Shown one piece after another: positions 1 through 64,000 of a stretch of 64,000 nucleotides of DNA; positions within the stretch are counted from its first letter, which is position 1, and each line of letters starts with the position of its first letter. Position numbers and translations under genes: made by a program. Origin of the DNA: Kineosporiaceae bacterium SCSIO 59966 (lineage in GTDB: Bacteria; Actinomycetota; Actinomycetes; Actinomycetales; SCSIO-59966); the NCBI GenBank assembly GCA_020881835.1, contig CP052876.1:1860001-1924000 (forward strand), in the 5' to 3' direction. The notes beneath the pieces were generated by a model. The model did not search any database. It saw nothing but the letters and a program-made list of their open reading frames with translations, and had not been told where the DNA came from.

Positions 1-568
1 CGTCCGGGGGGGTGGGCACCCCGGCGGCCACGTGCACGAGCCCAGCGGTGGCGACGGCGAGCGCGGTGAGCCCGATCCCGATCCGGTTGGTGGCCCCGGC
101 GCGGTCGGGGTGGCGCAGCAGCCGGACGCCGAAGCCCAGCAGCAGCAGCGGGACGACGAGCCCGACCCGGCCGAGCGTGCCGGCGACGACGGCGTGCACG
201 GCGTCCCCGAACGTGCCGGGCAGGCCCCACCACTCCCGGGCAGCGACGACGATGGCCAGACCGATGAGGGCCAGGCCGATCCCGTCCCGGCGGTGGGCCG
301 GGTCCAGGTCGCGGGCGCCGTCCCCGATCCGGCGCGCGGTGCCGCCGACGAGGTGGGCGGTGCCCATCCAGGCGCCGCGGACGACGCGCACCGGTAGTGG
401 CGGGCGCTGCCGCTGGCCGCGGGCCGGGCTGCTGCCGCGGGACCGGGACGCACCGCCGGCGGGTCCACCCCAGCCGGAGCCACCCCGCGCGGGAGCACGG
501 CCGGGGCTGCGCGCGCCGGAGCCGCGCGGGGAGCCCGACCTGTTCGCGGTGGAGCCACGGGTCGCCAT
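1..568 (-). CDS. ftsK: DNA translocase FtsK, N-terminal part (cut by window edge)
   Basis: This is the 5' end (189 codons) of a leftward gene that runs out of the window. The first ~60 residues are a basic, Arg/Gly/Ser/Pro-rich cytoplasmic tail. They are followed by a stretch reading RDLDPAHRRDGIGLALIG and at least three hydrophobic segments (about residues 83-100, 115-135 and 150-170), as in the membrane domain of FtsK/SpoIIIE DNA pumps that clear chromosome DNA from the division septum. The motor domain lies outside the window, so the call rests on the membrane domain and on the position downstream of dapA and rnj, a common actinobacterial order. The ATG at 566-568 is supported by a -10-like TAGCCT seven bases upstream. 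Confidence 0.75.
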   Translation of the reverse strand, partial: MATRGSTANRSGSPRGSGARSPGRAPARGGSGWGGPAGGASRSRGSSPARGQRQRPPLPVRVVRGAWMGTAHLVGGTARRIGDGARDLDPAHRRDGIGLALIGLAIVVAAREWWGLPGTFGDAVHAVVAGTLGRVGLVVPLLLLGFGVRLLRHPDRAGATNRIGIGLTALAVATAGLVHVAAGVPTPPD

Positions 569-575
569 TGAGACG

Positions 576-581
576 AGGCTA
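576..581 (-). promoter_or_regulatory. -10 box of a leaderless ftsK promoter
   Basis: TAGCCT on the minus strand ends 7 nt before the ftsK ATG, the spacing expected if transcription starts at the start codon. No convincing -35 hexamer is seen. Confidence 0.45.
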
Positions 582-637
582 GTGCGTCGTCCCACCCATC
601 ACACGCCTCACACGCCGGGTCTGGGAGAGTTCGCGCC

Positions 638-1063
638 ATGAGCGACGACACCCGACGGTCCGTGTCCCTTGAACGGGTTGAGACCGGCGTCTACCGGGCC
701 CGTAACGACCGTGGCGGCGAGCTGGTGTTCGGCAGCCACGCCGGCGCCGGCTTCACCCCGGTCGAGCTGCTGCTCGCGGCGATCGCCGGCTGCTCGGCGG
801 TCGACGTCGACGTCGTCACCGGGCGGCGGGCCGAGCCCGAGCGGTTCGAGGTGCGCTGCTCGGCGGACAAGGTCCGCGCGGACGGCGGCAGCCAGCTGGA
901 GAACATCGAGCTGACGTTCTCGCTGCGGTTCCCGGCCGGGGCGGACGGCGACGCGGCCCGAGAGATCCTGCCGCGGGCCGTCGCGGCGTCCCACGACCGG
1001 ACCTGCACGGTGAGCCGGACGATCGAGCGTGGCACCCCGGTCACGGTGCGGGTCGAGGACTGA
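638..1063 (+). CDS. OsmC family protein
   Basis: 141 residues, the usual length for OsmC/Ohr-like proteins, which reduce organic or fatty-acid hydroperoxides with two conserved cysteines. The first Cys lies in the helix AAIAGCSAVDVDVV (about residue 53) and the second in HDRTCTVSRTIE (about residue 127), the spacing typical of OsmC. The ATG at 638 follows GGGAGAG (627-633) with short spacing. The 3' end overlaps the convergent thioesterase gene by 23 nt. The family call is firm; the substrate cannot be read from sequence and a plain OsmC-like role is as likely as Ohr. Confidence 0.85.
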   Translation: MSDDTRRSVSLERVETGVYRARNDRGGELVFGSHAGAGFTPVELLLAAIAGCSAVDVDVVTGRRAEPERFEVRCSADKVRADGGSQLENIELTFSLRFPAGADGDAAREILPRAVAASHDRTCTVSRTIERGTPVTVRVED

Positions 1064-1916
1064 GCCCCAGCCGCAGCGACGCGAGCTGGTGACCGGTCGC
1101 GACGAGAGCACCGGTGGAGTCCCACACGTCGCAGGTCTCGTCGACAGTCGCCGAGCGGCCGCCGGACGCCGACCCGTCGTCGACGACCCGCACCAGCTGC
1201 CGGACGGCGAGCGGGCCGGGTGCCGGGTGAGCGCGCAGCCAGACGGACAGCTGCAGGGTCGGCACCCACCCGGTCAGGCCGAGGTCGAAGGTGGCCGGCG
1301 GCAGCGCGTCGGCGGCGAGCAGGAGTGCCAGCCCGTCCGGCGGCCGGCCGTCGTCGAAGGTCAGGTAGCCGCGCAGCTCGCCCCGCCCGGACGGCGGACC
1401 GGTGACCCAGCCGAGGCAGTCGGGGTCCACGTGCTCGGCGACCTGCCCGAGCAGCGGCGCCTCGTAGTCCTTGGTGCCGGCGGGCAGCCGGACGCACCGC
1501 TCCAGCGGCGGCAGCGCGACCGGTGGGACGGCGTCGTGCCGGTGGCCGCGACCAGCAGCGGGCAGGGTCCCGCAGGTGAGGGTGACCGCAACGTAGGCCT
1601 CGCCGTCCTGCGGTGCGTGCACGGTCGCCCGCAGGACGCTGGTCCCCCGCCCGGTGCGCAGCACCTCGACGTCGACGTCGAGGGGACCGGCCGGGGCGAC
1701 GGCGAGGTAGGCGCCGCTGACGGCGAGCGGGTCGAGGTGCTCCCCGCCGCGCGCGTCGACCTCGGCGAGCGCGGCGCGGGTCGCCAGCGCGAGCAGGTAC
1801 CCGCCGTTGGGGCGTCCGCCGATGGTCCACTCGGGGTCCACCGCGCAGCGCCACCGGCCTGGGACGCCGGTCGCCGTGACGGCGGTCGCCGCGTCGAAGC
1901 GGTACGTCCCGGTCAC
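1041..1916 (-). CDS. Acyl-CoA thioesterase-like (double hotdog) protein
   Basis: 291 residues. The N-terminal half begins with FDAATAVTATGVPGRWRCAV and contains WTIGGRPNGGYLLALATRAA, the substrate-loop signature of thioesterase-superfamily double-hotdog proteins. The C-terminal half repeats the fold (LQLSVWLRAHPAPGPLAVRQ). Such proteins hydrolyse acyl-CoA thioesters. The start is GTG at 1914-1916, which overlaps the TGA of the upstream oxidoreductase gene (GTGA), so it is translationally coupled as the last gene of the dapA operon. Substrate specificity is unknown. Confidence 0.75.
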   Translation of the reverse strand: MTGTYRFDAATAVTATGVPGRWRCAVDPEWTIGGRPNGGYLLALATRAALAEVDARGGEHLDPLAVSGAYLAVAPAGPLDVDVEVLRTGRGTSVLRATVHAPQDGEAYVAVTLTCGTLPAAGRGHRHDAVPPVALPPLERCVRLPAGTKDYEAPLLGQVAEHVDPDCLGWVTGPPSGRGELRGYLTFDDGRPPDGLALLLAADALPPATFDLGLTGWVPTLQLSVWLRAHPAPGPLAVRQLVRVVDDGSASGGRSATVDETCDVWDSTGALVATGHQLASLRLGLSPRPAP

Positions 1917-2947
1917 GACGCGGCGGCGGCCCGCACGTCGGCCGCGATGGCGACCGCGACCTGGGGGTCGAGCTCGTACGGGGTGTACAGGCCGGCCCGG
2001 GTCATCAGGTCGCCGTAGCGGCGGACGAGCTCGGCGCCCACCGACTCAGGCTCGCCGACGACGGCGAAGGAGTCGAGCACGTCGTCGTCGATCAGCGCGC
2101 CCATCTCCTGCCACCGGTTCTGCAGCGACAGGGTGTGCAGCTGATCTCCGAGGTCGGTCCAGCCGTGCAGGTCGAGCACCGGCCGGTACGCGGGGGTCGA
2201 CGCGTAGAAGGCGATCTGGCCGCGGACGGCGTCCCGGGCGGCGGCGAGCTCCTCCTCGGTGCGCCCGGTGGCGACGAACGGCGCACCGCTGACCTCGAAG
2301 CCGTCCATCGACCGGCCCGAGCGCTCCCGGCCGCGGCGCAGGGCGGGCAGGGTGACCTCGCGCAGGTACCGCTCGGTGGTGAACCCGTGGACGATGAACC
2401 CGTCGGCGACCTCGCCGGCGACCTCGGTCATCCGGTCGCCGACGCCGGCGAGGTAGACCGGTGGGGACCCGTACTCGTTGGGGCCGGGGTTGAAGAACGG
2501 CGACATGAGGGTGTGGGTGTAGAAGTCGCCCTCGAAACGCAGCCGGGTCCCCTGGTTCCACGAGTCCCAGATGGCGTGCAGGGCGCAGATGAACTCCCGC
2601 ATCCGGGCGGCCGGCTGCGACCACGGCATGGAGAACCGGCGGGTGATGTGCGGCTTGACCTGGGAGCCCAGGCCGAGCAGCAGCCTCCCGCCGGAGACGG
2701 CGTGCACGTCGTTGGCGCTGACCGCGAGGGTCATCGGGTTGCGGGCGAACGCCACGGCGATGGCGGTGCCGAGGCGGATCCGGTCGGTGACCGTGGCGGC
2801 GAGGGTGAGCTGCAGCAGCGGGTCGTGCCGGACCTCGCTGGTCCACAGCGCGTCGTAGCCGGCCTGCTCGGCCAGGCCCGCGTACTGGCGGACGTCGACG
2901 GGAGCGGTCGGCGGCAGGCCGGCGTCCATCTTCATACCGGTCTTCAT
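1913..2947 (-). CDS. LLM-class (F420-dependent type) oxidoreductase
   Basis: 344 residues with the luciferase-like monooxygenase TIM barrel. Visible family marks are YDALWTSEVRHDPLLQLTLA near the N-terminus, RIRLGTAIAVAFARNPMTLA, GGRLLLGLGSQVKPHI and the C-terminal VVGEPESVGAELVRRYGDLM. Actinobacterial members usually use coenzyme F420. Three in-frame ATGs lie close together; the first (2945-2947) is chosen because GAGGACC on the minus strand ends about 7 nt upstream. It starts 11 nt after the rnj stop and overlaps the thioesterase start by 4 nt, so it belongs to the same operon. The substrate is not predictable. Confidence 0.85.
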   Translation of the reverse strand: MKTGMKMDAGLPPTAPVDVRQYAGLAEQAGYDALWTSEVRHDPLLQLTLAATVTDRIRLGTAIAVAFARNPMTLAVSANDVHAVSGGRLLLGLGSQVKPHITRRFSMPWSQPAARMREFICALHAIWDSWNQGTRLRFEGDFYTHTLMSPFFNPGPNEYGSPPVYLAGVGDRMTEVAGEVADGFIVHGFTTERYLREVTLPALRRGRERSGRSMDGFEVSGAPFVATGRTEEELAAARDAVRGQIAFYASTPAYRPVLDLHGWTDLGDQLHTLSLQNRWQEMGALIDDDVLDSFAVVGEPESVGAELVRRYGDLMTRAGLYTPYELDPQVAVAIAADVRAAAAS

Positions 2948-2958
2948 ACCGCTGGTCC

Positions 2959-4644
2959 TCAGGCCTCGACGACGACGGGGATGATCATCGGACGGCGACG
3001 GAGCTTGGTGCCCGCCCAGCGGCCCACCACCCGGCGGACGACCTGCTGGAGCTGGAGGGTGTCCCCGATCCCCTCGCGACCGGCGTCCGCGAGCGCCTCG
3101 GCGATCTGCCGCTTGATCGGCTCGAACACCGACTCGTCCTCGGCGACGCCGCGGGCGTGGATCTCCGGGCCGACGACGACCTTGCCGGTGCCGGAGTCGA
3201 CGGCGACGAAGATGGAGATGAACCCCTCCTCGCCGAGGATCCGTCGGTCCTTGAGGTCGGCGTCGGTGAGGTCGCCGACGCTGGAGCCGTCGACGTAGAC
3301 GTACCCGCACGGCACGGCCCCGGCGATGCTGGCCTTGCCGTCGACGAGGTCGACGACCACGCCGTCCTCGGCCACGGCGATGCGCTCGCGGGGGATCCCG
3401 GTCAGCGCGGCGATGTCCGCGTTGGCGATGAGGTGGCGGACCTCGCCGTGCACCGGCATGACGTTGCGGGGCTTGACGATGTTGTAGCAGTAGAGCAGCT
3501 CGCCGGCGCTGGCGTGACCGGAGACGTGGACTCGGGCGTTGCCCTGGTGGACGACCTTCGCGCCGAGCCGGGCCAAGCCGTTGATGACCCGGTAGATGGC
3601 GTTCTCGTTGCCCGGGATGAGCGAGGACGCCATGATCACGGTGTCGCCCCGGCCGATCCGGATCCGGTGGTCGTTGTTGGCCATCCGGCTCAGCGCGGCC
3701 ATCGGCTCGCCCTGCGAGCCGGTGGACATCAGGACGACCTGCTCGTCCGGCAGGTCGTCGACGGCCTTGATGTCGACGAGGACGCCGTCCGGTGCCTTGA
3801 GGTACCCGAGCTCCATGGCGACGCCCATGTTCCGGACCATCGACCGCCCGACGAGGGCGACCTTGCGGCCGTGGGCGGCGGCGGCGTCCAGCACCTGCTG
3901 GACCCGGTGCACGTGGGAGGCGAAGCTCGCCACGATGATCCGGCGCTCGGCCTGGTGGAAGACCGCGTCGAGGACCGGCCCGATCTCCCGCTCGGAGACG
4001 GTGAACCCGGGGACCTCCGCGTTGGTCGAGTCGACCATGAACAGGTCGACGCCCTGCTCGCCGAGCCGGGCGAACGCGCGCAGGTCGGTGATCCGCCCGT
4101 CGAGCGGCAGCTGGTCCATCTTGAAGTCACCGGTGTGCAGCACGGTGCCGGCACCGGTGCGGATGGCGACCGCGAGCGCGTCGGGGATGGAGTGGTTGAC
4201 GGCGACGAACTCGCACTCGAACGGGCCGAGCCGCTCGGTCTGCCCCTCGGTGACGGTGAGCGTGTACGGCTTGATCCGGTGCTCCTTGAGCTTGGCCTCG
4301 ACGAAGGCGAGGGTGAGCTGGGAGCCGATGAGCGGGATGTCCTGGCGCAGCCGGAGCAGGAACGGGACCGCGCCGATGTGGTCCTCGTGGCCGTGGGTGA
4401 GAATGACGGCGACGACGTCGTCGAGCCGGTCCTCGATGTAGCCGAAGTCGGGCAGGATGAGGTCGACGCCGGGCTGGCTGTCCTCGGGGAACAGCACGCC
4501 GCAGTCGATGACGAGCAGCTTGCCGTCGTACTCCAGGACGGCCATGTTGCGGCCGACCTCGCCGAGCCCGCCGAGCGGGACGACGCGCAGCCCGCCGGGG
4601 GCGAGCGGGCCGGGGGCGGTCAGTTCAGGGTGCGGGTGACTCAC
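2959..4644 (-). CDS. rnj: Ribonuclease J
   Basis: 561 residues, the normal length for bacterial RNase J, a metallo-beta-lactamase/beta-CASP 5'-3' exo- and endoribonuclease in mRNA decay and rRNA maturation. The metal-binding motif HGHEDH is at residues 84-89, with further ligands around HSIPDALAV and LHTGDFKMD. The beta-CASP part includes ASFASHVHRVQQ and MSTGSQGEP, and the RNA-pocket motif HVSGHAS is followed by MPVHGEVRHL. The GTG start at 4642-4644 overlaps the dapA TGA (GTGA), so translation is coupled to dapA, a conserved actinobacterial arrangement. Confidence 0.96.
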   Translation of the reverse strand: MSHPHPELTAPGPLAPGGLRVVPLGGLGEVGRNMAVLEYDGKLLVIDCGVLFPEDSQPGVDLILPDFGYIEDRLDDVVAVILTHGHEDHIGAVPFLLRLRQDIPLIGSQLTLAFVEAKLKEHRIKPYTLTVTEGQTERLGPFECEFVAVNHSIPDALAVAIRTGAGTVLHTGDFKMDQLPLDGRITDLRAFARLGEQGVDLFMVDSTNAEVPGFTVSEREIGPVLDAVFHQAERRIIVASFASHVHRVQQVLDAAAAHGRKVALVGRSMVRNMGVAMELGYLKAPDGVLVDIKAVDDLPDEQVVLMSTGSQGEPMAALSRMANNDHRIRIGRGDTVIMASSLIPGNENAIYRVINGLARLGAKVVHQGNARVHVSGHASAGELLYCYNIVKPRNVMPVHGEVRHLIANADIAALTGIPRERIAVAEDGVVVDLVDGKASIAGAVPCGYVYVDGSSVGDLTDADLKDRRILGEEGFISIFVAVDSGTGKVVVGPEIHARGVAEDESVFEPIKRQIAEALADAGREGIGDTLQLQQVVRRVVGRWAGTKLRRRPMIIPVVVEA

Positions 4645-5561
4645 AGGACTCCTGCCTTGTCGAGGTCGCCACGGAGCTGGGCGACCTGGTCGTCGGTCGC
4701 CTCGACCAGCGGGAGGCGAACCGTTCGGGTGGGGATGACCCCGGCCAGCTGCATCGCGGCCTTGACCATGATGGCGCCCTGGGTGCGGGTCATGATCGCC
4801 TCGACGACTGGGAGCAGCCGGTGGTGGACGGCGAGCGCGGCGGCCAGGTCGCCGGCGTCGACGGCCCGGACCATCTCGGCGTACTGCCGCCCGGCGACGT
4901 GCCCGACGACGCTGACGACGCCGACGGCGCCCTGGGTGAGGTGCGCGAGGTTGAGCACGTCGTCGCCGGAGTAGTAGACGAGGTCGGTGGCGGCCATGAC
5001 CTGCGCGCTGGCGAACAGGTCGCCCTTGGCGTCCTTGACGGCGACGACGCGGTCGTGGTCGGCCAGCCGCAGGAGGGTCTCGGTGGCGATCGGCGTGCCG
5101 GTGCGGCCGGGGATGTCGTAGAGCATGACCGGCAAGGCGGTGGCGTCGGCGACCGTGGTGAAGTGCCGGTACAGCCCCTCCTGGGGCGGTTTGTTGTAGT
5201 ACGGGGTGACGACGAGGAGCCCGTCGGCACCGGCCTTCTCGGCGGCGCGGGCGAGCTCGACGCTGTGGGCGGTGTCGTTCGTGCCGGCGCCGGCCACGAC
5301 GTGTGCCCTGTCCCCCACGGCCTGGACGACGGCACGTACCACGGCGACCTTCTCGTCGTCCGTCGTGGTCGGGGACTCCCCCGTCGTCCCGTTGACGACG
5401 ATGCCGTCGTGGCCGGTGTCGACGAGGTGCTCGGCGAGCCGCTGGGCGGCGTCCAGGTCGACCGCGGAGCCGTCCGCGGTGAACGGCGTGCACATAGCGG
5501 TGAGGACTGCGCCGAACGGACGGCCGGCGCTGCGCGCGGGGGCCGGGGAGGTGTCGGGCAT
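4641..5561 (-). CDS. dapA: 4-hydroxy-tetrahydrodipicolinate synthase
   Basis: 306 residues. It condenses pyruvate with aspartate semialdehyde in lysine and diaminopimelate synthesis. The substrate-binding motif NGTTGE lies at 57-62, the proton-relay Tyr148 in LYDIPGRTG, and the Schiff-base Lys176 in VVAVKDAKGD. PYYNKPPQEG is also conserved. The ATG at 5559-5561 is preferred because a minus-strand TAGCGT ends 7 nt upstream, which suggests a leaderless transcript. It heads the operon dapA-rnj-LLM oxidoreductase-thioesterase. Confidence 0.96.
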   Translation of the reverse strand: MPDTSPAPARSAGRPFGAVLTAMCTPFTADGSAVDLDAAQRLAEHLVDTGHDGIVVNGTTGESPTTTDDEKVAVVRAVVQAVGDRAHVVAGAGTNDTAHSVELARAAEKAGADGLLVVTPYYNKPPQEGLYRHFTTVADATALPVMLYDIPGRTGTPIATETLLRLADHDRVVAVKDAKGDLFASAQVMAATDLVYYSGDDVLNLAHLTQGAVGVVSVVGHVAGRQYAEMVRAVDAGDLAAALAVHHRLLPVVEAIMTRTQGAIMVKAAMQLAGVIPTRTVRLPLVEATDDQVAQLRGDLDKAGVL

Positions 5562-5568
5562 GAGGGCC

Positions 5569-5591
5569 ACGCTACCGCCGTGGGCCGACAA
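5569..5591 (-). promoter_or_regulatory. Leaderless dapA promoter with PafBC-like upstream element
   Basis: Reading the minus strand, TTGTCGGCC is followed by exactly 8 nt, then TAGCGT, then 7 nt, then the dapA ATG. The -10 and spacing fit a leaderless promoter. The upstream 9-mer matches the PafBC (RecA-independent DNA damage) consensus TTGTCRGTG at 7 of 9 positions, so damage control is only suggested. Confidence 0.4.
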
Positions 5592-5812
5592 CGCCGCTTC
5601 GTCGAGGCCCGAAGTAGCGGGTGTCAGGGGGATCGTGCAGATCCCGGCGGCCGACGCGGGGCTGTCCGTGTCCTGCTCCTCGCGCGTCCCTTCCGACCCG
5701 AATGCCCTCGGCCGAACGGACGACGACGCTGTGTTCCGAACAGCCGCCGCGCGGTGGCGCGCCACCGTCCTAGCCTGCCTCGAGGTGGCAACTCGAGCAG
5801 CAAGGTGGGCAC

Positions 5813-6241
5813 GTGAGAGCACCCCGGGGAGATCGTGAGCGCGGCGCTGCGGCCGTGGAGTTCGCCTTGGTCCTGCCCATGCTCATAGTTCTGGTGTTCG
5901 GGATCATCTCGTTCGGGTTCATGTACACGAACTGGACGGCGCTGGAAAGCGGCGCTCGCGAAGGTGCCCGGTACATGGCCATCCACTCCAGCACGGACTC
6001 AACCGCAGGTGCTGTGGCGGAAGAGCGAGCCAAGGCTGCTGCCGTACTCCCCTGTGGAGCGGACGCAGACGGAGATGGTCTCGGGGATGCCTGCACAGCC
6101 GTCCCGGACCCGATCCAGTGTGCGGCAGGTGTCACGGACATCACGTACCGGATGACGGCACCCGTGGATCTCACGATCCCATTCGTGAGCAGCGAGACGA
6201 TCGTCTTGACAGCAGAGGCGGTCATGCGATGCGGCGGCTGA
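5813..6241 (+). CDS. TadE-like pseudopilin
   Basis: 142 residues. After a short basic tail (DRERG) comes the class III prepilin-like cleavage region G|AAAVEFALVLPMLIVLVFGI, with Glu at +5 and a hydrophobic helix running to about residue 37. The rest is a small periplasmic domain with four Cys. TadE proteins are processed pseudopilins of the Tad/Flp secretion machine. The GTG start is preceded by AAGGTGG. The gene overlaps the next one by 13 nt. A -10-like TAGCCT at 5771-5776 lies upstream between two CTCGAG sites and the dapA promoter region. Confidence 0.85.
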   Translation: MRAPRGDRERGAAAVEFALVLPMLIVLVFGIISFGFMYTNWTALESGAREGARYMAIHSSTDSTAGAVAEERAKAAAVLPCGADADGDGLGDACTAVPDPIQCAAGVTDITYRMTAPVDLTIPFVSSETIVLTAEAVMRCGG

Positions 6242-7263
6242 GGAATGACGACGGCGCCACGGCTGTCATGGTTGCCATTCTCATGGTGGTTCTCGTGGGG
6301 ATGGCGGCCTTCGCCGTGGACATGGGCTCCATGCACCTGCAGAACCGGGAACTGCAGAACAGCGCGGACGCCGGCGCCTTGGCGATCGCCCAGCAGTGCG
6401 CCGCCGGTTCCTGCCCAGACGACGAGGATGCTGAAGCACTCTTCTACGCCGGGGCCAACTCGACGTCCGGCGGCGGCTTCTTCGAGAACACGGCTGCAGA
6501 CGCGGACCTCAACGTGACGGCCCAGAAGGTCACGGTGACGGCCACCGGCGACAACACCCCGCTGTTTCGGGGCGTTCTCGGAGTCGGCGACTCGACGTTC
6601 GCCCGCTCGGCGACAGCGATCTGGGGGCCACCTGCCTCCTTGGTCAGCTCGATCCCGTTGACGATCTCCGAGTGCGAGTTCGACAACGCCATTCCCATGC
6701 CTGGCGCCTTGGCCGACCCCGCTGCACTCGAGGCTGCCGTGGCGTCGGGATCGATCGGGACTCCGCCGTTCCCGGCGGGCGAAATAACCTTCAATTTCCA
6801 TTCCCCAACTGACATCTCGGGCTGTCCGGAAGGTCCGCCTGGATCGGACCATCCCGGGGGCTTCGGGTGGCTCGAACCCGATGATGACGACGACACGACC
6901 GACTGCGAGACCTCAAGCGACACGTCCGGAATGTTCAGTACGAGCACGGGGGCATCCATCCCCTGCGACAAGGACGAGTTCGCCGCGCTACGAGGGACGG
7001 TAGTGCCCCTCCCAGTTTACGAGTATGTGAAGGGAAAGGGCGACAATGCCGAGTACAAGATGGCCGGTTTCGCGGCGTTCTTCCTCAGCGGTTGGCGGTT
7101 CCCGAGTTTCACTGGTGACTCCTACGCGACAGGTTCACCACCGTGCAGTCCGCCCGACACCTGCATCAGCGGGTGGTTCACCTCGGCAACTCTCGCCGAC
7201 GGCGGGGAAGTCGACTTCGGGGCAGGCGGCGGCGGCGTCAACGTCGTCCAGCTGATCGGCTGA
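6229..7263 (+). CDS. TadG-like pilus assembly protein
   Basis: 344 residues. The N-terminus reads RRLRNDDGATAVMVAILMVV, a pseudopilin-type transmembrane segment, followed by AAFAVDMGSMHLQNRELQNS and ADAGALAIAQQCAAG, the region typical of the Tad_N domain of TadG-like proteins. The rest is an exported domain with an acidic run (EPDDDDDTTDCE). Unlike TadE and the Flp proteins here, +5 after the Gly is Met rather than Glu, so prepilin-peptidase cleavage is doubtful. The ATG at 6229 lies inside the end of the TadE gene, implying coupled translation. Confidence 0.8.
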   Translation: MRRLRNDDGATAVMVAILMVVLVGMAAFAVDMGSMHLQNRELQNSADAGALAIAQQCAAGSCPDDEDAEALFYAGANSTSGGGFFENTAADADLNVTAQKVTVTATGDNTPLFRGVLGVGDSTFARSATAIWGPPASLVSSIPLTISECEFDNAIPMPGALADPAALEAAVASGSIGTPPFPAGEITFNFHSPTDISGCPEGPPGSDHPGGFGWLEPDDDDDTTDCETSSDTSGMFSTSTGASIPCDKDEFAALRGTVVPLPVYEYVKGKGDNAEYKMAGFAAFFLSGWRFPSFTGDSYATGSPPCSPPDTCISGWFTSATLADGGEVDFGAGGGGVNVVQLIG

Positions 7264-7460
7264 CCGAAGCGCCAGACGCCGCCGCGGCTCCCAGCAACGG
7301 CAACCTGGCTCGAGTTCCGCGAAGTGCTTCGGCGACTGTGAGTGGGCCGGGACGTGGCGGTGGAGAACCATGTGGACAAATCAAACATCTTGACCGCGTG
7401 ACCTTCGCACTCCTTTCCGTCCAGTTACGCCGTTCGACTGACAAGCCGGGCAGAACGCTG

Positions 7461-7489
7461 TTAACAATTCCCGCCGAACGCACTACTGT
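7461..7489 (+). promoter_or_regulatory. Sigma-70-type promoter of the sensor kinase gene (leaderless)
   Basis: TTAACA at 7461-7466, a 17-nt spacer, then TACTGT at 7484-7489. The GTG at 7497 follows 7 nt later, so the transcript probably starts at the start codon. This is the best -35/-10 pair I see in the Tad region and it decides the start of the kinase. Confidence 0.6.
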
Positions 7490-7496
7490 GCGTCTC

Positions 7497-9122
7497 GTGC
7501 CGGGGAAAGCGCCTGTCGGCGTGCCCGACCTCGCGGGCTGGCTGCGCGCGGGTCTGGCGATGCTGTGCGTCGTGGCGGCGATCGGTGAGTCGTTCGTCGT
7601 CCAGGCCCTGCCCTGGGCGCTGGGGGTCGTGCTGCTCGAGCTGCTCGCCACAGGTCGCGACAGCCGGGGCCGGCTGGCGGTCCTCGTCACGGAGACCGGT
7701 GTCGTCGTCGCGGCGGTCCTGTCCACCTTCCCGGACCACCGGTCGCTGCTGCCGCTGCTGCTCGTCCCGGCCTTCCGCGCCGGTGAGCTCCACGGCGTCC
7801 GAGCGGGACTGCTGACCAGCGGCGTCCTCGCCCTGGCACCGCTCACGGCGTGGCTCAACGCACCGAACCCCGAGGACGTCAGCGTTGGCCTGCAGTGGAG
7901 TGCCCTGGCCCTCGCCATCGCCGTCCTGGGTGCCTGGGGATCGGGCTTCGAGCGCGACCGCCACTCCGGCGCGGCCGCCGCGCGGGAGGCCGGGGAGCTG
8001 TTGGGGCGCCTGCAGGACCTCGCCAAGGAGCTGCCGGCGGGCTTCGACGTCCCGGCCGTGTCCGAGATGCTCGTCGACGAGGTCCTGCGTGCGGCGCCTG
8101 CACACCGTGCCGCCGTGCTCGTGCGCATCGGCCCTGACGAGATGAGCCCGGTCGTGGTCCGCGGCGTCGACCGGGTGCCGTGGCGCGACCCGGTGACCGC
8201 CCCCGGTACGGCGCACCGGGCCTGGATCGGTGCCCGCACGGTCAAGGACGTCCGCCGCGCTGACGTCGAGGGACGGCGTCGTGGGTCGGCCATGCTGGTC
8301 GTCCCGGTCGCGGACCGGGACGACGAGGTGCTGGGTCTCCTGGTGCTCGAGCGGCTCGCCCCCCGCCAGTTCTCGATCGAGGAGGTCGCGTCCGTGGAGC
8401 GGGCCGTGGCCGTCGCCGCACCACGGCTGCACGCCGCACTAGCGTTCGTCGAGCTGCGCATCATGAGTGAGGTGGCCGAGCGCGAGCGGCTGGCTCGCGA
8501 GATGCACGACGGCGTCGCGCAGGACCTCGTCGCGGTCGGGTTCGGGCTCGACATGGTGCAGCGGCAGCTGAAGGCACGTGACCCGGAGATGGCATCACAG
8601 GTGCAGGAGGTTCGGGGCCAGCTCAACCACACCCTGCGTGACATCCGGTACTCGATCGCCGCGCTGCGTACGTCCGTGCGTCCCGAGCGAGGTCTTGGAG
8701 CAGCGCTGTCGAGCGCGGCGCAGGCGCTCGGGCCGGCCACCGGGGCCTCGGTGTCGTTCTCCCTCAAGGAGTCCCCGTTCCGGCTGCCGGCCCACGTCGA
8801 GTCCGCACTGCTGCGCCTCGCGCAGGACTTCTTCGCCGACGTCCGCAGCGCGGGCACGGTCTCGAGGGTGCACGTGGTCCTGGAGACCGATGCGCCCACG
8901 GCGCGGTTGGAGCTGGGCCACGACGGCCCGCACGCGTGGGCACCGGACCCGGCGTTCGCCACCGCCCTCGCCGACCTCGGTGGCTCCGTGGCCCACCGCC
9001 AGGTTGACGGCGTCTGGACGTCGACGCTGTCCGTCGGCACCACCTTCGGAGAACGCCCGAGCACCCCCGACGGGGCCGCCGAGAGCACGGGGACAAACCT
9101 GGTCACGGAGGTGTCGCCATGA
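7497..9122 (+). CDS. NarL-family sensor histidine kinase with GAF-like domain (Tad locus)
   Basis: 541 residues. N-terminal hydrophobic helices span about residues 15-150, followed by a GAF-like region (AHRAAVLVRIGPDE to LGLLVLERLAPRQFS) and a HisKA_3 dimerisation helix with phospho-acceptor His337 in AREMHDGVAQDLVAVGFGLD. The C-terminal ATPase domain is unusual. The usual N-box Asn is replaced (RLAQDFFADV), a D-box remnant GHDG is present, and the second glycine box is missing. The gene is paralogous to the kinase at 41894-43594. Its stop overlaps the start of the response regulator (ATGA). An earlier GTG at 7488 is possible but falls inside the -10 box. Confidence 0.85.
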   Translation: MPGKAPVGVPDLAGWLRAGLAMLCVVAAIGESFVVQALPWALGVVLLELLATGRDSRGRLAVLVTETGVVVAAVLSTFPDHRSLLPLLLVPAFRAGELHGVRAGLLTSGVLALAPLTAWLNAPNPEDVSVGLQWSALALAIAVLGAWGSGFERDRHSGAAAAREAGELLGRLQDLAKELPAGFDVPAVSEMLVDEVLRAAPAHRAAVLVRIGPDEMSPVVVRGVDRVPWRDPVTAPGTAHRAWIGARTVKDVRRADVEGRRRGSAMLVVPVADRDDEVLGLLVLERLAPRQFSIEEVASVERAVAVAAPRLHAALAFVELRIMSEVAERERLAREMHDGVAQDLVAVGFGLDMVQRQLKARDPEMASQVQEVRGQLNHTLRDIRYSIAALRTSVRPERGLGAALSSAAQALGPATGASVSFSLKESPFRLPAHVESALLRLAQDFFADVRSAGTVSRVHVVLETDAPTARLELGHDGPHAWAPDPAFATALADLGGSVAHRQVDGVWTSTLSVGTTFGERPSTPDGAAESTGTNLVTEVSP

Positions 9123-9746
9123 CGACGCGGGTGCTGCTGGTCGACGACCACACGGTGGTGCGCAGCGGACTGAAGACCATGCTGGACGCCGAGCCTGACC
9201 TCGAGATCGTGGGCCAGGCCGACGGCCTCAACTCGGGCTGGCGTGCCCTGGTGAGCCTCGAGCCGGACGTGCTGGTCTGCGACGTGACGATGGCTGACGG
9301 CAGCGGGATCGACCTGTGCCGCAAGGCTCGCGGCGACTTCCCCGGCCTCGGCATCGTCGTCCACCATGCACGGCGACGACGACACCTTGTTCGCCGTCCT
9401 GGACGCGGGTGCCTCCTCGCTGGTGCTGAAGAGCGCCGGGCTGGACGACGTCCTGGCGGCGGTACGCCAGGCAGCCTCCTCCCCCGACGTCTTCTCGGCG
9501 GCCGGGCTCGGCGCGGCGATGCGTCGCCGCGCCAACGACGACCGCCCCAGGCTGACTCCCCGCGAGACCGAGGTCCTCCAGCTGCTCAAGGACGGGCTGT
9601 CGATCCACCAGGTGTCCAGACGGCTCTACCTGTCGGAGTCGACCGTCAAGACGCACGTCGCGAAGCTGTACGACAAGCTCGGCGCCACCAACCGGGCCCA
9701 GGTGGTGATGAACGCCGTCCGGCTCAAGCTGATCCCCACCGACTGA
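9119..9746 (+). pseudogene. LuxR/NarL-type response regulator, frameshifted
   Basis: The first frame gives an intact receiver start (VLLVDDHTVVRSG, acceptor Asp55 in VLVCDVTMADG) up to LGIVV, then runs into an Arg-rich nonsense tail. The second frame, from 9366, gives the rest of the receiver (MHGDDDTLFAVLDAGASSLV) and a complete GerE helix-turn-helix (LTPRETEVLQLLKDGLSIHQ). The paralogue at 43591-44217 reads straight through the same place with two extra bases (a Leu-Thr pair where this copy has a shift). A 2-nt deletion just after 9362 therefore explains the break. It could be a true pseudogene, a sequencing error, or two polypeptides with reinitiation at the ATG at 9366. Confidence 0.85.
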
Positions 9747-9837
9747 GCCCGGATCGCCCGTTCGGACGACGGCGGTCGGGCCGCTCCGCCGACGCTCTCC
9801 GCCCGCTGCGGCGAGAGACTCGGGCGATGAGGCGACC

Positions 9838-9972
9838 GTGACCGTGTGGCGAGCGAGGAGGCGACGGGCCAGAGGGTGGCGCCACCGCGGAGTGCTCCTG
9901 GCACTGGCATCCGGCGGTTTCGCGATCGTCCTGCTCGTGTCGCTGCTCGGGCTCGTCGGACCGGGCCTGTGA
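9838..9972 (+). CDS. Small single-span membrane protein, unknown
   Basis: 44 residues from a GTG start: an Arg-rich N-terminus (WRARRRRARGWRHRG) followed by one hydrophobic helix (VLLALASGGFAIVLLVSLLG), which predicts a cytoplasmic tail and a single membrane span. It lies between the broken regulator and the DnaB-like ATPase, ending 18 nt before the latter. I do not recognise a family. It was probably missed by length-filtered gene calling. Confidence rests on the charge/hydrophobicity pattern only. Confidence 0.45.
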   Translation: MTVWRARRRRARGWRHRGVLLALASGGFAIVLLVSLLGLVGPGL

Positions 9973-9990
9973 CGAGATGAAGGAGTCGCC

Positions 9991-10992
9991 ATGACGCACC
10001 CGTTGGTGGAGGCGGCACAGGTCACGCCCGTGACGGCCACCGAGGCACTGAGGCTGGCTGACGAGGGCGTGCGTCAGGGCAGCGCGCTGGCCCGGGTCTG
10101 GGGCACCGGCTTCACGCCCCTGGACACGCACCTCCAGGGCGGCCTGCACGCGGGCGACCTGTCGCTGCTCGCCGGCGCCCAGGGCACCGGGAAGACCACC
10201 TTCGCCCTGCAGGCGGCCCGCAACGTCTGCCGGCGCGGCGACTCCGCCGTCGTCGTCTGCTACGAGCACACACCGGCGCAGCTGCTCGAGCGGCTCGTGG
10301 TGATGGAGGCCGCCCTCGCCGCCGGGCCGTCGGCGCCGACGCAGGAGGAGGTGCGCCAGCGCCTCTCCCCCGGCGGACAGGACCTTCTCACCGGCCTGCG
10401 CGACCTGCCGGGCGCGGCCGAGGCGCTGGAGGCCATCGAGACCTACGGCTCGCGGCTGCACCTCGTGCCCGCCCGCGGTGACGTGACCGGGCTGCAGGAC
10501 ATCAGCGCCCTCGCCCGGACCGCCGGCGGGCCGGCGCTCGTCGTCGTCGACTACCTGCAGAAGGTGTTCGCCGGCGACATCGACGACGAGGACGTACGGG
10601 TCGCCCGCATCGCGACGTCGCTGAAGGACCTGGCGCTGGAGCTGTCGTGCCCGGTGCTCGCCGTCACGGCCGTCGACCGCACCGGCCTGGACGCGCGCCG
10701 TATCCGGGCCCGGCACCTCAAGGGCTCGGTGACCCTCGCCTACGAGGCAGACTCGATCATGGTGCTGCAGGACAAGTACGACGTCGTGGCACGCCAACAC
10801 CTCATGTACGACCTGGCCGGGGCCGCGCAGCACCACAACTGGGTCGTGGTGAGCGTGGAGAAGAACCGGCACGGTCGAGGCGGCGTCGAGCTGGAGTTCC
10901 GCAAGCGGTTGTCGCACGGCCACATCGACCCGCACGGCCGCGTCGTCGAGGACCAGCTCATCGACGAGCGGATCCACGTCGAGCAGGACTGA
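9991..10992 (+). CDS. DnaB-like RecA-fold ATPase
   Basis: 333 residues. It resembles only the C-terminal motor of replicative helicase DnaB: substrate-loop start TGFTPLDTHLQGGLHAGDLS, Walker A GAQGTGKTT at 62-70, Walker B LVVVDYLQ at 183-190, followed by the VARIATSLKDLALELSCPVL helix and a C-terminal VEKNRHGRGG loop seen in DnaB. The DnaB N-terminal primase-binding domain is absent. It lies in the Tad locus directly after the signalling genes. AAGGAG (9978-9983) precedes the ATG at 9991. Its role is unknown; a locus-specific helicase-like or regulatory ATPase is inferred. Confidence 0.8.
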   Translation: MTHPLVEAAQVTPVTATEALRLADEGVRQGSALARVWGTGFTPLDTHLQGGLHAGDLSLLAGAQGTGKTTFALQAARNVCRRGDSAVVVCYEHTPAQLLERLVVMEAALAAGPSAPTQEEVRQRLSPGGQDLLTGLRDLPGAAEALEAIETYGSRLHLVPARGDVTGLQDISALARTAGGPALVVVDYLQKVFAGDIDDEDVRVARIATSLKDLALELSCPVLAVTAVDRTGLDARRIRARHLKGSVTLAYEADSIMVLQDKYDVVARQHLMYDLAGAAQHHNWVVVSVEKNRHGRGGVELEFRKRLSHGHIDPHGRVVEDQLIDERIHVEQD

Positions 10993-11031
10993 CCGGGTGG
11001 CAAGACCGGCAGGACCGGCAGGACGGCACGG

Positions 11032-11898
11032 TCACGGCAGCCGGTGCGTCTCCAGCTCGTCGGCCAGGCGCAGGAGCTCACACGCCGTGGTGAGGTCGTC
11101 CCGCTCGTCGCGCACCGCCGTGACCAGCGTCTGCACGTCGGCCTTGTGGTACGGGTGCTCGCGACCCAGGACGACGACGAGGTCCTCGGTCCGGGTCATC
11201 AGCACGGACAGGTGACGGGCCAGCGGCGCGCCGATGAGCTGGCTGCGCAGGTCGTCGCTGTCACCTACCGACAGCGTGGGGTGCTCCGGTGTCAACAGGG
11301 CCATGGCGGCCGGGAGCTCCTCGACGTCACGCCACTCCAACGGCCTCAGACCCCGGCCAGCGATGACGCGCCAGCGGGCCCCGCGTCGGAACAGCACGGC
11401 CACGTCACTGTCGAGTCGGTCGGCCAACGCGGCCGCCAGGTCGTCGGCCACGGCGGACACGGACCGTGCCCTCGTCGCGAGCGCTGCGACGTCCGACGGG
11501 GAGGGCTCGCGCCGGCGGCCCACCGGCTCGGCCTCAGGAGCGACGGTCGGCGTCACCACCGTCGCTGTCGCGCCGTCGCGCCGTGGGATCGCGGCGAGGA
11601 TGTCCTCACCGGACGCCGGTGGCAGCACCACCGTCACGCCGTCGAGGGCAGCCAGGGTCGGATGCGGCGACAGCAGGACGACGGGCAGCTGCGGGTCGGC
11701 CTGCCGCAGCCGGGCCAGCGCCTCGGCGGCGGCGCCCGGTTCCGCGAGGTCGATGACGGCGCAGTCGAAGGGATCGGTCGCCGCATCGGGAGCTGACTGC
11801 CTGTGGTCGACGGTGGCTCCGGCGGCCCGCAGGGCCAGCGCCCGCGGCATGTGCGGGCTGATCACGAGGACCCGAGGCGCTCCCCCAGTGGCGCGCAC
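11032..11898 (-). CDS. Receiver-like / GAF-like protein of the Tad locus
   Basis: 288 residues. The N-terminal ~110 look like a degenerate response-regulator receiver (PRVLVISPHMPRALALRAAG, then FDCAVIDLAEPGAAAEALAR where the Asp would be the acceptor site). The C-terminal ~150 carry a region resembling a GAF domain (DVAVLFRRGARWRVIAGRGL to DLVVVLGREHPYHKADVQTL). It starts with GTG seven nt after the tadC stop, so it is the last gene of the leftward Tad operon. It converges on the DnaB-like gene with a 39-nt gap containing short CGGCAGGAC direct repeats. Function is unknown. Confidence 0.6.
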   Translation of the reverse strand: MRATGGAPRVLVISPHMPRALALRAAGATVDHRQSAPDAATDPFDCAVIDLAEPGAAAEALARLRQADPQLPVVLLSPHPTLAALDGVTVVLPPASGEDILAAIPRRDGATATVVTPTVAPEAEPVGRRREPSPSDVAALATRARSVSAVADDLAAALADRLDSDVAVLFRRGARWRVIAGRGLRPLEWRDVEELPAAMALLTPEHPTLSVGDSDDLRSQLIGAPLARHLSVLMTRTEDLVVVLGREHPYHKADVQTLVTAVRDERDDLTTACELLRLADELETHRLP

Positions 11899-11905
11899 CC
11901 TCGGC

Positions 11906-12829
11906 TCACAAGGTCCCGGTGAAGGCGTCGATCATCCGGATGACACCCGGCCCGATGATCACCACGAAGAGAGAGGGGAAGATGCAGAAGATCAGCGGGA
12001 ACAGGATCTTCACCGGGACCTTCTGCGCCTTCTCCTCGGCGCGCTGGCGTCGGATCAGCCGCATCTCCTTGCTCTGCTCGCGCAGCACGTTGGCGACCGG
12101 GATGCCCAGCCGGTCGGCCTGCACGATGGCGGCCACGAAGGTGCGCAGCTCGTCGACGTTGGTGCGCTCGGCGAGGTCCTGGAACGCAGCAGCCCGGGCC
12201 TTGCCGATCTGGATCTCCTGCAGCACGCGGGAGAACTCGCCGGACACCGGTCCGTCGGTGTTCGTGGCGACCTGCTGCAGCGCCGCGTCGAAGCCCAGCC
12301 CGGCCTCCACGCACACCGTCAGCATGTCGAGAGCGTCCGGCAGCGACTTGCGGATCCCGTCCTGCCGGTGAAGGCCCCGGTTGTAGACGAGCAGGTCAGG
12401 CAGCCAGAACCCGGCGGCGCCACCGACCACGGCGAACAGGAGCCCGCGGAGCTCGAAGCCCCCGACGAGGCCGGCGAGCACCGCTCCGCCGACCAGTCCC
12501 GCGCCCTTGACCCCCAGCACCCGGTCGACCGTCCAGCCGGGCGGGTTGCCCGCGAAGTCGAGGTTCTTCTGCAGCCGGACCGCCGTCCCCGTGGGCGACA
12601 GGCGCGAGCCGAGCGATCGACACCTCTCGATCGCGGGGTAGAGGATCCGTTCCCTGAACGGCAGCTCGTGCCGGGCGACCTCGCGCTGTGCTCGCATCTG
12701 GTCGATGACCGCGAGGGACCTGGCCACGCCGGTCGGCTGGGCGGAGCCCGTCACCAGCGCCAGCACCAGCAGCGCGACGCCCAGCCCGACGGCGCCGACG
12801 GCGGTGAGCAGGAGCAGGTCGGCGTCCAT
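11906..12829 (-). CDS. tadC: TadC-like type II secretion system F-domain protein
   Basis: 307 residues with hydrophobic segments at the N-terminus, in the middle (about 110-160) and at the C-terminus (ILFPLIFCIFPSLFVVIIGP). The T2SSF motif includes LPDALDMLTVCVEAGLGFDA and the charged loop EQSKEMRLIRRQRAEEKAQK. TadB and TadC form the inner-membrane platform of Flp pili. The ATG at 12827-12829 is 1 nt from the tadB stop, indicating coupled translation. Confidence 0.9.
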   Translation of the reverse strand: MDADLLLLTAVGAVGLGVALLVLALVTGSAQPTGVARSLAVIDQMRAQREVARHELPFRERILYPAIERCRSLGSRLSPTGTAVRLQKNLDFAGNPPGWTVDRVLGVKGAGLVGGAVLAGLVGGFELRGLLFAVVGGAAGFWLPDLLVYNRGLHRQDGIRKSLPDALDMLTVCVEAGLGFDAALQQVATNTDGPVSGEFSRVLQEIQIGKARAAAFQDLAERTNVDELRTFVAAIVQADRLGIPVANVLREQSKEMRLIRRQRAEEKAQKVPVKILFPLIFCIFPSLFVVIIGPGVIRMIDAFTGTL

Positions 12830-12830
12830 C

Positions 12831-14780
12831 TCAGACCTCCACCTTGACGACCTTGCTCATCCACCAGCTGCCGATGACCATGCCGACGAGTGCGACGGAC
12901 ACCATGATCCAGCCGAGGACGTCGGTGAACAGCAGGCCGATGTACTCCCGGTTGGAGACCCACAGCCACAGGGCGACGGCGATCGGCAGGCCGATGAGGA
13001 TGTAGGCAGAGAGCTTGCCCTCGGCGGACAGTGCTTTGACCTGCCGGCGCAGCGCGGAGCGCTCGCGCAGCGTGGCCACCGTCGTGCGGAGCGTCTCGGC
13101 GAGGTTGCCCCCGACCTGGCGCTGGACCCGGATCGCCAGCACCGCCCACCGCAGGTCCTCGTTGTTCATCCGGTACGCCGTCCGCTCGAGGGCGTCCTCG
13201 ACGTCCATCCCGAGCCTGGCCTCGGCGAGCGCACGCCCCATCTCCACCCGCATCGGGTCGTGGGTGTCCCTCGCCACCGCGTCGAGTGCCTGCGGCAGTG
13301 AGAACCCGGTGGAGATGCTCGAGGCCACGAGGTTGAGGGCGTCGGGGAGCTGGCTCGCGAACTGCGCCACGCGGCGCTCGCCGCGGATCCTGACGTACAG
13401 CCCGGTGGCGACCCAGGCGAGGACGCCCCACAACAGGGCCCAGAACCAGCCGGCCCCGACCACCGCCGAGACGGCGACCGCGACGAGGACGGCCGCGCAG
13501 CGCAGGACGAGCCACTCGTGCGGGCGCAGCGACATGTCCGCCCGGTCGAGCTTGAGTGCCCACCCCGTCGCCAGCCCTCGCCACTGGACGAACGACTCGG
13601 CCGCGTGCAGGAACGGTTGAGCAGCGGCGTTGGGCGACGCGCTCTGCAGCGCGTCGCGTGCGCGCACCCGCCGGCCTCGCATCGAGTACAGCTCGAGCTG
13701 TCGGGTACGGCGCTTACCCGAGGACTCGAGCAGCGGAGAGGCGATGAGCAGGCTGATGATGAGCACGAACAGCCCCACCGCGACGGCGATGGGCAGCGGG
13801 CTCGCCAGCCAGGCCGGGATGGTCGCGGTCTGCGTACCGGGCACCAGCAGCGGGGTGGCCGCCTCCTGCCCGCCGTCGCCGGCCAGCACCGGGTCGTCGG
13901 GCAGGGCGACCGTGGAGGACGCCGTCACGGTGTCCTCGCCGGCGGCTGCGGTGACGACCACCTCGACGTCGCCACCGACCCCGTCGGGTACCGGGGCGGA
14001 GACCCGCAGCTGGCGGTTGAGCGTGCGCGCCGCACTGGCGAACGCTGCCGCCAGGGCGTCGGCGTCGCCGGCCTGCGTCACACGTCCCCGACCGGCTGCC
14101 GCCAGGTCGGCGAGCACGTCGTCCTGGCTCTCGTCGGTGCGGAAGCCGACGACGTCGGCCCGGACGCCGGAGGCGGCGACCGCGGCGACCGCGGTCTCCT
14201 TGGTGCCCAGGCTGACCGTGTCACCGCCGTCGCTGAGCACCACCAGCGTGCGGTCGCCGGTGTCACCGAGGACGTCGAGGGCGACCGGCACGGCGTCGTA
14301 GAGGGCCGTCTCCCGCGACGGCTGCAGCGAGTCCACCTGGGCGAGGACGACGTCTCGGTCCCGAGTCGGCTCCGCGAGGACCTCAGCGGTGTCGTTGAAC
14401 GCGACGAGCCCCACCTCGACGTCCGCCGGAGCGGCCTCCAGGAACGCTGCCGCGGCCGTGCGGGCGGCCTCGATGCCGGTCCCCTCCATCGAGCCGCTGA
14501 TGTCGACGAGCAGCACGACACGGCGCTGGACGGAGCCGCCGCCAGCCGGTTCGACCGTCGCATCAACGACGTGGCCGCCGACACGGACCTCGAGGGAGCC
14601 CGGGTCGATGCTGGCGTCCTGCGGGAGCGTGCCGGCCGTGAGCAGCGCCTCGATGCGGTCCCCCCGCAGCTGGAGGCCGTCGAGGGACCCGCTGACCTCG
14701 TCCGCGACGGCAGGTGCGGCGCCGAACGCTGCCAGCGCCAGGGACAGGCAGAGCCCGACGACGAGGCGCAGCGGTCTCAC
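12831..14780 (-). CDS. tadB: VWA-TadB fusion protein
   Basis: 649 residues, about twice the usual TadB length. Residues 1-27 look like a signal peptide ending in AVA. A von Willebrand A domain follows at about 85-265, with an intact MIDAS start VLLVDISGSM (DxSxS), a Thr in SRETALYDAV and Asp in VVLSDGGDT. A membrane helix lies around 330-350 (IAVAVGLFVLIISLLIAS). The C-terminal half is TadB/T2SSF (LPDALNLVASSISTGFSLPQ, later EGKLSAYILIGLPIAVALWL). This puts a metal-dependent adhesion-type domain outside the membrane on the pilus platform. The GTG start overlaps the cpaF stop (GTGA). Confidence 0.88.
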   Translation of the reverse strand: MRPLRLVVGLCLSLALAAFGAAPAVADEVSGSLDGLQLRGDRIEALLTAGTLPQDASIDPGSLEVRVGGHVVDATVEPAGGGSVQRRVVLLVDISGSMEGTGIEAARTAAAAFLEAAPADVEVGLVAFNDTAEVLAEPTRDRDVVLAQVDSLQPSRETALYDAVPVALDVLGDTGDRTLVVLSDGGDTVSLGTKETAVAAVAASGVRADVVGFRTDESQDDVLADLAAAGRGRVTQAGDADALAAAFASAARTLNRQLRVSAPVPDGVGGDVEVVVTAAAGEDTVTASSTVALPDDPVLAGDGGQEAATPLLVPGTQTATIPAWLASPLPIAVAVGLFVLIISLLIASPLLESSGKRRTRQLELYSMRGRRVRARDALQSASPNAAAQPFLHAAESFVQWRGLATGWALKLDRADMSLRPHEWLVLRCAAVLVAVAVSAVVGAGWFWALLWGVLAWVATGLYVRIRGERRVAQFASQLPDALNLVASSISTGFSLPQALDAVARDTHDPMRVEMGRALAEARLGMDVEDALERTAYRMNNEDLRWAVLAIRVQRQVGGNLAETLRTTVATLRERSALRRQVKALSAEGKLSAYILIGLPIAVALWLWVSNREYIGLLFTDVLGWIMVSVALVGMVIGSWWMSKVVKVEV

Positions 14781-16198
14781 ACCGCACCTCGCGGCGCGAT
14801 GGCGAACAGCTGGGGCGGCAGCTGGATCCCCACGTCGGAGAGCCGCTCGACGAACCGCGGACGCAGCCCGGTGGCCCGCAGCGACCCGCGGAAGCGGCCG
14901 TGCTCGTCCATGCCGGCGTGGAAGTCGAAGCTGAAGAGGTCCTGCAGGGTGATGACCTCGCCCTCCATGCCGACGACCTCGGAGATCTGCACGACCCGGC
15001 GGGTGCCGTCCTTGAGTCGCTGCTGGTGCACGATGAGGTCGACCGCGCTGGCGACCTGCTCACGGATGGCACGCATCGGCAGGTCGACACCGGCCATCAG
15101 CACCATGGTCTCGAGCCGAGACAGGCTGTCCCGCGGGCTGTTCGAGTGCACCGTCGTGATGGAGCCGTCGTGACCGGTGTTCATCGCCTGGAGCATGTCG
15201 AGTGCGGCTCCGTCGCGGACCTCGCCGACGACGATGCGGTCCGGGCGCATCCGCAGCGCGTTGCGCACGAGGTCCCGGATGGCGACCTGACCGCGTCCTT
15301 CGATGTTCGCGGGCCGGGCCTCCATGCGGAGCACGTGCTGCTGCTGGAGCTGGAGCTCGGCGGCGTCCTCGATGGTGACGATCCGTTCGTCGTCCGGGAT
15401 GAACGAGCTCATCACGTTGAGCGTCGTCGTCTTCCCGGACCCTGTCCCGCCGGAGATGATGATGTTCAGGCGGCCTCTGACGCACGCCTCGAGCAGGTCG
15501 CGCACCACCCGGCTGATGGTCCCGAAGGTCACGAGGTCGTCGGCGGTGAACGGGTCCGCGGCGAACTTGCGGATGGTCAGCAGGCTGCCGTCCAGGGCGA
15601 TCGGGGGGATGACGGCGTTGACCCGCGATCCGTCGGGCAGCCGCGCGTCGACCATCGGGCTCGCCTCGTCCACGCGGCGCCCGACCCGGCCCACGATCTT
15701 GTCGATCGTGCGGCGCAGGTGGGCGTCGCTGGTGAACCGGCCGCCGGTCTCGTAGATCTTCCCTGCTCGCTCGACGTAGATCTGGTCGGGGCCGTTCACC
15801 ATGATCTCGGTGACGTCCGCGTCGCGCAGGAACGGTTCCAGCGGGCCGTGCCCGAGGATCTCGTCGGCCACCTCCTGGGCGATGCGGGTGCGGTCCGTCG
15901 CCGACAGCGGCGTCTCCTCGAGCTCCAGCACGGCCTGAAGGGTCTGGCGGACCTGCTGCTCCAGCTCCGCCTGCTCCATCCGCGGGTCGTACAGCCGCGG
16001 GCCCAGGCTGTCCAGCAGGGCCTGGTGGACGCTCGCCTTGACGGTGACGAACGGGTCGGCCGGGCGGCCGACGGTCGGCAGCGACCGTCTCGGCCTGGCG
16101 GCCGCGTCGCCGGTGGCGGCCCCGTCGTCCGCGCTGTGCTGCGGCTGGCCCGGCGCGGCCGAGGATCGAGCGGCGTTGATGCGGTCGGCGAGGCTCAT
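14777..16198 (-). CDS. cpaF: CpaF/TadA secretion ATPase
   Basis: 473 residues. It is the hexameric GspE-family motor for Flp pilus assembly. Marks are GPLEPFLRDADVTEIMVNGP (118-137), Walker A GGTGSGKT at 250-257, the Asp box IVTIEDAAELQL, Walker B RMRPDRIVVGEVRDGAALDM and the His box TGHDGSITTVHSNS. The ATG at 16196-16198 lies 2 nt after the cpaE stop. An Arg/Ala-rich extension upstream in frame is not used because it overlaps cpaE. Confidence 0.95.
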   Translation of the reverse strand: MSLADRINAARSSAAPGQPQHSADDGAATGDAAARPRRSLPTVGRPADPFVTVKASVHQALLDSLGPRLYDPRMEQAELEQQVRQTLQAVLELEETPLSATDRTRIAQEVADEILGHGPLEPFLRDADVTEIMVNGPDQIYVERAGKIYETGGRFTSDAHLRRTIDKIVGRVGRRVDEASPMVDARLPDGSRVNAVIPPIALDGSLLTIRKFAADPFTADDLVTFGTISRVVRDLLEACVRGRLNIIISGGTGSGKTTTLNVMSSFIPDDERIVTIEDAAELQLQQQHVLRMEARPANIEGRGQVAIRDLVRNALRMRPDRIVVGEVRDGAALDMLQAMNTGHDGSITTVHSNSPRDSLSRLETMVLMAGVDLPMRAIREQVASAVDLIVHQQRLKDGTRRVVQISEVVGMEGEVITLQDLFSFDFHAGMDEHGRFRGSLRATGLRPRFVERLSDVGIQLPPQLFAIAPRGAV

Positions 16199-16200
16199 CG

Positions 16201-17397
16201 TCAGTCCCTTCCCCGTCGCAGCAGTGACAGCCTGCGTCCGGTCCGCTCGCTGCGACGCGCGGGCGGGGCAGCAGCGGCGGAGTCGTCCCCGCGGAGCCGC
16301 TGGTCGGCGAGGTTGCGGATCGCGACGCTCACCGGGTGCTGCGGGTCGTCGAGGACGAGCGGCACCCCCTTGTTGATGGAGGCGGAGACGGCCCTGCTGC
16401 TGGGCACCTGAGCCGCGATCGGGCACTTGAGGGTCTGCTCGACGTCCGCGATGGACAGTCCCACCTTGGAGTCCGACCGGTTGAGCACCACCTGCCAGCT
16501 CTCCCTCGGGTAGCCCAGGAGGTCGAGCATGTCGAGCGTCAGCCGCAGGTTCTTCAGCGCCGGGATGTCGAGCGTCGCCAGGAGGACGTAGGCGTCGGCG
16601 CCGTCGAAGGCCGCCAGGACGTGCTCGGTGAACGCCGGCGGGGTGTCGATGACGATGTGGTCGTACATGCCGCGCAGCACCGCCAGCAGCTCGGCCACGA
16701 CCGGCACCGGGATCCGGTCGGCCTCGCCCGGTTCCAGCGGCGCGCAGATGGTGTCCAGACCTGCCGAGTGGGGGGTGATGAGGTTCTTCACCCCCTGCTC
16801 GTCGAGCTTGCCCTCCATCGCGATGGCGTCGACGATCGTGCGCGCCGGCAGCAGCTGCAGCGCGATGGCGACGTCACCGAAGGCCAGGTCGAGGTCGAGG
16901 AGGCACACGCGCTCACGTCCCCCGGCGGCGAGGGCCACGGCGAGGTTCGTCGCCAGCGTGGTCTTGCCGCAGCCGCCCTTCGCCGAGAACACGACCGCCA
17001 CCCGGCCACGGCCCGTGGACGGCTCGTGCCCCTGGAGGCCGAGCATCCGGCGACTGACGTCGAGGCTGCGCCGGCACGCCTCGGCGAGCGCCGCCAGATC
17101 CTCGGGGTTGACCACCTCCCGGACGCCGGCACGCAGGCTCTGGGCCAGCACCGTCACCTCGAGACGGTGCCGGAGCAGGATGACGCCGAGCTCGGGACGC
17201 TCGAGCCGGTGGGTCTCCGCGATCTCCAGGGCCGCGGCGAGGTCGACGTCGGGCCCGACGACGAGGAGGAGCTCGGAGCGGTGCTCGGCCAGCGCCCGGC
17301 GCGTGGCGGGTACCGAGTCGAGAACCGTGACGTCCGTGCCGAGCGCGAAGTGGTAGCTCTCCGCCGCGGCCGAATCAGGTTCGAGCAGGAGGGTCAC
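16201..17397 (-). CDS. cpaE: CpaE/TadZ-like MinD/ParA ATPase
   Basis: 398 residues. A receiver-like N-terminal domain (to ~120; ELGVILLRHRLEVTVLAQSL, GVREVVNPEDLAALAEACRR) precedes a deviant Walker A FSAKGGCGKTTLATN at 138-151, then LLDLDLAFGDVAIALQL and HIVIDTPPAFTEHVLAAFDG. TadZ/CpaE proteins position the Flp pilus machine at the cell pole. The GTG start overlaps the cpaB stop (GTGA). Confidence 0.92.
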   Translation of the reverse strand: MTLLLEPDSAAAESYHFALGTDVTVLDSVPATRRALAEHRSELLLVVGPDVDLAAALEIAETHRLERPELGVILLRHRLEVTVLAQSLRAGVREVVNPEDLAALAEACRRSLDVSRRMLGLQGHEPSTGRGRVAVVFSAKGGCGKTTLATNLAVALAAGGRERVCLLDLDLAFGDVAIALQLLPARTIVDAIAMEGKLDEQGVKNLITPHSAGLDTICAPLEPGEADRIPVPVVAELLAVLRGMYDHIVIDTPPAFTEHVLAAFDGADAYVLLATLDIPALKNLRLTLDMLDLLGYPRESWQVVLNRSDSKVGLSIADVEQTLKCPIAAQVPSSRAVSASINKGVPLVLDDPQHPVSVAIRNLADQRLRGDDSAAAAPPARRSERTGRRLSLLRRGRD

Positions 17398-18179
17398 GGC
17401 CCCTCCACCGCCGCGAAGAGCATGCCGTCGTCGATGGTGCCGGCCGGCACCTCGGTGCCGCTGCCGAGCAGGGCGGCGTAGAGCGTGCCGGTCTGGACGC
17501 CGTGCACGAGCCGCTGGCCGTCCTGCGGCGTCAGCGCCAACGTGACGAGGGCGGTCGGCACCTGCTCGGCCTGCTGCTGGTCGTCTCCGGTCGGCGTCTG
17601 CGCGGTGCCGAGCGTGGTGCTGCCTACGGCCAGGACCTCCACCTTCGGCAGGAGGACCCGCGTGACGTCCTCCTCGGCCGTCAGCTCCTGGCCCTCCTCG
17701 CCGTCGCCGGCTGCCTCAGGCTCGGCCTGGGTGGTGTGGTAAACGGCGATCTCGGACCCTGGCCGCAGGAACGGACCGACACGTCCGGGGTCGGACAGCT
17801 GCACCGTCACGGCGACCATCCCCTCCGGGACGACGAGCGCCGTCTGCCCGGAGGTCTGGGTGCCGAACCGACGCGCCAGGACGATCTCGCCCGGGGCGAT
17901 CGAGGACATCGCGACCTGGCTGCCCATGTCGTCGGTCACCTCGGTGAGCGCGCCGTCAGGGACGCCCTTCGCGGCAACGAGACTGGTCTGCAGCAGGCCA
18001 CGTTCGACGGCGTCGGCCGCCGTCGTGCCCGCTGGCACCTCGCGGGTGCTGACGTACACCTCGACGGTCTCCTGACCGGCCACCGCACGCTGATCGGCCG
18101 AGCGCGCGTACGCCAAGACGCCGACAGCGCCCACAGCCGCCAGCGCGACGGCGACGACGATGACCAACATTCGCTTCAT
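17394..18179 (-). CDS. cpaB: Flp pilus assembly protein CpaB (RcpC-like)
   Basis: 261 residues. An N-terminal signal anchor (KRMLVIVVAVALAAVGAVGV) is followed by a SAF domain (VYVSTREVPAGTTAADAVER, IAPGEIVLARRFG) and the CpaB beta domain (VPEGMVAVTVQLSDPGRVGP, FLRPGSEIAVYHT). CpaB binds near the outer part of the pilus conduit; in actinobacteria it presumably acts at the cell wall. The ATG overlaps the stop of the small Flp-like gene (ATGA). Confidence 0.88.
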   Translation of the reverse strand: MKRMLVIVVAVALAAVGAVGVLAYARSADQRAVAGQETVEVYVSTREVPAGTTAADAVERGLLQTSLVAAKGVPDGALTEVTDDMGSQVAMSSIAPGEIVLARRFGTQTSGQTALVVPEGMVAVTVQLSDPGRVGPFLRPGSEIAVYHTTQAEPEAAGDGEEGQELTAEEDVTRVLLPKVEVLAVGSTTLGTAQTPTGDDQQQAEQVPTALVTLALTPQDGQRLVHGVQTGTLYAALLGSGTEVPAGTIDDGMLFAAVEGP

Positions 18180-18367
18180 GTTTCGTCTCTCCAGACGAGG
18201 TGGCCGCCAGTGAAGGCGGCGTTAGGGACAAGCGCGTCGAGCAGATCAGGGATGGTGAACAGAGCAACCGTTGCTCCGCCGAAGGCGGCGACCGCGACAA
18301 CGATGACTGCCGCGATGAAGCCAGCCAGAATCCCGTACTCGGCCGTGACGACACCGTTCTCGTTCAT
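18176..18367 (-). CDS. Second Flp-type pilin-like protein
   Basis: 63 residues: MNENGVVTAEYGILAGF with a class III cleavage pattern (G|VVTAEY, Glu at +5, Tyr at +6), a hydrophobic helix, and a C-terminal tail longer than that of the main pilin (LLDALVPNAAFTGG). The ATG at 18365-18367 is chosen because AAGGAG lies 6 nt upstream on the minus strand. It is the first gene after the hairpin that separates it from flp, and it is coupled to cpaB. It may be a minor pilin or pseudopilin. Confidence 0.8.
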   Translation of the reverse strand: MNENGVVTAEYGILAGFIAAVIVVAVAAFGGATVALFTIPDLLDALVPNAAFTGGHLVWRDET

Positions 18368-18385
18368 CACATGCTCCTTGACCAA

Positions 18386-18424
18386 GCGGGGGGGTGCGGC
18401 TGCGTAGCAGCCTCTCCCCCCCGC
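18386..18424 (-). terminator. Strong nested hairpin between the two flp genes
   Basis: A perfect 9-bp G/C outer stem (18386-18394 with 18416-18424, GCGGGGGGG against its complement) encloses a perfect 6-bp inner stem (GGCTGC 18398-18403 with GCAGCC 18407-18412) and a 3-nt loop. No U-tract follows. In the leftward Tad operon it sits just after flp. It could terminate most transcripts or protect the flp mRNA 3' end, giving more pilin than machinery. Confidence 0.65.
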
Positions 18425-18436
18425 GACGACCCTTGG

Positions 18437-18628
18437 TCAGCTGGCGGTAACGCCGAGCTTCACGGCGACGGAGTTGAACAGCGCCTGAAGGTTCGTGCCG
18501 AGCAGCGTGACACCGGCGATGATCGCCACGGCGATGAGGGCCACCATGAGGCCGTACTCGACGGCGGTCGCGCCCTCGTCCTTGGTGCGAGCGGCGCGGT
18601 TCTGCAGGTACACGTAAGCCTTGACCAT
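18437..18628 (-). CDS. flp: Flp major pilin
   Basis: 63 residues: VKAYVYLQNRAARTKDEG, then the class III prepilin motif G|ATAVEYGLMVALIAVAIIAG (cleavage after Gly, Glu +5, Tyr +6) and a short C-terminus ending LGVTAS. The ATG at 18626-18628 has AAGGAG 6 nt upstream, a better Shine-Dalgarno than most genes here, which fits high expression. It is the first gene of the leftward Tad operon. Confidence 0.9.
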   Translation of the reverse strand: MVKAYVYLQNRAARTKDEGATAVEYGLMVALIAVAIIAGVTLLGTNLQALFNSVAVKLGVTAS

Positions 18629-18865
18629 CTGGAGCTCCTTGTGTCTGGCGGGGGATGGCCCACCCATCCCCGCTGACATCAAGGTTCGCCGCAGCAGCGC
18701 ACCCGTCACCACGGGTGATCGGGTCGAGCGCTCGTCACAACCAGACGACGGCGCCTCGGCCGAACGGCTGATCCTCAGGAGTCACTGACCAGCAGCGTGG
18801 ATCGGTCAGCACGTCACCGGCGTGCCACGCCGGCAACCCACCAGTTTGCGGGCACTGGGACCTGG

Positions 18866-18888
18866 GGTGGCGGGACTGCATGATCACG
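18866..18888 (+). repeat. Dispersed repeat X, copy at island edge
   Basis: 23 nt matching the copies at 49437, 49491, 50984, 51024 and 51061 with one change (GGACTGC for GGATTGC). The shared core is GCATGATCACG. It lies 420 nt before the defence genes. Confidence 0.75.
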
Positions 18889-19157
18889 AACAGGGGTTCT
18901 CGATTGATCACGAAGGTCGAGCTTCAGACGGGGACGCCGAAGGACCTGGCGGCGTCCCATTCAGGGGGGAGGGGACGCCGCCAAGTCCGAGCACTACGTC
19001 GGCAGCGGGCCGATGGACGTTACAGGCGTCAACCGGAAGCGCCGGCGACGAGCCAGTTGCTCCTCCGGGAGCATTACCCGTCAGCCGCGGAGGCCGCGCT
19101 GGCCTCGGCTAGCCAGGTCGGCAGCTCGGCACGGCCGGTGACTCCCGGGTGACGCGA

Positions 19158-19163
19158 TAGGCT
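19158..19163 (+). promoter_or_regulatory. Possible -10 box upstream of the defence operon
   Basis: TAGGCT, followed by 6 nt and a GTG at 19170. This would give a leaderless transcript starting about 120 nt before the DruH-like start. The -35 is not convincing. Confidence 0.3.
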
Positions 19164-19288
19164 TGACGAGTGATTCCCGAGATCGCCGAGGCACTTCCAG
19201 TGCCCCGGCGACGAGCGCGGGGCTCAGGGTGTCAGACCAGGACGGGAGCATCGTCTCACCAGCACGGGCTGAGTGAACGGGGGCAGAA

Positions 19289-22200
19289 GTGGATCAAGCG
19301 TGGCTGGAGTATCAGCGGTGGACGGAGGCCATCGCAGAAGTGGTCTACCCGTCCCGGGAAGATGCCGTACCGGTCTACCTGGACCTCGAGGACGAGGTCC
19401 TAGACCGCCTCGCTTCGGCGGCGGGCCACGAGGGATCGGCGAGGGACGGCCTGCGGGACGCGGTGACTGCGGTGACCGTGTCCCGCGGCATCTTTTCTCT
19501 GGGTCGGCTGTCCGCGGAGGCGCGGGCGTGGCGCCAGTCGCGTGACCGGCGGCATCCGCCTCCCTGGCTGGCGTTCCTGGCGATCACGGTGCTGGCCGCG
19601 GAGGCCATGGGGGCGGCCGATGACGGCTTCAATCAGAACAACTACTACGCCCGCCTCTGCTCCTTACTACAAGTTCCGGTGGACTCCCCGGAGGTCCGCT
19701 CGCAGTACATGGAGCGTGCCGAGCAGATGTGGGGCGACCTCAACCGCTGGCTGGAGGGCCTCGAAGGACGACGCGGTACGCCAACGGCGTATGCGCTCTC
19801 GTTCCGCTACGTGGGTCTGCCGATGTCACAGGCTCTCGTCCGCGCAGGAGATCGGCGCAAGTTCCCGCTGTTCTTTGCTCAGTACGGTCTCCCAGCCGGC
19901 ACCGAGTTTTCGCCCGAGGCGCTCGAGCGGTATCTGGACGCCTGGTTCGCGAGCGAGTCCTGCCCCTTCTCGCCCTCCCTTAAGAAGCTCTGGGAGAAGG
20001 ACTCCGCACGCGAGCGCATCGCCGCGGTCGCTGCTGTCGAACTCGTGGGCTGGGATGGAACGGTCCCGTCGAACCAGGTCGTTGGGTCACCGACCCTCCA
20101 GCGGGTCGGCCTCATGGCCCAACTCCGCCGCGGCTTCATGGGTGAGAGCCTCGACCTCGCGCTCACCCTACGGGCTGGGGCTGAGGACGAATTCGGAGCC
20201 GGCATGCGGGTGGAGGCGGCTGCCGGACAGTGGATGCCGGTCGGCTTGGTCCCCGCCGTCGCGAACGTCTGGCGCACGAGTTACTCCAGCGACATCGACG
20301 TGAAGTCAGTGCTCGAGGGGGTAGTCAGGATGAAGCCTGCTGTCGGCGACGACCGGGTGCTCACGCATCACCCGCGCAGCATCGTGCCGCTGGTCTTCGA
20401 CGAACTGCAAGCCGCGTATCTGGAGGCCGAACGGCTTCAGCTCAACGTCGACAGCCTCCTCCTCGTGCGTACCGAGACCAAGGGCCGCCCGTTGGCCTCT
20501 AACGTCGTCAAGGTTCTGGAGGGCTGCGCGCGCCCGGGCTTCACGATTCACCAGTCGATGGACAGACTACCCGCGGGGTGGACCCTGGTCGCCGGCGTCC
20601 AGCTGTTCGGATCGCCCGGACCGGGCACGTACAACGAGCTGGTGCCCCTGGCTCGAGACCAGCTGACCATCGCCGGGGGCATGCGGATCCCGTCGCGGAT
20701 CCGGAAGTGGTCCGTCGTGTCGCCGCCCGAGGTGCGCGCCTCCGTGGAGTCCGCCGCGGATCTCAGGCTCGTGCTCACCGACGGGGAAGATCTCAAGAAG
20801 GAGCTCCGGTCCTGGACCGCGCGCGGCGGCGCTCTCGTGGTGCCGCTCGCCGAGGCCGAACTCTCGGTGGGCGACTACAGCCTCGCCCTCTACGCGGGTA
20901 ACGCCAAGGCACCGCTGCAGCGCGCGACCGTGCGCCTCAGGTCGGCGGACGTGGTGGACGCGGCGTGGGACTTGTCGCCGCGCCTCGTGTACGAGCTATC
21001 TGAGCCGGGTGGCCCCTTCGGTGTCCTCTCGGCACGCGAGATCGACGGAGATGTCTCGAAGGTCTTCGTCGACGGGGCCCTCACCGTCGGCGTGAGGCCC
21101 CGGGAGCCGGGCGTCACCCTTCGGGCGCCGACGAGGGCCGGATGGTCGCCTCCGCACGCGACTCCACCTCCCCCCGTCGTGAAGATCGGGGCTCCGGAGG
21201 CCGGCTCCTGCGTCGTCACGGGCGCGCACCACCTGGAGTACCCCACGTTCATGGGCGGCTGGCAGCCGAAGTACATCGAGGGTGTGTGCCGATACTGCGG
21301 CCTGGTCAAACGGTCTCCGGGATGGATCCCGCGCAACGGCTTCAGGAAGTCGTCTGCCGGTGGCGTTCACGTCGACGTGGCCGACCTTCCGCCGGTCGAC
21401 GGTCAGACATCGAGGCTGTGGGACGCCGCTCTCGACACGCTGATGCACCTGGGGGGTGGGTCAGCGAGGGCCCTCACCACCGTTGCCTCGCAGATCGACG
21501 GGAGCGCGCTCTTCACCAGCGCCTTTCCCACACGCCTGGAGCTCCTCGGGCACATCGCCGTCGAGCGGTCGGACGACGGCACGCCTGAGCGGTGGGAGAT
21601 CTCGCCCTCGTGCCTGGTGGTCCGAGGACCCGACTCGCTCGAGCTGGTGGGCTTCTGGCCCGACGACCTTGTGGCGACGCTCCTCGATCGGTTCGCGGAT
21701 TCAGACGTCCGGCTGCAGGAGCAGCCCGCCGAGGACCAGCCGACCCGTCGCTTGCTGGAGGGTGCGCACGTGGAGCTCGTGGAGGAGGATGCCGAACCCC
21801 TCGGTTTGGTCGTGCGCGACCCGTGCACGCAGATCCTCGGGGCGCTGCCGGTGCTCTCCGAGGTCGCTGTGACCCACCCACGCGTGCCCATGCCAGGGTT
21901 CAGTCAGGCAGAGAGGTTCGACGTGGCCTCCGCGTCGTGGGTCCAGACCAGTGACGTCTCCCGTCCAGGGGCGTACCGCCTCGCTCGAGGGTTCGAGCGT
22001 TTGCATGTCTACCGCTCGGAGAGCGACGTGGTACGGCGATCCGCCGTCCTGGGATCCGTCCACCTCGTGAAGTACCTGGCAGCGAACGCCCTCGGTCATT
22101 CGTTGGTGACCTTCCTCCCCAGACGCCAGGGCGTAGTCGTGCCGCTCGGCTGCGACCTGCCGGGCCTGTACGCGCGCGCGGCCGTGCTGGCGAGCGGGGA

Positions 22201-22309
22201 GCTGCCCCAACGAAAGCGCCTCACCGGCGAGCACGAGCGCCCGTGCCTCCTCTACCCGTCGATCACCCAGGAGCAGGCCGACCTGCTCGTGACCCTGCTC
22301 TCTCGATAG
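19289..22309 (+). CDS. DruH-like protein of a Druantia type III-like system
   Basis: 1006 residues with no ATPase or nuclease motif that I recognise. The N-terminal ~300 residues are helical (FNQNNYYARLCSLLQVPVDS, PTAYALSFRYVGLPMSQALV). The middle looks beta-rich, with a possible metal site at C641, C667 and C670 (GVCRYCGLVKRSPGW). The C-terminal ~250 residues are mixed. Size, order and tight coupling to a large DUF1998 helicase match the DruH-DruE layout of Druantia type III phage defence, and that context is the main basis for the name. The GTG start is the only one after an in-frame stop at 19274, with GGGGG about 6 nt upstream. The downstream helicase starts 9 nt after its stop. Confidence 0.6.
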   Translation: MDQAWLEYQRWTEAIAEVVYPSREDAVPVYLDLEDEVLDRLASAAGHEGSARDGLRDAVTAVTVSRGIFSLGRLSAEARAWRQSRDRRHPPPWLAFLAITVLAAEAMGAADDGFNQNNYYARLCSLLQVPVDSPEVRSQYMERAEQMWGDLNRWLEGLEGRRGTPTAYALSFRYVGLPMSQALVRAGDRRKFPLFFAQYGLPAGTEFSPEALERYLDAWFASESCPFSPSLKKLWEKDSARERIAAVAAVELVGWDGTVPSNQVVGSPTLQRVGLMAQLRRGFMGESLDLALTLRAGAEDEFGAGMRVEAAAGQWMPVGLVPAVANVWRTSYSSDIDVKSVLEGVVRMKPAVGDDRVLTHHPRSIVPLVFDELQAAYLEAERLQLNVDSLLLVRTETKGRPLASNVVKVLEGCARPGFTIHQSMDRLPAGWTLVAGVQLFGSPGPGTYNELVPLARDQLTIAGGMRIPSRIRKWSVVSPPEVRASVESAADLRLVLTDGEDLKKELRSWTARGGALVVPLAEAELSVGDYSLALYAGNAKAPLQRATVRLRSADVVDAAWDLSPRLVYELSEPGGPFGVLSAREIDGDVSKVFVDGALTVGVRPREPGVTLRAPTRAGWSPPHATPPPPVVKIGAPEAGSCVVTGAHHLEYPTFMGGWQPKYIEGVCRYCGLVKRSPGWIPRNGFRKSSAGGVHVDVADLPPVDGQTSRLWDAALDTLMHLGGGSARALTTVASQIDGSALFTSAFPTRLELLGHIAVERSDDGTPERWEISPSCLVVRGPDSLELVGFWPDDLVATLLDRFADSDVRLQEQPAEDQPTRRLLEGAHVELVEEDAEPLGLVVRDPCTQILGALPVLSEVAVTHPRVPMPGFSQAERFDVASASWVQTSDVSRPGAYRLARGFERLHVYRSESDVVRRSAVLGSVHLVKYLAANALGHSLVTFLPRRQGVVVPLGCDLPGLYARAAVLASGELPQRKRLTGEHERPCLLYPSITQEQADLLVTLLSR

Positions 22310-22318
22310 GTGGCAGCC

Positions 22319-25300
22319 ATGGATCCGACAAACCCGAAGCGCCTCGCCGACGACCTGCGGGACGCGTACATGAGGTACTTCGACACCGCCTTCTGGCTCG
22401 CGGACGAGTCATTGATGCGCGAGCGACGTGCGTTGCTGGAGCAGCCGGGCGCGCTTGTGGGCGGAGTCCTCCTCGAGCCGGTCGTGCCCTATCCGAACGT
22501 CGTGCCGATGCTCGACGTCGCCGACGACGTGGGTCTGAGTCGCGAGACCGCCCGGCGGGTGGCCCGTGCCGTCTTTCCCGGCACAGACCCCGCCGACCTC
22601 CGACTGCGCCAGCACCAGGCCGAGGCGATCCGCAAGGCGCTCCACCCCGATGCCGGCCAGAACGTCGTCGTGACCTCGGGGACAGGATCCGGCAAGACGG
22701 AGTCGTTCCTCCTCCCGGTGCTGCTGCGCCTTGTCGAGGAGTCACGGGCATGGGGCCGCCAGCACGGCGGCAACTGGTGGTGGTCAGCGGCTGACCCTCA
22801 GTGGGTCCCGGTCCGGCACGCTGAGGCGCGGGCGGCGGCGATGAGGACGATCGTCCTCTACCCGACCAACGCGCTCGTCGAGGACCAGATGACGCGCCTG
22901 CGCCGTGCAGTTCGGGTGCTCCGCGAGCAGTCGCCGGAGACCCCGATCTGGTTCGGTCGCTACACCGGGATCACGGAGGGGTCCGGGCCGAACCCGTCGA
23001 GCAAGGCAGCGGCACAGGCTGTCGCGGCCAGCCTCCGACAACTCGAGGCCGAGCACGAGGCGCTTCTCCGCGCCAACGAGGAGGCGGTGCGCGAAGGTCG
23101 GCCGGCAGACCAGATCGACCTGAGCCAGTTCCAGGACCCGCGATCCGGCGAGATGCTCACCCGCTGGGACATGATCGCCAGCCCGCCGGATGTCTTGATC
23201 ACGAACTACTCCATGCTCAACACAATCATGATGCGCGCTTTCGAGGCGCCGATGTTCGACAAGACCGCTGCGTGGCTCCGTTCAGACCCGGCAAACGTGC
23301 TGACGCTGGTGGTCGACGAGCTGCACCTCTACCGCGGGACGCAGGGCAGCGAGGTCGCGATGGTCGTCAGGGCGCTCCTCCGACGTCTCGGCTTGGAACC
23401 AACCTCGTCGCAACTCCGCATCATTGGCACGTCGGCCTCCCTCGACGCCTCGCAAGCGGGGTTGGCGTACCTCGAGCAGTTCTTCGGCGTGCCGGCCGAG
23501 TCTTTCCACCTCGAGCCGGGCGAGCAGGCGACGCTCGACCGGCCGCCCGCCCTGACGCGGGCGGAGGTCGCGGAGTGGTCGCGTCCGGTCAACGAGGTCT
23601 CCCGGCTGCTGGCGACCGCCTGTGCGGACGCCGAGACGGGCCGCCTCCGAGCGACTGATCTGGACACGATCGCCAGGCGGTTGTTCCCGCACGACGAAGA
23701 TCGCAACGAACTCCTGGCACACGTCCTCGAATGGCTCGCGTCGCACCAGCCGGGAAGCGCCGATGCAAGCGGCCTGTTCGTGCCCCTGCGAGCCCATGTG
23801 TTCGTAAGGACGCCACGAGGCGTCTGGGCGTGCTCGAACGCGCACTGCTCGGGTGTCGAGGCACGGTCTGAGGGGCGAGCAGTCGGCAAACTTTACATCA
23901 GCCCGCTGAACACGTGCACTCACTGCGGAAGCCGCGTCCTGGAGCTGCTCTACTGCTACGAGTGCGGCGACGCCTCGCTAGGCGGGTTCGTGCTCGATGA
24001 GAAGGGGAACCAGACCCTGCTTGGGCCGGGACCAGTGACTGAGGGCCAGAGCGGCAAGCCGGTCTTCCTGCGGGTCAGGGACCAGTTCACCTGGTACCGG
24101 CCCGGGCTGCTCCCGCTGGGCAAGGACTGGACTGCCCACGGCCTCAAGTTCGCGTTCCAGGCTGTCGCCTGGAACCCGGCGCTCGGGTGCGTAGAGGCGC
24201 CCGCAAGCGCGCCGACAGGCGTTGGGGTCACCGTCGCCAACGCCGCACAGACGGATCGGGTCCCCGCCTTGCCGACGCGCTGCCCGTCCTGCGGCTTCGA
24301 CGCGAAGCAGCACGACGGCTCGGCCTTCAAGTCGGGGCGGGTCCGATCACCCATCCGCGCCCACACGTCCGGGCTCGCGGCGGCTACGGAGCTGTACCTC
24401 TCGCAACTCATCCGTTCGCTGGCAGAGGGACGCGACGGGCTCGAAGCCATCACCGACGCCAAGACCATCGTCTTCACGGACAGCCGAGACGACGCTGCTC
24501 GCACCGCGGCTGGCGTGAGCCGAAACCACCACCGCGACCTCGTACGCCAGGTACTCCGCCAGGAGATCACGCGTGCTCCCGACCCGCAGGCGATCCTCGA
24601 CGCCATGACAGACGCCGCGGCGATGGCTCAGGACTTCGGCCCCGCTCGGGTCGCCCGCCTCATGCAGAAGATGGGGCAGGCCCTCGGGCCGGACCAGCAG
24701 GCGGCGTTGGACGCGGCCTACGTTACGCTCGGCGACAGTTCTCAAGTACCTATCGGCGAAGTCTTCGCGCGCGTCACGCGTTCGCTAGTCGCCCTCGGCG
24801 CGAACCCTGGAGGCACCAGCCCTTGGAACCGTCATCTTGAGGACGGCCCGCAGGCGACGACCCCCTGGTACCGCGCCTTTCCACCCCCCTTCCCCGGCGC
24901 CTGGCCCGTACCGCCCGTGGCTCAGGGCCAAGAGAAGCTGCAGCGCCAGCTTCGCGCTTCGGTCGTCGAGGCCACGTTCGACCGAGCGCGCCGTGACCTG
25001 GAGTCCGTGGGCATCGCCCGGCTGGGGATCGCCAGTTTGCAGCCCCTGGACGGACCGCTCGACGATGATCAGCAGCACGAAGTGATGGCCTCCGTCATCC
25101 GCATCCTCGGGACGCTCAAACGGTACGAGGAGAGCACTGCGGGCGGCATCCAGCCGGAGGCCGTCATGCCTCCGGCGGTGCGGCGCTACCTGGAGGCTGT
25201 CGCCAGACATCTCGGATTGCCGGCCCACGACGTAGTCGACCAGGTCGAGCGTCTCGCTGGGAGTCCGTCCACGCTGGAAGCGGTCTCTGGGTGGCTGCTT

Positions 25301-27607
25301 AAGACCGCCACCGTCACGAGTACGCTCGTCCTCGTCCCTGGCGGACAGGAGCAGTGGCGTTGCACGGCGTGCAACTACGTCCACCTGCACGCCAGTGCCG
25401 GCGTGTGTGCGAACCGACAGTGCCACCGGCCGGACCTGGTGAAGGAGGACCGGGACGAGGAGTTCAGCGACTACTACGCCTGGCTAGCTCACCGGCCACC
25501 TCGGCGGCTGGCCGTCGCGGAGTTGACCGGTCAGACCAAGCCAGTGTCTGAGCAGCGAAGCAGGCAGCGGCGGTTCAAGGGCGCCTTCACGCTCGCGGAG
25601 CACCGCCTACCCGACGAGCTCGACGTCCTTTCAGTTACGACGACGATGGAGGTCGGCGTCGACATCGGCTCGCTCCGAGCCACGATGATGGCCAACATGC
25701 CGCCTCAGCGGTTCAACTACCAGCAGAGGGTCGGCCGAGCTGGTCGCGGCGGGCAGGCGTTCAGCTACGCCCTGACGCTGTGCCGCGACCGGAGCCACGA
25801 CGAGTACTACTTCCAGCGTGCCGACCGCATCACGGGCGACGTACCGCCTCAGCCCTTCCTCGACCTGGCTCGCCGCCGAATCGTCCAGCGGGTCGTCGCG
25901 GCCGAGTGTCTTCGGGAGGCCTTCTCGGCGATACCCAACGGCCCAAGATGGAAGTCGACGAGCAACCACGGGACCTTCGGCCAGATGGACGAGTGGGACC
26001 GGTACCGGCCGCCCGTCGCAGCGTGGCTCGCCACCGACGCGCTGGTGAGGCCCATCGCGACACGGCTCTGTGCGCTCACGCCGCTGTCTGCCAACGATGT
26101 CGAAGAGATCATCACGTGGGTGCGGGCTGACCTGGTCGCTGGGGTGGACCAGGTCGTCGAGCGGGAGAGGGGCACCGCGGACACCGAGCTCAGCGCTGCC
26201 CTCGCTCGCTACGGGCTGCTGCCCATGTTCGGGTTTCCCACGCGTGTGAGGAATCTCTGGGACGCGCCCATCAAGAGCGCCGAGTGGCTCGAGACACACG
26301 CGGTCGCCGACAGGTCGCTGGACATGGCGGTCGCCTCCTTCTCGCCGGGCGCTGAGGTGGTCAAGGACGGTCTCGTCCACACCGTGGCGGGCTTTGCCAG
26401 CTACCGGCCAGCCGGGAGGTGGGTCGAGTCGCTCGAGCCGCTGGGTTCACCCAGGACTCTCGGTCGCTGCGAGCGATGCGGGCGGAGCGATCTGGAACCG
26501 GTGGGCGACTTCTGCCGCGCCTGCAACGAGCCGGTGACAAGGCTCGCCATCTACGAGCCTCACGGCTTCAGGACGACCTACAGGGCCCGACCGTACAACG
26601 ACGACAGCGACATGCCGTTCGGCGCGGGAGCACCGGAGCTCTCACCCGAGGGCACGTCGGCCGAGTTGCACGAACTGCGTACGGTGGACATCCAGCTCTT
26701 CGAGCAGACACGCCTTGTGACCGTCAACGACAACTTCGGGCGCGGTTTCACGTTTACGAAGGACACGGACGGTACCGTGCTCGCCGAGCCGGGTCAGCCT
26801 GGAGCCGGGACGATCAACGCGATCGGCGAGATTCGCGTCACCGACGCGCTCCTTATGACTCCGAAGCGCCTAGAGCTCCCAACCGGTGCAGTCGGTCTCC
26901 GCGAGCAGCCGTCTGGCCGCGCTGCATACACCTCGCTCGCCGAGTTGCTCCGGCGAGGCGCAAAGGATGTGCTGGACGTTGATCCGAGTGAACTGACGGT
27001 CGGGTTGACTCCAGTCCGGGTCCCGCTCACGGCTGTCGACGAACCGGACGCGAAGTCACAGGTGGCAGCGGCGATCTACATCGCAGACACCGCCGAGAAC
27101 GGCGCCGGTTACGCGGCCGAACTCGGCAAGCCGGAGGTGTTCGAGCCGCTCCTCCAGGAGACGCTCACGGACGCGGTCGAGCGGTGGCAGGCCGCCTCTC
27201 ACGGACAGTTGTGCGACCTGTCGTGCCCCGATTGCTTACGTTCGTACGACAACTCGCGCCGACACGCGTACCTCGACTGGCGGCTCGCACTGGACCTGCT
27301 GGAACTGGTCGCCGGAGTGCCGTTGACCACCGACCGGTCGCTGCCTGCAGAGGTGAGCGGCTTCGCGCCCGCCGCACACGCCCTCGGTGGCGCGTCCGCG
27401 ACCGTGATCGACGGTATACCGGCGATCACCCGAAACGACGCGTGCGTGCTCCTCGCGCACCCTCTCTGGCGGCTCGAGCTCGACTGGTTCACCGACGAGC
27501 AGGCGCAAGCGCACGTGGCCGCGACCTCCTCTTTCAGGCGCGTTGTGTGGCACGACGTCCGGAGCTTCCGCCGCAACCCGCTGGCCATCTGGCCCGCACT
27601 CGCATAG
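22319..27607 (+). CDS. DruE-like DEAD/DEAH-box helicase with DUF1998
   Basis: 1762 residues. The N-terminus has the conserved [20 protein letters not shown] block. Walker A is [11 protein letters not shown] at 119-129, motif II is DELH at 333-336 ([16 protein letters not shown]), motif III is IGTSAS, and motif VI is QRVGRAGR at 1136-1143. Zinc-ribbon-like pairs occur in [38 protein letters not shown] and [20 protein letters not shown]. The DUF1998 C-terminus has the cluster C1632[13 protein letters not shown]. This architecture and length match DruE, the helicase common to all Druantia types. The ATG at 22319 is preferred over a GTG at 22310 because AGGTGG sits 5 nt upstream. Confidence 0.8.
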
Positions 27608-28716
27608 TGGTCGGCGCAGCCCCCCGCCCCCGGCCTCAGCCCCCTGAGCGAGTATCACCAACCCTCGTCGGGGTGTTCCAGCGCTGCCCGCTGCGCGCCG
27701 GGTTCGCGAGCGACCCCCGATACCAAGGGCTGAGGCGTACGGGCCTGCGAGCCGCCCTGGGCTCCGCAGCGCACGCCGTTGCTGCTCGGTCCGGGACCGG
27801 CGCGGTGTTCGAGGTCGCGTGGGCCGAGGAAACGGCGAGAGCGATGGCCAGGCTCCGCGCTCACTGGGTGCCAGCGACCCCGCCCTCCGTGAGTAGCTGG
27901 CCCGGTTCAGCGATCACGAAGGCGAGGCTCCGCACAACCTGGGAACCTGGACCCACCTGGCCCGTCGCGAACGGTCCGCGTGTCGCGTCGACGACGGCCG
28001 CTGGTCACAAGGGCTTCGCCGGCGGGCACCCTCCTCTGCCATGGCGAGAACGGTGGCTCGGCCCACCAGGCACCGGTCTGGTGGGCCGACCGGACCTCGT
28101 CGAGCGGGTTGACGGGGTCCTGCGCATAGTCGACCTGAAGACGGGTGTCGAGCAGGCGTCGATGACTGAGCCGCAGCGGCTGCAGCTCCTCTTCTACTGC
28201 GCACTCGTGCGCCACGTGCTCGGGGAGTTGCCGACGAGCGCGGCGGTGCAGAGAGCGGACGGGCGTCTGGAGGAGTTCGCCGTCAACCCTTCCGAGGTCA
28301 CCCGAGTGGAACTCCTGGCTCTCGAGGTCCGGCAGGCTCTCGACGCCGCGGCGAAAGGGGCGGCGCTGGAGGCCCGCCCATCGGACGTGGTCTGCTCCTC
28401 GTGCCCGTTCCGCGTAGTGTGCTCGGCCTTCCTCGAGGCGTACCAGCCGGAGTGGCGCTCGAGCCCTGTGCGATTGGCGCGGATCGGGGCAGTCGTGCCC
28501 GCCGATGCACATCTCGTCGTGGACGTCGAGGTTGTGGCACCCTCATGGGCGGCGGGGCCCATGCGCTGGGTGGCTTTCCCAATGCCGCAGGACCTTTCTC
28601 CAGGCAGCCTCTGGGCGGCAAGCGACTTCGAGGGACGGACTGGCACTGCAACTGCGAGATGGAACACGCTTGTCGCGCCCTGGGACGGACTGCCAACCTC
28701 TGTCGTTGATCCCTGA
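27607..28716 (+). CDS. Cas4/AddB-like iron-sulfur PD-(D/E)XK nuclease
   Basis: 369 residues. It starts with a GTG that shares its first base with the helicase stop (TAGTG). Nuclease motifs are H56, GRPD at 160-163, DLKTG with D176 and K178, and Q193 in QLLFYC. Four cysteines, C27 (FQRCPLR), C263, C266 and C272 (CSSCPFRVVC), form the C-xn-C-x2-C-x5-C pattern that holds a 4Fe-4S cluster in Cas4 and AddB nucleases. It is predicted to be a DNA exo/endonuclease working with the helicase. Canonical Druantia III is described as DruH plus DruE, so this gene appears to be an extra component. Confidence 0.8.
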   Translation: MVGAAPRPRPQPPERVSPTLVGVFQRCPLRAGFASDPRYQGLRRTGLRAALGSAAHAVAARSGTGAVFEVAWAEETARAMARLRAHWVPATPPSVSSWPGSAITKARLRTTWEPGPTWPVANGPRVASTTAAGHKGFAGGHPPLPWRERWLGPPGTGLVGRPDLVERVDGVLRIVDLKTGVEQASMTEPQRLQLLFYCALVRHVLGELPTSAAVQRADGRLEEFAVNPSEVTRVELLALEVRQALDAAAKGAALEARPSDVVCSSCPFRVVCSAFLEAYQPEWRSSPVRLARIGAVVPADAHLVVDVEVVAPSWAAGPMRWVAFPMPQDLSPGSLWAASDFEGRTGTATARWNTLVAPWDGLPTSVVDP

Positions 28717-29002
28717 AGTCGACGGCGACGAGTTCCGGAGGCATCCTGGCGGCAACGGATGGGTGGATGAGCATGGTCGCTGACTGGACCTGCAGAGCGA
28801 CACCGTCCCAGGCCGGTGCGACGGAGGAAAGCATCGCCGCAGAGACCAGGCCGTCGACGTCTGCACTCGCAGCCATGGGGCGGGGGGCCCCGAGCCGCGC
28901 ACCCAGACGCACGGCGGAAGACGCAGGACTCGACGGGTCGAGCTCGCGGGACAGCGCCTCAATGGCGATCCTCCGGCGAGCTGGCGCCGTCGACTTGAAC
29001 AC
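28714..29002 (-). pseudogene. Possible gene remnant with DxDG motif
   Basis: A leftward GTG-started frame whose first ~95 residues look protein-like and have high third-position G+C: APARRRIAIEALSRELDPSS, then SADVDGLVSAAMLSSVAPAW and MLIHPSVAARMPPELVAVDF. DVDG with the following Ser-Ala helix resembles motif I of DHH-type phosphoesterases, but this is only a resemblance. Past about 28720 the frame enters the nuclease gene on the other strand and becomes an Arg/Pro-rich shadow. I read it as the 5' remnant of a gene truncated by the nuclease gene boundary. It could also be chance. Confidence 0.3.
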
Positions 29003-29149
29003 TCATGTCGCGCTGCCCGGGTACGCACGCCAGGGTATCGATGAGCTGCCCTCGAGCACCGATCGGACCGGACGCGACGACGCCGGCTCCCTGGACTCGC
29101 CAGGCGAACGTGGTGGCTGACATGGATGCGCGTGGGTACGCGCCTGCCC

Positions 29150-29155
29150 TATCGT
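29150..29155 (+). promoter_or_regulatory. -10 box for the HNH gene (leaderless)
   Basis: TATCGT, then 6 nt, then the GTG at 29162; same layout as other leaderless starts in the window. Confidence 0.4.
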
Positions 29156-29161
29156 CGAGGT

Positions 29162-29944
29162 GTGGCGAAGGAGTACGGAGTCGAGTACCCCGAGCGCCCA
29201 CTCATGTCCGTGATCTCCGACCTGCTAGGGATCCCACACTTTACAACAAGCCGTGGCTCGACGGTCCGCTCTGACTTTCTACGCGCTGTGGCTGAGACCC
29301 TTGGGATCCCCGCGGCCCGATCTGAGGCCCTGCGCAAGGACGAACTGCTCGCCGCCGTCGTCGAGGCGGCGACCAGAGAGCCGATGGATCCCACGCTATA
29401 TTCTCCGGGTGGGACGGTGACGGACCGGGCACTCCAAAGGATCATCGATGGCCTGATACTTCACGGAACGCCCGGGCGGCTGCCGGCCATCGTTCCACCG
29501 GAGGATGAGCCTGTGATTCCTGAACTCGACGACTTCGATCCGGGCGGCCTGCAGGACGAACGCGATCGACGGCTTGTCGAGACAGCGGTCCGCGAAGGTC
29601 AGGACCGATTCCGCTCCGCGTTGATGGCGGCCTACGGCTCGGCCTGCGCGATCACGGAGTACACAGCGGTGGAGACGCTCCAGGCGGCGCACATCTTTCC
29701 GTATCGGGGTCCTGCGACCAACAGCGTCAGCAACGGGCTTCTGCTGAGGGCGGACGTCCACTTGCTATTCGACCGTGGAGCGATTGCCGTACACGAGGCC
29801 TCGATGGAGGTGCTGATCAAGCCGCACCTCGAGGTCACGCAGTACGTCTCCCTAGCCGGTAAGAAGCTCCGCCGACCGCAGCGACTGCGTGATCGGCCCT
29901 CCACTGCGGCCCTGCGAAGCCATCGCGAGTGGGCGGGCCTCTAG
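29162..29944 (+). CDS. HNH endonuclease
   Basis: 260 residues. The C-terminal HNH fold reads YGSACAITEYTAVETLQAAH, with His177 in AAHIFPY, Asn191 in SNGLLLRADVH and His200/Asp204 in HLLFD. This is the form common in restriction-type HNH enzymes. The N-terminal ~75 residues (DLLGIPHFTTSRG to KDELLAAVVEAAT) look like a separate helical, possibly DNA-binding, module. It is convergent with the cytosine methyltransferase and overlaps it by 93 nt. It is the likely restriction partner of that enzyme, by position. GTG at 29162 is preferred because of the -10 box upstream. Confidence 0.8.
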   Translation: MAKEYGVEYPERPLMSVISDLLGIPHFTTSRGSTVRSDFLRAVAETLGIPAARSEALRKDELLAAVVEAATREPMDPTLYSPGGTVTDRALQRIIDGLILHGTPGRLPAIVPPEDEPVIPELDDFDPGGLQDERDRRLVETAVREGQDRFRSALMAAYGSACAITEYTAVETLQAAHIFPYRGPATNSVSNGLLLRADVHLLFDRGAIAVHEASMEVLIKPHLEVTQYVSLAGKKLRRPQRLRDRPSTAALRSHREWAGL

Positions 29945-31249
29945 TCGGTTGTCCGGGTTGGGATCAGCCCGCATCACAGCCTCGACCAGTCCAGGAGCGA
30001 GTAGCGCGATGTCCTCCCGGTCCCGTAGCACATGTGTTCGGAAGATGTAGTAGGCAGCGCCGACGTTGACGCCGTTGCCCATCTGACGGTAGCTGGCCGC
30101 ATCCGGCTGGTCGCCGAAATGGAACCAGTCCGGCAGGCCCTGGAGCCGTGCAGCTTCCCGGGGCGTGATCCGGCGCCTGCGGTTGCCGACGATGCTCGTC
30201 TGCGTGATCGCGACAAGTGCCGGCAAGTACGTGGGCCGCTTCGCGCGGATGCCAGATGGCCGCAGGTGCATCACCGTGTCCCACAACGACGCGGCGCCCT
30301 GTGCCTGCCACTCCAGCTTGCGTCGCGAGGCGGGTAGGTCTTCGAGGTCGTTATGACGCGCCTTCCACTGGTCGATCACGCTGCGGTGCGTCCTGTAGAA
30401 GTCGCTGTTCTTTCGCAGGAAGTCGGCCTTCCACGCTGGAGTGTCTGGAGAGATTTCCGGTTCGAGCTTGAACTCGTCGGCCCAGATGGGGAAGCCAGGA
30501 ATTTTTGAGCCGACAAGTCTAGGGCGTAGGTCGGCAAGTAAGTCTTCCCACACGGAGATCCACATGATCTCCGACGGGGTCAGCTTGTATCGCTCCAGAT
30601 CATCGATATCCGCATCGGAGTCGAGTGGCAGGTCCCGTTCGACGTCCCACTCTTGGGGATCCCACCCGGCGACCGGGCGGTTTTGAACGAGAGGTTCGTC
30701 AGCGGACTCCGCCCACGCCCGTGCACGACCGACGTACGTGCCCGTGATGAAGACCCTTTCCCTCACCTGCGGCCGCCCGCCGAGAGTCGGCGGGAGCAGG
30801 TGCGGAGAGAAGACTGTCGGGGTCCCCGCCACTCGGTACCCCAGGTCGCGGAGCGACGTCACAATAGTCTTCCACGTCTCCTTGTGGCGGGGACCAGCCA
30901 GATTGCGGACGTTCTCCAGCATGATCACGGGAGGCTTTCGCTCTTCCAGCACTCGGCAGATGTTCCAGAACAACGTCCCTCGCGTCTCCTCCATGCCGCG
31001 CTGGAAACCTGACTTCGAGAATGGCTGGCACGGGAAACCTGCAGCGAGCACGTCGTGGGGAGGTACGGCCATCTGGTCCTCCGTCAGTTCCACGATGTCA
31101 CCGGCTACCTGAGTCCTCCAGTTGACTTCGTAGACAGCCTTGGCCTGCAAGTCGATCTCCGACGCGAACCAGCACTCGCCGTCGAGCGCACCAAGCGCCG
31201 CGTGAAAGCCACCCACCCCAGCGAAGAGGTCCACGAACGAGAACGACAT
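29852..31249 (-). CDS. DNA (cytosine-5) methyltransferase
   Basis: 465 residues. Motif I FVDLFAGVGGFHAALGAL is at 5-22. Catalytic motif IV GFPCQPFS has Cys74. Motif VI is ENV at 112-114, motif VIII is PQVRERVFITG, and motifs IX/X are ITPREAARLQGLPDWF and YRQMGNGVNV. The target-recognition region (about 190-380) is longer than average and carries LTPSEIMWISVWEDLLADLR. The recognition site cannot be read. The ATG at 31247-31249 starts directly before motif I. The neighbours are the HNH gene (convergent, overlapping) and Vsr (divergent), a typical restriction-modification-repair set. Confidence 0.95.
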   Translation of the reverse strand: MSFSFVDLFAGVGGFHAALGALDGECWFASEIDLQAKAVYEVNWRTQVAGDIVELTEDQMAVPPHDVLAAGFPCQPFSKSGFQRGMEETRGTLFWNICRVLEERKPPVIMLENVRNLAGPRHKETWKTIVTSLRDLGYRVAGTPTVFSPHLLPPTLGGRPQVRERVFITGTYVGRARAWAESADEPLVQNRPVAGWDPQEWDVERDLPLDSDADIDDLERYKLTPSEIMWISVWEDLLADLRPRLVGSKIPGFPIWADEFKLEPEISPDTPAWKADFLRKNSDFYRTHRSVIDQWKARHNDLEDLPASRRKLEWQAQGAASLWDTVMHLRPSGIRAKRPTYLPALVAITQTSIVGNRRRRITPREAARLQGLPDWFHFGDQPDAASYRQMGNGVNVGAAYYIFRTHVLRDREDIALLAPGLVEAVMRADPNPDNRLEARPLAMASQGRSGGPITQSLRSAELLTG

Positions 31250-31514
31250 GGCGCGAAGCTTACCTGGTGGGGGTGACGACGCCGAGGCGGCGCGCGGCTC
31301 GAGCTCGCCGGGAGCGCCACAGCGGGGCGGCCAGGCGAGAGGCAACGACAGCTGAACGGTGTCCACGAGGCCCTCTCCAGGTCGGCGGATCGGCGCCCGA
31401 CGGTAGAAGACCCAGGCGCTCGCGAACCGCCCGAGCCTGCGGACCTCTGGACAACCTTGCGTTCGGCGTGCCTGTGGAGGAGTACTGGGCCTCGCCATCA
31501 GGGAGGATGGAGGT

Positions 31515-31955
31515 GTGCCGACGTACCACGTCCCCCCGCATCCGGGGGCAGGTGGAGCGGAGGTCTCTCGGCGCATGAGCACGCTCAGGCGCAAGGACAA
31601 CGGCTCCGAGCTTGCCGTTCGACGCCTGCTGCACGGCGCGGGCTACCGGTTCCGGGTTCACTACCCGGTTCCGGGCCTTCCCAGACGCACGATCGACATC
31701 GCCTTCACGCGGGCCAAGGTCGCCGTCTTTGTCGACGGCTGCTTCTGGCATGGGTGCCCTGAGCACGGGACGAGGCCGAGATCCAACGCAGAGTGGTGGT
31801 CGTCGAAGCTGGACGCGAACATGGCCCGAGACAGAGACACCGACGACGCGTTGGAGAAGCTCGGCTGGACGGTGCTCCGACTGTGGGAGCACGAGGAGCC
31901 CGCACGAGCCGCGGAGCGTGTCATGGCCGCTCTAGCGCCTACTGGTCGGTCATGA
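31515..31955 (+). CDS. vsr: Very short patch repair (Vsr) endonuclease
   Basis: 146 residues. Conserved Vsr blocks are MSTLRRKDNGSELAVRRLLH, YPVPGLPRRTIDIAFTRAKV with catalytic Asp61, VFVDGCFWHGCPEH with His79 and the zinc-binding Cys/His set, RSNAEWWSSKLDANMARDRD, and GWTVLRLWEHEEP. Vsr nicks beside T:G mismatches that arise from deamination of 5-methylcytosine, so its presence fits the adjacent C5 methyltransferase. The GTG start has GGGAGG 8 nt upstream. The 265 nt between the methyltransferase and vsr starts must hold both promoters, but I see no clear boxes. Confidence 0.93.
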   Translation: MPTYHVPPHPGAGGAEVSRRMSTLRRKDNGSELAVRRLLHGAGYRFRVHYPVPGLPRRTIDIAFTRAKVAVFVDGCFWHGCPEHGTRPRSNAEWWSSKLDANMARDRDTDDALEKLGWTVLRLWEHEEPARAAERVMAALAPTGRS

Positions 31956-32088
31956 GGCGACAGCCACGGCTTGAGCTCGATGTCTCCGGTGGTGCAGGCG
32001 CGCCGTTCCGGACCTCCCTGATGCGGCCACCCTCGCCGTCCCGCTCGATGACTGCAATCCCGCCACGGCCCAGCCCCAGACCGCTCAC

Positions 32089-33129
32089 TCACGCGGAGTT
32101 GCGCCGCTGCACGACCGGCCCGGTCTGCTCGACGACGTCCGGCCTGACGACACCGTTGTGGCTCGCCACGTCGTCGCTGTCCTCAGCAGGGCTGTCCGCT
32201 GTGACCAGCCCCTCGACCGAGGCGATCTCCTCCGCGGCCCCGAGGACCTCGGCGTCCGAGACATCGGCGTCCGAGACGTCCGCCTCCGGAACATCGCCGT
32301 CCGGAACATCGCCGTCCGTAGTGTCCGGAACCTCCCCGGCCCGGGCGTCCGGGTCCTCCGCGTCCTCCCCCGTCCCGTGCCGGTCGCCGTCCCTCTTGTC
32401 CAGCACCTCACGACCACGGACGGCGAGCTCCTCGAACCGCTCCCGGGCGACCGTGGCGAGCCGTGCCTTGACAGTGGAGGCGTAGACGTCCACGTACTCC
32501 TGGCCGGACAGCTTCATCAGCTCGTACATGATCTCGTCGGTGATGGACCGCAGGATGAACCGGTCGCTCTCCATCCCCTCGTACCGGGAGAAGTCCATCG
32601 GCTCACCGATGATCATCCCCACCCGACGGATCCTCGGGATGCGCTGGCCGATGGGCTGCACCTTGTCGGTGTCGATCATGGCCACCGGCAGCACCGGCAC
32701 CTTGGCCTCCAGGGCCAGTCGTGCCACGCCCGTCTTGCCCCGGTACAGCCGGCCGTCGGGGCTGCGGGTGCCCTCGGGGTAGATCCCGAGCAGGTCGCCG
32801 CGGCGCAGCACCCGCAGCCCGGTACGCACGGCGGCCTCGCCCGCCCGGCCACCGGAACGGTCCACCGGGACCTGACCGACCCCGCGGAAGAAGGCCGCCG
32901 TCATGCGCCCCCTGATCCCGCGGCCAGTGAAGTAGTCCGCCTTGGCCAGGAACGTGATCCGCCGCGGCACCATGACCGGCAGGAAGAACGAGTCGGAGAA
33001 CGACAGGTGGTTGCTCGCGAGGATCGCGCCACCAGAGGCGGGGACGTTCTCCAGCCCCTTGACCCAGGGCCGGAAGAGCGCCTTGAGGATCGGTCCGAGC
33101 ACGATCCTCTTGAGCAGCCAGTAGAACAA
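32089..33129 (-). CDS. PlsC-type 1-acylglycerol-3-phosphate acyltransferase
   Basis: 346 residues. The acyltransferase core has NHLSFSD (NHxxxxD motif), FFRGVGQVPVDRSGG, and YPEGTRSPDG (EGTR motif). It transfers acyl chains to lysophosphatidate or a related acceptor at the membrane. The start is TTG at 33127-33129, with a GGAGG-type site about 10 nt upstream. A -10-like TAGAGT lies at 33175-33180. After about residue 235 a long acidic tail follows, unlike the usual short PlsC end, containing pentapeptide repeats (GDVPD GDVPE ADVSD ADVSD). Confidence 0.9.
   Translation of the reverse strand: MFYWLLKRIVLGPILKALFRPWVKGLENVPASGGAILASNHLSFSDSFFLPVMVPRRITFLAKADYFTGRGIRGRMTAAFFRGVGQVPVDRSGGRAGEAAVRTGLRVLRRGDLLGIYPEGTRSPDGRLYRGKTGVARLALEAKVPVLPVAMIDTDKVQPIGQRIPRIRRVGMIIGEPMDFSRYEGMESDRFILRSITDEIMYELMKLSGQEYVDVYASTVKARLATVARERFEELAVRGREVLDKRDGDRHGTGEDAEDPDARAGEVPDTTDGDVPDGDVPEADVSDADVSDAEVLGAAEEIASVEGLVTADSPAEDSDDVASHNGVVRPDVVEQTGPVVQRRNSA
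32254..32313 (-). repeat. 15-nt tandem repeats in the acyltransferase tail
   Basis: Four imperfect 15-nt units (about GTCCGGAACATCGCC on the plus strand) encode the Asp/Val-rich pentapeptides of the PlsC-like C-terminal tail. Copy number could vary without shifting frame. Confidence 0.7.
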
Positions 33130-33239
33130 GTGGTCTCCACCTCCGGTCCGTCACCGCGGGGTGACGTGCGCCTCACTCTACGGGGCGCAGGTCGGGACGC
33201 GCCCTGTACCGCACCCGGGGCACGTGTCACGATGAGGTC

Positions 33240-34001
33240 GTGCCAGTCGTCCCAGGAGCCGAGCCGTTCGGTCACGACGGGGACCGTGACGTCGCCGTCC
33301 TGCTCGTCCATGGGCTCAGCGGCAGCCCGAACAGTATGCGCCCGTGGGGGGAGCACCTGGCCAAGGACGGCTACACCGTCCGGGTCCCCCGCCTGCCCGG
33401 TCACGGCACGACGTGGCAGGAGGCCAACGTCACCGAGTGGGCCGACTGGTACAACGACGTCGAGCGGGAGTTCCGCGACCTGCGCCGCTCCCACCGGGCC
33501 GTCGTCGTCGGCGGCCTGTCCATGGGCGGCGCCCTGGCCCTGCGGCTGGCCGAGGACCACGGCCCGGACGTCGCGGGCCTCGTCCTGGTCAACCCGGCCG
33601 CCAAGCTGGAGCACGTGCTGCTGCCCGCCGTGCCGCTGCTGCACCGGGTCATCCCCTCCTTCCCGGGGATCACCGACGACATCAAGAAGCCCGGTCAGAC
33701 CGAGGTGGGGTACGACCGTCTGCCGCTCAGGGCGCTGGCCTCGCTGCTCCGCGCCCAGAAGGACCTCGTGCGTGACCTGCCGGAGGTGTTCCAGCCGCTG
33801 CTGGTGTTCCGCTCCGCCGTGGACCACGTCGTCCCCGCCTCGAGCACCGCGCTGGTCCTGTCCCGGGTGTCCTCGACGGACGTCACCGAGGTCGTGCTGC
33901 ACGACAGCTACCACGTCGCGACTCTCGACAACGACGCCGAGACGATCTTCACCGGGAGCGCCGAGTTCGTGGAGCGGGTCACCGCCGGGGACGCGACGTG
34001 A
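33240..34001 (+). CDS. Alpha/beta-hydrolase (carboxylesterase/monoacylglycerol lipase-like)
   Basis: 253 residues. LLVHGLSGSPNSMRPWGEHL is the oxyanion-hole region, GLSMGG carries the nucleophile Ser, the acid is Asp in FRSAVDHVVP, and the base is His in LHDSYHVATLDND. This matches the Est30-like esterase family that cleaves short-chain and glycerol esters. The GTG start is at 33240. It is translationally coupled (GTGA) to the downstream membrane protein and divergent from the acyltransferase, so a lipid-remodelling role is plausible. Confidence 0.85.
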   Translation: MPVVPGAEPFGHDGDRDVAVLLVHGLSGSPNSMRPWGEHLAKDGYTVRVPRLPGHGTTWQEANVTEWADWYNDVEREFRDLRRSHRAVVVGGLSMGGALALRLAEDHGPDVAGLVLVNPAAKLEHVLLPAVPLLHRVIPSFPGITDDIKKPGQTEVGYDRLPLRALASLLRAQKDLVRDLPEVFQPLLVFRSAVDHVVPASSTALVLSRVSSTDVTEVVLHDSYHVATLDNDAETIFTGSAEFVERVTAGDAT

Positions 34002-34552
34002 CCGGCGTGCCTCCCGAACGGGACGACGACAGCAACGTCGACCTCGAGGCGGCCTGGGCGGACATCGTGGCCAACTGGGACCAGGACGACGCGACGCCGG
34101 TGGGCCGCTGGCCGGCCGCCGAGGACACCGAGGACACCGACCACTCCGACGCCCCCGGCGACCCCGACGCCCCCCGCGACACCGATCGCGCCGACCCCAA
34201 GGACCCCCAGGGCACGGGGCACCCGGTGGACTGGGACGTCGTGCCCACCCACGTCGGCGGGGACCGGGCCCGGGAGGCCGCCGCACGGCCCGACCCGGAC
34301 GACGAGGAGGAGGGCTTCGTCCCGCCGGAGCCGCCGCCGCTGCCCCGCAGTGACGCCATCACGATGGCGGCGTGGGCGGGGGTCCTCGGCTCCCCCCTGT
34401 TCTTCCTGCTGACCGCGCTGTTCTGGCGGGACGTGCCGCAGCTGCTGATCCTGGTGGCCGTCGGCGCGTTCGTCGCCGGGTTCGTCACCCTGGTCGCGCG
34501 GATGCCGAGCCGGCGCGACCCGGGCGACGACGACGACGGCGCCGTGGTCTGA
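33998..34552 (+). CDS. Hypothetical acidic protein with two C-terminal membrane helices
   Basis: 184 residues. About 120 residues are very acidic and Pro-rich (WADIVANWDQDDATPVGRWP; DPDDEEEGFVPPEPPPLPRS). Two hydrophobic helices follow (AWAGVLGSPLFFLLTALFW and LLILVAVGAFVAGFVTLVAR) and a charged tail. This resembles the small 'DUF308-like' actinobacterial envelope proteins only in layout. Start and stop overlap with the esterase (GTGA) indicates one operon. Confidence 0.7.
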   Translation: MTGVPPERDDDSNVDLEAAWADIVANWDQDDATPVGRWPAAEDTEDTDHSDAPGDPDAPRDTDRADPKDPQGTGHPVDWDVVPTHVGGDRAREAAARPDPDDEEEGFVPPEPPPLPRSDAITMAAWAGVLGSPLFFLLTALFWRDVPQLLILVAVGAFVAGFVTLVARMPSRRDPGDDDDGAVV

Positions 34553-34588
34553 CCCTGTCTGACATGACCTGACCCTGCCTGACGTGAC
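34549..34588 (+). repeat. Tandem 20-bp direct repeat
   Basis: Two adjacent 20-nt units, each of the form CTGACCCTGYCTGACRTGAC, at 34549-34568 and 34569-34588 (18/20 identical). They start at the stop codon of the acidic membrane protein gene, in the short gap before the convergent phosphatase-family gene. Confidence 0.7.
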
Positions 34589-34624
34589 CTGAGCAGGTCG
34601 GCACACCCCGCAGGGGCCGGGGGC

Positions 34625-35335
34625 TCAGCGCGGCAGCCGCACCGTGGCCGCGACCGGCAGGTGGTCGCTGGCCAGCAGCACGTCACCGGGGTCGACGCCG
34701 TCGGGCGACCCGTGGCCCAGCACGTCGAGGACCGGGTCCACCAGGACGACGTCGATGCGGTGCCGAGGCCGGCGCGCCGGAAAGGTCGGCAGTCCGTCGT
34801 CCGCCGCGGGGTCGGCGACCACCGCGCCCAGGGCCTGCCAGGACGGCCCGCCGGGTGGCTCGTTGAGGTCCCCGGCGACCACCACCGGCAGCCCGACGGA
34901 GCGCACGTGCTCGAGGACCCGGGCGACGTGGTCGGCGCGTTCGGCGTCGTCCAGGCCGAGGTGGACGCCGACGACCAGGACGGGGCGGGTCCCGGGCAGG
35001 GCGACGACCGCGGACACCGCGCCACGCGGCCGGGTGAACCGGCCCGCCACCGGCAGCCGGACGGCGCTCGGCCGGCTGACGTCGGCCCGCACCCGGGCCA
35101 GCAGGGCCGTCCCGCCGGAGGCGCGACCGCCGGTGACGTAGAGCATCCCGGCCCGGCGGGCCAGGTCCGCGATCCGGTTGCGGCTCAGCCACGTCCGGGG
35201 CGCCTCCTGCAGGCAGACGACGTCGGCGTGCGCCGAGCGCAGCACCCGGTAGACGGCGAGCGGGTCGCCACGCAGGTCGCGCACGTTCCAGGTCATCACC
35301 CGCAGCGCCGACGGGGCGTCGTCCTCGCTGGGCAC
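34625..35335 (-). CDS. Endonuclease/exonuclease/phosphatase family protein
   Basis: 236 residues. Family motifs are VMTWNVRDLRGD, VVCLQEAPRTW (metal-binding Glu), VVAGDLNEPPGGPSW and the C-terminal ASDHLPVAATVRL, in order. Such enzymes cleave phosphodiesters in DNA, RNA, phosphoinositides or sphingomyelin; no signal peptide is seen, so it is probably cytoplasmic. The substrate is unknown. The GTG at 35333-35335 has TAGCGT 6 nt upstream, which overlaps the stop codon of the upstream ROK gene. Confidence 0.85.
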   Translation of the reverse strand: MPSEDDAPSALRVMTWNVRDLRGDPLAVYRVLRSAHADVVCLQEAPRTWLSRNRIADLARRAGMLYVTGGRASGGTALLARVRADVSRPSAVRLPVAGRFTRPRGAVSAVVALPGTRPVLVVGVHLGLDDAERADHVARVLEHVRSVGLPVVVAGDLNEPPGGPSWQALGAVVADPAADDGLPTFPARRPRHRIDVVLVDPVLDVLGHGSPDGVDPGDVLLASDHLPVAATVRLPR

Positions 35336-35341
35336 GGCCGG

Positions 35342-35347
35342 ACGCTA
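35342..35347 (-). promoter_or_regulatory. -10 box of the phosphatase-family gene (leaderless)
   Basis: TAGCGT on the minus strand, 6 nt before the GTG; its first three bases are the TAG stop of the preceding ROK gene. Confidence 0.45.
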
Positions 35348-36319
35348 CCGGCCGTCCAGGACGGCCCGACGGGCGAGGTCGGCCATGCCGACGACGCCGG
35401 CCAGCGGGCCACGTTCGGCGGCGACGATTCGCGCGGGCGGGCGGTGCCCGCGACCGGTGAGGGTGCGGGCGAACGCCGCCCGCGCCGGCTCCAGCAGCAG
35501 GTCCCCGGCAGCGGCGACCCCGCCGCCGACGACGAACGTGCCCGGGTCCAGTGCGGCGGCCAGGTTCGCCAGGCCGGCACCCAGCCACTCCCCCACCTCG
35601 GTGACCAGCTCGCCCGCTGCCGGGTCGCCGTCCGCCGCGGCCTGGGTGACCACCTCGCCGGTCAGCTGCGCGGGGTCGCCGCCGGCCCGGTCGAGCAGGG
35701 GCTGGGCGGACGGCGACCCCGACGCCAGCAGGGCGCGGGCCTCCCGGCCCAGCGCCCGACCCGAGGCGTACTGCTCCCAGCAGCCGCGGTTGCCGCACTC
35801 GCACCGGTGCCCGCCGGGGACGACCACCATGTGCCCGAACTCTCCGGCGAGCCCGTACCGGCCCCGCTCGAGGCGGCCGTCGATGACGATCCCGCCACCG
35901 ATCCCGGTGCCGAGCGTCACGCAGACCAGCCGGCTCTCGCCCCGACCGGCCCCGAACCGGGCCTCGGCCCAGGCGGCCCCGTTGGCGTCGTTGTCCACGA
36001 GCACGGGCAGGTCGATGCGCTCCTGCAGGACCTGCTGGAGGGGCTCGTCGCGCCAGGCCAGGTGCGGGGCGAACAGCACCCGGGCCCCGCCCGCGGAGAC
36101 GAACCCGGCGGCGCCGACGCCGACGGCGACGACGGCCTGCCGCCGGCCGGTCGCGGCGGCCCGCAGCGCGGCGACTGCGCCGACGATGCGGTCCTCGACG
36201 AGCTGGACGTCGCTGCCCGGCGTGGCGCGCCGGTGCCACCCGCGCACCGCGCCGTCCTCGTCGACGAGCCCGGCGGCGATCTTCGTGCCGCCGATGTCGA
36301 CGCCGATCGCGAGGGCCAC
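35345..36319 (-). CDS. ROK family glucokinase-like sugar kinase (copy 1)
   Basis: 324 residues. The phosphate motif IGVDIGGTKIAAGLVDEDG is N-terminal, the sugar site VLVDNDANGAAWAEARFGAG and TLGTGIGGGIV follow, and the zinc site HRCECGNRGCWEQYASG (ROK signature) comes after that. It phosphorylates glucose or a related hexose at the 6-position. The GTG at 36317-36319 lies 2 nt from the stop of the second ROK gene, so the two are cotranscribed. They are clear paralogues that share nearly all motifs. Confidence 0.88.
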   Translation of the reverse strand: MALAIGVDIGGTKIAAGLVDEDGAVRGWHRRATPGSDVQLVEDRIVGAVAALRAAATGRRQAVVAVGVGAAGFVSAGGARVLFAPHLAWRDEPLQQVLQERIDLPVLVDNDANGAAWAEARFGAGRGESRLVCVTLGTGIGGGIVIDGRLERGRYGLAGEFGHMVVVPGGHRCECGNRGCWEQYASGRALGREARALLASGSPSAQPLLDRAGGDPAQLTGEVVTQAAADGDPAAGELVTEVGEWLGAGLANLAAALDPGTFVVGGGVAAAGDLLLEPARAAFARTLTGRGHRPPARIVAAERGPLAGVVGMADLARRAVLDGR

Positions 36320-36321
36320 GG

Positions 36322-37263
36322 TCAGCGCAGGCGGGCCAGGTCCGCGGCGCCGATCACGCCGGCGTCGTTGCCGAGCAGGGCCGGCACGATCCGGGGCTCC
36401 GGCCGGTACCCGCGCGCGGTGAGCTGACGGCGGAACGCCGCGCGGGTCGGCTGCAGCAGCAGGTCCCCGGCCGCGGACACCCCGCCGCCGACGACGATGA
36501 CGGCCGGGTCGAGGACGGCGACGATGCTCGCCAGCCCCTCCCCCAGCCAGCGCCCGAGGTCGGCGAGCAGCTCGATGGCCGCTGGGTCGCCCTCCTCCGC
36601 GGCCTGGGTGACGTGCGGTCCCTCGATCCGCTCGGGCCTGCCGTCGGCCAGCTCGAGCAGCCGGGCCGCCATCGGGCTGTCGGTGGAAGCGAGCTCGCGG
36701 GCCTCCCGGACCAGCGCCCGCCCCGAGGCGTACTGCTCCCAGCAGCCGCGGTTGCCGCAGCCGCAGCGGTGGCCGTCGGGGACGACGCGGACGTGCCCGA
36801 GCTCGGCGGCGAAACCGGCGTGCCCCCGCAGCAGCCGGCCGTCGGTGACGACGCCGCCGCCGAGTCCGGTGCCGACAGTGACGAGGACCATGTCCTCGAT
36901 GTCCCGGCCGGCGCCGTGCCGGAACTCCCCCCACGCCGCGGCGTTGGCGTCGTTCTCCACGACGACCGGCAGGCCGGTGCGTGACTCCAGGTCGCGGCCC
37001 ATCGGCTCGTCCCGCCAGGCCAGGTTCGGCGCGAAGACGATCGTCGACCGGTCCACGCCGACGAAGCCGGCGGCGGCCACGCCCACGGCCTCGACGTCGT
37101 GCTCGGCGACGAGCTCGGCGACGGCGTCGGCGGCAGCGTCCTCGATCGCGGTGACGTCGTTCGCCGGGGTCTCCCGGCGGACCGTGCGGACGACCCTCCC
37201 GGCCTCCGTCACCAGCCCGGCAGCGATCTTGGTGCCGCCGATGTCGAGTCCGATGGTGTGCAC
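36322..37263 (-). CDS. ROK family glucokinase-like sugar kinase (copy 2)
   Basis: 313 residues with the same architecture as the downstream copy: TIGLDIGGTKIAAGLVTEAG, VVENDANAAAWGEFRHGAG, TVGTGLGGGVV and HRCGCGNRGCWEQYASG. By position between an ArsA-like/SRPBCC block and fadD15-like gene it corresponds to the Streptomyces glkA neighbourhood, so this or its neighbour is probably the housekeeping glucokinase. The GTG at 37261-37263 follows the upstream stop by 10 nt. Confidence 0.88.
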   Translation of the reverse strand: MHTIGLDIGGTKIAAGLVTEAGRVVRTVRRETPANDVTAIEDAAADAVAELVAEHDVEAVGVAAAGFVGVDRSTIVFAPNLAWRDEPMGRDLESRTGLPVVVENDANAAAWGEFRHGAGRDIEDMVLVTVGTGLGGGVVTDGRLLRGHAGFAAELGHVRVVPDGHRCGCGNRGCWEQYASGRALVREARELASTDSPMAARLLELADGRPERIEGPHVTQAAEEGDPAAIELLADLGRWLGEGLASIVAVLDPAVIVVGGGVSAAGDLLLQPTRAAFRRQLTARGYRPEPRIVPALLGNDAGVIGAADLARLR

Positions 37264-37273
37264 GGGTGCCCCC

Positions 37274-37753
37274 TCAGTCGTCCCGGACGGTGATGTCGAT
37301 GTGCTGCAGGCGGGCGTCCCGCGGCGGCGGCTGCCCGGCGGTGCCCGACGGCGTGGCAGCGGGGCCGGTGCGGCCGGCGGGGTCGGTGGCGTCAGCCGGG
37401 CCGGCAGGGTCGGTGGTGGCGGCGCGGCCGGCGGGGTCGGTGGTGGCGGCGCGGGTGGCCGCGACGACGTCGGCGACGGCCGCCGCCAGCGAGGCGGCGG
37501 CGTCCGACAGGTGCTGGAGGGTCTGCGGCCGCAGGCTCTGGACGACGGCGATCGCCTGGCACAGCGGGCAGACCCGGCACGCCGCCGGGGTGGCGGTGTG
37601 CTCGTGCTGGCCGTCGGGCCCGGCCCGCTCACCGGCCCGCTCACCGGCCCCCTCACCGGCACTGGCGGACCAGGCCGAGGCGGCGTCCTGCAGGGCCGAG
37701 ACCAGCCGGGCCGCCTCCTCGGCGAGGCTGCCGTGCGGCGGTGTGGCGCTCAC
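37274..37753 (-). CDS. Conserved hypothetical actinobacterial protein with CxxCPLCQ motif
   Basis: 159 residues. An N-terminal helical part contains CRVCPLCQAIAVVQSLRPQT, a likely metal or structural Cys motif, then LQHLSDAAASLAAAVADVVA. The C-terminal half is a low-complexity Ala/Thr/Asp-Pro-Ala-Gly stretch. The GTG at 37751-37753 overlaps the ArsA-like stop (GTGA) and is preferred over an upstream GTG at 37765. The same gene order (SRPBCC, ArsA-like, this protein, ROK) is familiar from Streptomyces. Function is unknown. Confidence 0.65.
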   Translation of the reverse strand: MSATPPHGSLAEEAARLVSALQDAASAWSASAGEGAGERAGERAGPDGQHEHTATPAACRVCPLCQAIAVVQSLRPQTLQHLSDAAASLAAAVADVVAATRAATTDPAGRAATTDPAGPADATDPAGRTGPAATPSGTAGQPPPRDARLQHIDITVRDD

Positions 37754-38943
37754 CAGGTCCTCCACAGCGCCGGGTCCGGGCGGAACCGGACGCCCAGGAC
37801 GCCCTGCCGCAGCACGGCGCCCTGGACGTCGCAGCGCCGCAAGGCGGACGGCAGGGTGAGGTGACGGCGGTACGGGCCGACGGTGACGACGAGGTCGTCG
37901 CCGTCACGGGCCAGGTCGACGTCCTCGCCCCGGGCGTCCGGCAGGCGCAGCTCCAGCACGAAGTCCTGGCCGTCCCGCTGCACCTGGACCGGCGGGGGCC
38001 TCGGCGCAACCGCCAGCGGGTCCCCGGCCGCCGCGCCACCGGGGTACAGCCGGCCGGCGAGGTCGGCGAGCGCGTCCACCCCCACCGGCTCGGCGGGCAG
38101 GTACGGCCCGGTCACGACCGGCAGCGGCCCCACCGCGGCCCGGACGGCGCTCAGCTGCTCGGCCTGCGCCCGGGCCCACGCCGACCGCCACGGGTCCGCG
38201 CCGTCCGGCACGAGGCGGTTGACGACGACGCCGTCGACGGCGAACCCGAACAGGGCCAGCGACGTCAGCGTGCGTCGGGCCTCCGCCACGGCCACGGCCT
38301 CTGGCGTCAGCACCACCCGCACCGAGGTGGTGGGCGCGGTCAGCACGGCGTGCACGTCGGTCAGCTCGCGGCGCAGCCGGTCCACGGCCCCGAGGACCGC
38401 CTCGGACGGCAGCGGCAGCCCGCCGGCCCGCTCCAGCACTGGCCGGACGGCGCGGGCGATCCGGCGCTCGGCCGGCACCGCGGCGTCCAGGTACCAGGAC
38501 AGCGACTCGGGCAGGGCGAGCAGCCGAAGGGTCTCGGCGGTGGCCCCGCAGTCGACGACGACGAGGTCCCACGGCCCGGTCCGCACCTGGTCGCGCAGCT
38601 CGAGCAGGGCGAGGACGTCGTCCACCCCGGGCAGGACCGTGAGCTCCTCCGCGGCGACCGGCTCGACCCCGACCGCGTCGAGGACGGCGAGCAGGTACTC
38701 CCGGACGCCCTGCCAGGCCCGGTCCATCCGGGTCCGGGGGTCCGCGTGCTGGGCGAAGAGCCCGGGCTCGACCTCGGTCGGCTCGGCCCCGACCGGGACG
38801 CCGAGCGCGTCGGCGAGGGAGTGCGCCGGGTCGGTGGACAGCACGAGGGTCTTCGTGCCGCGGCGGGCGGCGTGCAGCCCCGTGGCGGCCGCCGTGGTGG
38901 TCTTGCCGACGCCGCCCTTGCCGGTGAGGAGGATGACCCGCAC
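37750..38943 (-). CDS. ArsA/Get3-like ATPase with C-terminal HSP20-like domain
   Basis: 397 residues. It begins directly with the P-loop VILLTGKGGVGKTTTAAATG, then LVLSTDPAHSLADALG (switch I), DLVVVDCGATAETLRLL (switch II) and the long ArsA helical region. The last ~75 residues (FVLELRLPDARGEDVDLARD to VQGAVLRQGVLGVRF) look like the HSP20-like domain found on actinobacterial ArsA proteins. No arsenite-pump genes are nearby, so a targeting or chaperone role is more likely than arsenic resistance. GTG at 38941-38943. Confidence 0.88.
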   Translation of the reverse strand: MRVILLTGKGGVGKTTTAAATGLHAARRGTKTLVLSTDPAHSLADALGVPVGAEPTEVEPGLFAQHADPRTRMDRAWQGVREYLLAVLDAVGVEPVAAEELTVLPGVDDVLALLELRDQVRTGPWDLVVVDCGATAETLRLLALPESLSWYLDAAVPAERRIARAVRPVLERAGGLPLPSEAVLGAVDRLRRELTDVHAVLTAPTTSVRVVLTPEAVAVAEARRTLTSLALFGFAVDGVVVNRLVPDGADPWRSAWARAQAEQLSAVRAAVGPLPVVTGPYLPAEPVGVDALADLAGRLYPGGAAAGDPLAVAPRPPPVQVQRDGQDFVLELRLPDARGEDVDLARDGDDLVVTVGPYRRHLTLPSALRRCDVQGAVLRQGVLGVRFRPDPALWRTW

Positions 38944-38951
38944 GGACGACG

Positions 38952-39395
38952 TCAGCCCTCGGCCCGCTTCTTCAGCTCCTTGAGCGCGGTGTCGATGACG
39001 ACCTTCTCCGCCCTGCGCTTGAGCATGCCGAGCATCGGGATGCGGACGTCGACGGTGAGCCGGTAGGAGACATCCGTGCCGTCGCCGTCCGCCACCAGCT
39101 CGTACTCGCCGTCCAGCCGGGTGATGACCTGCGCCTCGACCAGCCGCCAGGACACGGTCCCGGTGCCGTCGGGAGCGACGTCCCACGTGTAGGCCAGGGT
39201 GTACGTGTCGCTGACCGGCCCGCTGTCCACGACGAAGCGGGCCTGCTCCGGGCGGCCGTCGCCGTCACGGGCCAGCACCTCGACGTCCTTCATCCCGTTG
39301 GCCCACTGCGGGTAGGCCTCGAGGTCCGCGATGACCGCGAGCACGTCGGCCGGCGCGGCGTCGACGTGCGTGCGGGACTCGGTGCGGTCGGCCAT
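38952..39395 (-). CDS. SRPBCC (START-like polyketide cyclase/dehydrase) protein
   Basis: 147 residues: RTHVDAAPADVLAVIADLEA YPQWANGM opening, a central strand set, and a long C-terminal amphipathic helix (LGMLKRRAEKVVIDTALKEL), which together define the helix-grip fold that binds hydrophobic ligands. The ATG at 39393-39395 is chosen because GGAGGA lies upstream; a GTG at 39416 is less likely. It precedes and is probably cotranscribed with the ArsA-like ATPase. Confidence 0.8.
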   Translation of the reverse strand: MADRTESRTHVDAAPADVLAVIADLEAYPQWANGMKDVEVLARDGDGRPEQARFVVDSGPVSDTYTLAYTWDVAPDGTGTVSWRLVEAQVITRLDGEYELVADGDGTDVSYRLTVDVRIPMLGMLKRRAEKVVIDTALKELKKRAEG

Positions 39396-39467
39396 CGGCC
39401 CGGCTCCTCCGGTCACGGGTGGTGGGCGGGGCGCCCGTGGTGCGCGGAAGGCTACCGCGCACCACCG

Positions 39468-39818
39468 TCACAGCACCGAGCCGACCAGGGCGAGCAGACC
39501 GAACCCGACAGCGCTGACGAGCACGGTGCCCACCAGCATGACGGCGACTCGCGAGCCGGGTGTCGCGACGAGTGCGGACAGCCGCGGCGAGGGCGTCGGG
39601 CGCCGCTCGGCGGCGGCGAGCTCGGCGAGCAGCCGCTCGGCGTCCGGGGCCCCTGGCTGGTCCGTGACCGGCACCGTCACCGGAGCCGGTGCGACGTCCG
39701 AGGCCCCGCCACCGAGCGGTGCGTAGCACTGGGTGCACCACTGGGCGGTGGCGGCGTTGCGGGCCGCGCACTGCGGGCAGCGGTCAGCGGCTGGCGGGCG
39801 GTCGTCGTCCCTGGTCAT
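39468..39818 (-). CDS. Zinc-ribbon membrane protein, hypothetical
   Basis: 116 residues. The N-terminal zinc ribbon is DRCPQCAARNAATAQWCTQC (two CxxC pairs). A linker and a single C-terminal transmembrane helix follow (VAVMLVGTVLVSAVGFGLLA). Its position opposite fadD15-like is conserved-looking but I do not know a function. Confidence 0.65.
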   Translation of the reverse strand: MTRDDDRPPAADRCPQCAARNAATAQWCTQCYAPLGGGASDVAPAPVTVPVTDQPGAPDAERLLAELAAAERRPTPSPRLSALVATPGSRVAVMLVGTVLVSAVGFGLLALVGSVL

Positions 39819-39920
39819 CTCCCGAGCCCCATCGTCAGCCGGACCGGCGGACTTGAACGACAGCGCCGCAGGTCACAGCCGGAAGCGCCACAGGTCACAG
39901 CGCGGTCACAGGTCTCCCGT

Positions 39921-39943
39921 TCGTCAGTGGCGGCCGCTAGGGT
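39921..39943 (+). promoter_or_regulatory. PafBC-like promoter upstream of the acyl-CoA ligase
   Basis: TCGTCAGTG, exactly 8 nt, then TAGGGT. This matches the actinobacterial PafBC/RecA-independent consensus TTGTCRGTG-N8-TANNNT with one mismatch. The GTG start of the ligase lies 42 nt downstream. Damage regulation is inferred. Confidence 0.5.
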
Positions 39944-39984
39944 CACGAGCAGGATCGCTCGCCCTCTCGGAACTGGAGTCCCCC

Positions 39985-41790
39985 GTGCGTGAAGTGCACG
40001 TCCCGCTGCTCGTCGAGGTCGACCCGTCGTCGAACCTCACCGACCTCGTGGTCGACAACGCGGTGTCCGACCCGCACAAGGTGGTGTTTCGCCGGCCGGT
40101 CGCCGACCGCTGGCAGGACGTCACCGCCCGGGAGTTCCTCGCCGAGGTCACCGGGCTCGCCAAGGGGCTCATCGCCGCCGGGGTACAGCCCGGCGACCGG
40201 GTGGGGCTGATGGCCCGGACCAGGTACGAGTGGACGCTCATCGACTTCGCGAACTGGTTCGCCGGTGCGGTCACGGTCCCCATCTACGAGACCTCCTCCG
40301 CCGAGCAGGTCCAGTGGATCCTCGGCGACTCCGGCGCCGTCGCCTGCTTCGTCGAGACCTCCTCGCACGCCGCGACGGTGGCGAGCGCGCGGGACAAGCT
40401 GCCCGCCCTGCGCGACGTCTGGCAGATCGAGAGCGGCGCGGTCGCCGAGGTCACCGCGGCCGGCACCGAGGTCGACGACGCCACGGTGGAGGAGCGACGC
40501 CGGATCGCCGGCCTGCACGACCTGGCGACGATCATCTACACCTCGGGCACGACCGGGCGGCCCAAGGGCTGCGAGCTCACCCACGGCAACTTCGTCGTGC
40601 TGTCCAAGAACGCCGTGGCCCGGCTGCACGAGGTCGTCGACTACAGAGTCGACGACACAGAGGCCTCGGCCCTGATGTTCCTGCCGCTGGCCCACGTGCT
40701 GGCCCGCTTCATCCAGGTCCTCAACGTCGCCGCGGCGGTGACGATGGGGCACACCCCCGACGTCAAGAACCTCATGCCTGACCTGGCGAGCTTCCGGCCC
40801 ACCTACGTGCTGGCAGTCCCCAGGGTCTTCGAGAAGGTCTACAACTCCGCGGAGCAGAAGGCCGAGGCCGACGGCCGGGGCAACATCTTCCGCCGGGCCG
40901 CCGCGGTCGCCATCGACTACTCCCGGGCGCAGGACTCCGGTGGTCCGGGCCTGGTGCTGCGGATTCAGCACGCCGTCTTCGACCGGCTCGTCTACGGCAA
41001 GATCCGACAGGCCCTCGGTGGCCGTGCGAAGTACGCGATCTCCGGCGGCGCACCGCTCGGGGAGCGGCTGGGTCACTTCTTCCGCGGCATCGGTCTCGTC
41101 GTCCTGGAGGGCTACGGGCTCACCGAGACGACCGCACCGACCAGTGTCAACACCCCGGACCTCATCAAGATCGGCACGGTGGGGCCGCAGCTGCCCGGCA
41201 ACTCGGTGAAGATCGCCGACGACGGGGAGATCCTGATCAAGGGGCCGCACGTGTTCCGCGGCTACTGGAACAACGAGGCCGCGACGAAGGAGGCGTTCGA
41301 CGAGGACGGCTGGTTCAAGACCGGTGACCTCGGCGAGCTCGACGAGGACGGCTTCCTGCGGATCACCGGGCGCAAGAAGGAGATCCTCGTGACCGCCGGC
41401 GGCAAGAACGTCGCCCCCGCAGCGCTCGAGGACCGGATCCGCGCGCACCCACTGGTCGACCAGTGCCTGGTCATCGGGGACCAGAAGCCGTACATCGCGG
41501 CTCTGATCACCCTCGACCCGGAGATGCTGCCCACGTGGCTGTCGAACCACGGCAAGCCGGAGATGACCCCGGCCCAGGCCGCCCAGGACCCGGACGTGCG
41601 GGCGGCGATCCAGTCGGCCATCGACGAGGCGAACGCCTCGGTGTCGCGGGCCGAGTCGATCCGCAAGTTCGAGATCCTGCACAGCGAGCTCACCGAGGGG
41701 TCGGGTCACCTCACCCCGTCACTGAAGCTCAAGCGCAGCGAGGTGCTCAAGGACTTCGCGCACAAGGTGGACGAGATGTACAAGGGCTGA
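39985..41790 (+). CDS. Long-chain fatty-acid-CoA ligase (FadD15-like)
   Basis: 601 residues. ATP-binding motif YTSGTTGRPKGCELTHGNF, LPLAHVLARF, the AISGGAPLGERLGHFFRGIG block, GYGLTETTAPTSVN, KTGDLGELDEDGFLRITGRK (hinge) and the catalytic-Lys region near the end (SGHLTPSLKLKRSEV) are all present. It activates long-chain acids to acyl-CoA via acyl-adenylate. The GTG at 39985 fits homologue length. It stands alone after a PafBC-like promoter; further downstream lies the second kinase/regulator pair. Confidence 0.93.
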   Translation: MREVHVPLLVEVDPSSNLTDLVVDNAVSDPHKVVFRRPVADRWQDVTAREFLAEVTGLAKGLIAAGVQPGDRVGLMARTRYEWTLIDFANWFAGAVTVPIYETSSAEQVQWILGDSGAVACFVETSSHAATVASARDKLPALRDVWQIESGAVAEVTAAGTEVDDATVEERRRIAGLHDLATIIYTSGTTGRPKGCELTHGNFVVLSKNAVARLHEVVDYRVDDTEASALMFLPLAHVLARFIQVLNVAAAVTMGHTPDVKNLMPDLASFRPTYVLAVPRVFEKVYNSAEQKAEADGRGNIFRRAAAVAIDYSRAQDSGGPGLVLRIQHAVFDRLVYGKIRQALGGRAKYAISGGAPLGERLGHFFRGIGLVVLEGYGLTETTAPTSVNTPDLIKIGTVGPQLPGNSVKIADDGEILIKGPHVFRGYWNNEAATKEAFDEDGWFKTGDLGELDEDGFLRITGRKKEILVTAGGKNVAPAALEDRIRAHPLVDQCLVIGDQKPYIAALITLDPEMLPTWLSNHGKPEMTPAQAAQDPDVRAAIQSAIDEANASVSRAESIRKFEILHSELTEGSGHLTPSLKLKRSEVLKDFAHKVDEMYKG

Positions 41791-41893
41791 CCGCTCGCGG
41801 TCGGGCCGTCGGACGGCGACTTGGGGCAATCGGCTGACAGCGCCGCAGCCGCCGATCATGCTGGTGGGGTGTGGGGGGAGGTCCGATCACGTC

Positions 41894-43594
41894 ATGCCGT
41901 CCACGACGAACGGCCTAGAGCGCTGGGCACGGGAGCGAGTGACGCTGCCCGACCTGCCGGGCTGGGTGCGGATCGGCCTGTCCCTGCTCGCGCTCGTCGT
42001 CGCCGCCGCGCAGGGGTCCCTCATCGAGGTGCTGCCGTGGGCGCTCGGGCTGGTGGTCCTCGAGGTCGTCGCGGCGCAGACCACTGCGAACCGGCGGCGG
42101 CTGCAGGTGCTCAGCCTGCAGACCGGGCTGGTGCTGCTCGCGGTCGTCGTGGGCTACCCGGGACACGCCGCCCTCCTCCCGCTGCTGCTCGTGCCCGCCT
42201 TCCGCGCCGGCGAGCAGCACGGGCTGCGGGCCGGGCTGGCGACGTCCGGCGTGCTCGCGGCAGTGACCGTCGGCAGCGCCGCAGCCGCCACCGCGTGGCA
42301 CTTCACCACGTCCGGACCGTGGCTGCCCGCCGTTCAGTGGTCCGCCCTCGCGCTAGCCATCGCCCTGCTCGGTGGCTGGGCGTACGGCGCGACCGCAGGC
42401 GTCGACGCGCAGCGCCGCACCGAGGCGGCGGCCGAGGAGGCCGGCCTGCTGCTGGGGCGGCTGCGGGACCTGGCACGGCGGCTCCCCGCGGGGTTCGACG
42501 TCCCCGCCGTCGCCGAGATGCTCCTCGACACGGCCCTGGCCGCTGCACCAGCCGAGCGGGCCGCCGTCCTCGTCCAGATCGGACCCGACGAGGTGAGCCC
42601 GGTCGTCGTCCGGGGCGCCGACCGCGTGCCCTGGCGGGACCCGGTGAAGGAGCAGGGCACCGCGCACGAGGCCTGGGTGTCACGGCGGACCGTCCACGAC
42701 GTCCGGGAGGCGGACGCCGCAGGCCGGCGGACGGGATCCGCCGTGCTCGTCGTGCCCGTGGCCGACCGGGCCGACGAGCTGCTCGGCGTGCTCATTCTCG
42801 AACGACTCGCCGCCAGGCCGTTCTCCGCCGAGGAGGTCCGGGCGGTGGAGGGCGCCATTCGCACCAGCGCCCCTCGGCTGCACGCCGCGATGGCGTTCAT
42901 CGAGCTCCGTACGCTCAGCGAGGTCGCAGAGCGGGAACGACTGGCCAGAGAGATGCACGACGGCGTGGCCCAGGACCTCGTCGCCCTGGGGTTCGGACTC
43001 GACCTCGTCCAGCGCCGGCTGCGCCAGCGTGACCCCGAGCTCGCCGGGGAGCTGCTCGCCGTCCGCCGACAGCTCAACCAGACCATCCAGGACATCCGGT
43101 ACTCCATCGCCGCGCTGCGCACCTCGGTACGCCCCGAACGGGGCCTTGGCGCTGCGCTGTCCGCCGCCGTGCAGAGCCTGGGCCCGGCCACCGGTGCCGC
43201 GGTGACCTCGGAGCTGAGGGAGTCGCCGTTCCGGCTGCCGGCTCACGTGGAGTCCGCGCTGATGCGCCTGGCGCAGGACTTCCTCACGGCGGTGCGCGGC
43301 GACCCGGGCGTCACCCGGGTGCACGTGGCGCTGCGGACCGACCCTCCGGCCGCCGAGCTGGAGCTGCGCCACGACGGCAGGGCGCGCTGGGAACCGGCAC
43401 CGGAGTTCGCCGCCGCGCTCGCGGGCCTCGGCGGGCGGATCACCACGACCGGGGCCGCTCAGGGCTGGGTCACCGCGCTGCGGATCGGCCCCGTCGACGC
43501 GGCCGCGGAGGACGGCGGCCTCCAGCCAGGGGTCGCAGGCGAAACCGCCGGGACCGCACGACCCGGGCCCGAGAGGACGGATGCGTTGCGATGA
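41894..43594 (+). CDS. NarL-family sensor histidine kinase (paralogue of the Tad-locus kinase)
   Basis: 566 residues. It is closely similar along its length to the kinase at 7497-9122: hydrophobic N-terminal third, GAF-like region (AERAAVLVQIGPDEVSPVVV), HisKA_3 helix with His355 in AREMHDGVAQDLVALGFGLD, and the same altered ATPase domain (RLAQDFLTAV, where the N-box Asn is Ala, and RHDGRARW). An ATG at 41858 would add 12 residues; 41894 is preferred because GGGGGGAGG lies upstream. The end overlaps the regulator start (ATGA). Confidence 0.85.
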   Translation: MPSTTNGLERWARERVTLPDLPGWVRIGLSLLALVVAAAQGSLIEVLPWALGLVVLEVVAAQTTANRRRLQVLSLQTGLVLLAVVVGYPGHAALLPLLLVPAFRAGEQHGLRAGLATSGVLAAVTVGSAAAATAWHFTTSGPWLPAVQWSALALAIALLGGWAYGATAGVDAQRRTEAAAEEAGLLLGRLRDLARRLPAGFDVPAVAEMLLDTALAAAPAERAAVLVQIGPDEVSPVVVRGADRVPWRDPVKEQGTAHEAWVSRRTVHDVREADAAGRRTGSAVLVVPVADRADELLGVLILERLAARPFSAEEVRAVEGAIRTSAPRLHAAMAFIELRTLSEVAERERLAREMHDGVAQDLVALGFGLDLVQRRLRQRDPELAGELLAVRRQLNQTIQDIRYSIAALRTSVRPERGLGAALSAAVQSLGPATGAAVTSELRESPFRLPAHVESALMRLAQDFLTAVRGDPGVTRVHVALRTDPPAAELELRHDGRARWEPAPEFAAALAGLGGRITTTGAAQGWVTALRIGPVDAAAEDGGLQPGVAGETAGTARPGPERTDALR

Positions 43595-44217
43595 CCCGCA
43601 TCCTGCTGGTGGACGACCACACCGTGGTACGCGGCGGGATCCGCGCGATCCTCGACGCCGAGGAGGGGCTCGAGGTCGTCGCCGAGGCGGACGGCGTGCA
43701 GAGCGGGTGGACGGCGCTGCTGGACGCGCGGCCCGACGTCCTCGTCTGCGACGTCTCCCTGGGCGACGGCAACGGGCTCGACCTGTGCCGCCGCGCCCGG
43801 CGGGAGATGCCCCGACTCGGCATCGTCGTCCTCACCATGCACGGCGACGACGACACCCTGTTCGCGGCCCTGGAGGCCGGCGCCACGGCCCTCGTCCTCA
43901 AGAGCGCCGACCTGGACGACGTCGTCTCGGCAGTACGCCGGGCAGCCACCGCCCCGGACACGTTCTCCGCCGCCGACCTGGCGGCGGCGGTGCGCCGGCG
44001 AGCCACCGACGACCGGCCGCGGCTGACACCCCGGGAGTCCGAGGTGCTCCACCTGCTCAAGGACGGTCTGTCCATCCACCAGGTGGCGCGCCGGCTCTAC
44101 CTGTCGGAGTCCACGGTCAAGACCCACGTCGCCAAGGTCTACGACAAGCTGGGTGCGACGAACCGGGCCCAGGCGGTGATGAACGCCGTCCGGCTGCGGC
44201 TCATCCCCTCGGACTGA
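43591..44217 (+). CDS. LuxR/NarL-family response regulator (intact paralogue)
   Basis: 208 residues. Receiver: ILLVDDHTVVRGG, acceptor Asp54 in VLVCDVSLGDGNGLDLC, TMHGDDDTLFAALEAGATAL and Lys in LVLKSADLDD. Output: GerE helix-turn-helix LTPRESEVLHLLKDGLSIHQ and LYLSESTVKTHVAKVYDKLG. It is translationally coupled to the kinase. Its reading frame across GIVVLTMHGDD is the reference showing the frameshift in the Tad-locus copy. Confidence 0.93.
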   Translation: MTRILLVDDHTVVRGGIRAILDAEEGLEVVAEADGVQSGWTALLDARPDVLVCDVSLGDGNGLDLCRRARREMPRLGIVVLTMHGDDDTLFAALEAGATALVLKSADLDDVVSAVRRAATAPDTFSAADLAAAVRRRATDDRPRLTPRESEVLHLLKDGLSIHQVARRLYLSESTVKTHVAKVYDKLGATNRAQAVMNAVRLRLIPSD

Positions 44218-44281
44218 GCGCCGCGCTGCTCGGGCTGGCGGTCGTCGCCGCGACGATGCAGCTGGTCGGCGGGCCGTGAGG

Positions 44282-45415
44282 TCAGACCGGGTGGCCGGCG
44301 AGCAGGCGCTGCAGCCGGTCGGCCTGCTGGGACCACGACCACTTCTCCAGGACCCACTGGCGACCCCGGCGGGCGAAGTCGGCGGCGAGCCGGCGGTCGA
44401 GCAGCAGCCGGGTGACCCGGTCGGCGACGTCGACCACCCGCCGCCCGTCGACGACGAACCCGTTCTCGCCGTCCAGAACGGCGTCCGGAGCACCGCCTGA
44501 GCTGCCGGCGACGACCGGCAGTCCCGCCGCGGCCGCCTCCAGGTAGACGATGCCGAGCCCCTCGACCTCCAGCCCGCCGAGCCGGGTCCGGCTCGGCATC
44601 GCGAACACGTCCCCGGCGGCGAAGTGGTGCTGGATCTCCCCCCACGGCACCCGCCCGGTCAGGACGACGTCCCGCTCCAGGCCGAGCTGGCGGACCAGGC
44701 GCTCGACCGTCGGCCGGTGAGGGCCGTCCCCGACGAGGAGCAGGGCGGCGTCCGGGACCCGGGCGCGAATCAGCGGCAGCGCCCGGACCAGCACGTCCTG
44801 TCCCTTGCGCGCGACCATCCGGGACACGCAGACGACCACCGGGCGGTCCTGCAGCCCGTGCCGGGCTCGGACGACGGTCCCGTCGACGTCCGGGTGAAAG
44901 ACCTCCGGGTCGACGCCGGGGGTCAGCTGGACCATCCGGGCCCGGGCGGCCGGGCTCAGCGCCGGGGCGATGCGCGAGCGGGTGGACTCCCCGAGGTAGG
45001 TGACGACGTCGGTGCGGTCCCCGATCGCGTGCAGGGCCTGACGGGTCCCCGGGACCCCGGCCCACCACACCTCGTGCCCGTGCGTGGTGGCGACCGCCCG
45101 CCGCACGCCGGCGGCACGCAGGGTGGGGGCCATCAGGGCCAGCGGTGCGGCGGCGCCGAACCAGACCCGGTCGCAGCCCTCGGCGCGGGCGAGGTCGGCG
45201 GCCCGGTGGGCGATCGCCGGGGTGGGGACCATGAACCGGGAGGAGTCCCGCACCACGGGGGCGTCGAGGTGTGCGTCGAAGGCCCGGTCACCGGGTTGGC
45301 GAGCGGTGTGCACGACGACCGACCCGGGCGGCATCCGCTGCACCATCGCCAGCACGAACGACTCGATCCCTCCGGTCCGCGGCGGGAAGTCGTTCGTGAC
45401 GACGAGGGTGCGCAC
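44282..45415 (-). CDS. GT4 glycosyltransferase, PimB-like mannosyltransferase
   Basis: 377 residues. It starts RTLVVTNDFPPRTGGIESFV, the N-terminal signature of PimB' (second mannosyl transfer in phosphatidylinositol mannoside synthesis). GHEVWWAGVPGTRQALHAIG, TPGVDPEVFHPDVDG and the C-terminal EVEGLGIVYLEAAAAGLPVV (E-x7-E) are also present. It is likely GDP-mannose dependent and membrane-associated. The GTG at 45413-45415 is preceded by TAGGGT 8 nt upstream and lies 11 nt after the metallopeptidase stop. Confidence 0.88.
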   Translation of the reverse strand: MRTLVVTNDFPPRTGGIESFVLAMVQRMPPGSVVVHTARQPGDRAFDAHLDAPVVRDSSRFMVPTPAIAHRAADLARAEGCDRVWFGAAAPLALMAPTLRAAGVRRAVATTHGHEVWWAGVPGTRQALHAIGDRTDVVTYLGESTRSRIAPALSPAARARMVQLTPGVDPEVFHPDVDGTVVRARHGLQDRPVVVCVSRMVARKGQDVLVRALPLIRARVPDAALLLVGDGPHRPTVERLVRQLGLERDVVLTGRVPWGEIQHHFAAGDVFAMPSRTRLGGLEVEGLGIVYLEAAAAGLPVVAGSSGGAPDAVLDGENGFVVDGRRVVDVADRVTRLLLDRRLAADFARRGRQWVLEKWSWSQQADRLQRLLAGHPV

Positions 45416-45426
45416 GAGGCGCCACC

Positions 45427-46917
45427 CTACGAGGCGAGCTGAGTGAGGTACGCCTGCCACTCACGGGTGAACGCGGCCTCGTCAAGACCGAGGAGTGCGG
45501 TCAGGGCCTCGTCGACGGGGGTGCCCGCGGCGACGGTCCGGTAGAGGCCGACGAGCGCCTCCTCCCCCCAGCGCACCGCGACGAGGTCGGCGGCCAGCCA
45601 CGACCCCGAGTAGGCGGGGGCGATGTCGCCGTGGGAGGGGTCGAAGTCGAGCCGGGTCGGCAGCGCCGCGGGCAGCTGGCCGGCGCGGACCCGGTCGAGG
45701 ACGTCCTGGGCGATGACCTGCTTGGCGACCCCGGTCTCGCGGTAGGCGACGTGGTCGGCGAACCCCTCACTGAGCCAGATCGGCACCGCCTCGGTCGTCG
45801 TCGCCCGCGTGGCGACGTGCGTGATCTCGTGGGTCAGCACGACCCGGCGCCCGAGCGGACCGAGCTGGTCGAACCCGGCCGGGTTCACCACGATGCGGTC
45901 GGCCGACTCCCCCGGGTCGTCGAGCCCGACCTCACCGGTGGTGACGGCGGCGATCTGCTCCAGGCCGGCGTCGTCGTCGCGCAGCAGCAGGCGAGCCATC
46001 TCCTCCTGGCTGCGGGGGACGAGGACGACGACGGTGCGCGGCCAGTCGCCGCCCCAGACCGCGTCGACGCGCACGGCGGCGTCGTCGGTCTCCGCGGCGT
46101 AGCGAGTGAGGTCCGCCACCGGCGCGGTGCCGAGCACGAGCGAGCGCTGCCCCCGGACCACGTGCACCGGCCCGAGGTCCCACAGGTCCGGGGCGGTGTC
46201 GCCGTCCTGGTCGTCGGCGACGAACCAGTCGTCGCCCCGGCGGACGAGGGTGAGGTGCTGCTCCCGGCGGACCTCTCCGGTGACGGTGCCAGCAGTTCCG
46301 GCGGGACCGGCGGACCCGGCGGACTCGGCACCGGCGGGCCCGCCGGTGCCGGTGTCCAGCCGGTAGACGAGCACGACGCGGGCGACCCAGGCCTCGGGTC
46401 CCAGGACGGCGCGCCGCTCGGCGGACAGCGAAGGTCCCTCGCCGGCGTACTCGTACCGCCAGTCGGCCAGCGGCACCTCGGCGAGGTGGTCGAGGACCTG
46501 TGCCTGCCGGGCGGCGAACTCTCCGGCGGCGGGGTCGACCGTCGCCAGCCAGGCAGCGCGGTCACGGCGCAGGACGGCGTCCGCCCGGGCCGCCAGCAGC
46601 TCGTCGAGCGCCTGCAGGCGCAGCGCCGCCGGGTCGACCGAGGGGGTGAGGGGCCCGACCGTGCCCGGAGCCGACGGTCCCGCGCCGGTGCCGTCGCCGG
46701 ACCCCGGCGCGGTCGCGGCTCCCGACCTCGCACTCGACTCACCGCCCGGCCCGAGTCGGACGGCCCCACCGCCCAGCAGCAGGCCAGCGACCACGAGCAG
46801 GGCGGCGAGCGCCGCGGTGACGACGACCGCGACCGAGGGACGGGCCCCACCCTCGCCGCGGTGCCCGGGCCGCACCCGCTCAGCCGGCCCGCGCCGCACC
46901 CCCTGCACGCCGCTCAT
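45427..46917 (-). CDS. Membrane-anchored gluzincin-type peptidase-like protein
   Basis: 496 residues. A short cytoplasmic tail and one hydrophobic segment (VAVVVTAALAALLVVAGLLL, about 29-48) are followed by an extracellular region. The zinc motif HEITH occurs in VVLTHEITHVATRATTTEA, followed by WLSEGFADHVAYRE with the third Glu ligand, as in peptidase-MA-like gluzincins. The ATG at 46915-46917 lies inside the upstream small Cys-protein gene (38-nt overlap). No substrate is evident. Confidence 0.75.
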   Translation of the reverse strand: MSGVQGVRRGPAERVRPGHRGEGGARPSVAVVVTAALAALLVVAGLLLGGGAVRLGPGGESSARSGAATAPGSGDGTGAGPSAPGTVGPLTPSVDPAALRLQALDELLAARADAVLRRDRAAWLATVDPAAGEFAARQAQVLDHLAEVPLADWRYEYAGEGPSLSAERRAVLGPEAWVARVVLVYRLDTGTGGPAGAESAGSAGPAGTAGTVTGEVRREQHLTLVRRGDDWFVADDQDGDTAPDLWDLGPVHVVRGQRSLVLGTAPVADLTRYAAETDDAAVRVDAVWGGDWPRTVVVLVPRSQEEMARLLLRDDDAGLEQIAAVTTGEVGLDDPGESADRIVVNPAGFDQLGPLGRRVVLTHEITHVATRATTTEAVPIWLSEGFADHVAYRETGVAKQVIAQDVLDRVRAGQLPAALPTRLDFDPSHGDIAPAYSGSWLAADLVAVRWGEEALVGLYRTVAAGTPVDEALTALLGLDEAAFTREWQAYLTQLAS

Positions 46918-47104
46918 CGTAGGTTGCCGGCACCAGTCGCAGCGGCGGCACCAGCCCAGAGTCGGCGAGCACGCCGATCGCGGCGCGCTCCTCGTCGTCC
47001 AGGACCACCGGCGCCTGCGACTCGGGCCGGTCCAGCAGCACGGTGACGACACAGTCGGCACAGGCCACGTCCCGCACCACGCAGGTCTCGCAGTCGATGA
47101 GCAC
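46880..47104 (-). CDS. Small conserved Cys-rich protein
   Basis: 74 residues starting LIDCETCVVRDVACADCVVT, with four Cys in a CxxC-x6-CxxC pattern suggesting a metal site, then VVLDDEERAAIGVLADSGLV and VPPLRLVPATYDE. This short protein is often found divergent to the DnaQ-UvrC-like gene in actinobacteria, as here. The GTG start lies about 50 nt downstream of the leftward PafBC-type promoter. It overlaps the peptidase gene, so both may be expressed after DNA damage. Confidence 0.75.
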   Translation of the reverse strand: MLIDCETCVVRDVACADCVVTVLLDRPESQAPVVLDDEERAAIGVLADSGLVPPLRLVPATYDERRAGGAARAG

Positions 47105-47154
47105 GTCGCGCGCACCTCCTCGTGCCGGGCGGGCTCTCCGCGCCGGCCCGACGG

Positions 47155-47178
47155 ACGCTAGGCGGGACCACCGACAAC
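47155..47178 (-). promoter_or_regulatory. Leftward PafBC-type DNA-damage promoter
   Basis: Minus strand: TTGTCGGTG (47177-47169), 8 nt, TAGCGT (47160-47155), a perfect match to TTGTCRGTG-N8-TANNNT. It forms a perfect 24-bp inverted repeat with 47217-47240, separated by 38 nt. Confidence 0.75.
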
Positions 47179-47216
47179 GGTCTCCGGACGGTCTCGACCG
47201 CGTGGCGGTCCGCGGG

Positions 47217-47240
47217 GTTGTCGGTGGTCCCGCCTAGCGT
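47217..47240 (+). promoter_or_regulatory. Rightward PafBC-type promoter of the exonuclease gene (leaderless)
   Basis: TTGTCGGTG at 47218-47226, 8 nt, TAGCGT at 47235-47240, then 7 nt to the ATG at 47248. It is a perfect match to the consensus for RecA-independent damage promoters and has the spacing for a leaderless mRNA. Confidence 0.8.
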
Positions 47241-47247
47241 TCCGGCC

Positions 47248-49065
47248 ATGACCTCGTCGGTGCTCGCGCGGCCCTCCTCCGCCGTCGCGCGTGGCGGCGT
47301 GCCGGTCCAGACCACCCTGGACGAGCTCGGCACGCCGCTTCGCGACACGACCTTCGTCGTCGTCGACCTGGAGACCACCGGCGGGTCGCCGCAGACGAAC
47401 GGCATCACCGAGATCGGCGCCGTCCGGGTGCGCGGCGGAGAGGTCCTCGGGGAGTTCCAGACGCTCGTCAACCCCGGGACCCCGATCCCGCCGTTCATCG
47501 CCCTGCTCACCGGGATCGACGACGCGATGGTCGCCCGGGCGCCGCGGATCGAGCAGGCGCTGCCCGCGTTCCTCGAGTTCGCCCGTGACAGCGTCCTGGT
47601 CGCGCACAACGCCGGGTTCGACGTCGGCTTCCTCAAGGCGAACGCAGCCCGGCAGGAGATCCCGTGGCCGGGCTTCGAGGTGCTCGACACCGTCCGGATC
47701 GCGCGGCACGTCGTGACCGACGACGAGGCGCCGAACCGTAAGCTCGCCACCCTCGCCCGCCTCTTCGGCGCGACGACCACGCCCACGCACCGCGCCCTGG
47801 ACGACGCACGGGCCACGGTCGACGTCCTGCACGCGATGATCGCCCGACTGGGCAACCTCGGGGTGACCTCCCTCGAGGAGCTCACGACCTTCACCTCCCG
47901 GGTCACCGCCGCGCAGCGGCGCAAGCGGCACCTCGCCGAGTCACTGCCGCACGCCCCTGGCGTCTACACGTTCAGCGACGACCGCGGGCGGGTGCTCTAC
48001 GTGGGCACCTCCAAGGACATCCGCACCAGGGTGCGGTCGTACTTCACGGCGTCGGAGACCCGCAGCCGGATGGCGGAGATGGTCTCGGTCGCCGCGGCCG
48101 TCACCCCGATCGTGTGCGCCACCGCGTTGGAGGCGCAGGTACGCGAGCAGCGCCTCATCGCCGAGCACAAGCCGCGGTACAACCGCCGGTCCCGCCACCC
48201 GGAGCGGGCACCGTGGGTCAAGCTGACCGCCGAGCCCTTCCCCCGACTGTCCATCGTGCGCACGGTGGGCCCGGACGCGGAGCGCGGGGCGCAGTACCTC
48301 GGTCCGTTCGGGTCGGTCGCGGCAGCCGAGGCGGCGGTCGCGGCCTTGCACGAGGCGTTCCGGCTGCGGCAGTGCACGCGCCGGTTGCCGCTACGCCCCT
48401 CCCCCACGGCGAGCGCCTGCGTGCTGGCCGAGATGGGCCGGTGCGGAGCGCCGTGCACCGGAGACCAGTCGCGGGACGACTACGGCGGGATCGTGACCGC
48501 CGTCCGGGACGCGCTCACCGGTGACCTGCGGGACGTCGTGGAGTGCCTGCTCGAGCGGATCGCCGGGCTCTCCGCGGCGCAGCGGTTCGAGGACGCCGCC
48601 ACCCACCGCGACCGGCTGCTCGTGCTCGTCCGGGCAGCCGCCCGCACCCAGCGGATCACTCCGCTGGCCCGCACCCCTGAGCTCGTGGCCGCCCGCCGCG
48701 CCGATGCCGGCGGGTGGGAGGTGGTCGTCGTCCGGTTCGGCCGGATGGCCGGGACGACGGTGACACCGGCGGGCCAGGACCCGACGCCCTACATCGAGGC
48801 CCTGCGCTCGACCGCCGAGCACGTGACCCGCCCGGTCGGGCCCGTCCCGGCCGCGCACCCAGAGGAGACCGAGACGATCCTGCGCTGGCTGGAGTCCCCG
48901 GGAGTCCGGCTGGTGTCCCTCGACGGGCAGTGGGCGAGCCCGGTGCACGGTGCAGGCGCTGCCCGGGCCCGGCTCGACCCGCTCGGGTCCGCCCGGGCGG
49001 CCGCCACGCCGTTTCCCGAGACACCGCACTGGGGGGCGGTGCGAGCGCCCCGACGAGCCGGGTGA
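47248..49065 (+). CDS. DEDDh exonuclease fused to UvrC-like GIY-YIG nuclease
   Basis: 605 residues. The N-terminal DnaQ-like 3'-5' exonuclease has FVVVDLETTGGSPQTNGITE (DxE), FARDSVLVAHNAGFDVGFL, and HRALDDARATVDVL (HxxxxD). From about residue 230 the GIY-YIG domain of UvrC/Cho begins (APGVYTFSDDRGRVLYVGTS KDIRTRVRSYF), followed by UvrC-like EQRLIAEHKPRYNRRS and a Cys region. The UvrC C-terminal endonuclease half is absent. It is a known actinobacterial DNA-repair fusion (Rv2191-like). The start is set by the leaderless PafBC promoter. Confidence 0.93.
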   Translation: MTSSVLARPSSAVARGGVPVQTTLDELGTPLRDTTFVVVDLETTGGSPQTNGITEIGAVRVRGGEVLGEFQTLVNPGTPIPPFIALLTGIDDAMVARAPRIEQALPAFLEFARDSVLVAHNAGFDVGFLKANAARQEIPWPGFEVLDTVRIARHVVTDDEAPNRKLATLARLFGATTTPTHRALDDARATVDVLHAMIARLGNLGVTSLEELTTFTSRVTAAQRRKRHLAESLPHAPGVYTFSDDRGRVLYVGTSKDIRTRVRSYFTASETRSRMAEMVSVAAAVTPIVCATALEAQVREQRLIAEHKPRYNRRSRHPERAPWVKLTAEPFPRLSIVRTVGPDAERGAQYLGPFGSVAAAEAAVAALHEAFRLRQCTRRLPLRPSPTASACVLAEMGRCGAPCTGDQSRDDYGGIVTAVRDALTGDLRDVVECLLERIAGLSAAQRFEDAATHRDRLLVLVRAAARTQRITPLARTPELVAARRADAGGWEVVVVRFGRMAGTTVTPAGQDPTPYIEALRSTAEHVTRPVGPVPAAHPEETETILRWLESPGVRLVSLDGQWASPVHGAGAARARLDPLGSARAAATPFPETPHWGAVRAPRRAG

Positions 49066-49071
49066 CCGCAG

Positions 49072-49077
49072 TAGGGT
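49072..49077 (+). promoter_or_regulatory. -10 box for the RAM-domain gene
   Basis: TAGGGT, 6 nt before the GTG at 49084; no clear -35. Confidence 0.35.
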
Positions 49078-49083
49078 GACGCC

Positions 49084-49368
49084 GTGATCACCGCCATCGT
49101 GCTCATCGACACCGACGTCGACCGCATCCCCGAGGCGGCGCAGGAGATCGCCGAGATCGAGCAGGTCTCCGAGGTCTTCTCCGTCACCGGCGACACCGAC
49201 CTCATCGCGATGGTGCGAGTGGCCGAGCACGAGCAGCTCGCCGACGTCATCGCCGACCGCGTCTCCAAGATCCCCGGCGTCCGCAAGACGAAGACCTTCA
49301 TCGCCTTCCGCACCTACTCCCGGCACGACCTCGAGGCAGCCTTCGCCATCGGCCTCGACGGCGACTGA
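49084..49368 (+). CDS. Stand-alone Lrp/AsnC ligand-binding (RAM) domain protein
   Basis: 94 residues: ITAIVLIDTDVDRIPEAAQE, VSEVFSVTGDTDLIAMVRVA and VRKTKTFIAFRTYS make the beta-alpha-beta RAM fold that in Lrp/AsnC regulators binds amino acids. The helix-turn-helix is missing, so it cannot bind DNA alone and may be a metabolic sensor or partner of a full-length Lrp. The same gene occurs near trpD/ctaE in other actinobacteria. Confidence 0.85.
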   Translation: MITAIVLIDTDVDRIPEAAQEIAEIEQVSEVFSVTGDTDLIAMVRVAEHEQLADVIADRVSKIPGVRKTKTFIAFRTYSRHDLEAAFAIGLDGD

Positions 49369-49382
49369 CACTCTCTCTCCCT

Positions 49383-49402
49383 CCCCCCCCCCCCCCCCCC
49401 CC
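49383..49402 (+). repeat. Homopolymer of 20 C
   Basis: An uninterrupted C20 run just after the RAM-domain gene, preceded by a CT-rich tract (49370-49382). Such runs are prone to length change in cells and during sequencing. Confidence 0.85.
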
Positions 49403-49436
49403 GCGATCCGCCGTCCGCACCCCTCTCCCCCCCCTC

Positions 49437-49459
49437 CGTGATCATGCAATCCCGCCACC
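49437..49459 (-). repeat. Dispersed repeat X, copy 1 left of the reductase
   Basis: 23 nt; on the minus strand its last 20 nt read GGCGGGATTGCATGATCACG. Identical to the copies at 49491, 50984, 51024 and 51061. Confidence 0.85.
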
Positions 49460-49490
49460 CCCGCACCCCCCTCCCCTGATCACCGCTCTT

Positions 49491-49513
49491 CGTGATCATG
49501 CAATCCCGCCACC
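49491..49513 (-). repeat. Dispersed repeat X, copy 2 left of the reductase
   Basis: Identical 23-nt unit, same (minus) orientation as the copy at 49437, 54 nt apart start to start. Confidence 0.85.
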
Positions 49514-49534
49514 AGCCCCCACTGCCCGCTCGCG

Positions 49535-49594
49535 GAATGCTGGGTTGGTGGCACGACACGCCGGCAATGCCGCGCCCAGCTCAGCATTCTGTGG
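49535..49594 (+). repeat. Repeat Y copy A (left inverted repeat)
   Basis: 60 nt containing ATGCTGGGTTGGTGGC, CGACACGCCGGC and CAGCATTCTGTGG in order. Its two ends (GAATGCTG and CAGCATTC) pair, so each copy can form a long imperfect hairpin. The same order of blocks occurs inverted at 50899-50964. Confidence 0.8.
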
Positions 49595-49821
49595 TGATGC
49601 TCACCGACCGTGTGCGGTCGCTCGTGTGGCCGTCCACGGAGCCGGCGGTAGCCTGGTGACGTTCGTCGAAGAGCAGGCACTGGTGCCACCGGCGAGCACG
49701 AGGCCCTTCGCCGCCGGAACGAAGCGTCCGGCCCCGACGACGCCGCGACGGCGCGCCTCTCACGGCCTGCCCGCAGCCGCGGCTCGGGCCCTGGCACGAC
49801 CGAGTGGGAAGGGAAGAACGC

Positions 49822-50799
<978 letters not shown>

Positions 50800-50898
50800 A
50801 GGCCTGCACCCCGGCGGCCGCTCCGGGCCGTCATCCACCGGAGCGACACGGGGTGCGGCTTGGTGGCCCTGGCGGCCCCGTCGGGTCAGGCGCCTGGA

Positions 50899-50964
50899 CC
50901 ACAGAATGCTGCGCCGCGCACGGCCTAGCCGGCGTGTCGCGCCACCAACCCAGCATCCTGTGAG
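50899..50964 (-). repeat. Repeat Y copy B (right inverted repeat)
   Basis: Reverse-complement relative of 49535-49594: on the minus strand it reads ATGCTGGGTTGGTGGC, CGACACGCCGGC and CAGCATTCTGTGG in the same order, with a few changes and small indels between the last two blocks. Confidence 0.8.
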
Positions 50965-50983
50965 CCGGACCCGCTACCCGGTG

Positions 50984-51083
50984 GGTGGCGGGATTGCATG
51001 ATCACGGAGTTGCCCGGGCCGGGGGTGGCGGGATTGCATGATCACGAGGGGGCGTGCGGGGGTGGCGGGATTGCATGATCACG
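50984..51083 (+). repeat. Three copies of repeat X right of the reductase
   Basis: Identical 23-nt units at 50984-51006, 51024-51046 and 51061-51083, all in plus orientation (opposite to the two left copies), separated by 17 and 14 nt of unrelated G-rich spacer. The last ends 7 nt before the trpD stop codon. Confidence 0.85.
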
Positions 51084-51089
51084 GGGGGA

Positions 51090-52112
51090 TTACTGCGTGG
51101 CGGCGACCCAGCGGTCGAGGACGGCGCGGGCGGCGCCGTCGTCCACGGATCGCTCTGCCTCGGCCAGGCCGGCCCGGAGCCGCTCCGTCAGGTCGCCCTG
51201 ACCAACCCCGGCGGCCACCAGCGCCGCGGCGGCGTTGAGCAGCACGGCGTCCCGCACCGGGCCGCGTTCGCCGTCCAGGACCCGGCGGGCGACGTCCGCG
51301 TTGTGCCGAGCGTCCGCGCCGCGCAGGTCCTCCACGCTCGCTCGGGGCACGCCGAGGTCGACCGGGTCGACGAGCTGCTCGCGGACGGTGCCGCTGGTCA
51401 CCTCCCACACCCTGGTGGGGGCGGTCGGTGTCAGCTCGTCGAGCCCGTCCTCTCCCCGAAAGACCAGAGCCGACGTGCCCCGCGCGGCGAGCACCCCGGC
51501 CATGAGCGGCGCCATCCGCAGGTCCGCCACCCCGACCGCGCAGGCCTGGGGTCGCGCCGGGTTCGTCAGCGGCCCGAGAAAGTTGAAGGCGGTCGGCACC
51601 CCGAGCTCACGCCGAGGCACTGCCGCGTGCCGGAACGACGGGTGGAAGACCTGCGCGAAGCAGAACGTGATGCCGACCTCGGTGGCGACCTCCTGCACCC
51701 GGGCAGGCGGCAGGTCCAGCCGGACGCCGAGGGCCTCCAGGACGTCAGCCGACCCGCAGGCGGACGACGCAGCCCGGTTTCCGTGCTTGACGACGGTGCG
51801 TCCGGTGCCGGCGACCACGAGCGTGGCCATCGTCGAGATGTTCACCGTGTGAGCGCGGTCGCCGCCGGTACCGACGACGTCGACGAGCGGACCGGGGACG
51901 TCGATGGGGACGGCGTGCTCGAGCATGGCCGAGGCGAGCCCGTCGAGCTCCGCGACCGTCTCCCCCTTGGCGCGGAGCGCGACGAGGAACCCCGCGAGCT
52001 GGGCCGGCGTGGCCCGCTCGGTCATCACCTGCTCCATGGCCCAGGCGGTGTCCGCCGCCGCGAGGTCGTGCCCGGCCAGCAGGTCAGCGATCAGCTGAGG
52101 CCAGCTGCGCAC
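51090..52112 (-). CDS. trpD: Anthranilate phosphoribosyltransferase
   Basis: 340 residues. It makes phosphoribosyl-anthranilate in tryptophan synthesis. The PRPP-binding motif [19 protein letters not shown], the [20 protein letters not shown] block and [33 protein letters not shown] are all conserved. The GTG at 52110-52112 starts 4 nt after the stop of the receiver-like gene, so the two form an operon separate from other trp genes. Confidence 0.95.
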
Positions 52113-52116
52113 GGGC

Positions 52117-52557
52117 TCAGCCGGCCCGGACGCCGCCGAGGCGGGTGCGAGCCAGCCCGACCAGCGCCTCGGTGAGGTCGAACGGGTCCAGCGGGTGCGG
52201 CACCGCGGCGTCCGCGAGCGACCAGGCCGCGAGCCACGCGTCCTGGGGACGCCCAGTGAGGACGAGAATGGGGGGACAGCGGTAGATCTCGTTCTTGAGC
52301 TGCCGGCACAGGCCCATCCCACCGGTCGGGGCCGCCTCGCCGTCCAGGACGGCGACGTCCACGAGGCCGGCGTCCATCCGTTCGATGACGGCGGGTGCCG
52401 TGGCGCACTCGAACCACTCCACCGGCGGCAGGTCCCGGGCCGGCCGACGGCCGACGGCCAACTGCACCGCGTTGCGGGTGTCGATGTCGTCGCTGTAGAG
52501 CAGGACGCGCAGCGGCTGCTCGCGTGCCGGGGGTCCGTCGCCGGGGAAGCTGTCCAC
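52117..52557 (-). CDS. Receiver-domain-like protein
   Basis: 146 residues. A single CheY-like domain: [20 protein letters not shown] (acid pair), [20 protein letters not shown] with the likely acceptor Asp, and [20 protein letters not shown] (Thr). The usual Lys near [13 protein letters not shown] is not evident. There is no output domain. Genes of this type sit between trpD and ctaE in many actinobacteria. The GTG at 52555-52557 has TAGCAT 7 nt upstream (leaderless). Confidence 0.75.
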
Positions 52558-52564
52558 GCCCGGG

Positions 52565-52570
52565 ATGCTA
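52565..52570 (-). promoter_or_regulatory. -10 box of the receiver-trpD operon (leaderless)
   Basis: TAGCAT on the minus strand, 7 nt before the GTG start. Confidence 0.45.
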
Positions 52571-52640
52571 CCGACCCGGACGGCGCGGACCGCAGGGCAC
52601 GCCGGACAATCCGGGGGTGGTCCCCCGCCAGGGGGGCTTC

Positions 52641-53294
52641 ATGGCCATAATGACGCCCGTGTCGACAGCAACCACGGCGCACGCCGCTGCTCCGGTAACC
52701 GTCAACCGGCCCAACACGGTCGCGGTCGGGACCATCGTGTGGCTGTCCAGCGAGCTGATGTTCTTCGCTGGGCTGTTCGCGATGTACTTCACGATCCGGG
52801 CCGTCGAGCCGGGGCTGTGGGTGAGCGAGCCGGAGAAGCTGAACCTGCCGTTCTCCACGGTCAACACCCTCGTCCTCGTGGCGAGCTCGTTCACCTGCCA
52901 GATGGGGGTGTTCGCGGCCGAGCGGTTCCAGCCGCAGCGCACCGGTGGCCTGCTGGACGTCCGCCGCTGGGGCATGGTCGAGTGGTACGTCCTGACCTTC
53001 CTCATGGGGTCGGTGTTCATCGCCGGCCAGGTCTACGAGTACGCCGTGCTCGTCACCGAGGGGGTGACGATCGCGAGCAGCCCCTACGGCTCCGTCTTCT
53101 ACCTGACCACGGGCTTCCACGGGTTGCACGTGCTCGGCGGCCTCATCGCCTTCCTGATGATCATCGGGCGGGCGTTCGCCGTCCGGCGGTTCGGTCATCG
53201 CGAAGCCACCAGCGCGATCGTGACCTCGTACTACTGGCACTTCGTCGACGTGGTCTGGATCGGCCTGTTCATCATCATCTACGTCATCCAGTAG
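52641..53294 (+). CDS. ctaE: Cytochrome c oxidase subunit III
   Basis: 217 residues, the short actinobacterial form with five predicted membrane helices. Marks are [20 protein letters not shown] near the N-terminus, [19 protein letters not shown] and [20 protein letters not shown]. It is a core subunit of the aa3 oxidase. The ATG at 52641 has GGGGGG 4 nt upstream; an ATG at 52650 is a possible alternative. It heads ctaE-qcrCAB. Confidence 0.95.
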
Positions 53295-53350
53295 CCGTAC
53301 CCGTCCCCCGCCCGCACCTGAACGACCTCTCCAGAGACGAGGGATCCGCA

Positions 53351-54145
53351 GTGACAGCACTCGCCGCCCGCCGGCGCCACCCGCTCGCCACGGTGGTGCT
53401 GCTCCTCCTGGCCCTCCTGGTGACCGGCGCCGCCTACGCGACCGTCGCCCCGCGGGAGGCGACCGCGAGCACCACGGCCGGCGCCGACGACGTCGAGGCC
53501 GGCCAGGAGCTGTTCCTAGCGAACTGCGCGACCTGCCACGGCACCCAGGCCGAGGGCACCCGTAACGGCCCGAGCCTCATCGGGGTGGGCGCGGCCGCCG
53601 TCCACTTCCAGGTCGGCACCGGGCGGATGCCGCTGCAGAAGACCGACGTCCAGGCCCCGCGCCGTGGTCCCGGCGAGTTCAGCGAGGACGAGATCCGCCA
53701 GCTGGCGGCCTACGTCGCCTCCCTGGGCCCCGGGCCCGCCATCCCGGACGACGAGTACGTCCAGCCGCTCGACGACCCCGACCGGATCGCCGAGGGCTAC
53801 GAGCTGTTCCGGGTCAACTGCGCGATGTGCCACAACGTCGTCGGTGCCGGCGGCGCCCTGACCCGTGGCAAGTACGCCCCGGCGCTCATGGACGTCGAGC
53901 CCGTGCACATCTACGAGGCCATGCAGACCGGGCCGCAGGCGATGCCGGTGTTCAACGACGCGAACATCACCCCCGACGAGAAGCAGAGCATCATCAGCTA
54001 CCTCAAGAACGTCGAGGAGCGCTCCCCCGCCGGCGGCTGGTCGCTCGGATCGCTCGGACCGGTCAGCGAGGGCCTCTTCGTCTGGGTGGGCCTGCTCGGC
54101 CTGCTCATCGGCGCCGCGGTGTGGCTGGGGGCGAAGTCCTCGTGA
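53351..54145 (+). CDS. qcrC: Dihaem cytochrome c of the bcc complex
   Basis: 264 residues. An N-terminal signal anchor ([20 protein letters not shown]) is followed by two class I cytochrome c folds with haem motifs CATCH and CAMCH, each with a downstream Met, and a C-terminal membrane helix ([19 protein letters not shown]). The two-haem QcrC lets actinobacteria pass electrons directly from the bc1-type complex to the oxidase without soluble cytochrome c. The start is GTG at 53351, and the stop overlaps qcrA (GTGA). Confidence 0.95.
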
Positions 54146-55203
54146 GCACGCCGACGCCTCCGCCCGGTAACGACCACTCGAAGGACACGATGAGCAGCGA
54201 GCAGGAGCCCGGCACGGACGTCGCCACACGCACCGACGCGCCCGAGCGCTTCGAGAACCCCGGCCTGCCGGCCCACCGGCACCGGTTGGCGGACACCGAC
54301 CCACGGGCCGCGAAGCGCGCCGAACGCCAGGTCGCCCTGCTGTTCGGCCTGTCCGCGCTCGGCAGCATCCTGCTCATCGTCACGTACTTCGCCGTCCCCC
54401 TGGACGGCACCTTCGCCACCCTGTTCAAGTCCAACCTCGGACTCGGTCTGGGCCTCGGCCTGGCGATGTTCGGGATCGGAGTCGGCGCCATCCACTGGGC
54501 CAAGACGCTGATGCCGGACACCGAGCGGATCGAGATGCGTCACCCGATGCGGGGCAGCGACGAGGACCGCGAGGCTGCCGCCGAGATCCTGGCCCTGGGG
54601 GCGCAGGAGTCCGGCCTGGGCCGTCGGGCACTGCTGCGCAACTCGCTCATCGGGGCCGCAGCGCTCGCCCCGCTGCCGGCCCTCCTGCTGCTCGGCGACC
54701 TGGGTCCGTTGCCCCAGGACAAGCTGGCGCACACGTTCTGGGAGCGCGGCAAGCGGCTCGCCCGGGACCCGTCCGGGACCCCGATCAAGGCCTCGGAGGT
54801 CACCCGCGGGTCGGTCTACCACGTCATGCCTGAAGGCATCGAGGACGCCGAGCACCCGCTCGAGGAGAAAGCGAAAGCCGCCGTCCTGCTCATCCGGCTC
54901 GATCCCCAGGACGTCGAGCCGATGCCCGGGCGGGAAGGCTGGGACGTCGACGGCATCTACGCGTACTCGAAGATCTGCACGCACGTCGGCTGCCCGGTCG
55001 CCCTCTACGAGCAGACCACGCACCACCTGCTCTGCCCCTGCCACCAGTCGACCTTCGACGTCGAGCAGCACTGCAAGGTGATCTTCGGTCCGGCGAAGCG
55101 GCCGTTGCCACAGCTACCCATCAGCGTGGACGACGAGGGGTACCTCGTCGCGCAGAGCGACTTCCACGAACCTGTCGGCCCGAGCTTCTGGGAGCGCGGA
55201 TGA
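54142..55203 (+). CDS. qcrA: Rieske iron-sulfur subunit of the bcc complex
   Basis: 353 residues. The N-terminal region has three membrane helices, as in actinobacterial QcrA (ALGSILLIVTYFAVPLD; LGLGLGLGLAMFGIGVGAIH; LIGAAALAPLPALLLLGDLG). The Rieske site is CTHVGCPV and CPCHQSTFD, both complete. Start GTG at 54142 overlaps the qcrC stop; an ATG at 54190 would drop 16 residues. The stop overlaps qcrB (ATGA). Confidence 0.95.
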   Translation: MSTPTPPPGNDHSKDTMSSEQEPGTDVATRTDAPERFENPGLPAHRHRLADTDPRAAKRAERQVALLFGLSALGSILLIVTYFAVPLDGTFATLFKSNLGLGLGLGLAMFGIGVGAIHWAKTLMPDTERIEMRHPMRGSDEDREAAAEILALGAQESGLGRRALLRNSLIGAAALAPLPALLLLGDLGPLPQDKLAHTFWERGKRLARDPSGTPIKASEVTRGSVYHVMPEGIEDAEHPLEEKAKAAVLLIRLDPQDVEPMPGREGWDVDGIYAYSKICTHVGCPVALYEQTTHHLLCPCHQSTFDVEQHCKVIFGPAKRPLPQLPISVDDEGYLVAQSDFHEPVGPSFWERG

Positions 55204-56861
55204 GCACCACGACGACCTCCGGCGCCACGGGATCGGTGGCCGACTTCCTCGACACCCGGCTCGGCGCCTCCAAGGCGGTCCGTGGCCTGGCCCGCAAGAT
55301 CTTCCCTGACCACTGGTCGTTCCTCCTCGGCGAGATCGCCCTCTACAGCTTCATCGTCCTGCTGCTGTCGGGCACGTTCCTCACCCTGTGGTTCAACCCG
55401 AGCATGGGCCTGGTCACCTACGAGGGCAGCTACGCCCCGATGAACGGCCTGGAGATGTCCGAGGCCTTCGCCTCGACGCTGCACCTGTCCTTCGACGTCC
55501 GCGGCGGGCTGCTCATGCGGCAGATCCACCACTGGGCCGCGCTCCTGTTCGTCGCCTCGATGGTCGTGCACATGTTCCGCGTGTTCTTCACCGGGGCGTT
55601 CCGCAAGCCGCGCGAGGTCAACTGGATGATCGGCTCGGTGCTGACCCTGCTCGGCATCGCGGCCGGCTTCACCGGCTACTCGCTGCCGGACGACATGCTC
55701 TCGGGCAACGGCCTGCGGATCATCGACGGCATCATCAAGGCGATCCCGGTGGTCGGCACCTACCTGTCGTTCTTCATCTTCGGCGGCGAGTTCCCCGGAG
55801 AGGCCATCATCCCGCGGCTGTTCATCGCGCACGTGCTGCTGATCCCCGGCATCCTCCTCGCCCTCATCGGGGCTCACCTGGGGCTGGTGTTCCTGCAGAA
55901 GCACACCCAGTACCCGGGGCCGGGCCGCACCAACGACAACGTCGTCGGCTACCCGCTCATGCCGGTGTACATGGCCAAGGCCGGCGGCTTCTTCTTCGTC
56001 GTGTTCGGTCTCATCGCGCTCGTCGCGGCCACGGTGCAGATCAACGCGGTCTGGAACTACGGCCCGTACGACCCCTCCCCCATCAGCGCCGGCACCCAAC
56101 CGGACTGGTACGTCGGCTTCCTCGACGGCGCGCTGCGGCTCATGCCCGGGTGGGAGTGGACCGTCCTGGGGTTCACGCTGTCGTTCAACATCCTCATCCC
56201 GGCAGTGATCCTGCCGGGCCTGATGGTGACGGCGCTCGTCGCCTACCCCTTCATCGAGGCCGCGGCTACCGGGGACAAGCGGGAGCACCACCTGCTGGAC
56301 CGCCCCCGCAACAACCCCACCCGCACCGGCCTGGGTGTCATGGCGATCACGTTCTACGGGATCCTGTGGGCCAACGGTGGCAATGACATCATCGCCACGT
56401 CGCTGAACATGTCCATCAACGACCTCATGTGGATCTTCCGCATCGGGCTCATCGTGCTCCCACCGATCGCGTTCTGGGTCACCAAGCGGATCGCTCTGGG
56501 CCTGCAGCGCAAGGACCGTGAGCTCGCTCTGCACGGCCGCGAGACCGGGCGTGTGGTGCGGACCGCGGACGGCGAGTACTTCGAGGTCCACGAGCCGCTC
56601 AGTGAGCAGGAGCGGTGGGTGCTCGTCCAGCACCCGGTCTACCGACCGCTGGAGATCGAGCCGGAGGTCGACGAGAACGGCGTGCGTCGGCCTGGCGCCC
56701 GCCGCGACCGGTGGCGCCAGCGGCTGTCGCGGTTCTACTTCGAGGACCGGGTGGAGCCGCCCACGCCGGCGGAGATCGAGGCCGCGCAGCACCACGCGGC
56801 CCACGGCGAGGTGGAGACCTCCGACGTCCAGGAGGCTGTGGCCTCCCAGCCTCACCGCTGA
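55200..56861 (+). CDS. qcrB: Cytochrome b subunit of the bcc complex
   Basis: 553 residues. The membrane cytochrome b has haem-ligand helices (RQIHHWAALLFVASMVVHMF and RLFIAHVLLIPGILLALIGA HLGLVF), the quinol-site region PDWYVGFLDGALRLMPGWE (a PDWY variant of PEWY, as usual in actinobacteria) and a long charged C-terminal extension (about 430-553). It oxidises menaquinol and passes electrons to QcrA. It is the last gene of ctaE-qcrCAB and is followed by a hairpin. Confidence 0.96.
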   Translation: MSTTTTSGATGSVADFLDTRLGASKAVRGLARKIFPDHWSFLLGEIALYSFIVLLLSGTFLTLWFNPSMGLVTYEGSYAPMNGLEMSEAFASTLHLSFDVRGGLLMRQIHHWAALLFVASMVVHMFRVFFTGAFRKPREVNWMIGSVLTLLGIAAGFTGYSLPDDMLSGNGLRIIDGIIKAIPVVGTYLSFFIFGGEFPGEAIIPRLFIAHVLLIPGILLALIGAHLGLVFLQKHTQYPGPGRTNDNVVGYPLMPVYMAKAGGFFFVVFGLIALVAATVQINAVWNYGPYDPSPISAGTQPDWYVGFLDGALRLMPGWEWTVLGFTLSFNILIPAVILPGLMVTALVAYPFIEAAATGDKREHHLLDRPRNNPTRTGLGVMAITFYGILWANGGNDIIATSLNMSINDLMWIFRIGLIVLPPIAFWVTKRIALGLQRKDRELALHGRETGRVVRTADGEYFEVHEPLSEQERWVLVQHPVYRPLEIEPEVDENGVRRPGARRDRWRQRLSRFYFEDRVEPPTPAEIEAAQHHAAHGEVETSDVQEAVASQPHR

Positions 56862-57145
56862 GAGCCTGCGGTCGGCGACGTCCACGACGACCAAAGTCGC
56901 GCACGTCGCCGACCAGCACGCTGGTGCGGCGGACGCCGAAGGCGTTGCGTCCTTCGTGCCTGGGGAGGCGGTGCACCGGGCGCGAGTGCAGGCCTGCCAG
57001 CGGCGTCGACCGTGCGGCCACGAGCAACCGCGTGCGACAGCGCCTCGCGCACGGCCGTGGCGTAGGAGTCGAACCGTGCCCTGGCCGTCAGAGGTGCTGT
57101 CGTCGTCGGTGGGGTGAACCGGTCGGCGACGTGGGGTGGTCCCAT
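56852..57145 (-). pseudogene. Possible decayed small gene between qcrB and ctaF
   Basis: The 372-nt gap between the convergent cytochrome operons has leftward coding character. From an ATG at 57143-57145 the frame reads MGPPHVADRFTPPTTT, then RARFDSYATAVREALSHAVA RGRTVD with high third-position G+C. Around 57000 that bias moves to the next frame (RLPRHEGRNAFGVRRTSVLV GDVRDF). A short gene with one frameshift, or a remnant, would explain this. I recognise no family, and chance cannot be excluded. Confidence 0.3.
56870..56914 (+). terminator. Hairpin after qcrB
   Basis: A perfect 12-bp stem (GGTCGGCGACGT 56870-56881 with ACGTCGCCGACC 56903-56914) around a 21-nt loop, starting 8 nt after the qcrB stop. 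No T-run follows, as is common for actinobacterial terminators. Confidence 0.6.
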
Positions 57146-57233
57146 CACGCTGGCAAGCGACACCGGCTCACGTACGGGAGAGCCTGCAACCGGCCACCCG
57201 GACGGACCTAGTTGGGCCGACAAGGCTTCAGCT

Positions 57234-57632
57234 CTAGTGGGCGTGCGCCCCGCGGTAGTACTCGTAGACCCAGCCGACGAGGGCGATCGCGCTGAACCCG
57301 ATGCCGATGAGGACCAGCCACCAGCCGACGGCGAGCCCGGCGAAGATGATGGCGCCGCTGAGGGCCAGTGGCAGCGGCCACCACGACCACGGGCTGAACT
57401 CGCCGTACTCGCCGGACACGTCCGCGATCTCGCCCTGGGGGTTGTCCTCCGGTCTCTCACCGATCCTGCGGCCGGTGAGCCACAGGTAGGCGCCGACGAG
57501 GCCGGACATCCCCGCGGTCAGCGCCAGGGCTGCCGTGCCCACCGGCTCCCAACTCGACAGCAGGCCGTAGATCACGGCCACTGGGGTGAAGAAGAACACC
57601 CCCATGCCGAAGACCAGTGTCTCGATCTTCAC
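57234..57632 (-). CDS. ctaF: Cytochrome c oxidase subunit IV (actinobacterial CtaF)
   Basis: 132 residues with four predicted helices. [20 protein letters not shown] opens the protein, then [20 protein letters not shown], the [18 protein letters not shown] segment and a C-terminal [13 protein letters not shown], all typical of the actinobacterial oxidase subunit. The GTG at 57630-57632 overlaps the ctaD stop (GTGA). It is the last gene of ctaCDF. Confidence 0.93.
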
Positions 57633-59368
57633 TTCTTGTCTCCCATGTCGGCCGGGCCAACCGCGTTGGCGAGCGCGGAGTCGGGCTGCGCCAGGTTGTC
57701 CGCACCCACCTCCGGGTGGTGCAGGTCGAAGGCCGGGGACTCCGAACGGATCCGGGGGATCGACACGAAGTTGTGCCGCGGCGGCGGGGAGGACGTCGCC
57801 CACTCCAGGGACCGGCCGAAGCCCCAGGGGTCGTCGGTGGTGACCCGCGGGGCACTGCGCCAGCTGACGTACACGTTCCAGAAGAACGGCAGCATCGAGG
57901 CGCCGAGGAGGAACGACCCGAGCGTGGAGACCTGGTTCATCCAGGTGAAGCCGTCGCTGGCGAGGTAGTCCGGGTACCGGCGCGGCATGCCGACCACGCC
58001 GAGCCAGTGCTGGATGAGGAACGTGATATGGAAGCCGAAGAACAGCATCCAGAAGTGGATCTTGCCGAGACGCTCGTCGAGCATCGTGCCGGTGAACTTC
58101 GGCCACCAGAAGTAGAAGCCGGCGAACATCGCGAACACCACGGTGCCGAAGACCGTGTAGTGGAAGTGCGCCACGACGAAGTACGTGTCCGAGACCTGGA
58201 AGTCCAGCGGCGGACTGGCGAGGATGACACCGGTCAGGCCGCCGAACAGGAAGGTGACGAGAAAGCCGAGGGACCACAACATCGGCGTCTCGAACGTCAA
58301 CGACCCCTTCCACATCGTGCCGATCCAGTTGAAGAACTTCACCCCGGTCGGGATCGCGATGAGCATGGACATGAACGCGAAGAACGGCAGGAGGACGGCG
58401 CCGGTGGTGTACATGTGGTGCGCCCAGACCGTCACGGACAGACCGGCGATCGCGATCGTCGCGAAGACGAGGCCCTTGTAGCCGAAGATCGGCTTGCGGC
58501 TGAACACCGGGAGGACCTCGGAGATGATGCCAAAGAACGGCAGCGCGATGATGTAGACCTCGGGGTGCCCGAAGAACCAGAACATGTGCTGCCACAGGAT
58601 GGCGCCGCCGTTCTCGGGGTTGAACACCTGGGAACCGAGCCGACGGTCGGAGCCGAGGGCGAACAGGGCGGCCGCCAGCACCGGGAACGCCATGAGGACG
58701 AGCACCGACGTGAGCAGGGTGTTCCAGGTGAAGATCGGCATCCGGAACATCGTCATGCCCGGGGCGCGCATCGTGATGATGGTCGTGATGAAGTTGACCG
58801 CACCGAGGATGGTTCCGAATCCGGCGAGCGCGAGGCCGAAGACCCACAGGTCGCCCCCGACCCCCGGTGAGAAGGTGGCGTTCGACAACGGCGCATAGGC
58901 GAACCAGCCGAAGCTCGCCGCTCCACCGGGGGTGAAGAACCCTGCCGCGACGATGAGCCCACCGAACAGGTACAGCCAGTAGGCGAACATGTTGAGCCGC
59001 GGGAACGCGACGTCCGGCGAGCCGATCTGCAACGGCATGATCACGTTCGCGAAGCCGGCGAACAACGGGGTCGCGAACAGCAGCAGCATGATCGTGCCGT
59101 GCATCGTGAACAGCTGGTTGTACTGCTCCTTGCTCTGCACGACCTCCAGGCCGGGCTGCCAGAGCTCAGCCCGGATCACCAGGGCCATCACCCCGCCGAT
59201 GCAGAACCACGCGAAGGACGTGATCAGGTACAGGTAGCCGATGGTCTTGTGGTCCGTGGACGTCATCCACCGGACGACGACGTTGCCCCGCCGCTCCGGC
59301 GGGTCCAGCGTCCGGACGGGCTCGGCGCTCGTGCCGGTGGTCGCAGCTGCCTCCTCGTACTGCGTCAT
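57629..59368 (-). CDS. ctaD: Cytochrome c oxidase subunit I
   Basis: 579 residues, about 12 membrane helices. It holds haem a and the haem a3-CuB centre. Seen are the opening helix [40 protein letters not shown] (haem a His), [20 protein letters not shown] (CuB His and cross-linked Tyr), and [20 protein letters not shown] (haem ligands). It reduces O2 to water with proton pumping. The ATG overlaps the ctaC stop (ATGA). Confidence 0.96.
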
Positions 59369-60264
59369 CCGTTCTGCCCGCCCTCGTTCTCCTGGCCGCC
59401 CCGATCCTCACCGATGCGGTCCTCGGTCTGCTCGTCCGGCTCGGTGGTGATGCGGCCGAGGTTCACCGGCAACGCCCCTTCCTGCCCGCGTGCCCGCAGC
59501 GCGTCCATCTGCCGGTCGTACTCCTCCTGGTCCACGACCGCGACGTTGAAGAGCATCTCCGAGTGGAACTCGCCGCACAACTCGGCGCACTTGCCCGCGT
59601 AGACGCCCTCGATCTGGGGTGTGACCTGGTAGTAGTTCGTCCGCCCGGGGATCAGGTCCTTCTTGTAGAGGAACTCCGGCACCCAGAACGAGTGGATGAC
59701 GTCACGGGACTGCAGCTCCAGCCGGACGGTCTGGTCCACCGGCAGGTAGAGGGTGGGGATCTGCTCGTCCTCTTGCGGCGTGCCGACAGGTGTCTGGATG
59801 CCGGCCTCGTAGACGTTGTCGTCGAGGTAGTTGAAGTCCCAGCTCCACTGCTTGCCGATCACCTGGATGGTGAGGTCCGGCTCCTCCTCCAGCGACTCGA
59901 TGATCGTCTGGTCCCGTGCGGTGAAGTAGAACAGCACGGCGATCATCATGAACGGGACGACGGTGTAGAGGATCTCGATCGGGACGTGGTACCGAAGCTG
60001 GTCCGGGTAACCGGTGTCGTCCTTGCGCCGGCGGTAGGCGACCACCGCCCAGATGATGAGGCCCCAGACCAGGACGCCGACGGCGAGCGCGGCGATCCAG
60101 GAGCCCACCCAGAGGTCCTTGGTGAGGTCCCACTTGTCGGTAAGCCCCGGCTGCCCGGGCATCCAGCCTTGCTGGACCTCCTGCGCCGAGCACCCCGTGG
60201 TGACGAGGGCGACGGCGGCCAGGGCCGCCAGGCGCGCGGGGGCGCGGCGGGTACGGCTTCGCAT
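59365..60264 (-). CDS. ctaC: Cytochrome c oxidase subunit II
   Basis: 299 residues. Lipoprotein signal peptide with lipobox VTTGC (Cys25), two membrane helices (about 52-75 and 93-112), then the cupredoxin domain with the CuA site in [10 protein letters not shown] and [26 protein letters not shown] is also conserved. The C-terminal tail is acidic. The ATG at 60262-60264 starts just before the signal peptide's basic region; upstream TTG/GTG starts would add an unlikely N-terminus. Confidence 0.95.
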
Positions 60265-60346
60265 CTGCTGACGCAAGTCGGCCTTCCACTCCAGAACGGC
60301 CCCGGGAGCGCCGGAGCAGCGGTATCGACGTGGCGTCACCCTACCC

Positions 60347-60373
60347 CCCTGCCCTCGACCGCGGAGGGCAGGG
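60347..60373 (-). terminator. Terminator-like hairpin between aat and ctaC
   Basis: A perfect 10-bp stem (CCCTGCCCTC 60347-60356 with GAGGGCAGGG 60364-60373) and a 7-nt loop. In the leftward direction it follows aat. It is followed by a minus-strand TAGGGT (60343-60338) that could be the -10 of ctaC. Confidence 0.6.
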
Positions 60374-60393
60374 TGACCGCGTTTCATCCCGGA

Positions 60394-61095
60394 TCAGACG
60401 CTGGGATCCCGGACGCCCCAGTCGGTGTCGGGCGCGGTGAGCGCGCGCTCCAGCAGCCGCAGGTACCGCTTCCGTGGCACCTCGGTCACCCCCAGCGTGG
60501 CGAGGTGCGCAGTACGCCACTGGACGTCGATGAGCCGGCGCGGGTCTCCGTCGCCTCGCAGCAGCGCGACGAGCCCGACGAGGGCGGCCTTGGACGCGTC
60601 CGTCTCCCGGTGGAACATCGACTCCCCGGCGAAGAGGCCCCCGACGGCGACGCCGTACAGGCCGCCGGCCAGGCGGCCATCACACCAGGTCTCCACCGAG
60701 TGCGCCCAGCCCAGGGCGTGCAGCAGGCGGTAGGCGTCCGCGATCTCCGGTGTGATCCAGCGACCGTCCCGGCCAGGGTCAGCGCACCCGGCGACGACCT
60801 CATCGAAGGCAGTGTCGACCCTCAGCTCGAACCGGCGCATCGAGCGCCGCAGCGAGCGGGACACCCGCAGGTCGCTGGGGTGCAGGACGCCGCGGGGGTC
60901 CGGGGACCACCAGCCGAGCGGTGGGCGACCGTGTCGTCCCACCCCCATCGGGAACGCCCCGACCCGGTAGGCGGCCAGCAGGGTGCCGGGGGCGAGGTCG
61001 GCGCCGACTGCGACCAGGTCCTCCCCCGCGGGGGCAGTCACGACACGCCGGGCGAGCTCCGCGGCCCAGGGCGACGCGGGCGGTTCGAGCGGCAC
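60394..61095 (-). CDS. aat: Leucyl/phenylalanyl-tRNA-protein transferase
   Basis: 233 residues. The family signature GAFPMGVGRHGRPPLGWWSP and DPRGVLHPSDLRVSRSLRRS are followed by ITPEIADAYRLLHALGWAHS VETW, GGLYGVAVGGLFAGESMFHR and IDVQWRTAHLATLG. It adds Leu or Phe to N-terminal Arg/Lys of proteins, marking them for ClpS-ClpP degradation (N-end rule). GTG start at 61093-61095. Confidence 0.94.
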   Translation of the reverse strand: MPLEPPASPWAAELARRVVTAPAGEDLVAVGADLAPGTLLAAYRVGAFPMGVGRHGRPPLGWWSPDPRGVLHPSDLRVSRSLRRSMRRFELRVDTAFDEVVAGCADPGRDGRWITPEIADAYRLLHALGWAHSVETWCDGRLAGGLYGVAVGGLFAGESMFHRETDASKAALVGLVALLRGDGDPRRLIDVQWRTAHLATLGVTEVPRKRYLRLLERALTAPDTDWGVRDPSV

Positions 61096-61168
61096 CGGGA
61101 CGGCGCTCAGCGCCGTGCCGCGCGGCGGCGAGCGACCGCTCGGCCTGCTGTCGTGCGGCGGTCGGGCC

Positions 61169-61522
61169 TCAGCTGAAGGAGTCGCCGCACGCGCAGGACG
61201 ACTGCGCGTTCGGGTTGTCGATCGTGAAGCCCTGCTTCTCGATGGTGTCGGAGAAGTCGATCGTCGCCCCGTCGAGGTACGGCACGCTCATCCGGTCGAC
61301 GACGACCTCGACGCCGTCGAAGTCCCGGACGGCGTCGCCGTCGAGAGTCCGCTCGTCGAAGTACAGCTGGTAGATGAGGCCCGAGCAGCCGCCGGGCTGG
61401 ACGGCGACGCGCAGCCGCAGGTCGTCACGTCCCTCCTGCTCGAGCAGGCTCTTGACCTTGCTCGCCGCGACGGTGGTCAGCTCGACGCCGTGGGTCTGGG
61501 TGGTGGAGACGGTCTCGGTCAT
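61169..61522 (-). CDS. erpA: ErpA/HesB-type iron-sulfur cluster insertion protein
   Basis: 117 residues, A-type carrier. VELTTVAASKVKSLLEQEGR opens the domain; cluster-ligand cysteines are in VQPGGCSGLIYQLYF and the C-terminal SSCACGDSFS (CxC). It delivers Fe-S clusters to apoproteins, and it is typically found near the bcc-aa3 genes in actinobacteria. The ATG at 61520-61522 has TACCCT 6 nt upstream (leaderless). Confidence 0.92.
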   Translation of the reverse strand: MTETVSTTQTHGVELTTVAASKVKSLLEQEGRDDLRLRVAVQPGGCSGLIYQLYFDERTLDGDAVRDFDGVEVVVDRMSVPYLDGATIDFSDTIEKQGFTIDNPNAQSSCACGDSFS

Positions 61523-61528
61523 GGGACC

Positions 61529-61534
61529 AGGGTA
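61529..61534 (-). promoter_or_regulatory. -10 box of the iron-sulfur carrier gene (leaderless)
   Basis: TACCCT on the minus strand, 6 nt before the ATG; lies in the 23-nt gap after the glycerate kinase stop. Confidence 0.4.
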
Positions 61535-61545
61535 ACCCCCCGCAC

Positions 61546-62688
61546 TCATCGCTTCCATGACCGCGGGCTCCACGTCCGGGCCACCCGACGTGCCCGGGCA
61601 CGGAGCGTGCCAGCCGGGTCGGCCAACGCAGCCCGCACCTGCTCGGGTGTCTCCGCGACCGCGTAGGCAGTCTCGATCCCCACAGCAAGCATCTCCCGGC
61701 GGCCGGCGTGCACCTGCCCGGCCACGGCGACGACCGGTACACCGGCCGCAAGTGCCTCGTGCGCCACTCCGGCGACGACCTTGCCGCGCATCGACTGCCA
61801 GTCCACGGTGCCCTCACCGGTGACGACGAGGTCGCTGCGGCGCAGGCGGTCGGCGAACCCGACGGCCTCGAGGACGGTCTCGGTGCCCGAGCGACGGGTC
61901 GCCCCGAGCAGCAGCAGGGCGAACCCGATCCCGCCGGCGGCGCCGGCGCCCGGCTCGGCGACGAGCCGCTGGGGAGCGACGTCCGGACCGAGTGCGGCGA
62001 GTGCCACCTCGGCGAACCGGCCGAGCGCCGTACCCAGCTGCTGGGCCTGTTCGGGGCTGGCGCCCTTCTGCTCGGCGAAACCGGCGGCAGCCCCGTGGAA
62101 CCCGAGCAGCGGGACGTCGACGTCCGTGGCGGCGACGATCTCGGTCCCGGCGAACCGGTCGCGCACAGCGGCCAGTCCGGCCAGGGCCTCGTCCGGCAGG
62201 TCGGCCAGCGCGCCACCGCCGCGGCCGAGCAGGGCGGGGTCTCCCGCCCCCAGCGCGGCGAGCAGGCCCGCTCCCCCGTCGACCGTGCCGGTCCCACCGA
62301 GGCCGACGACGACGCGGCCGGCCGCCTCGGCAGCGGCCTCCAGCAAGGCTCCCAGCCCGGCGGACGTCGTCCGGGTGGGGTCTCGTCGTTCGACGGGGAC
62401 GAGGTGCAGCCCGCAGGCGTGGGCAGACTCCACGTACGCCGTGCCGTCGACGACGAGCATCGCCGCCGGGACGTCCTCACCGAGTGGCCCGGGCACGGTC
62501 AGCGAGCGCAGCTGCCCCCCCAGGGACCGGTGCAGGACGTCGACGAAGCCCGGGCCGCCGTCCGACAGGGGGCACAGGTCGAGCACGTCGTCCGGGGCGT
62601 GGTCGGCCCAGCCGGCTGCGAGCGCCTCGGCGGCCTGGGCGGCGGTCAGCGTGCCGGTGAAGCAGTCCGGCGCGAGGAGGACGCGCAC
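61546..62688 (-). CDS. Glycerate kinase (GckA/GlxK type I)
   Basis: 380 residues. RVLLAPDCFTGTLTAAQAAE and LCPLSDGGPGFVDVLHRSLG at the N-terminus, VVGLGGTGTVDGGAGLLAAL and ATDVDVPLLGFHGAAAGFAE, and VTGEGTVDWQSMRGKVVAGV are glycerate-kinase-family motifs. It phosphorylates glycerate in serine or glyoxylate metabolism. The GTG at 62686-62688 lies 5 nt after the M20 peptidase stop, so they are cotranscribed. Confidence 0.92.
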   Translation of the reverse strand: MRVLLAPDCFTGTLTAAQAAEALAAGWADHAPDDVLDLCPLSDGGPGFVDVLHRSLGGQLRSLTVPGPLGEDVPAAMLVVDGTAYVESAHACGLHLVPVERRDPTRTTSAGLGALLEAAAEAAGRVVVGLGGTGTVDGGAGLLAALGAGDPALLGRGGGALADLPDEALAGLAAVRDRFAGTEIVAATDVDVPLLGFHGAAAGFAEQKGASPEQAQQLGTALGRFAEVALAALGPDVAPQRLVAEPGAGAAGGIGFALLLLGATRRSGTETVLEAVGFADRLRRSDLVVTGEGTVDWQSMRGKVVAGVAHEALAAGVPVVAVAGQVHAGRREMLAVGIETAYAVAETPEQVRAALADPAGTLRARARRVARTWSPRSWKR

Positions 62689-62693
62689 GGCTG

Positions 62694-64000
62694 TCAGCGT
62701 CCGCTCAGCGCGGCGAGCAGCAGCGTCTCGGCGAGCGCGGCGCGCCGCAGCACCGTGAGGTGCAGTGACTCGTCGTAGCCGTGCGCCCGGGTGTCCGGGT
62801 CCTCCACGCCGGTGATGAGCACCGTGGCGTCGGGGAACTGCTCCTTGAGGTCCGCGACGAACGGGATCGACCCGCCGACCCCGGCGTGCACGACGTCGGC
62901 GCCCTCCCAGGCCTGGGACAGCGCCCAGCGCGCGGTGTCGTAGACGGGCCCGTCCACCTCACCGGCGAACGCGCTGCCGGTCTCCTTGAGGCTGACCTCG
63001 ACCTGCGCCCCGAACGGGGCCGAGTCCAGCAGGTGACGTCGCAGCGCCTCGTAGGCCTCGGACGGGTCCTGGCCCGGGGCCACCCGCAGCGACAGCTTCG
63101 CCCGCACGGCCGGCAGCAGGGTGTTCGAGGCGTGCGCCACGCTCGGGGCGTCGATGCCGACGATGGTCAGGGACGGCTGGGTCCACATCCGCGAGAGCAG
63201 CGACCCGTGACCGAGAAGCCGGACGCCGTCCAGCACGCCGGCGTCCGCTCGCAGGGTCTGCTCGGCATAGTCCAGGTCCGCCGCCTCGCTGCGGAGCAGC
63301 CCGGGCACGGCGACGGCCCCGTCGTCGTCCCAGAGCCGGTCGAGCAGCCGCAGGGTCGCGGTCATCGCGTCCGGAACGGCGCCGCCGTACATGCCGGAGT
63401 GCACGGCGTGCCGCAGGGTGCGCACCTCGACGACCGCCTCGACGAGGCCGCGCAGGGACGTCGTCAGCGACGGCTGGTCCACCGTCCAGTTGTCGGAGTC
63501 GGCGACGACCATGACGTCAGCGGCCAGCCGGTCGCGGTGCTCGCGCAGGAACGCGCCGAAGGACGGGGAGCCGACCTCCTCCTCGCCCTCGACGAACACC
63601 GTGACGCCGACGCCCTCGTCCGGGCCCCACGTCGGCAGCAGGGCACGCAGCGCGGCGACGTGGGTCATCACGCCGGCCTTGTCGTCCGCCGTCCCGCGGC
63701 CGTAGAGCCGTCCGTCGCGCTCGACCGGGTCGAAGGCCGGGGTGGTCCAGTCCTGCTCACCTCCGGGCGGCTGGACGTCGTGGTGGGCGTAGAGCAGCAC
63801 GGTCGGGGCGCCGGCCGGCGCGGGCCGGCGGGCCACGACGGCGGGGGCGCCGTCGGTGCCGTCCGGCCGGGGGGCGGTGAGGATGTCCACCTCGGGCATC
63901 CCGGCGTCCCGCAGCAGGCCGGCGACTCGTTCGGCGCTGGCGGCCACGTGCCCCTGGTCGAAGGCGGCGGCCGAGACGCTCGGGATCCGGACGAGGTCCT
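62694..64000 (-). CDS. M20 family metallopeptidase/dipeptidase (5' end outside window)
   Basis: At least 435 residues; the frame stays open to the window edge (DLVRIPSVSAAAFDQGHVAA), so the start lies beyond it. Zinc ligands are in VLLYAHHDVQPPGG (His), YGRGTADDKAGVMTHVAA (bridging Asp) and VFVEGEEEVGSPSF (catalytic and metal Glu). A lid/dimerisation domain (AVHSGMYGGAVPDA) and the C-terminal His in DTRAHGYDESLHL follow. Members remove amino acids from dipeptides or N-acyl groups. Confidence 0.92.
   Translation of the reverse strand, partial: DLVRIPSVSAAAFDQGHVAASAERVAGLLRDAGMPEVDILTAPRPDGTDGAPAVVARRPAPAGAPTVLLYAHHDVQPPGGEQDWTTPAFDPVERDGRLYGRGTADDKAGVMTHVAALRALLPTWGPDEGVGVTVFVEGEEEVGSPSFGAFLREHRDRLAADVMVVADSDNWTVDQPSLTTSLRGLVEAVVEVRTLRHAVHSGMYGGAVPDAMTATLRLLDRLWDDDGAVAVPGLLRSEAADLDYAEQTLRADAGVLDGVRLLGHGSLLSRMWTQPSLTIVGIDAPSVAHASNTLLPAVRAKLSLRVAPGQDPSEAYEALRRHLLDSAPFGAQVEVSLKETGSAFAGEVDGPVYDTARWALSQAWEGADVVHAGVGGSIPFVADLKEQFPDATVLITGVEDPDTRAHGYDESLHLTVLRRAALAETLLLAALSGR

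Follow-up and report, generated by a model that had tools for sequence, protein, structure and literature searches.

The window analysed here, the whole 64,000-nucleotide stretch of DNA from the actinobacterium Kineosporiaceae bacterium SCSIO 59966, contains an island of six genes:

19289-22309, + strand: druF with a fused druL-like C-terminal third (GTG start, 1006 aa)
22310-27607, + strand: druE (1765 aa from GTG 22310, or 1762 aa from ATG 22319)
27607-28716, + strand: druK, predicted Fe-S PD-(D/E)XK nuclease (GTG start, 369 aa)
29126-29944, + strand: HNH endonuclease gene (272 aa; Pfam HNH_2)
29852-31249, - strand: druM-like C5 cytosine methyltransferase (~465 aa from ATG 31249; open frame to 31600)
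31575-31955, + strand: vsr mismatch endonuclease, the companion of the C5 methyltransferase (126 aa from ATG 31575)

The three ORFs from druF to druK lie at the positions and on the strand claimed in an earlier note on this DNA, and the tight junctions that it described were also found: druF and druE are separated by 9 nt if druE begins at ATG 22319, and the GTG start of druK overlaps the TAG stop of druE by 1 nt. No further large ORF fits within the island. The span given in that note, 19289-28716, omits the genes for the DruM-type methyltransferase and Vsr, both of which accompany operons of this kind.

Judged by its sequence, the operon is a Druantia system of the type II/IV lineage, druF(L)-druE-druK with linked druM and vsr, and its earlier placement in the Druantia family was upheld by the PADLOC profiles. 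DruF2 (PDLC00023) matched residues 2-1005 of the 1006-aa protein (1401 bits), DruE2 matched the helicase (1809 bits, vs 1343 for DruE4 and 398 for DruE3), DruK matched the 369-aa protein (421 bits) and DruM2 (PDLC00034) matched the C5 methyltransferase (650 bits; Pfam PF00145). DruE2, DruF2 and DruM2, all components of Druantia type II (DruM, DruF, DruG, DruE), were the best profile matches. The C-terminal third of DruF (about 752-976) was matched by DruL4 (1e-07), and a separate DruL protein aligned to the C-terminal end of the DruF2 model (model positions 744-1005); the DruL component of type IV (DruE, DruF, DruL) is therefore present as a fused domain. In the AF2 model of DruF (pLDDT 88.4), a helical N-terminus is followed by FN3/Ig-like sandwiches at about 271-380 and 457-552 (the latter FN3-like, Z 9.2 in the fold search) and by the DruL part. 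Searched against the PDB, this model gave no match at E <= 0.001, and only FN3/Ig-like single domains were returned. DruE carries the Pfam domains DEAD, Helicase_C and MZB of a YprA-family SF2 helicase, with the DELH motif at residues 336-339 and the DUF1998/MZB cluster at C1635/C1639/C1642 (Pfam MZB 6.7e-7), in agreement with the earlier description of a DELH helicase with a DUF1998 Cys cluster.

The island coincides with neither type as defined. Compared with type II, of which DruM is a defining component (PMC8565338), no DruG model match was obtained among the six island proteins (PADLOC) and DruK follows DruE; moreover, PADLOC found type II in Proteobacteria only, whereas the window is actinobacterial (PMC8565338). 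The DruG model matched none of about 300 genomes nor the controls, so that DruG and DruK could not be compared. Type IV is defined without DruM or DruG, whereas the window has a DruM2-like methyltransferase and its DruL is fused to DruF; the window DruE groups with the fused-DruF clade.

The DruK model PDLC00060 aligned to residues 16-359 of the third protein (1.1e-126), and Pfam PDDEXK_1 was found in it at 1.1e-23. Its nuclease motif reads GRPD (162-163)...D176-L-K178, with Q193xxxY197, and its cluster cysteines are C27 ... C263-x2-C266-x5-C272; C27, H56, E148, D163, D176, K178, Q193, Y197, C263, C266 and C272 are invariant in 25 homologues with 18-53% identity to the window protein. The AF2 model (pLDDT 88.9) comprises a PD-(D/E)XK nuclease domain (13-280) and a C-terminal OB fold (288-358), the latter resembling telomere-end-binding OB domains (Z about 8). 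The proposed comparison of this protein with Cas4/AddB gave fold matches at Z 11-13 to ACE1/Cas4, AdnA, Dna2 and AddB, with the highest scores (Z 13) for Cas4-family ACE1, AdnA and Cas4-Cas1. By sequence and predicted fold, DruK is thus a predicted Fe-S nuclease of the Cas4/AddB/Dna2 type, and the PD-(D/E)XK and Fe-S cysteine pattern first read from the letters lies far beyond chance. DruK shares its fold and motif set with the nucleases of AddAB, AdnAB, Dna2, Cas4 and ACE1; these are fused to SF1 helicases or work with Cas1 or Argonaute modules, whereas DruK is a stand-alone gene product with a C-terminal OB fold, encoded behind an SF2 YprA-type helicase. Identity as a stray CRISPR Cas4 was rejected, the sole Cas1 found in the genome lying ~290 kb away.

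The suggestion of an undescribed subtype holds in part. Three DruK models (PDLC00058-60) were already in PADLOC-DB (2023), annotated just as 'PD-(D/E)XK nuclease superfamily', while no paper found in the literature searched names DruK. The Fe-S ligands, the OB tail, the exchange in the slot behind druE and the DruE tail without a nuclease site are likewise in no paper found. The operon is therefore a known kind of anti-phage defence system with a putative effector undescribed in the papers found.

We surveyed 96 loci (84 distinct), a set biased toward DruE proteins close to that of the window. In 27 of the 84 distinct loci, the gene immediately 3' of druE was druK, and all 29 DruK profile matches in the 96 loci fell in this position and on the druE strand, with none elsewhere. 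The earlier view of the third gene as a linked component encoding a predicted Cas4/AddB-like Fe-S nuclease was right, and the gene is far from absent in nearly all related loci. In Proteobacteria, the slot 3' of druE is occupied by another predicted nuclease-helicase (PD-(D/E)XK + SF1 helicase). Neither nuclease was directly downstream of druE in 48/84 distinct loci (about 57%), so a nuclease in this slot is not obligatory and some other activity must exist there. When the class was scanned for DruF without this bias, three of 16 DruF-bearing genomes had DruK. DruK is present in each of the two main DruE clades, and its host genomes belong to Actinomycetota, Bacillota, Chloroflexota and Kerfeldbacteria. 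DruE and DruK distances were strongly correlated (r = 0.94; 0/5000 permutations as high), as would arise from co-inheritance in one operon even without physical contact. No decayed druK was found in DruK-less loci, apart from a druK start cut at a contig end (L129), and tblastn gave no DruK match on plasmids or phages. The empty-site comparison located PlsC in six relatives of the order but no pilus genes at a distance of up to ~10 kb from it, and hence showed no clean empty site.

The window methyltransferase is the only C5 methyltransferase found in this genome, and its companion Vsr exceeded the NCBIfam TIGR00632 cut-off (116 vs 97.9 bits). A C5 methyltransferase was near 22 of the 27 DruK loci, vs roughly 0.3% expected per 25 kb by arithmetic from the class-wide density, and Vsr was found in 16 of the 27. 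These two genes and the HNH gene might instead constitute a type II restriction-modification system of their own, merely adjoining druF-E-K, a reading we consider unlikely but of appreciable weight. The HNH and methyltransferase genes converge, their 3' ends overlapping at 29852-29944, and the methyltransferase changes position and strand between loci, where it could pair with different endonucleases or belong to a neighbouring restriction system, such as that of the linked MvaI/BcnI-type endonuclease in L147. However, HNH homologues occurred in just four other survey loci, none of them DruK-bearing, as against the recurrence of the C5 methyltransferase at DruK loci and at 8/9 loci of the Proteobacterial variant, and DruM is itself among the components that define type II (PMC8565338). 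The HNH gene is probably passenger cargo rather than a part of the system.

No paper found gives a mechanism for Druantia types I, II or IV. The C-terminal remnant of the window DruE (~110 aa) lacks conserved nuclease residues, and the protein is ~350 aa shorter than the 2114-aa type III DruE of E. coli (survey locus L149). Across 83 DruE C-terminal tails, no conserved nuclease acid-lysine set was found, and the tails had no room for the PLD pair of type III. In a published structural survey, the DruE proteins of type I and type II are reported to carry Vsr nuclease domains that are inactivated (PMC12458937). The DruE helicases of types I, II and IV seem to have no functional nuclease. Confinement of DruK to loci with a dead DruE tail was unsupported, since tails look dead both with and without DruK.

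The model that we favour, and consider probable, is that DruE is a helicase with a decayed nuclease, DruK cuts in trans, DruF-L senses and DruM marks self. It builds on the families to which the proteins belong, the order of the genes, conserved residues, predicted folds, recurrent linkage and a DruE tail free of conserved nuclease residues. DruE, as a 3'-to-5' SF2 helicase, would load on ssDNA that is exposed when phage DNA replicates or recombines; we infer this polarity and substrate by analogy with Druantia III, in which DruE is a 3'-tail-loading helicase-nuclease (PMC13192584). With the C-terminal nuclease domain of DruE decayed in this model, DruK would make the cut in trans, taking the strand fed by DruE and gripping it through the C-terminal OB fold of DruK. 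DruF-L, with its many Ig/FN3-like sandwiches, would be the likely sensor or loader, DruM would methylate host cytosines as a self mark, and Vsr would repair T:G mismatches caused by C5 methylation. We likewise infer that DruE and DruK are coupled, that DruF acts as a sensor and that DruM marks self. A division of helicase and nuclease between two subunits is known from Hachiman (PMC12278908), where HamAB also joins, from separate genes, an SF2 helicase and a PD-(D/E)XK nuclease; HamA, however, is DUF1837 rather than of the Cas4/AddB class, and HamB is Ski2-like.

Alternatively, DruK may be an accessory DNA-end processor that trims or resects DNA broken by DruF-L or by a methyltransferase-linked endonuclease, tuning the defence rather than acting as its effector. 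Such a role, which we judge rather unlikely, would resemble that of AddB, AdnA or Cas4 in repair or spacer capture; the nearest folds of DruK include the end-resecting AdnAB, AddAB and Dna2 as well as Cas4-Cas1, and DruK is missing from over half of the related loci. Type III DruH acts as a nuclease although no motif for this can be recognised in it (PMC13192584), and DruF-L might do likewise, but neither Pfam nor PADLOC nor the fold search recognised a nuclease motif in DruF-L. Spacer capture is itself unlikely given the distant Cas1. That druK is a separate gene behind druE by chance, so that the three genes are not one system, is very improbable: Fe-S PD-(D/E)XK nucleases are common and DruK is missing at many loci, but its fixed position and strand behind druE, its co-divergence with DruE, its presence in both DruE clades and its modelling as a Druantia gene by the PADLOC curators all speak for one system. 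As a linked, fully conserved predicted Fe-S nuclease, DruK is a concrete, mutable candidate for the missing cut, and the 27-locus set with its invariant residues makes this candidate directly testable.

The operon shares with Druantia type III (DruH-DruE) the YprA-family DruE helicase and Ig-like domains in the partner protein, and differs in lacking DruH and the tandem PLD tail of DruE and in having a separate Fe-S nuclease and a methyltransferase. The proposal of the earlier note, a type III-like DruH + DruE system to which a nuclease has been added, is scarcely tenable, for although the order of a large ~1000-aa protein followed by a DruE-type helicase matches type III, and a helical N-terminus and Ig-like domains are common to DruF (model) and DruH (PMC13192584), profiles and profile-profile comparison refute this filing at the sequence level: the 1006-aa protein is DruF, with no match to the PADLOC DruH profile (on which a real DruH, as control, scored 1829 bits) and an hhalign probability against DruH of 0.1-0.2% (0.1% with six DruH sequences), DruE is shorter and scores far lower on DruE3 than on DruE2, and a DruM-type methyltransferase is present. 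The fold search with the DruF model returned no DruH entry; the solved DruH (9tud) may be absent from the fold library. The accompanying statement that Druantia III has no identified nuclease is outdated, since its DruE has an active PLD nuclease domain and its DruH nuclease activity (PMC13192584, PMC12458937).

Druantia II/IV could tentatively, at somewhat less than an even chance, be regarded as a platform in which DruE lost its nuclease and the slot 3' of druE became exchangeable for effectors: DruK in Actinobacteria and in a number of further phyla, the PD-(D/E)XK + SF1-helicase protein in Proteobacteria, and perhaps unrelated proteins elsewhere. On this view, types II and IV would form a single lineage that varies in its DruF-DruL fusion and its effector. 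PADLOC's II/IV split does not follow the distribution of the nuclease, and the clade with split druF and druL also has DruK (loci L064, L065, L141 and L144).

The three ORFs, their junctions and their motifs were all found as the earlier note had described them, in a complete genome of 3.1 Mb, and PADLOC profiles gave near-unambiguous names, as far as sequence goes, to four proteins of the island:

19289-22309, +: 1006-aa protein, DruF2 (PDLC00023; 1401 bits, residues 2-1005)
22310-27607, +: helicase, DruE2 (1809 bits; DruE4 1343, DruE3 398)
27607-28716, +: nuclease, DruK (PDLC00060; 421 bits, residues 16-359)
29126-29944, +: HNH_2 endonuclease gene, between druK and druM
29852-31249, -: downstream methyltransferase, DruM2 (650 bits)

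Pfam and NCBIfam concurred at the domain level (PDDEXK_1, DEAD/Helicase_C/MZB, DNA_methylase, Vsr), and the closest DruE relatives (73% identity) were found in Cellulomonas, which makes the host an actinobacterium, probably close to Cellulomonadaceae. By profile matching, DruL is the C-terminal third of DruF: this third matches DruL4 (PADLOC), a stand-alone DruL of another genome covers DruF2 model positions 744-1005, and DruF occurs in our survey either as a single protein of ~1000 aa or as a pair of ~690 and ~320 aa. In the PADLOC publication, DruL is the defining gene of type IV, and DruM together with DruG defines type II (PMC8565338), whereas the operon here carries DruM and a fused DruL with no DruG match, corresponding exactly to neither; for this reason we file it as Druantia of the II/IV lineage, with a putative nuclease component undescribed in papers. 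The suggestion of an undescribed subtype holds in part: DruK was mentioned in none of the papers searched, though PADLOC-DB already has models of it.

The filing as type III (DruH plus DruE) proposed in the earlier note was rejected on profile evidence, given the DruF2 identity of the 1006-aa protein and its comparison with DruH. A true DruH was obtained from E. coli (L149), where its neighbour is a DruE of 2114 aa, and was verified with PADLOC (DruH, 1829 bits); the comparison that the note had proposed, run on sequence profiles with 44 DruF sequences, gave a probability of 0.1-0.2%, with one DruH or six. The note's background statement that no nuclease had been identified in type III has been superseded by the report of an active PLD domain in type III DruE and of dimer-dependent DruH nuclease activity (PMC13192584). 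Because FN3/Ig-like sandwiches are present in DruF and Ig-like domains are reported for DruH (PMC13192584), an analogous sensor role for DruF is plausible.

The reading of the third gene as a Cas4/AddB-like nuclease was supported by both alignment and model. Among 25 aligned DruK sequences, of which the others share 18-53% identity with that of the window, 13 positions were invariant (C27, G52, H56, E148, G160, D163, D176, K178, Q193, Y197, C263, C266 and C272), which by sequence correspond to the catalytic and Fe-S residues that a member of the Cas4/AddB/Dna2 class should have; the Fe-S cluster is predicted. In the AlphaFold2 model (pLDDT 88.9), residues 13-280 matched ACE1 of the Cas4 family (Z 13.2; Foldseek E 2e-6), AdnA (13.1), Cas4-Cas1 (13.1), Dna2 (11.9) and AddB (11.8), and the predicted chain from ~270 onward formed an OB fold resembling telomere-end-binding proteins (Z ~8).

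Scanning ~85,000 species genomes with a DruE alignment yielded 78 loci; adding the window and 17 other regions brought the total to 96 (94 distinct), 84 of them extending past druE. The nuclease gene lay directly downstream, as the earlier note had suggested counting, in 27/84 loci; in nine the slot was taken by a protein of ~650 aa, part of which resembles an SF1 helicase, and neither was present in 48. All DruK profile matches sat in the slot 3' of druE, on the druE strand, with none elsewhere within the surveyed stretches. DruK-bearing loci occur in both main DruE clades, presence changing state 12 times vs 23.6 with shuffled labels. DruE and DruK distances were correlated (r = 0.94, 25 pairs; 0/5000 permutations as high), which shows long co-inheritance and is not proof of contact. 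The 96-locus survey is biased toward the window's relatives; when 395 genomes of the class were scanned for DruF without this bias, 16 carried DruF and 3/16 DruK (the window, L049 and L050), and with DruK itself as query against 396 genomes from the phylum, the best two matches outside the window's genome both lay directly behind druE. In Mycobacterium aquaticum (L078, 15250-16013, +), druK is split into two frames of 145 and 170 aa, which probably reflects a disrupted gene or a fault in the assembly.

Past the LDWRL motif, DruE continues for 106-141 aa (83 proteins, where room allowed judging). Among likely functional positions only H63-P64, D95 and P103 (tail numbering) were kept, and these 83 tails held no conserved acid-acid-lysine set, consistent with the remnant of a nuclease that is dead; a survey of YprA-family helicases reports that type I and type II DruE carry inactivated Vsr nuclease domains (PMC12458937). 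Since the set was absent alike in DruK-bearing and DruK-less loci, DruK does not explain DNA cutting in the other 48. Two helicases of solved structure, PDB 9wae and 9tu7, match the DruE sequence (22310-27607; E 7e-145 and 5e-43), and 9wae may be a nearer template for it than type III.

A C5 methyltransferase accompanied 22/27 DruK loci and 8/9 loci of the Proteobacterial variant, the class-wide background being ~80 matches in 118 genomes (roughly 0.3% per 25 kb by our own arithmetic); the copy beside the operon was the sole one found in the window's genome. Vsr was present at 16/27 DruK loci. The HNH gene and druM converge and overlap at their 3' ends. Its product matches Rho_N weakly at the N-terminus and weakly resembles phosphorothioate-DNA restriction enzymes; the HNH gene is not conserved across the survey, and it is probably cargo.

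In the mechanism we propose, DruF-L would sense infection or load DruE, DruE would open 3'-tailed phage DNA as in type III (PMC13192584), DruK would cut the strand, as its fold and residues suggest, and DruM would mark host DNA, by extension from type II. Hachiman provides a precedent for helicase and nuclease on separate subunits (PMC12278908), a division like that proposed for DruE-DruK.

The ~650-aa slot protein of Proteobacteria (L095, L102, L104-L107, L114, L118, L120, L147) shows by eye an N-terminal D...EVK motif, making it a possible PD-(D/E)XK candidate, and a weak PADLOC NERD+UvrD match in its helicase part; those scanned had no PADLOC DruG or DruK match. On an Alisedimentitalea plasmid (L147, 15514-18128, +), a cytosine methyltransferase and then an MvaI/BcnI-type restriction endonuclease follow the Druantia genes. 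At Streptomyces druF-druL-druE loci (L123, L125, L126, L053) an AAA ATPase related to PtuA / PDC-M01A comes next. The druK slot of L051 (12742-13410, +) holds, with a 4-nt overlap, a 222-aa protein lacking Pfam or PADLOC matches, in which a caspase-like (CHAT-type) motif is possible by eye. A Mycobacteriaceae MAG (L072, 19008-24152, +) has, a few kb past the operon, a second large YprA-type helicase (1714 aa), with another ORF directly after. In the window's genome, a Cas1 gene lies ~290 kb from the island (G000:C1:2181276-2181956), and the island's left border is, by our reading of the genes, a tad/flp pilus-like cluster (12831-18600, -) with candidate secretion ATPase, CpaE-like, RcpC-like and small pilin-like genes.
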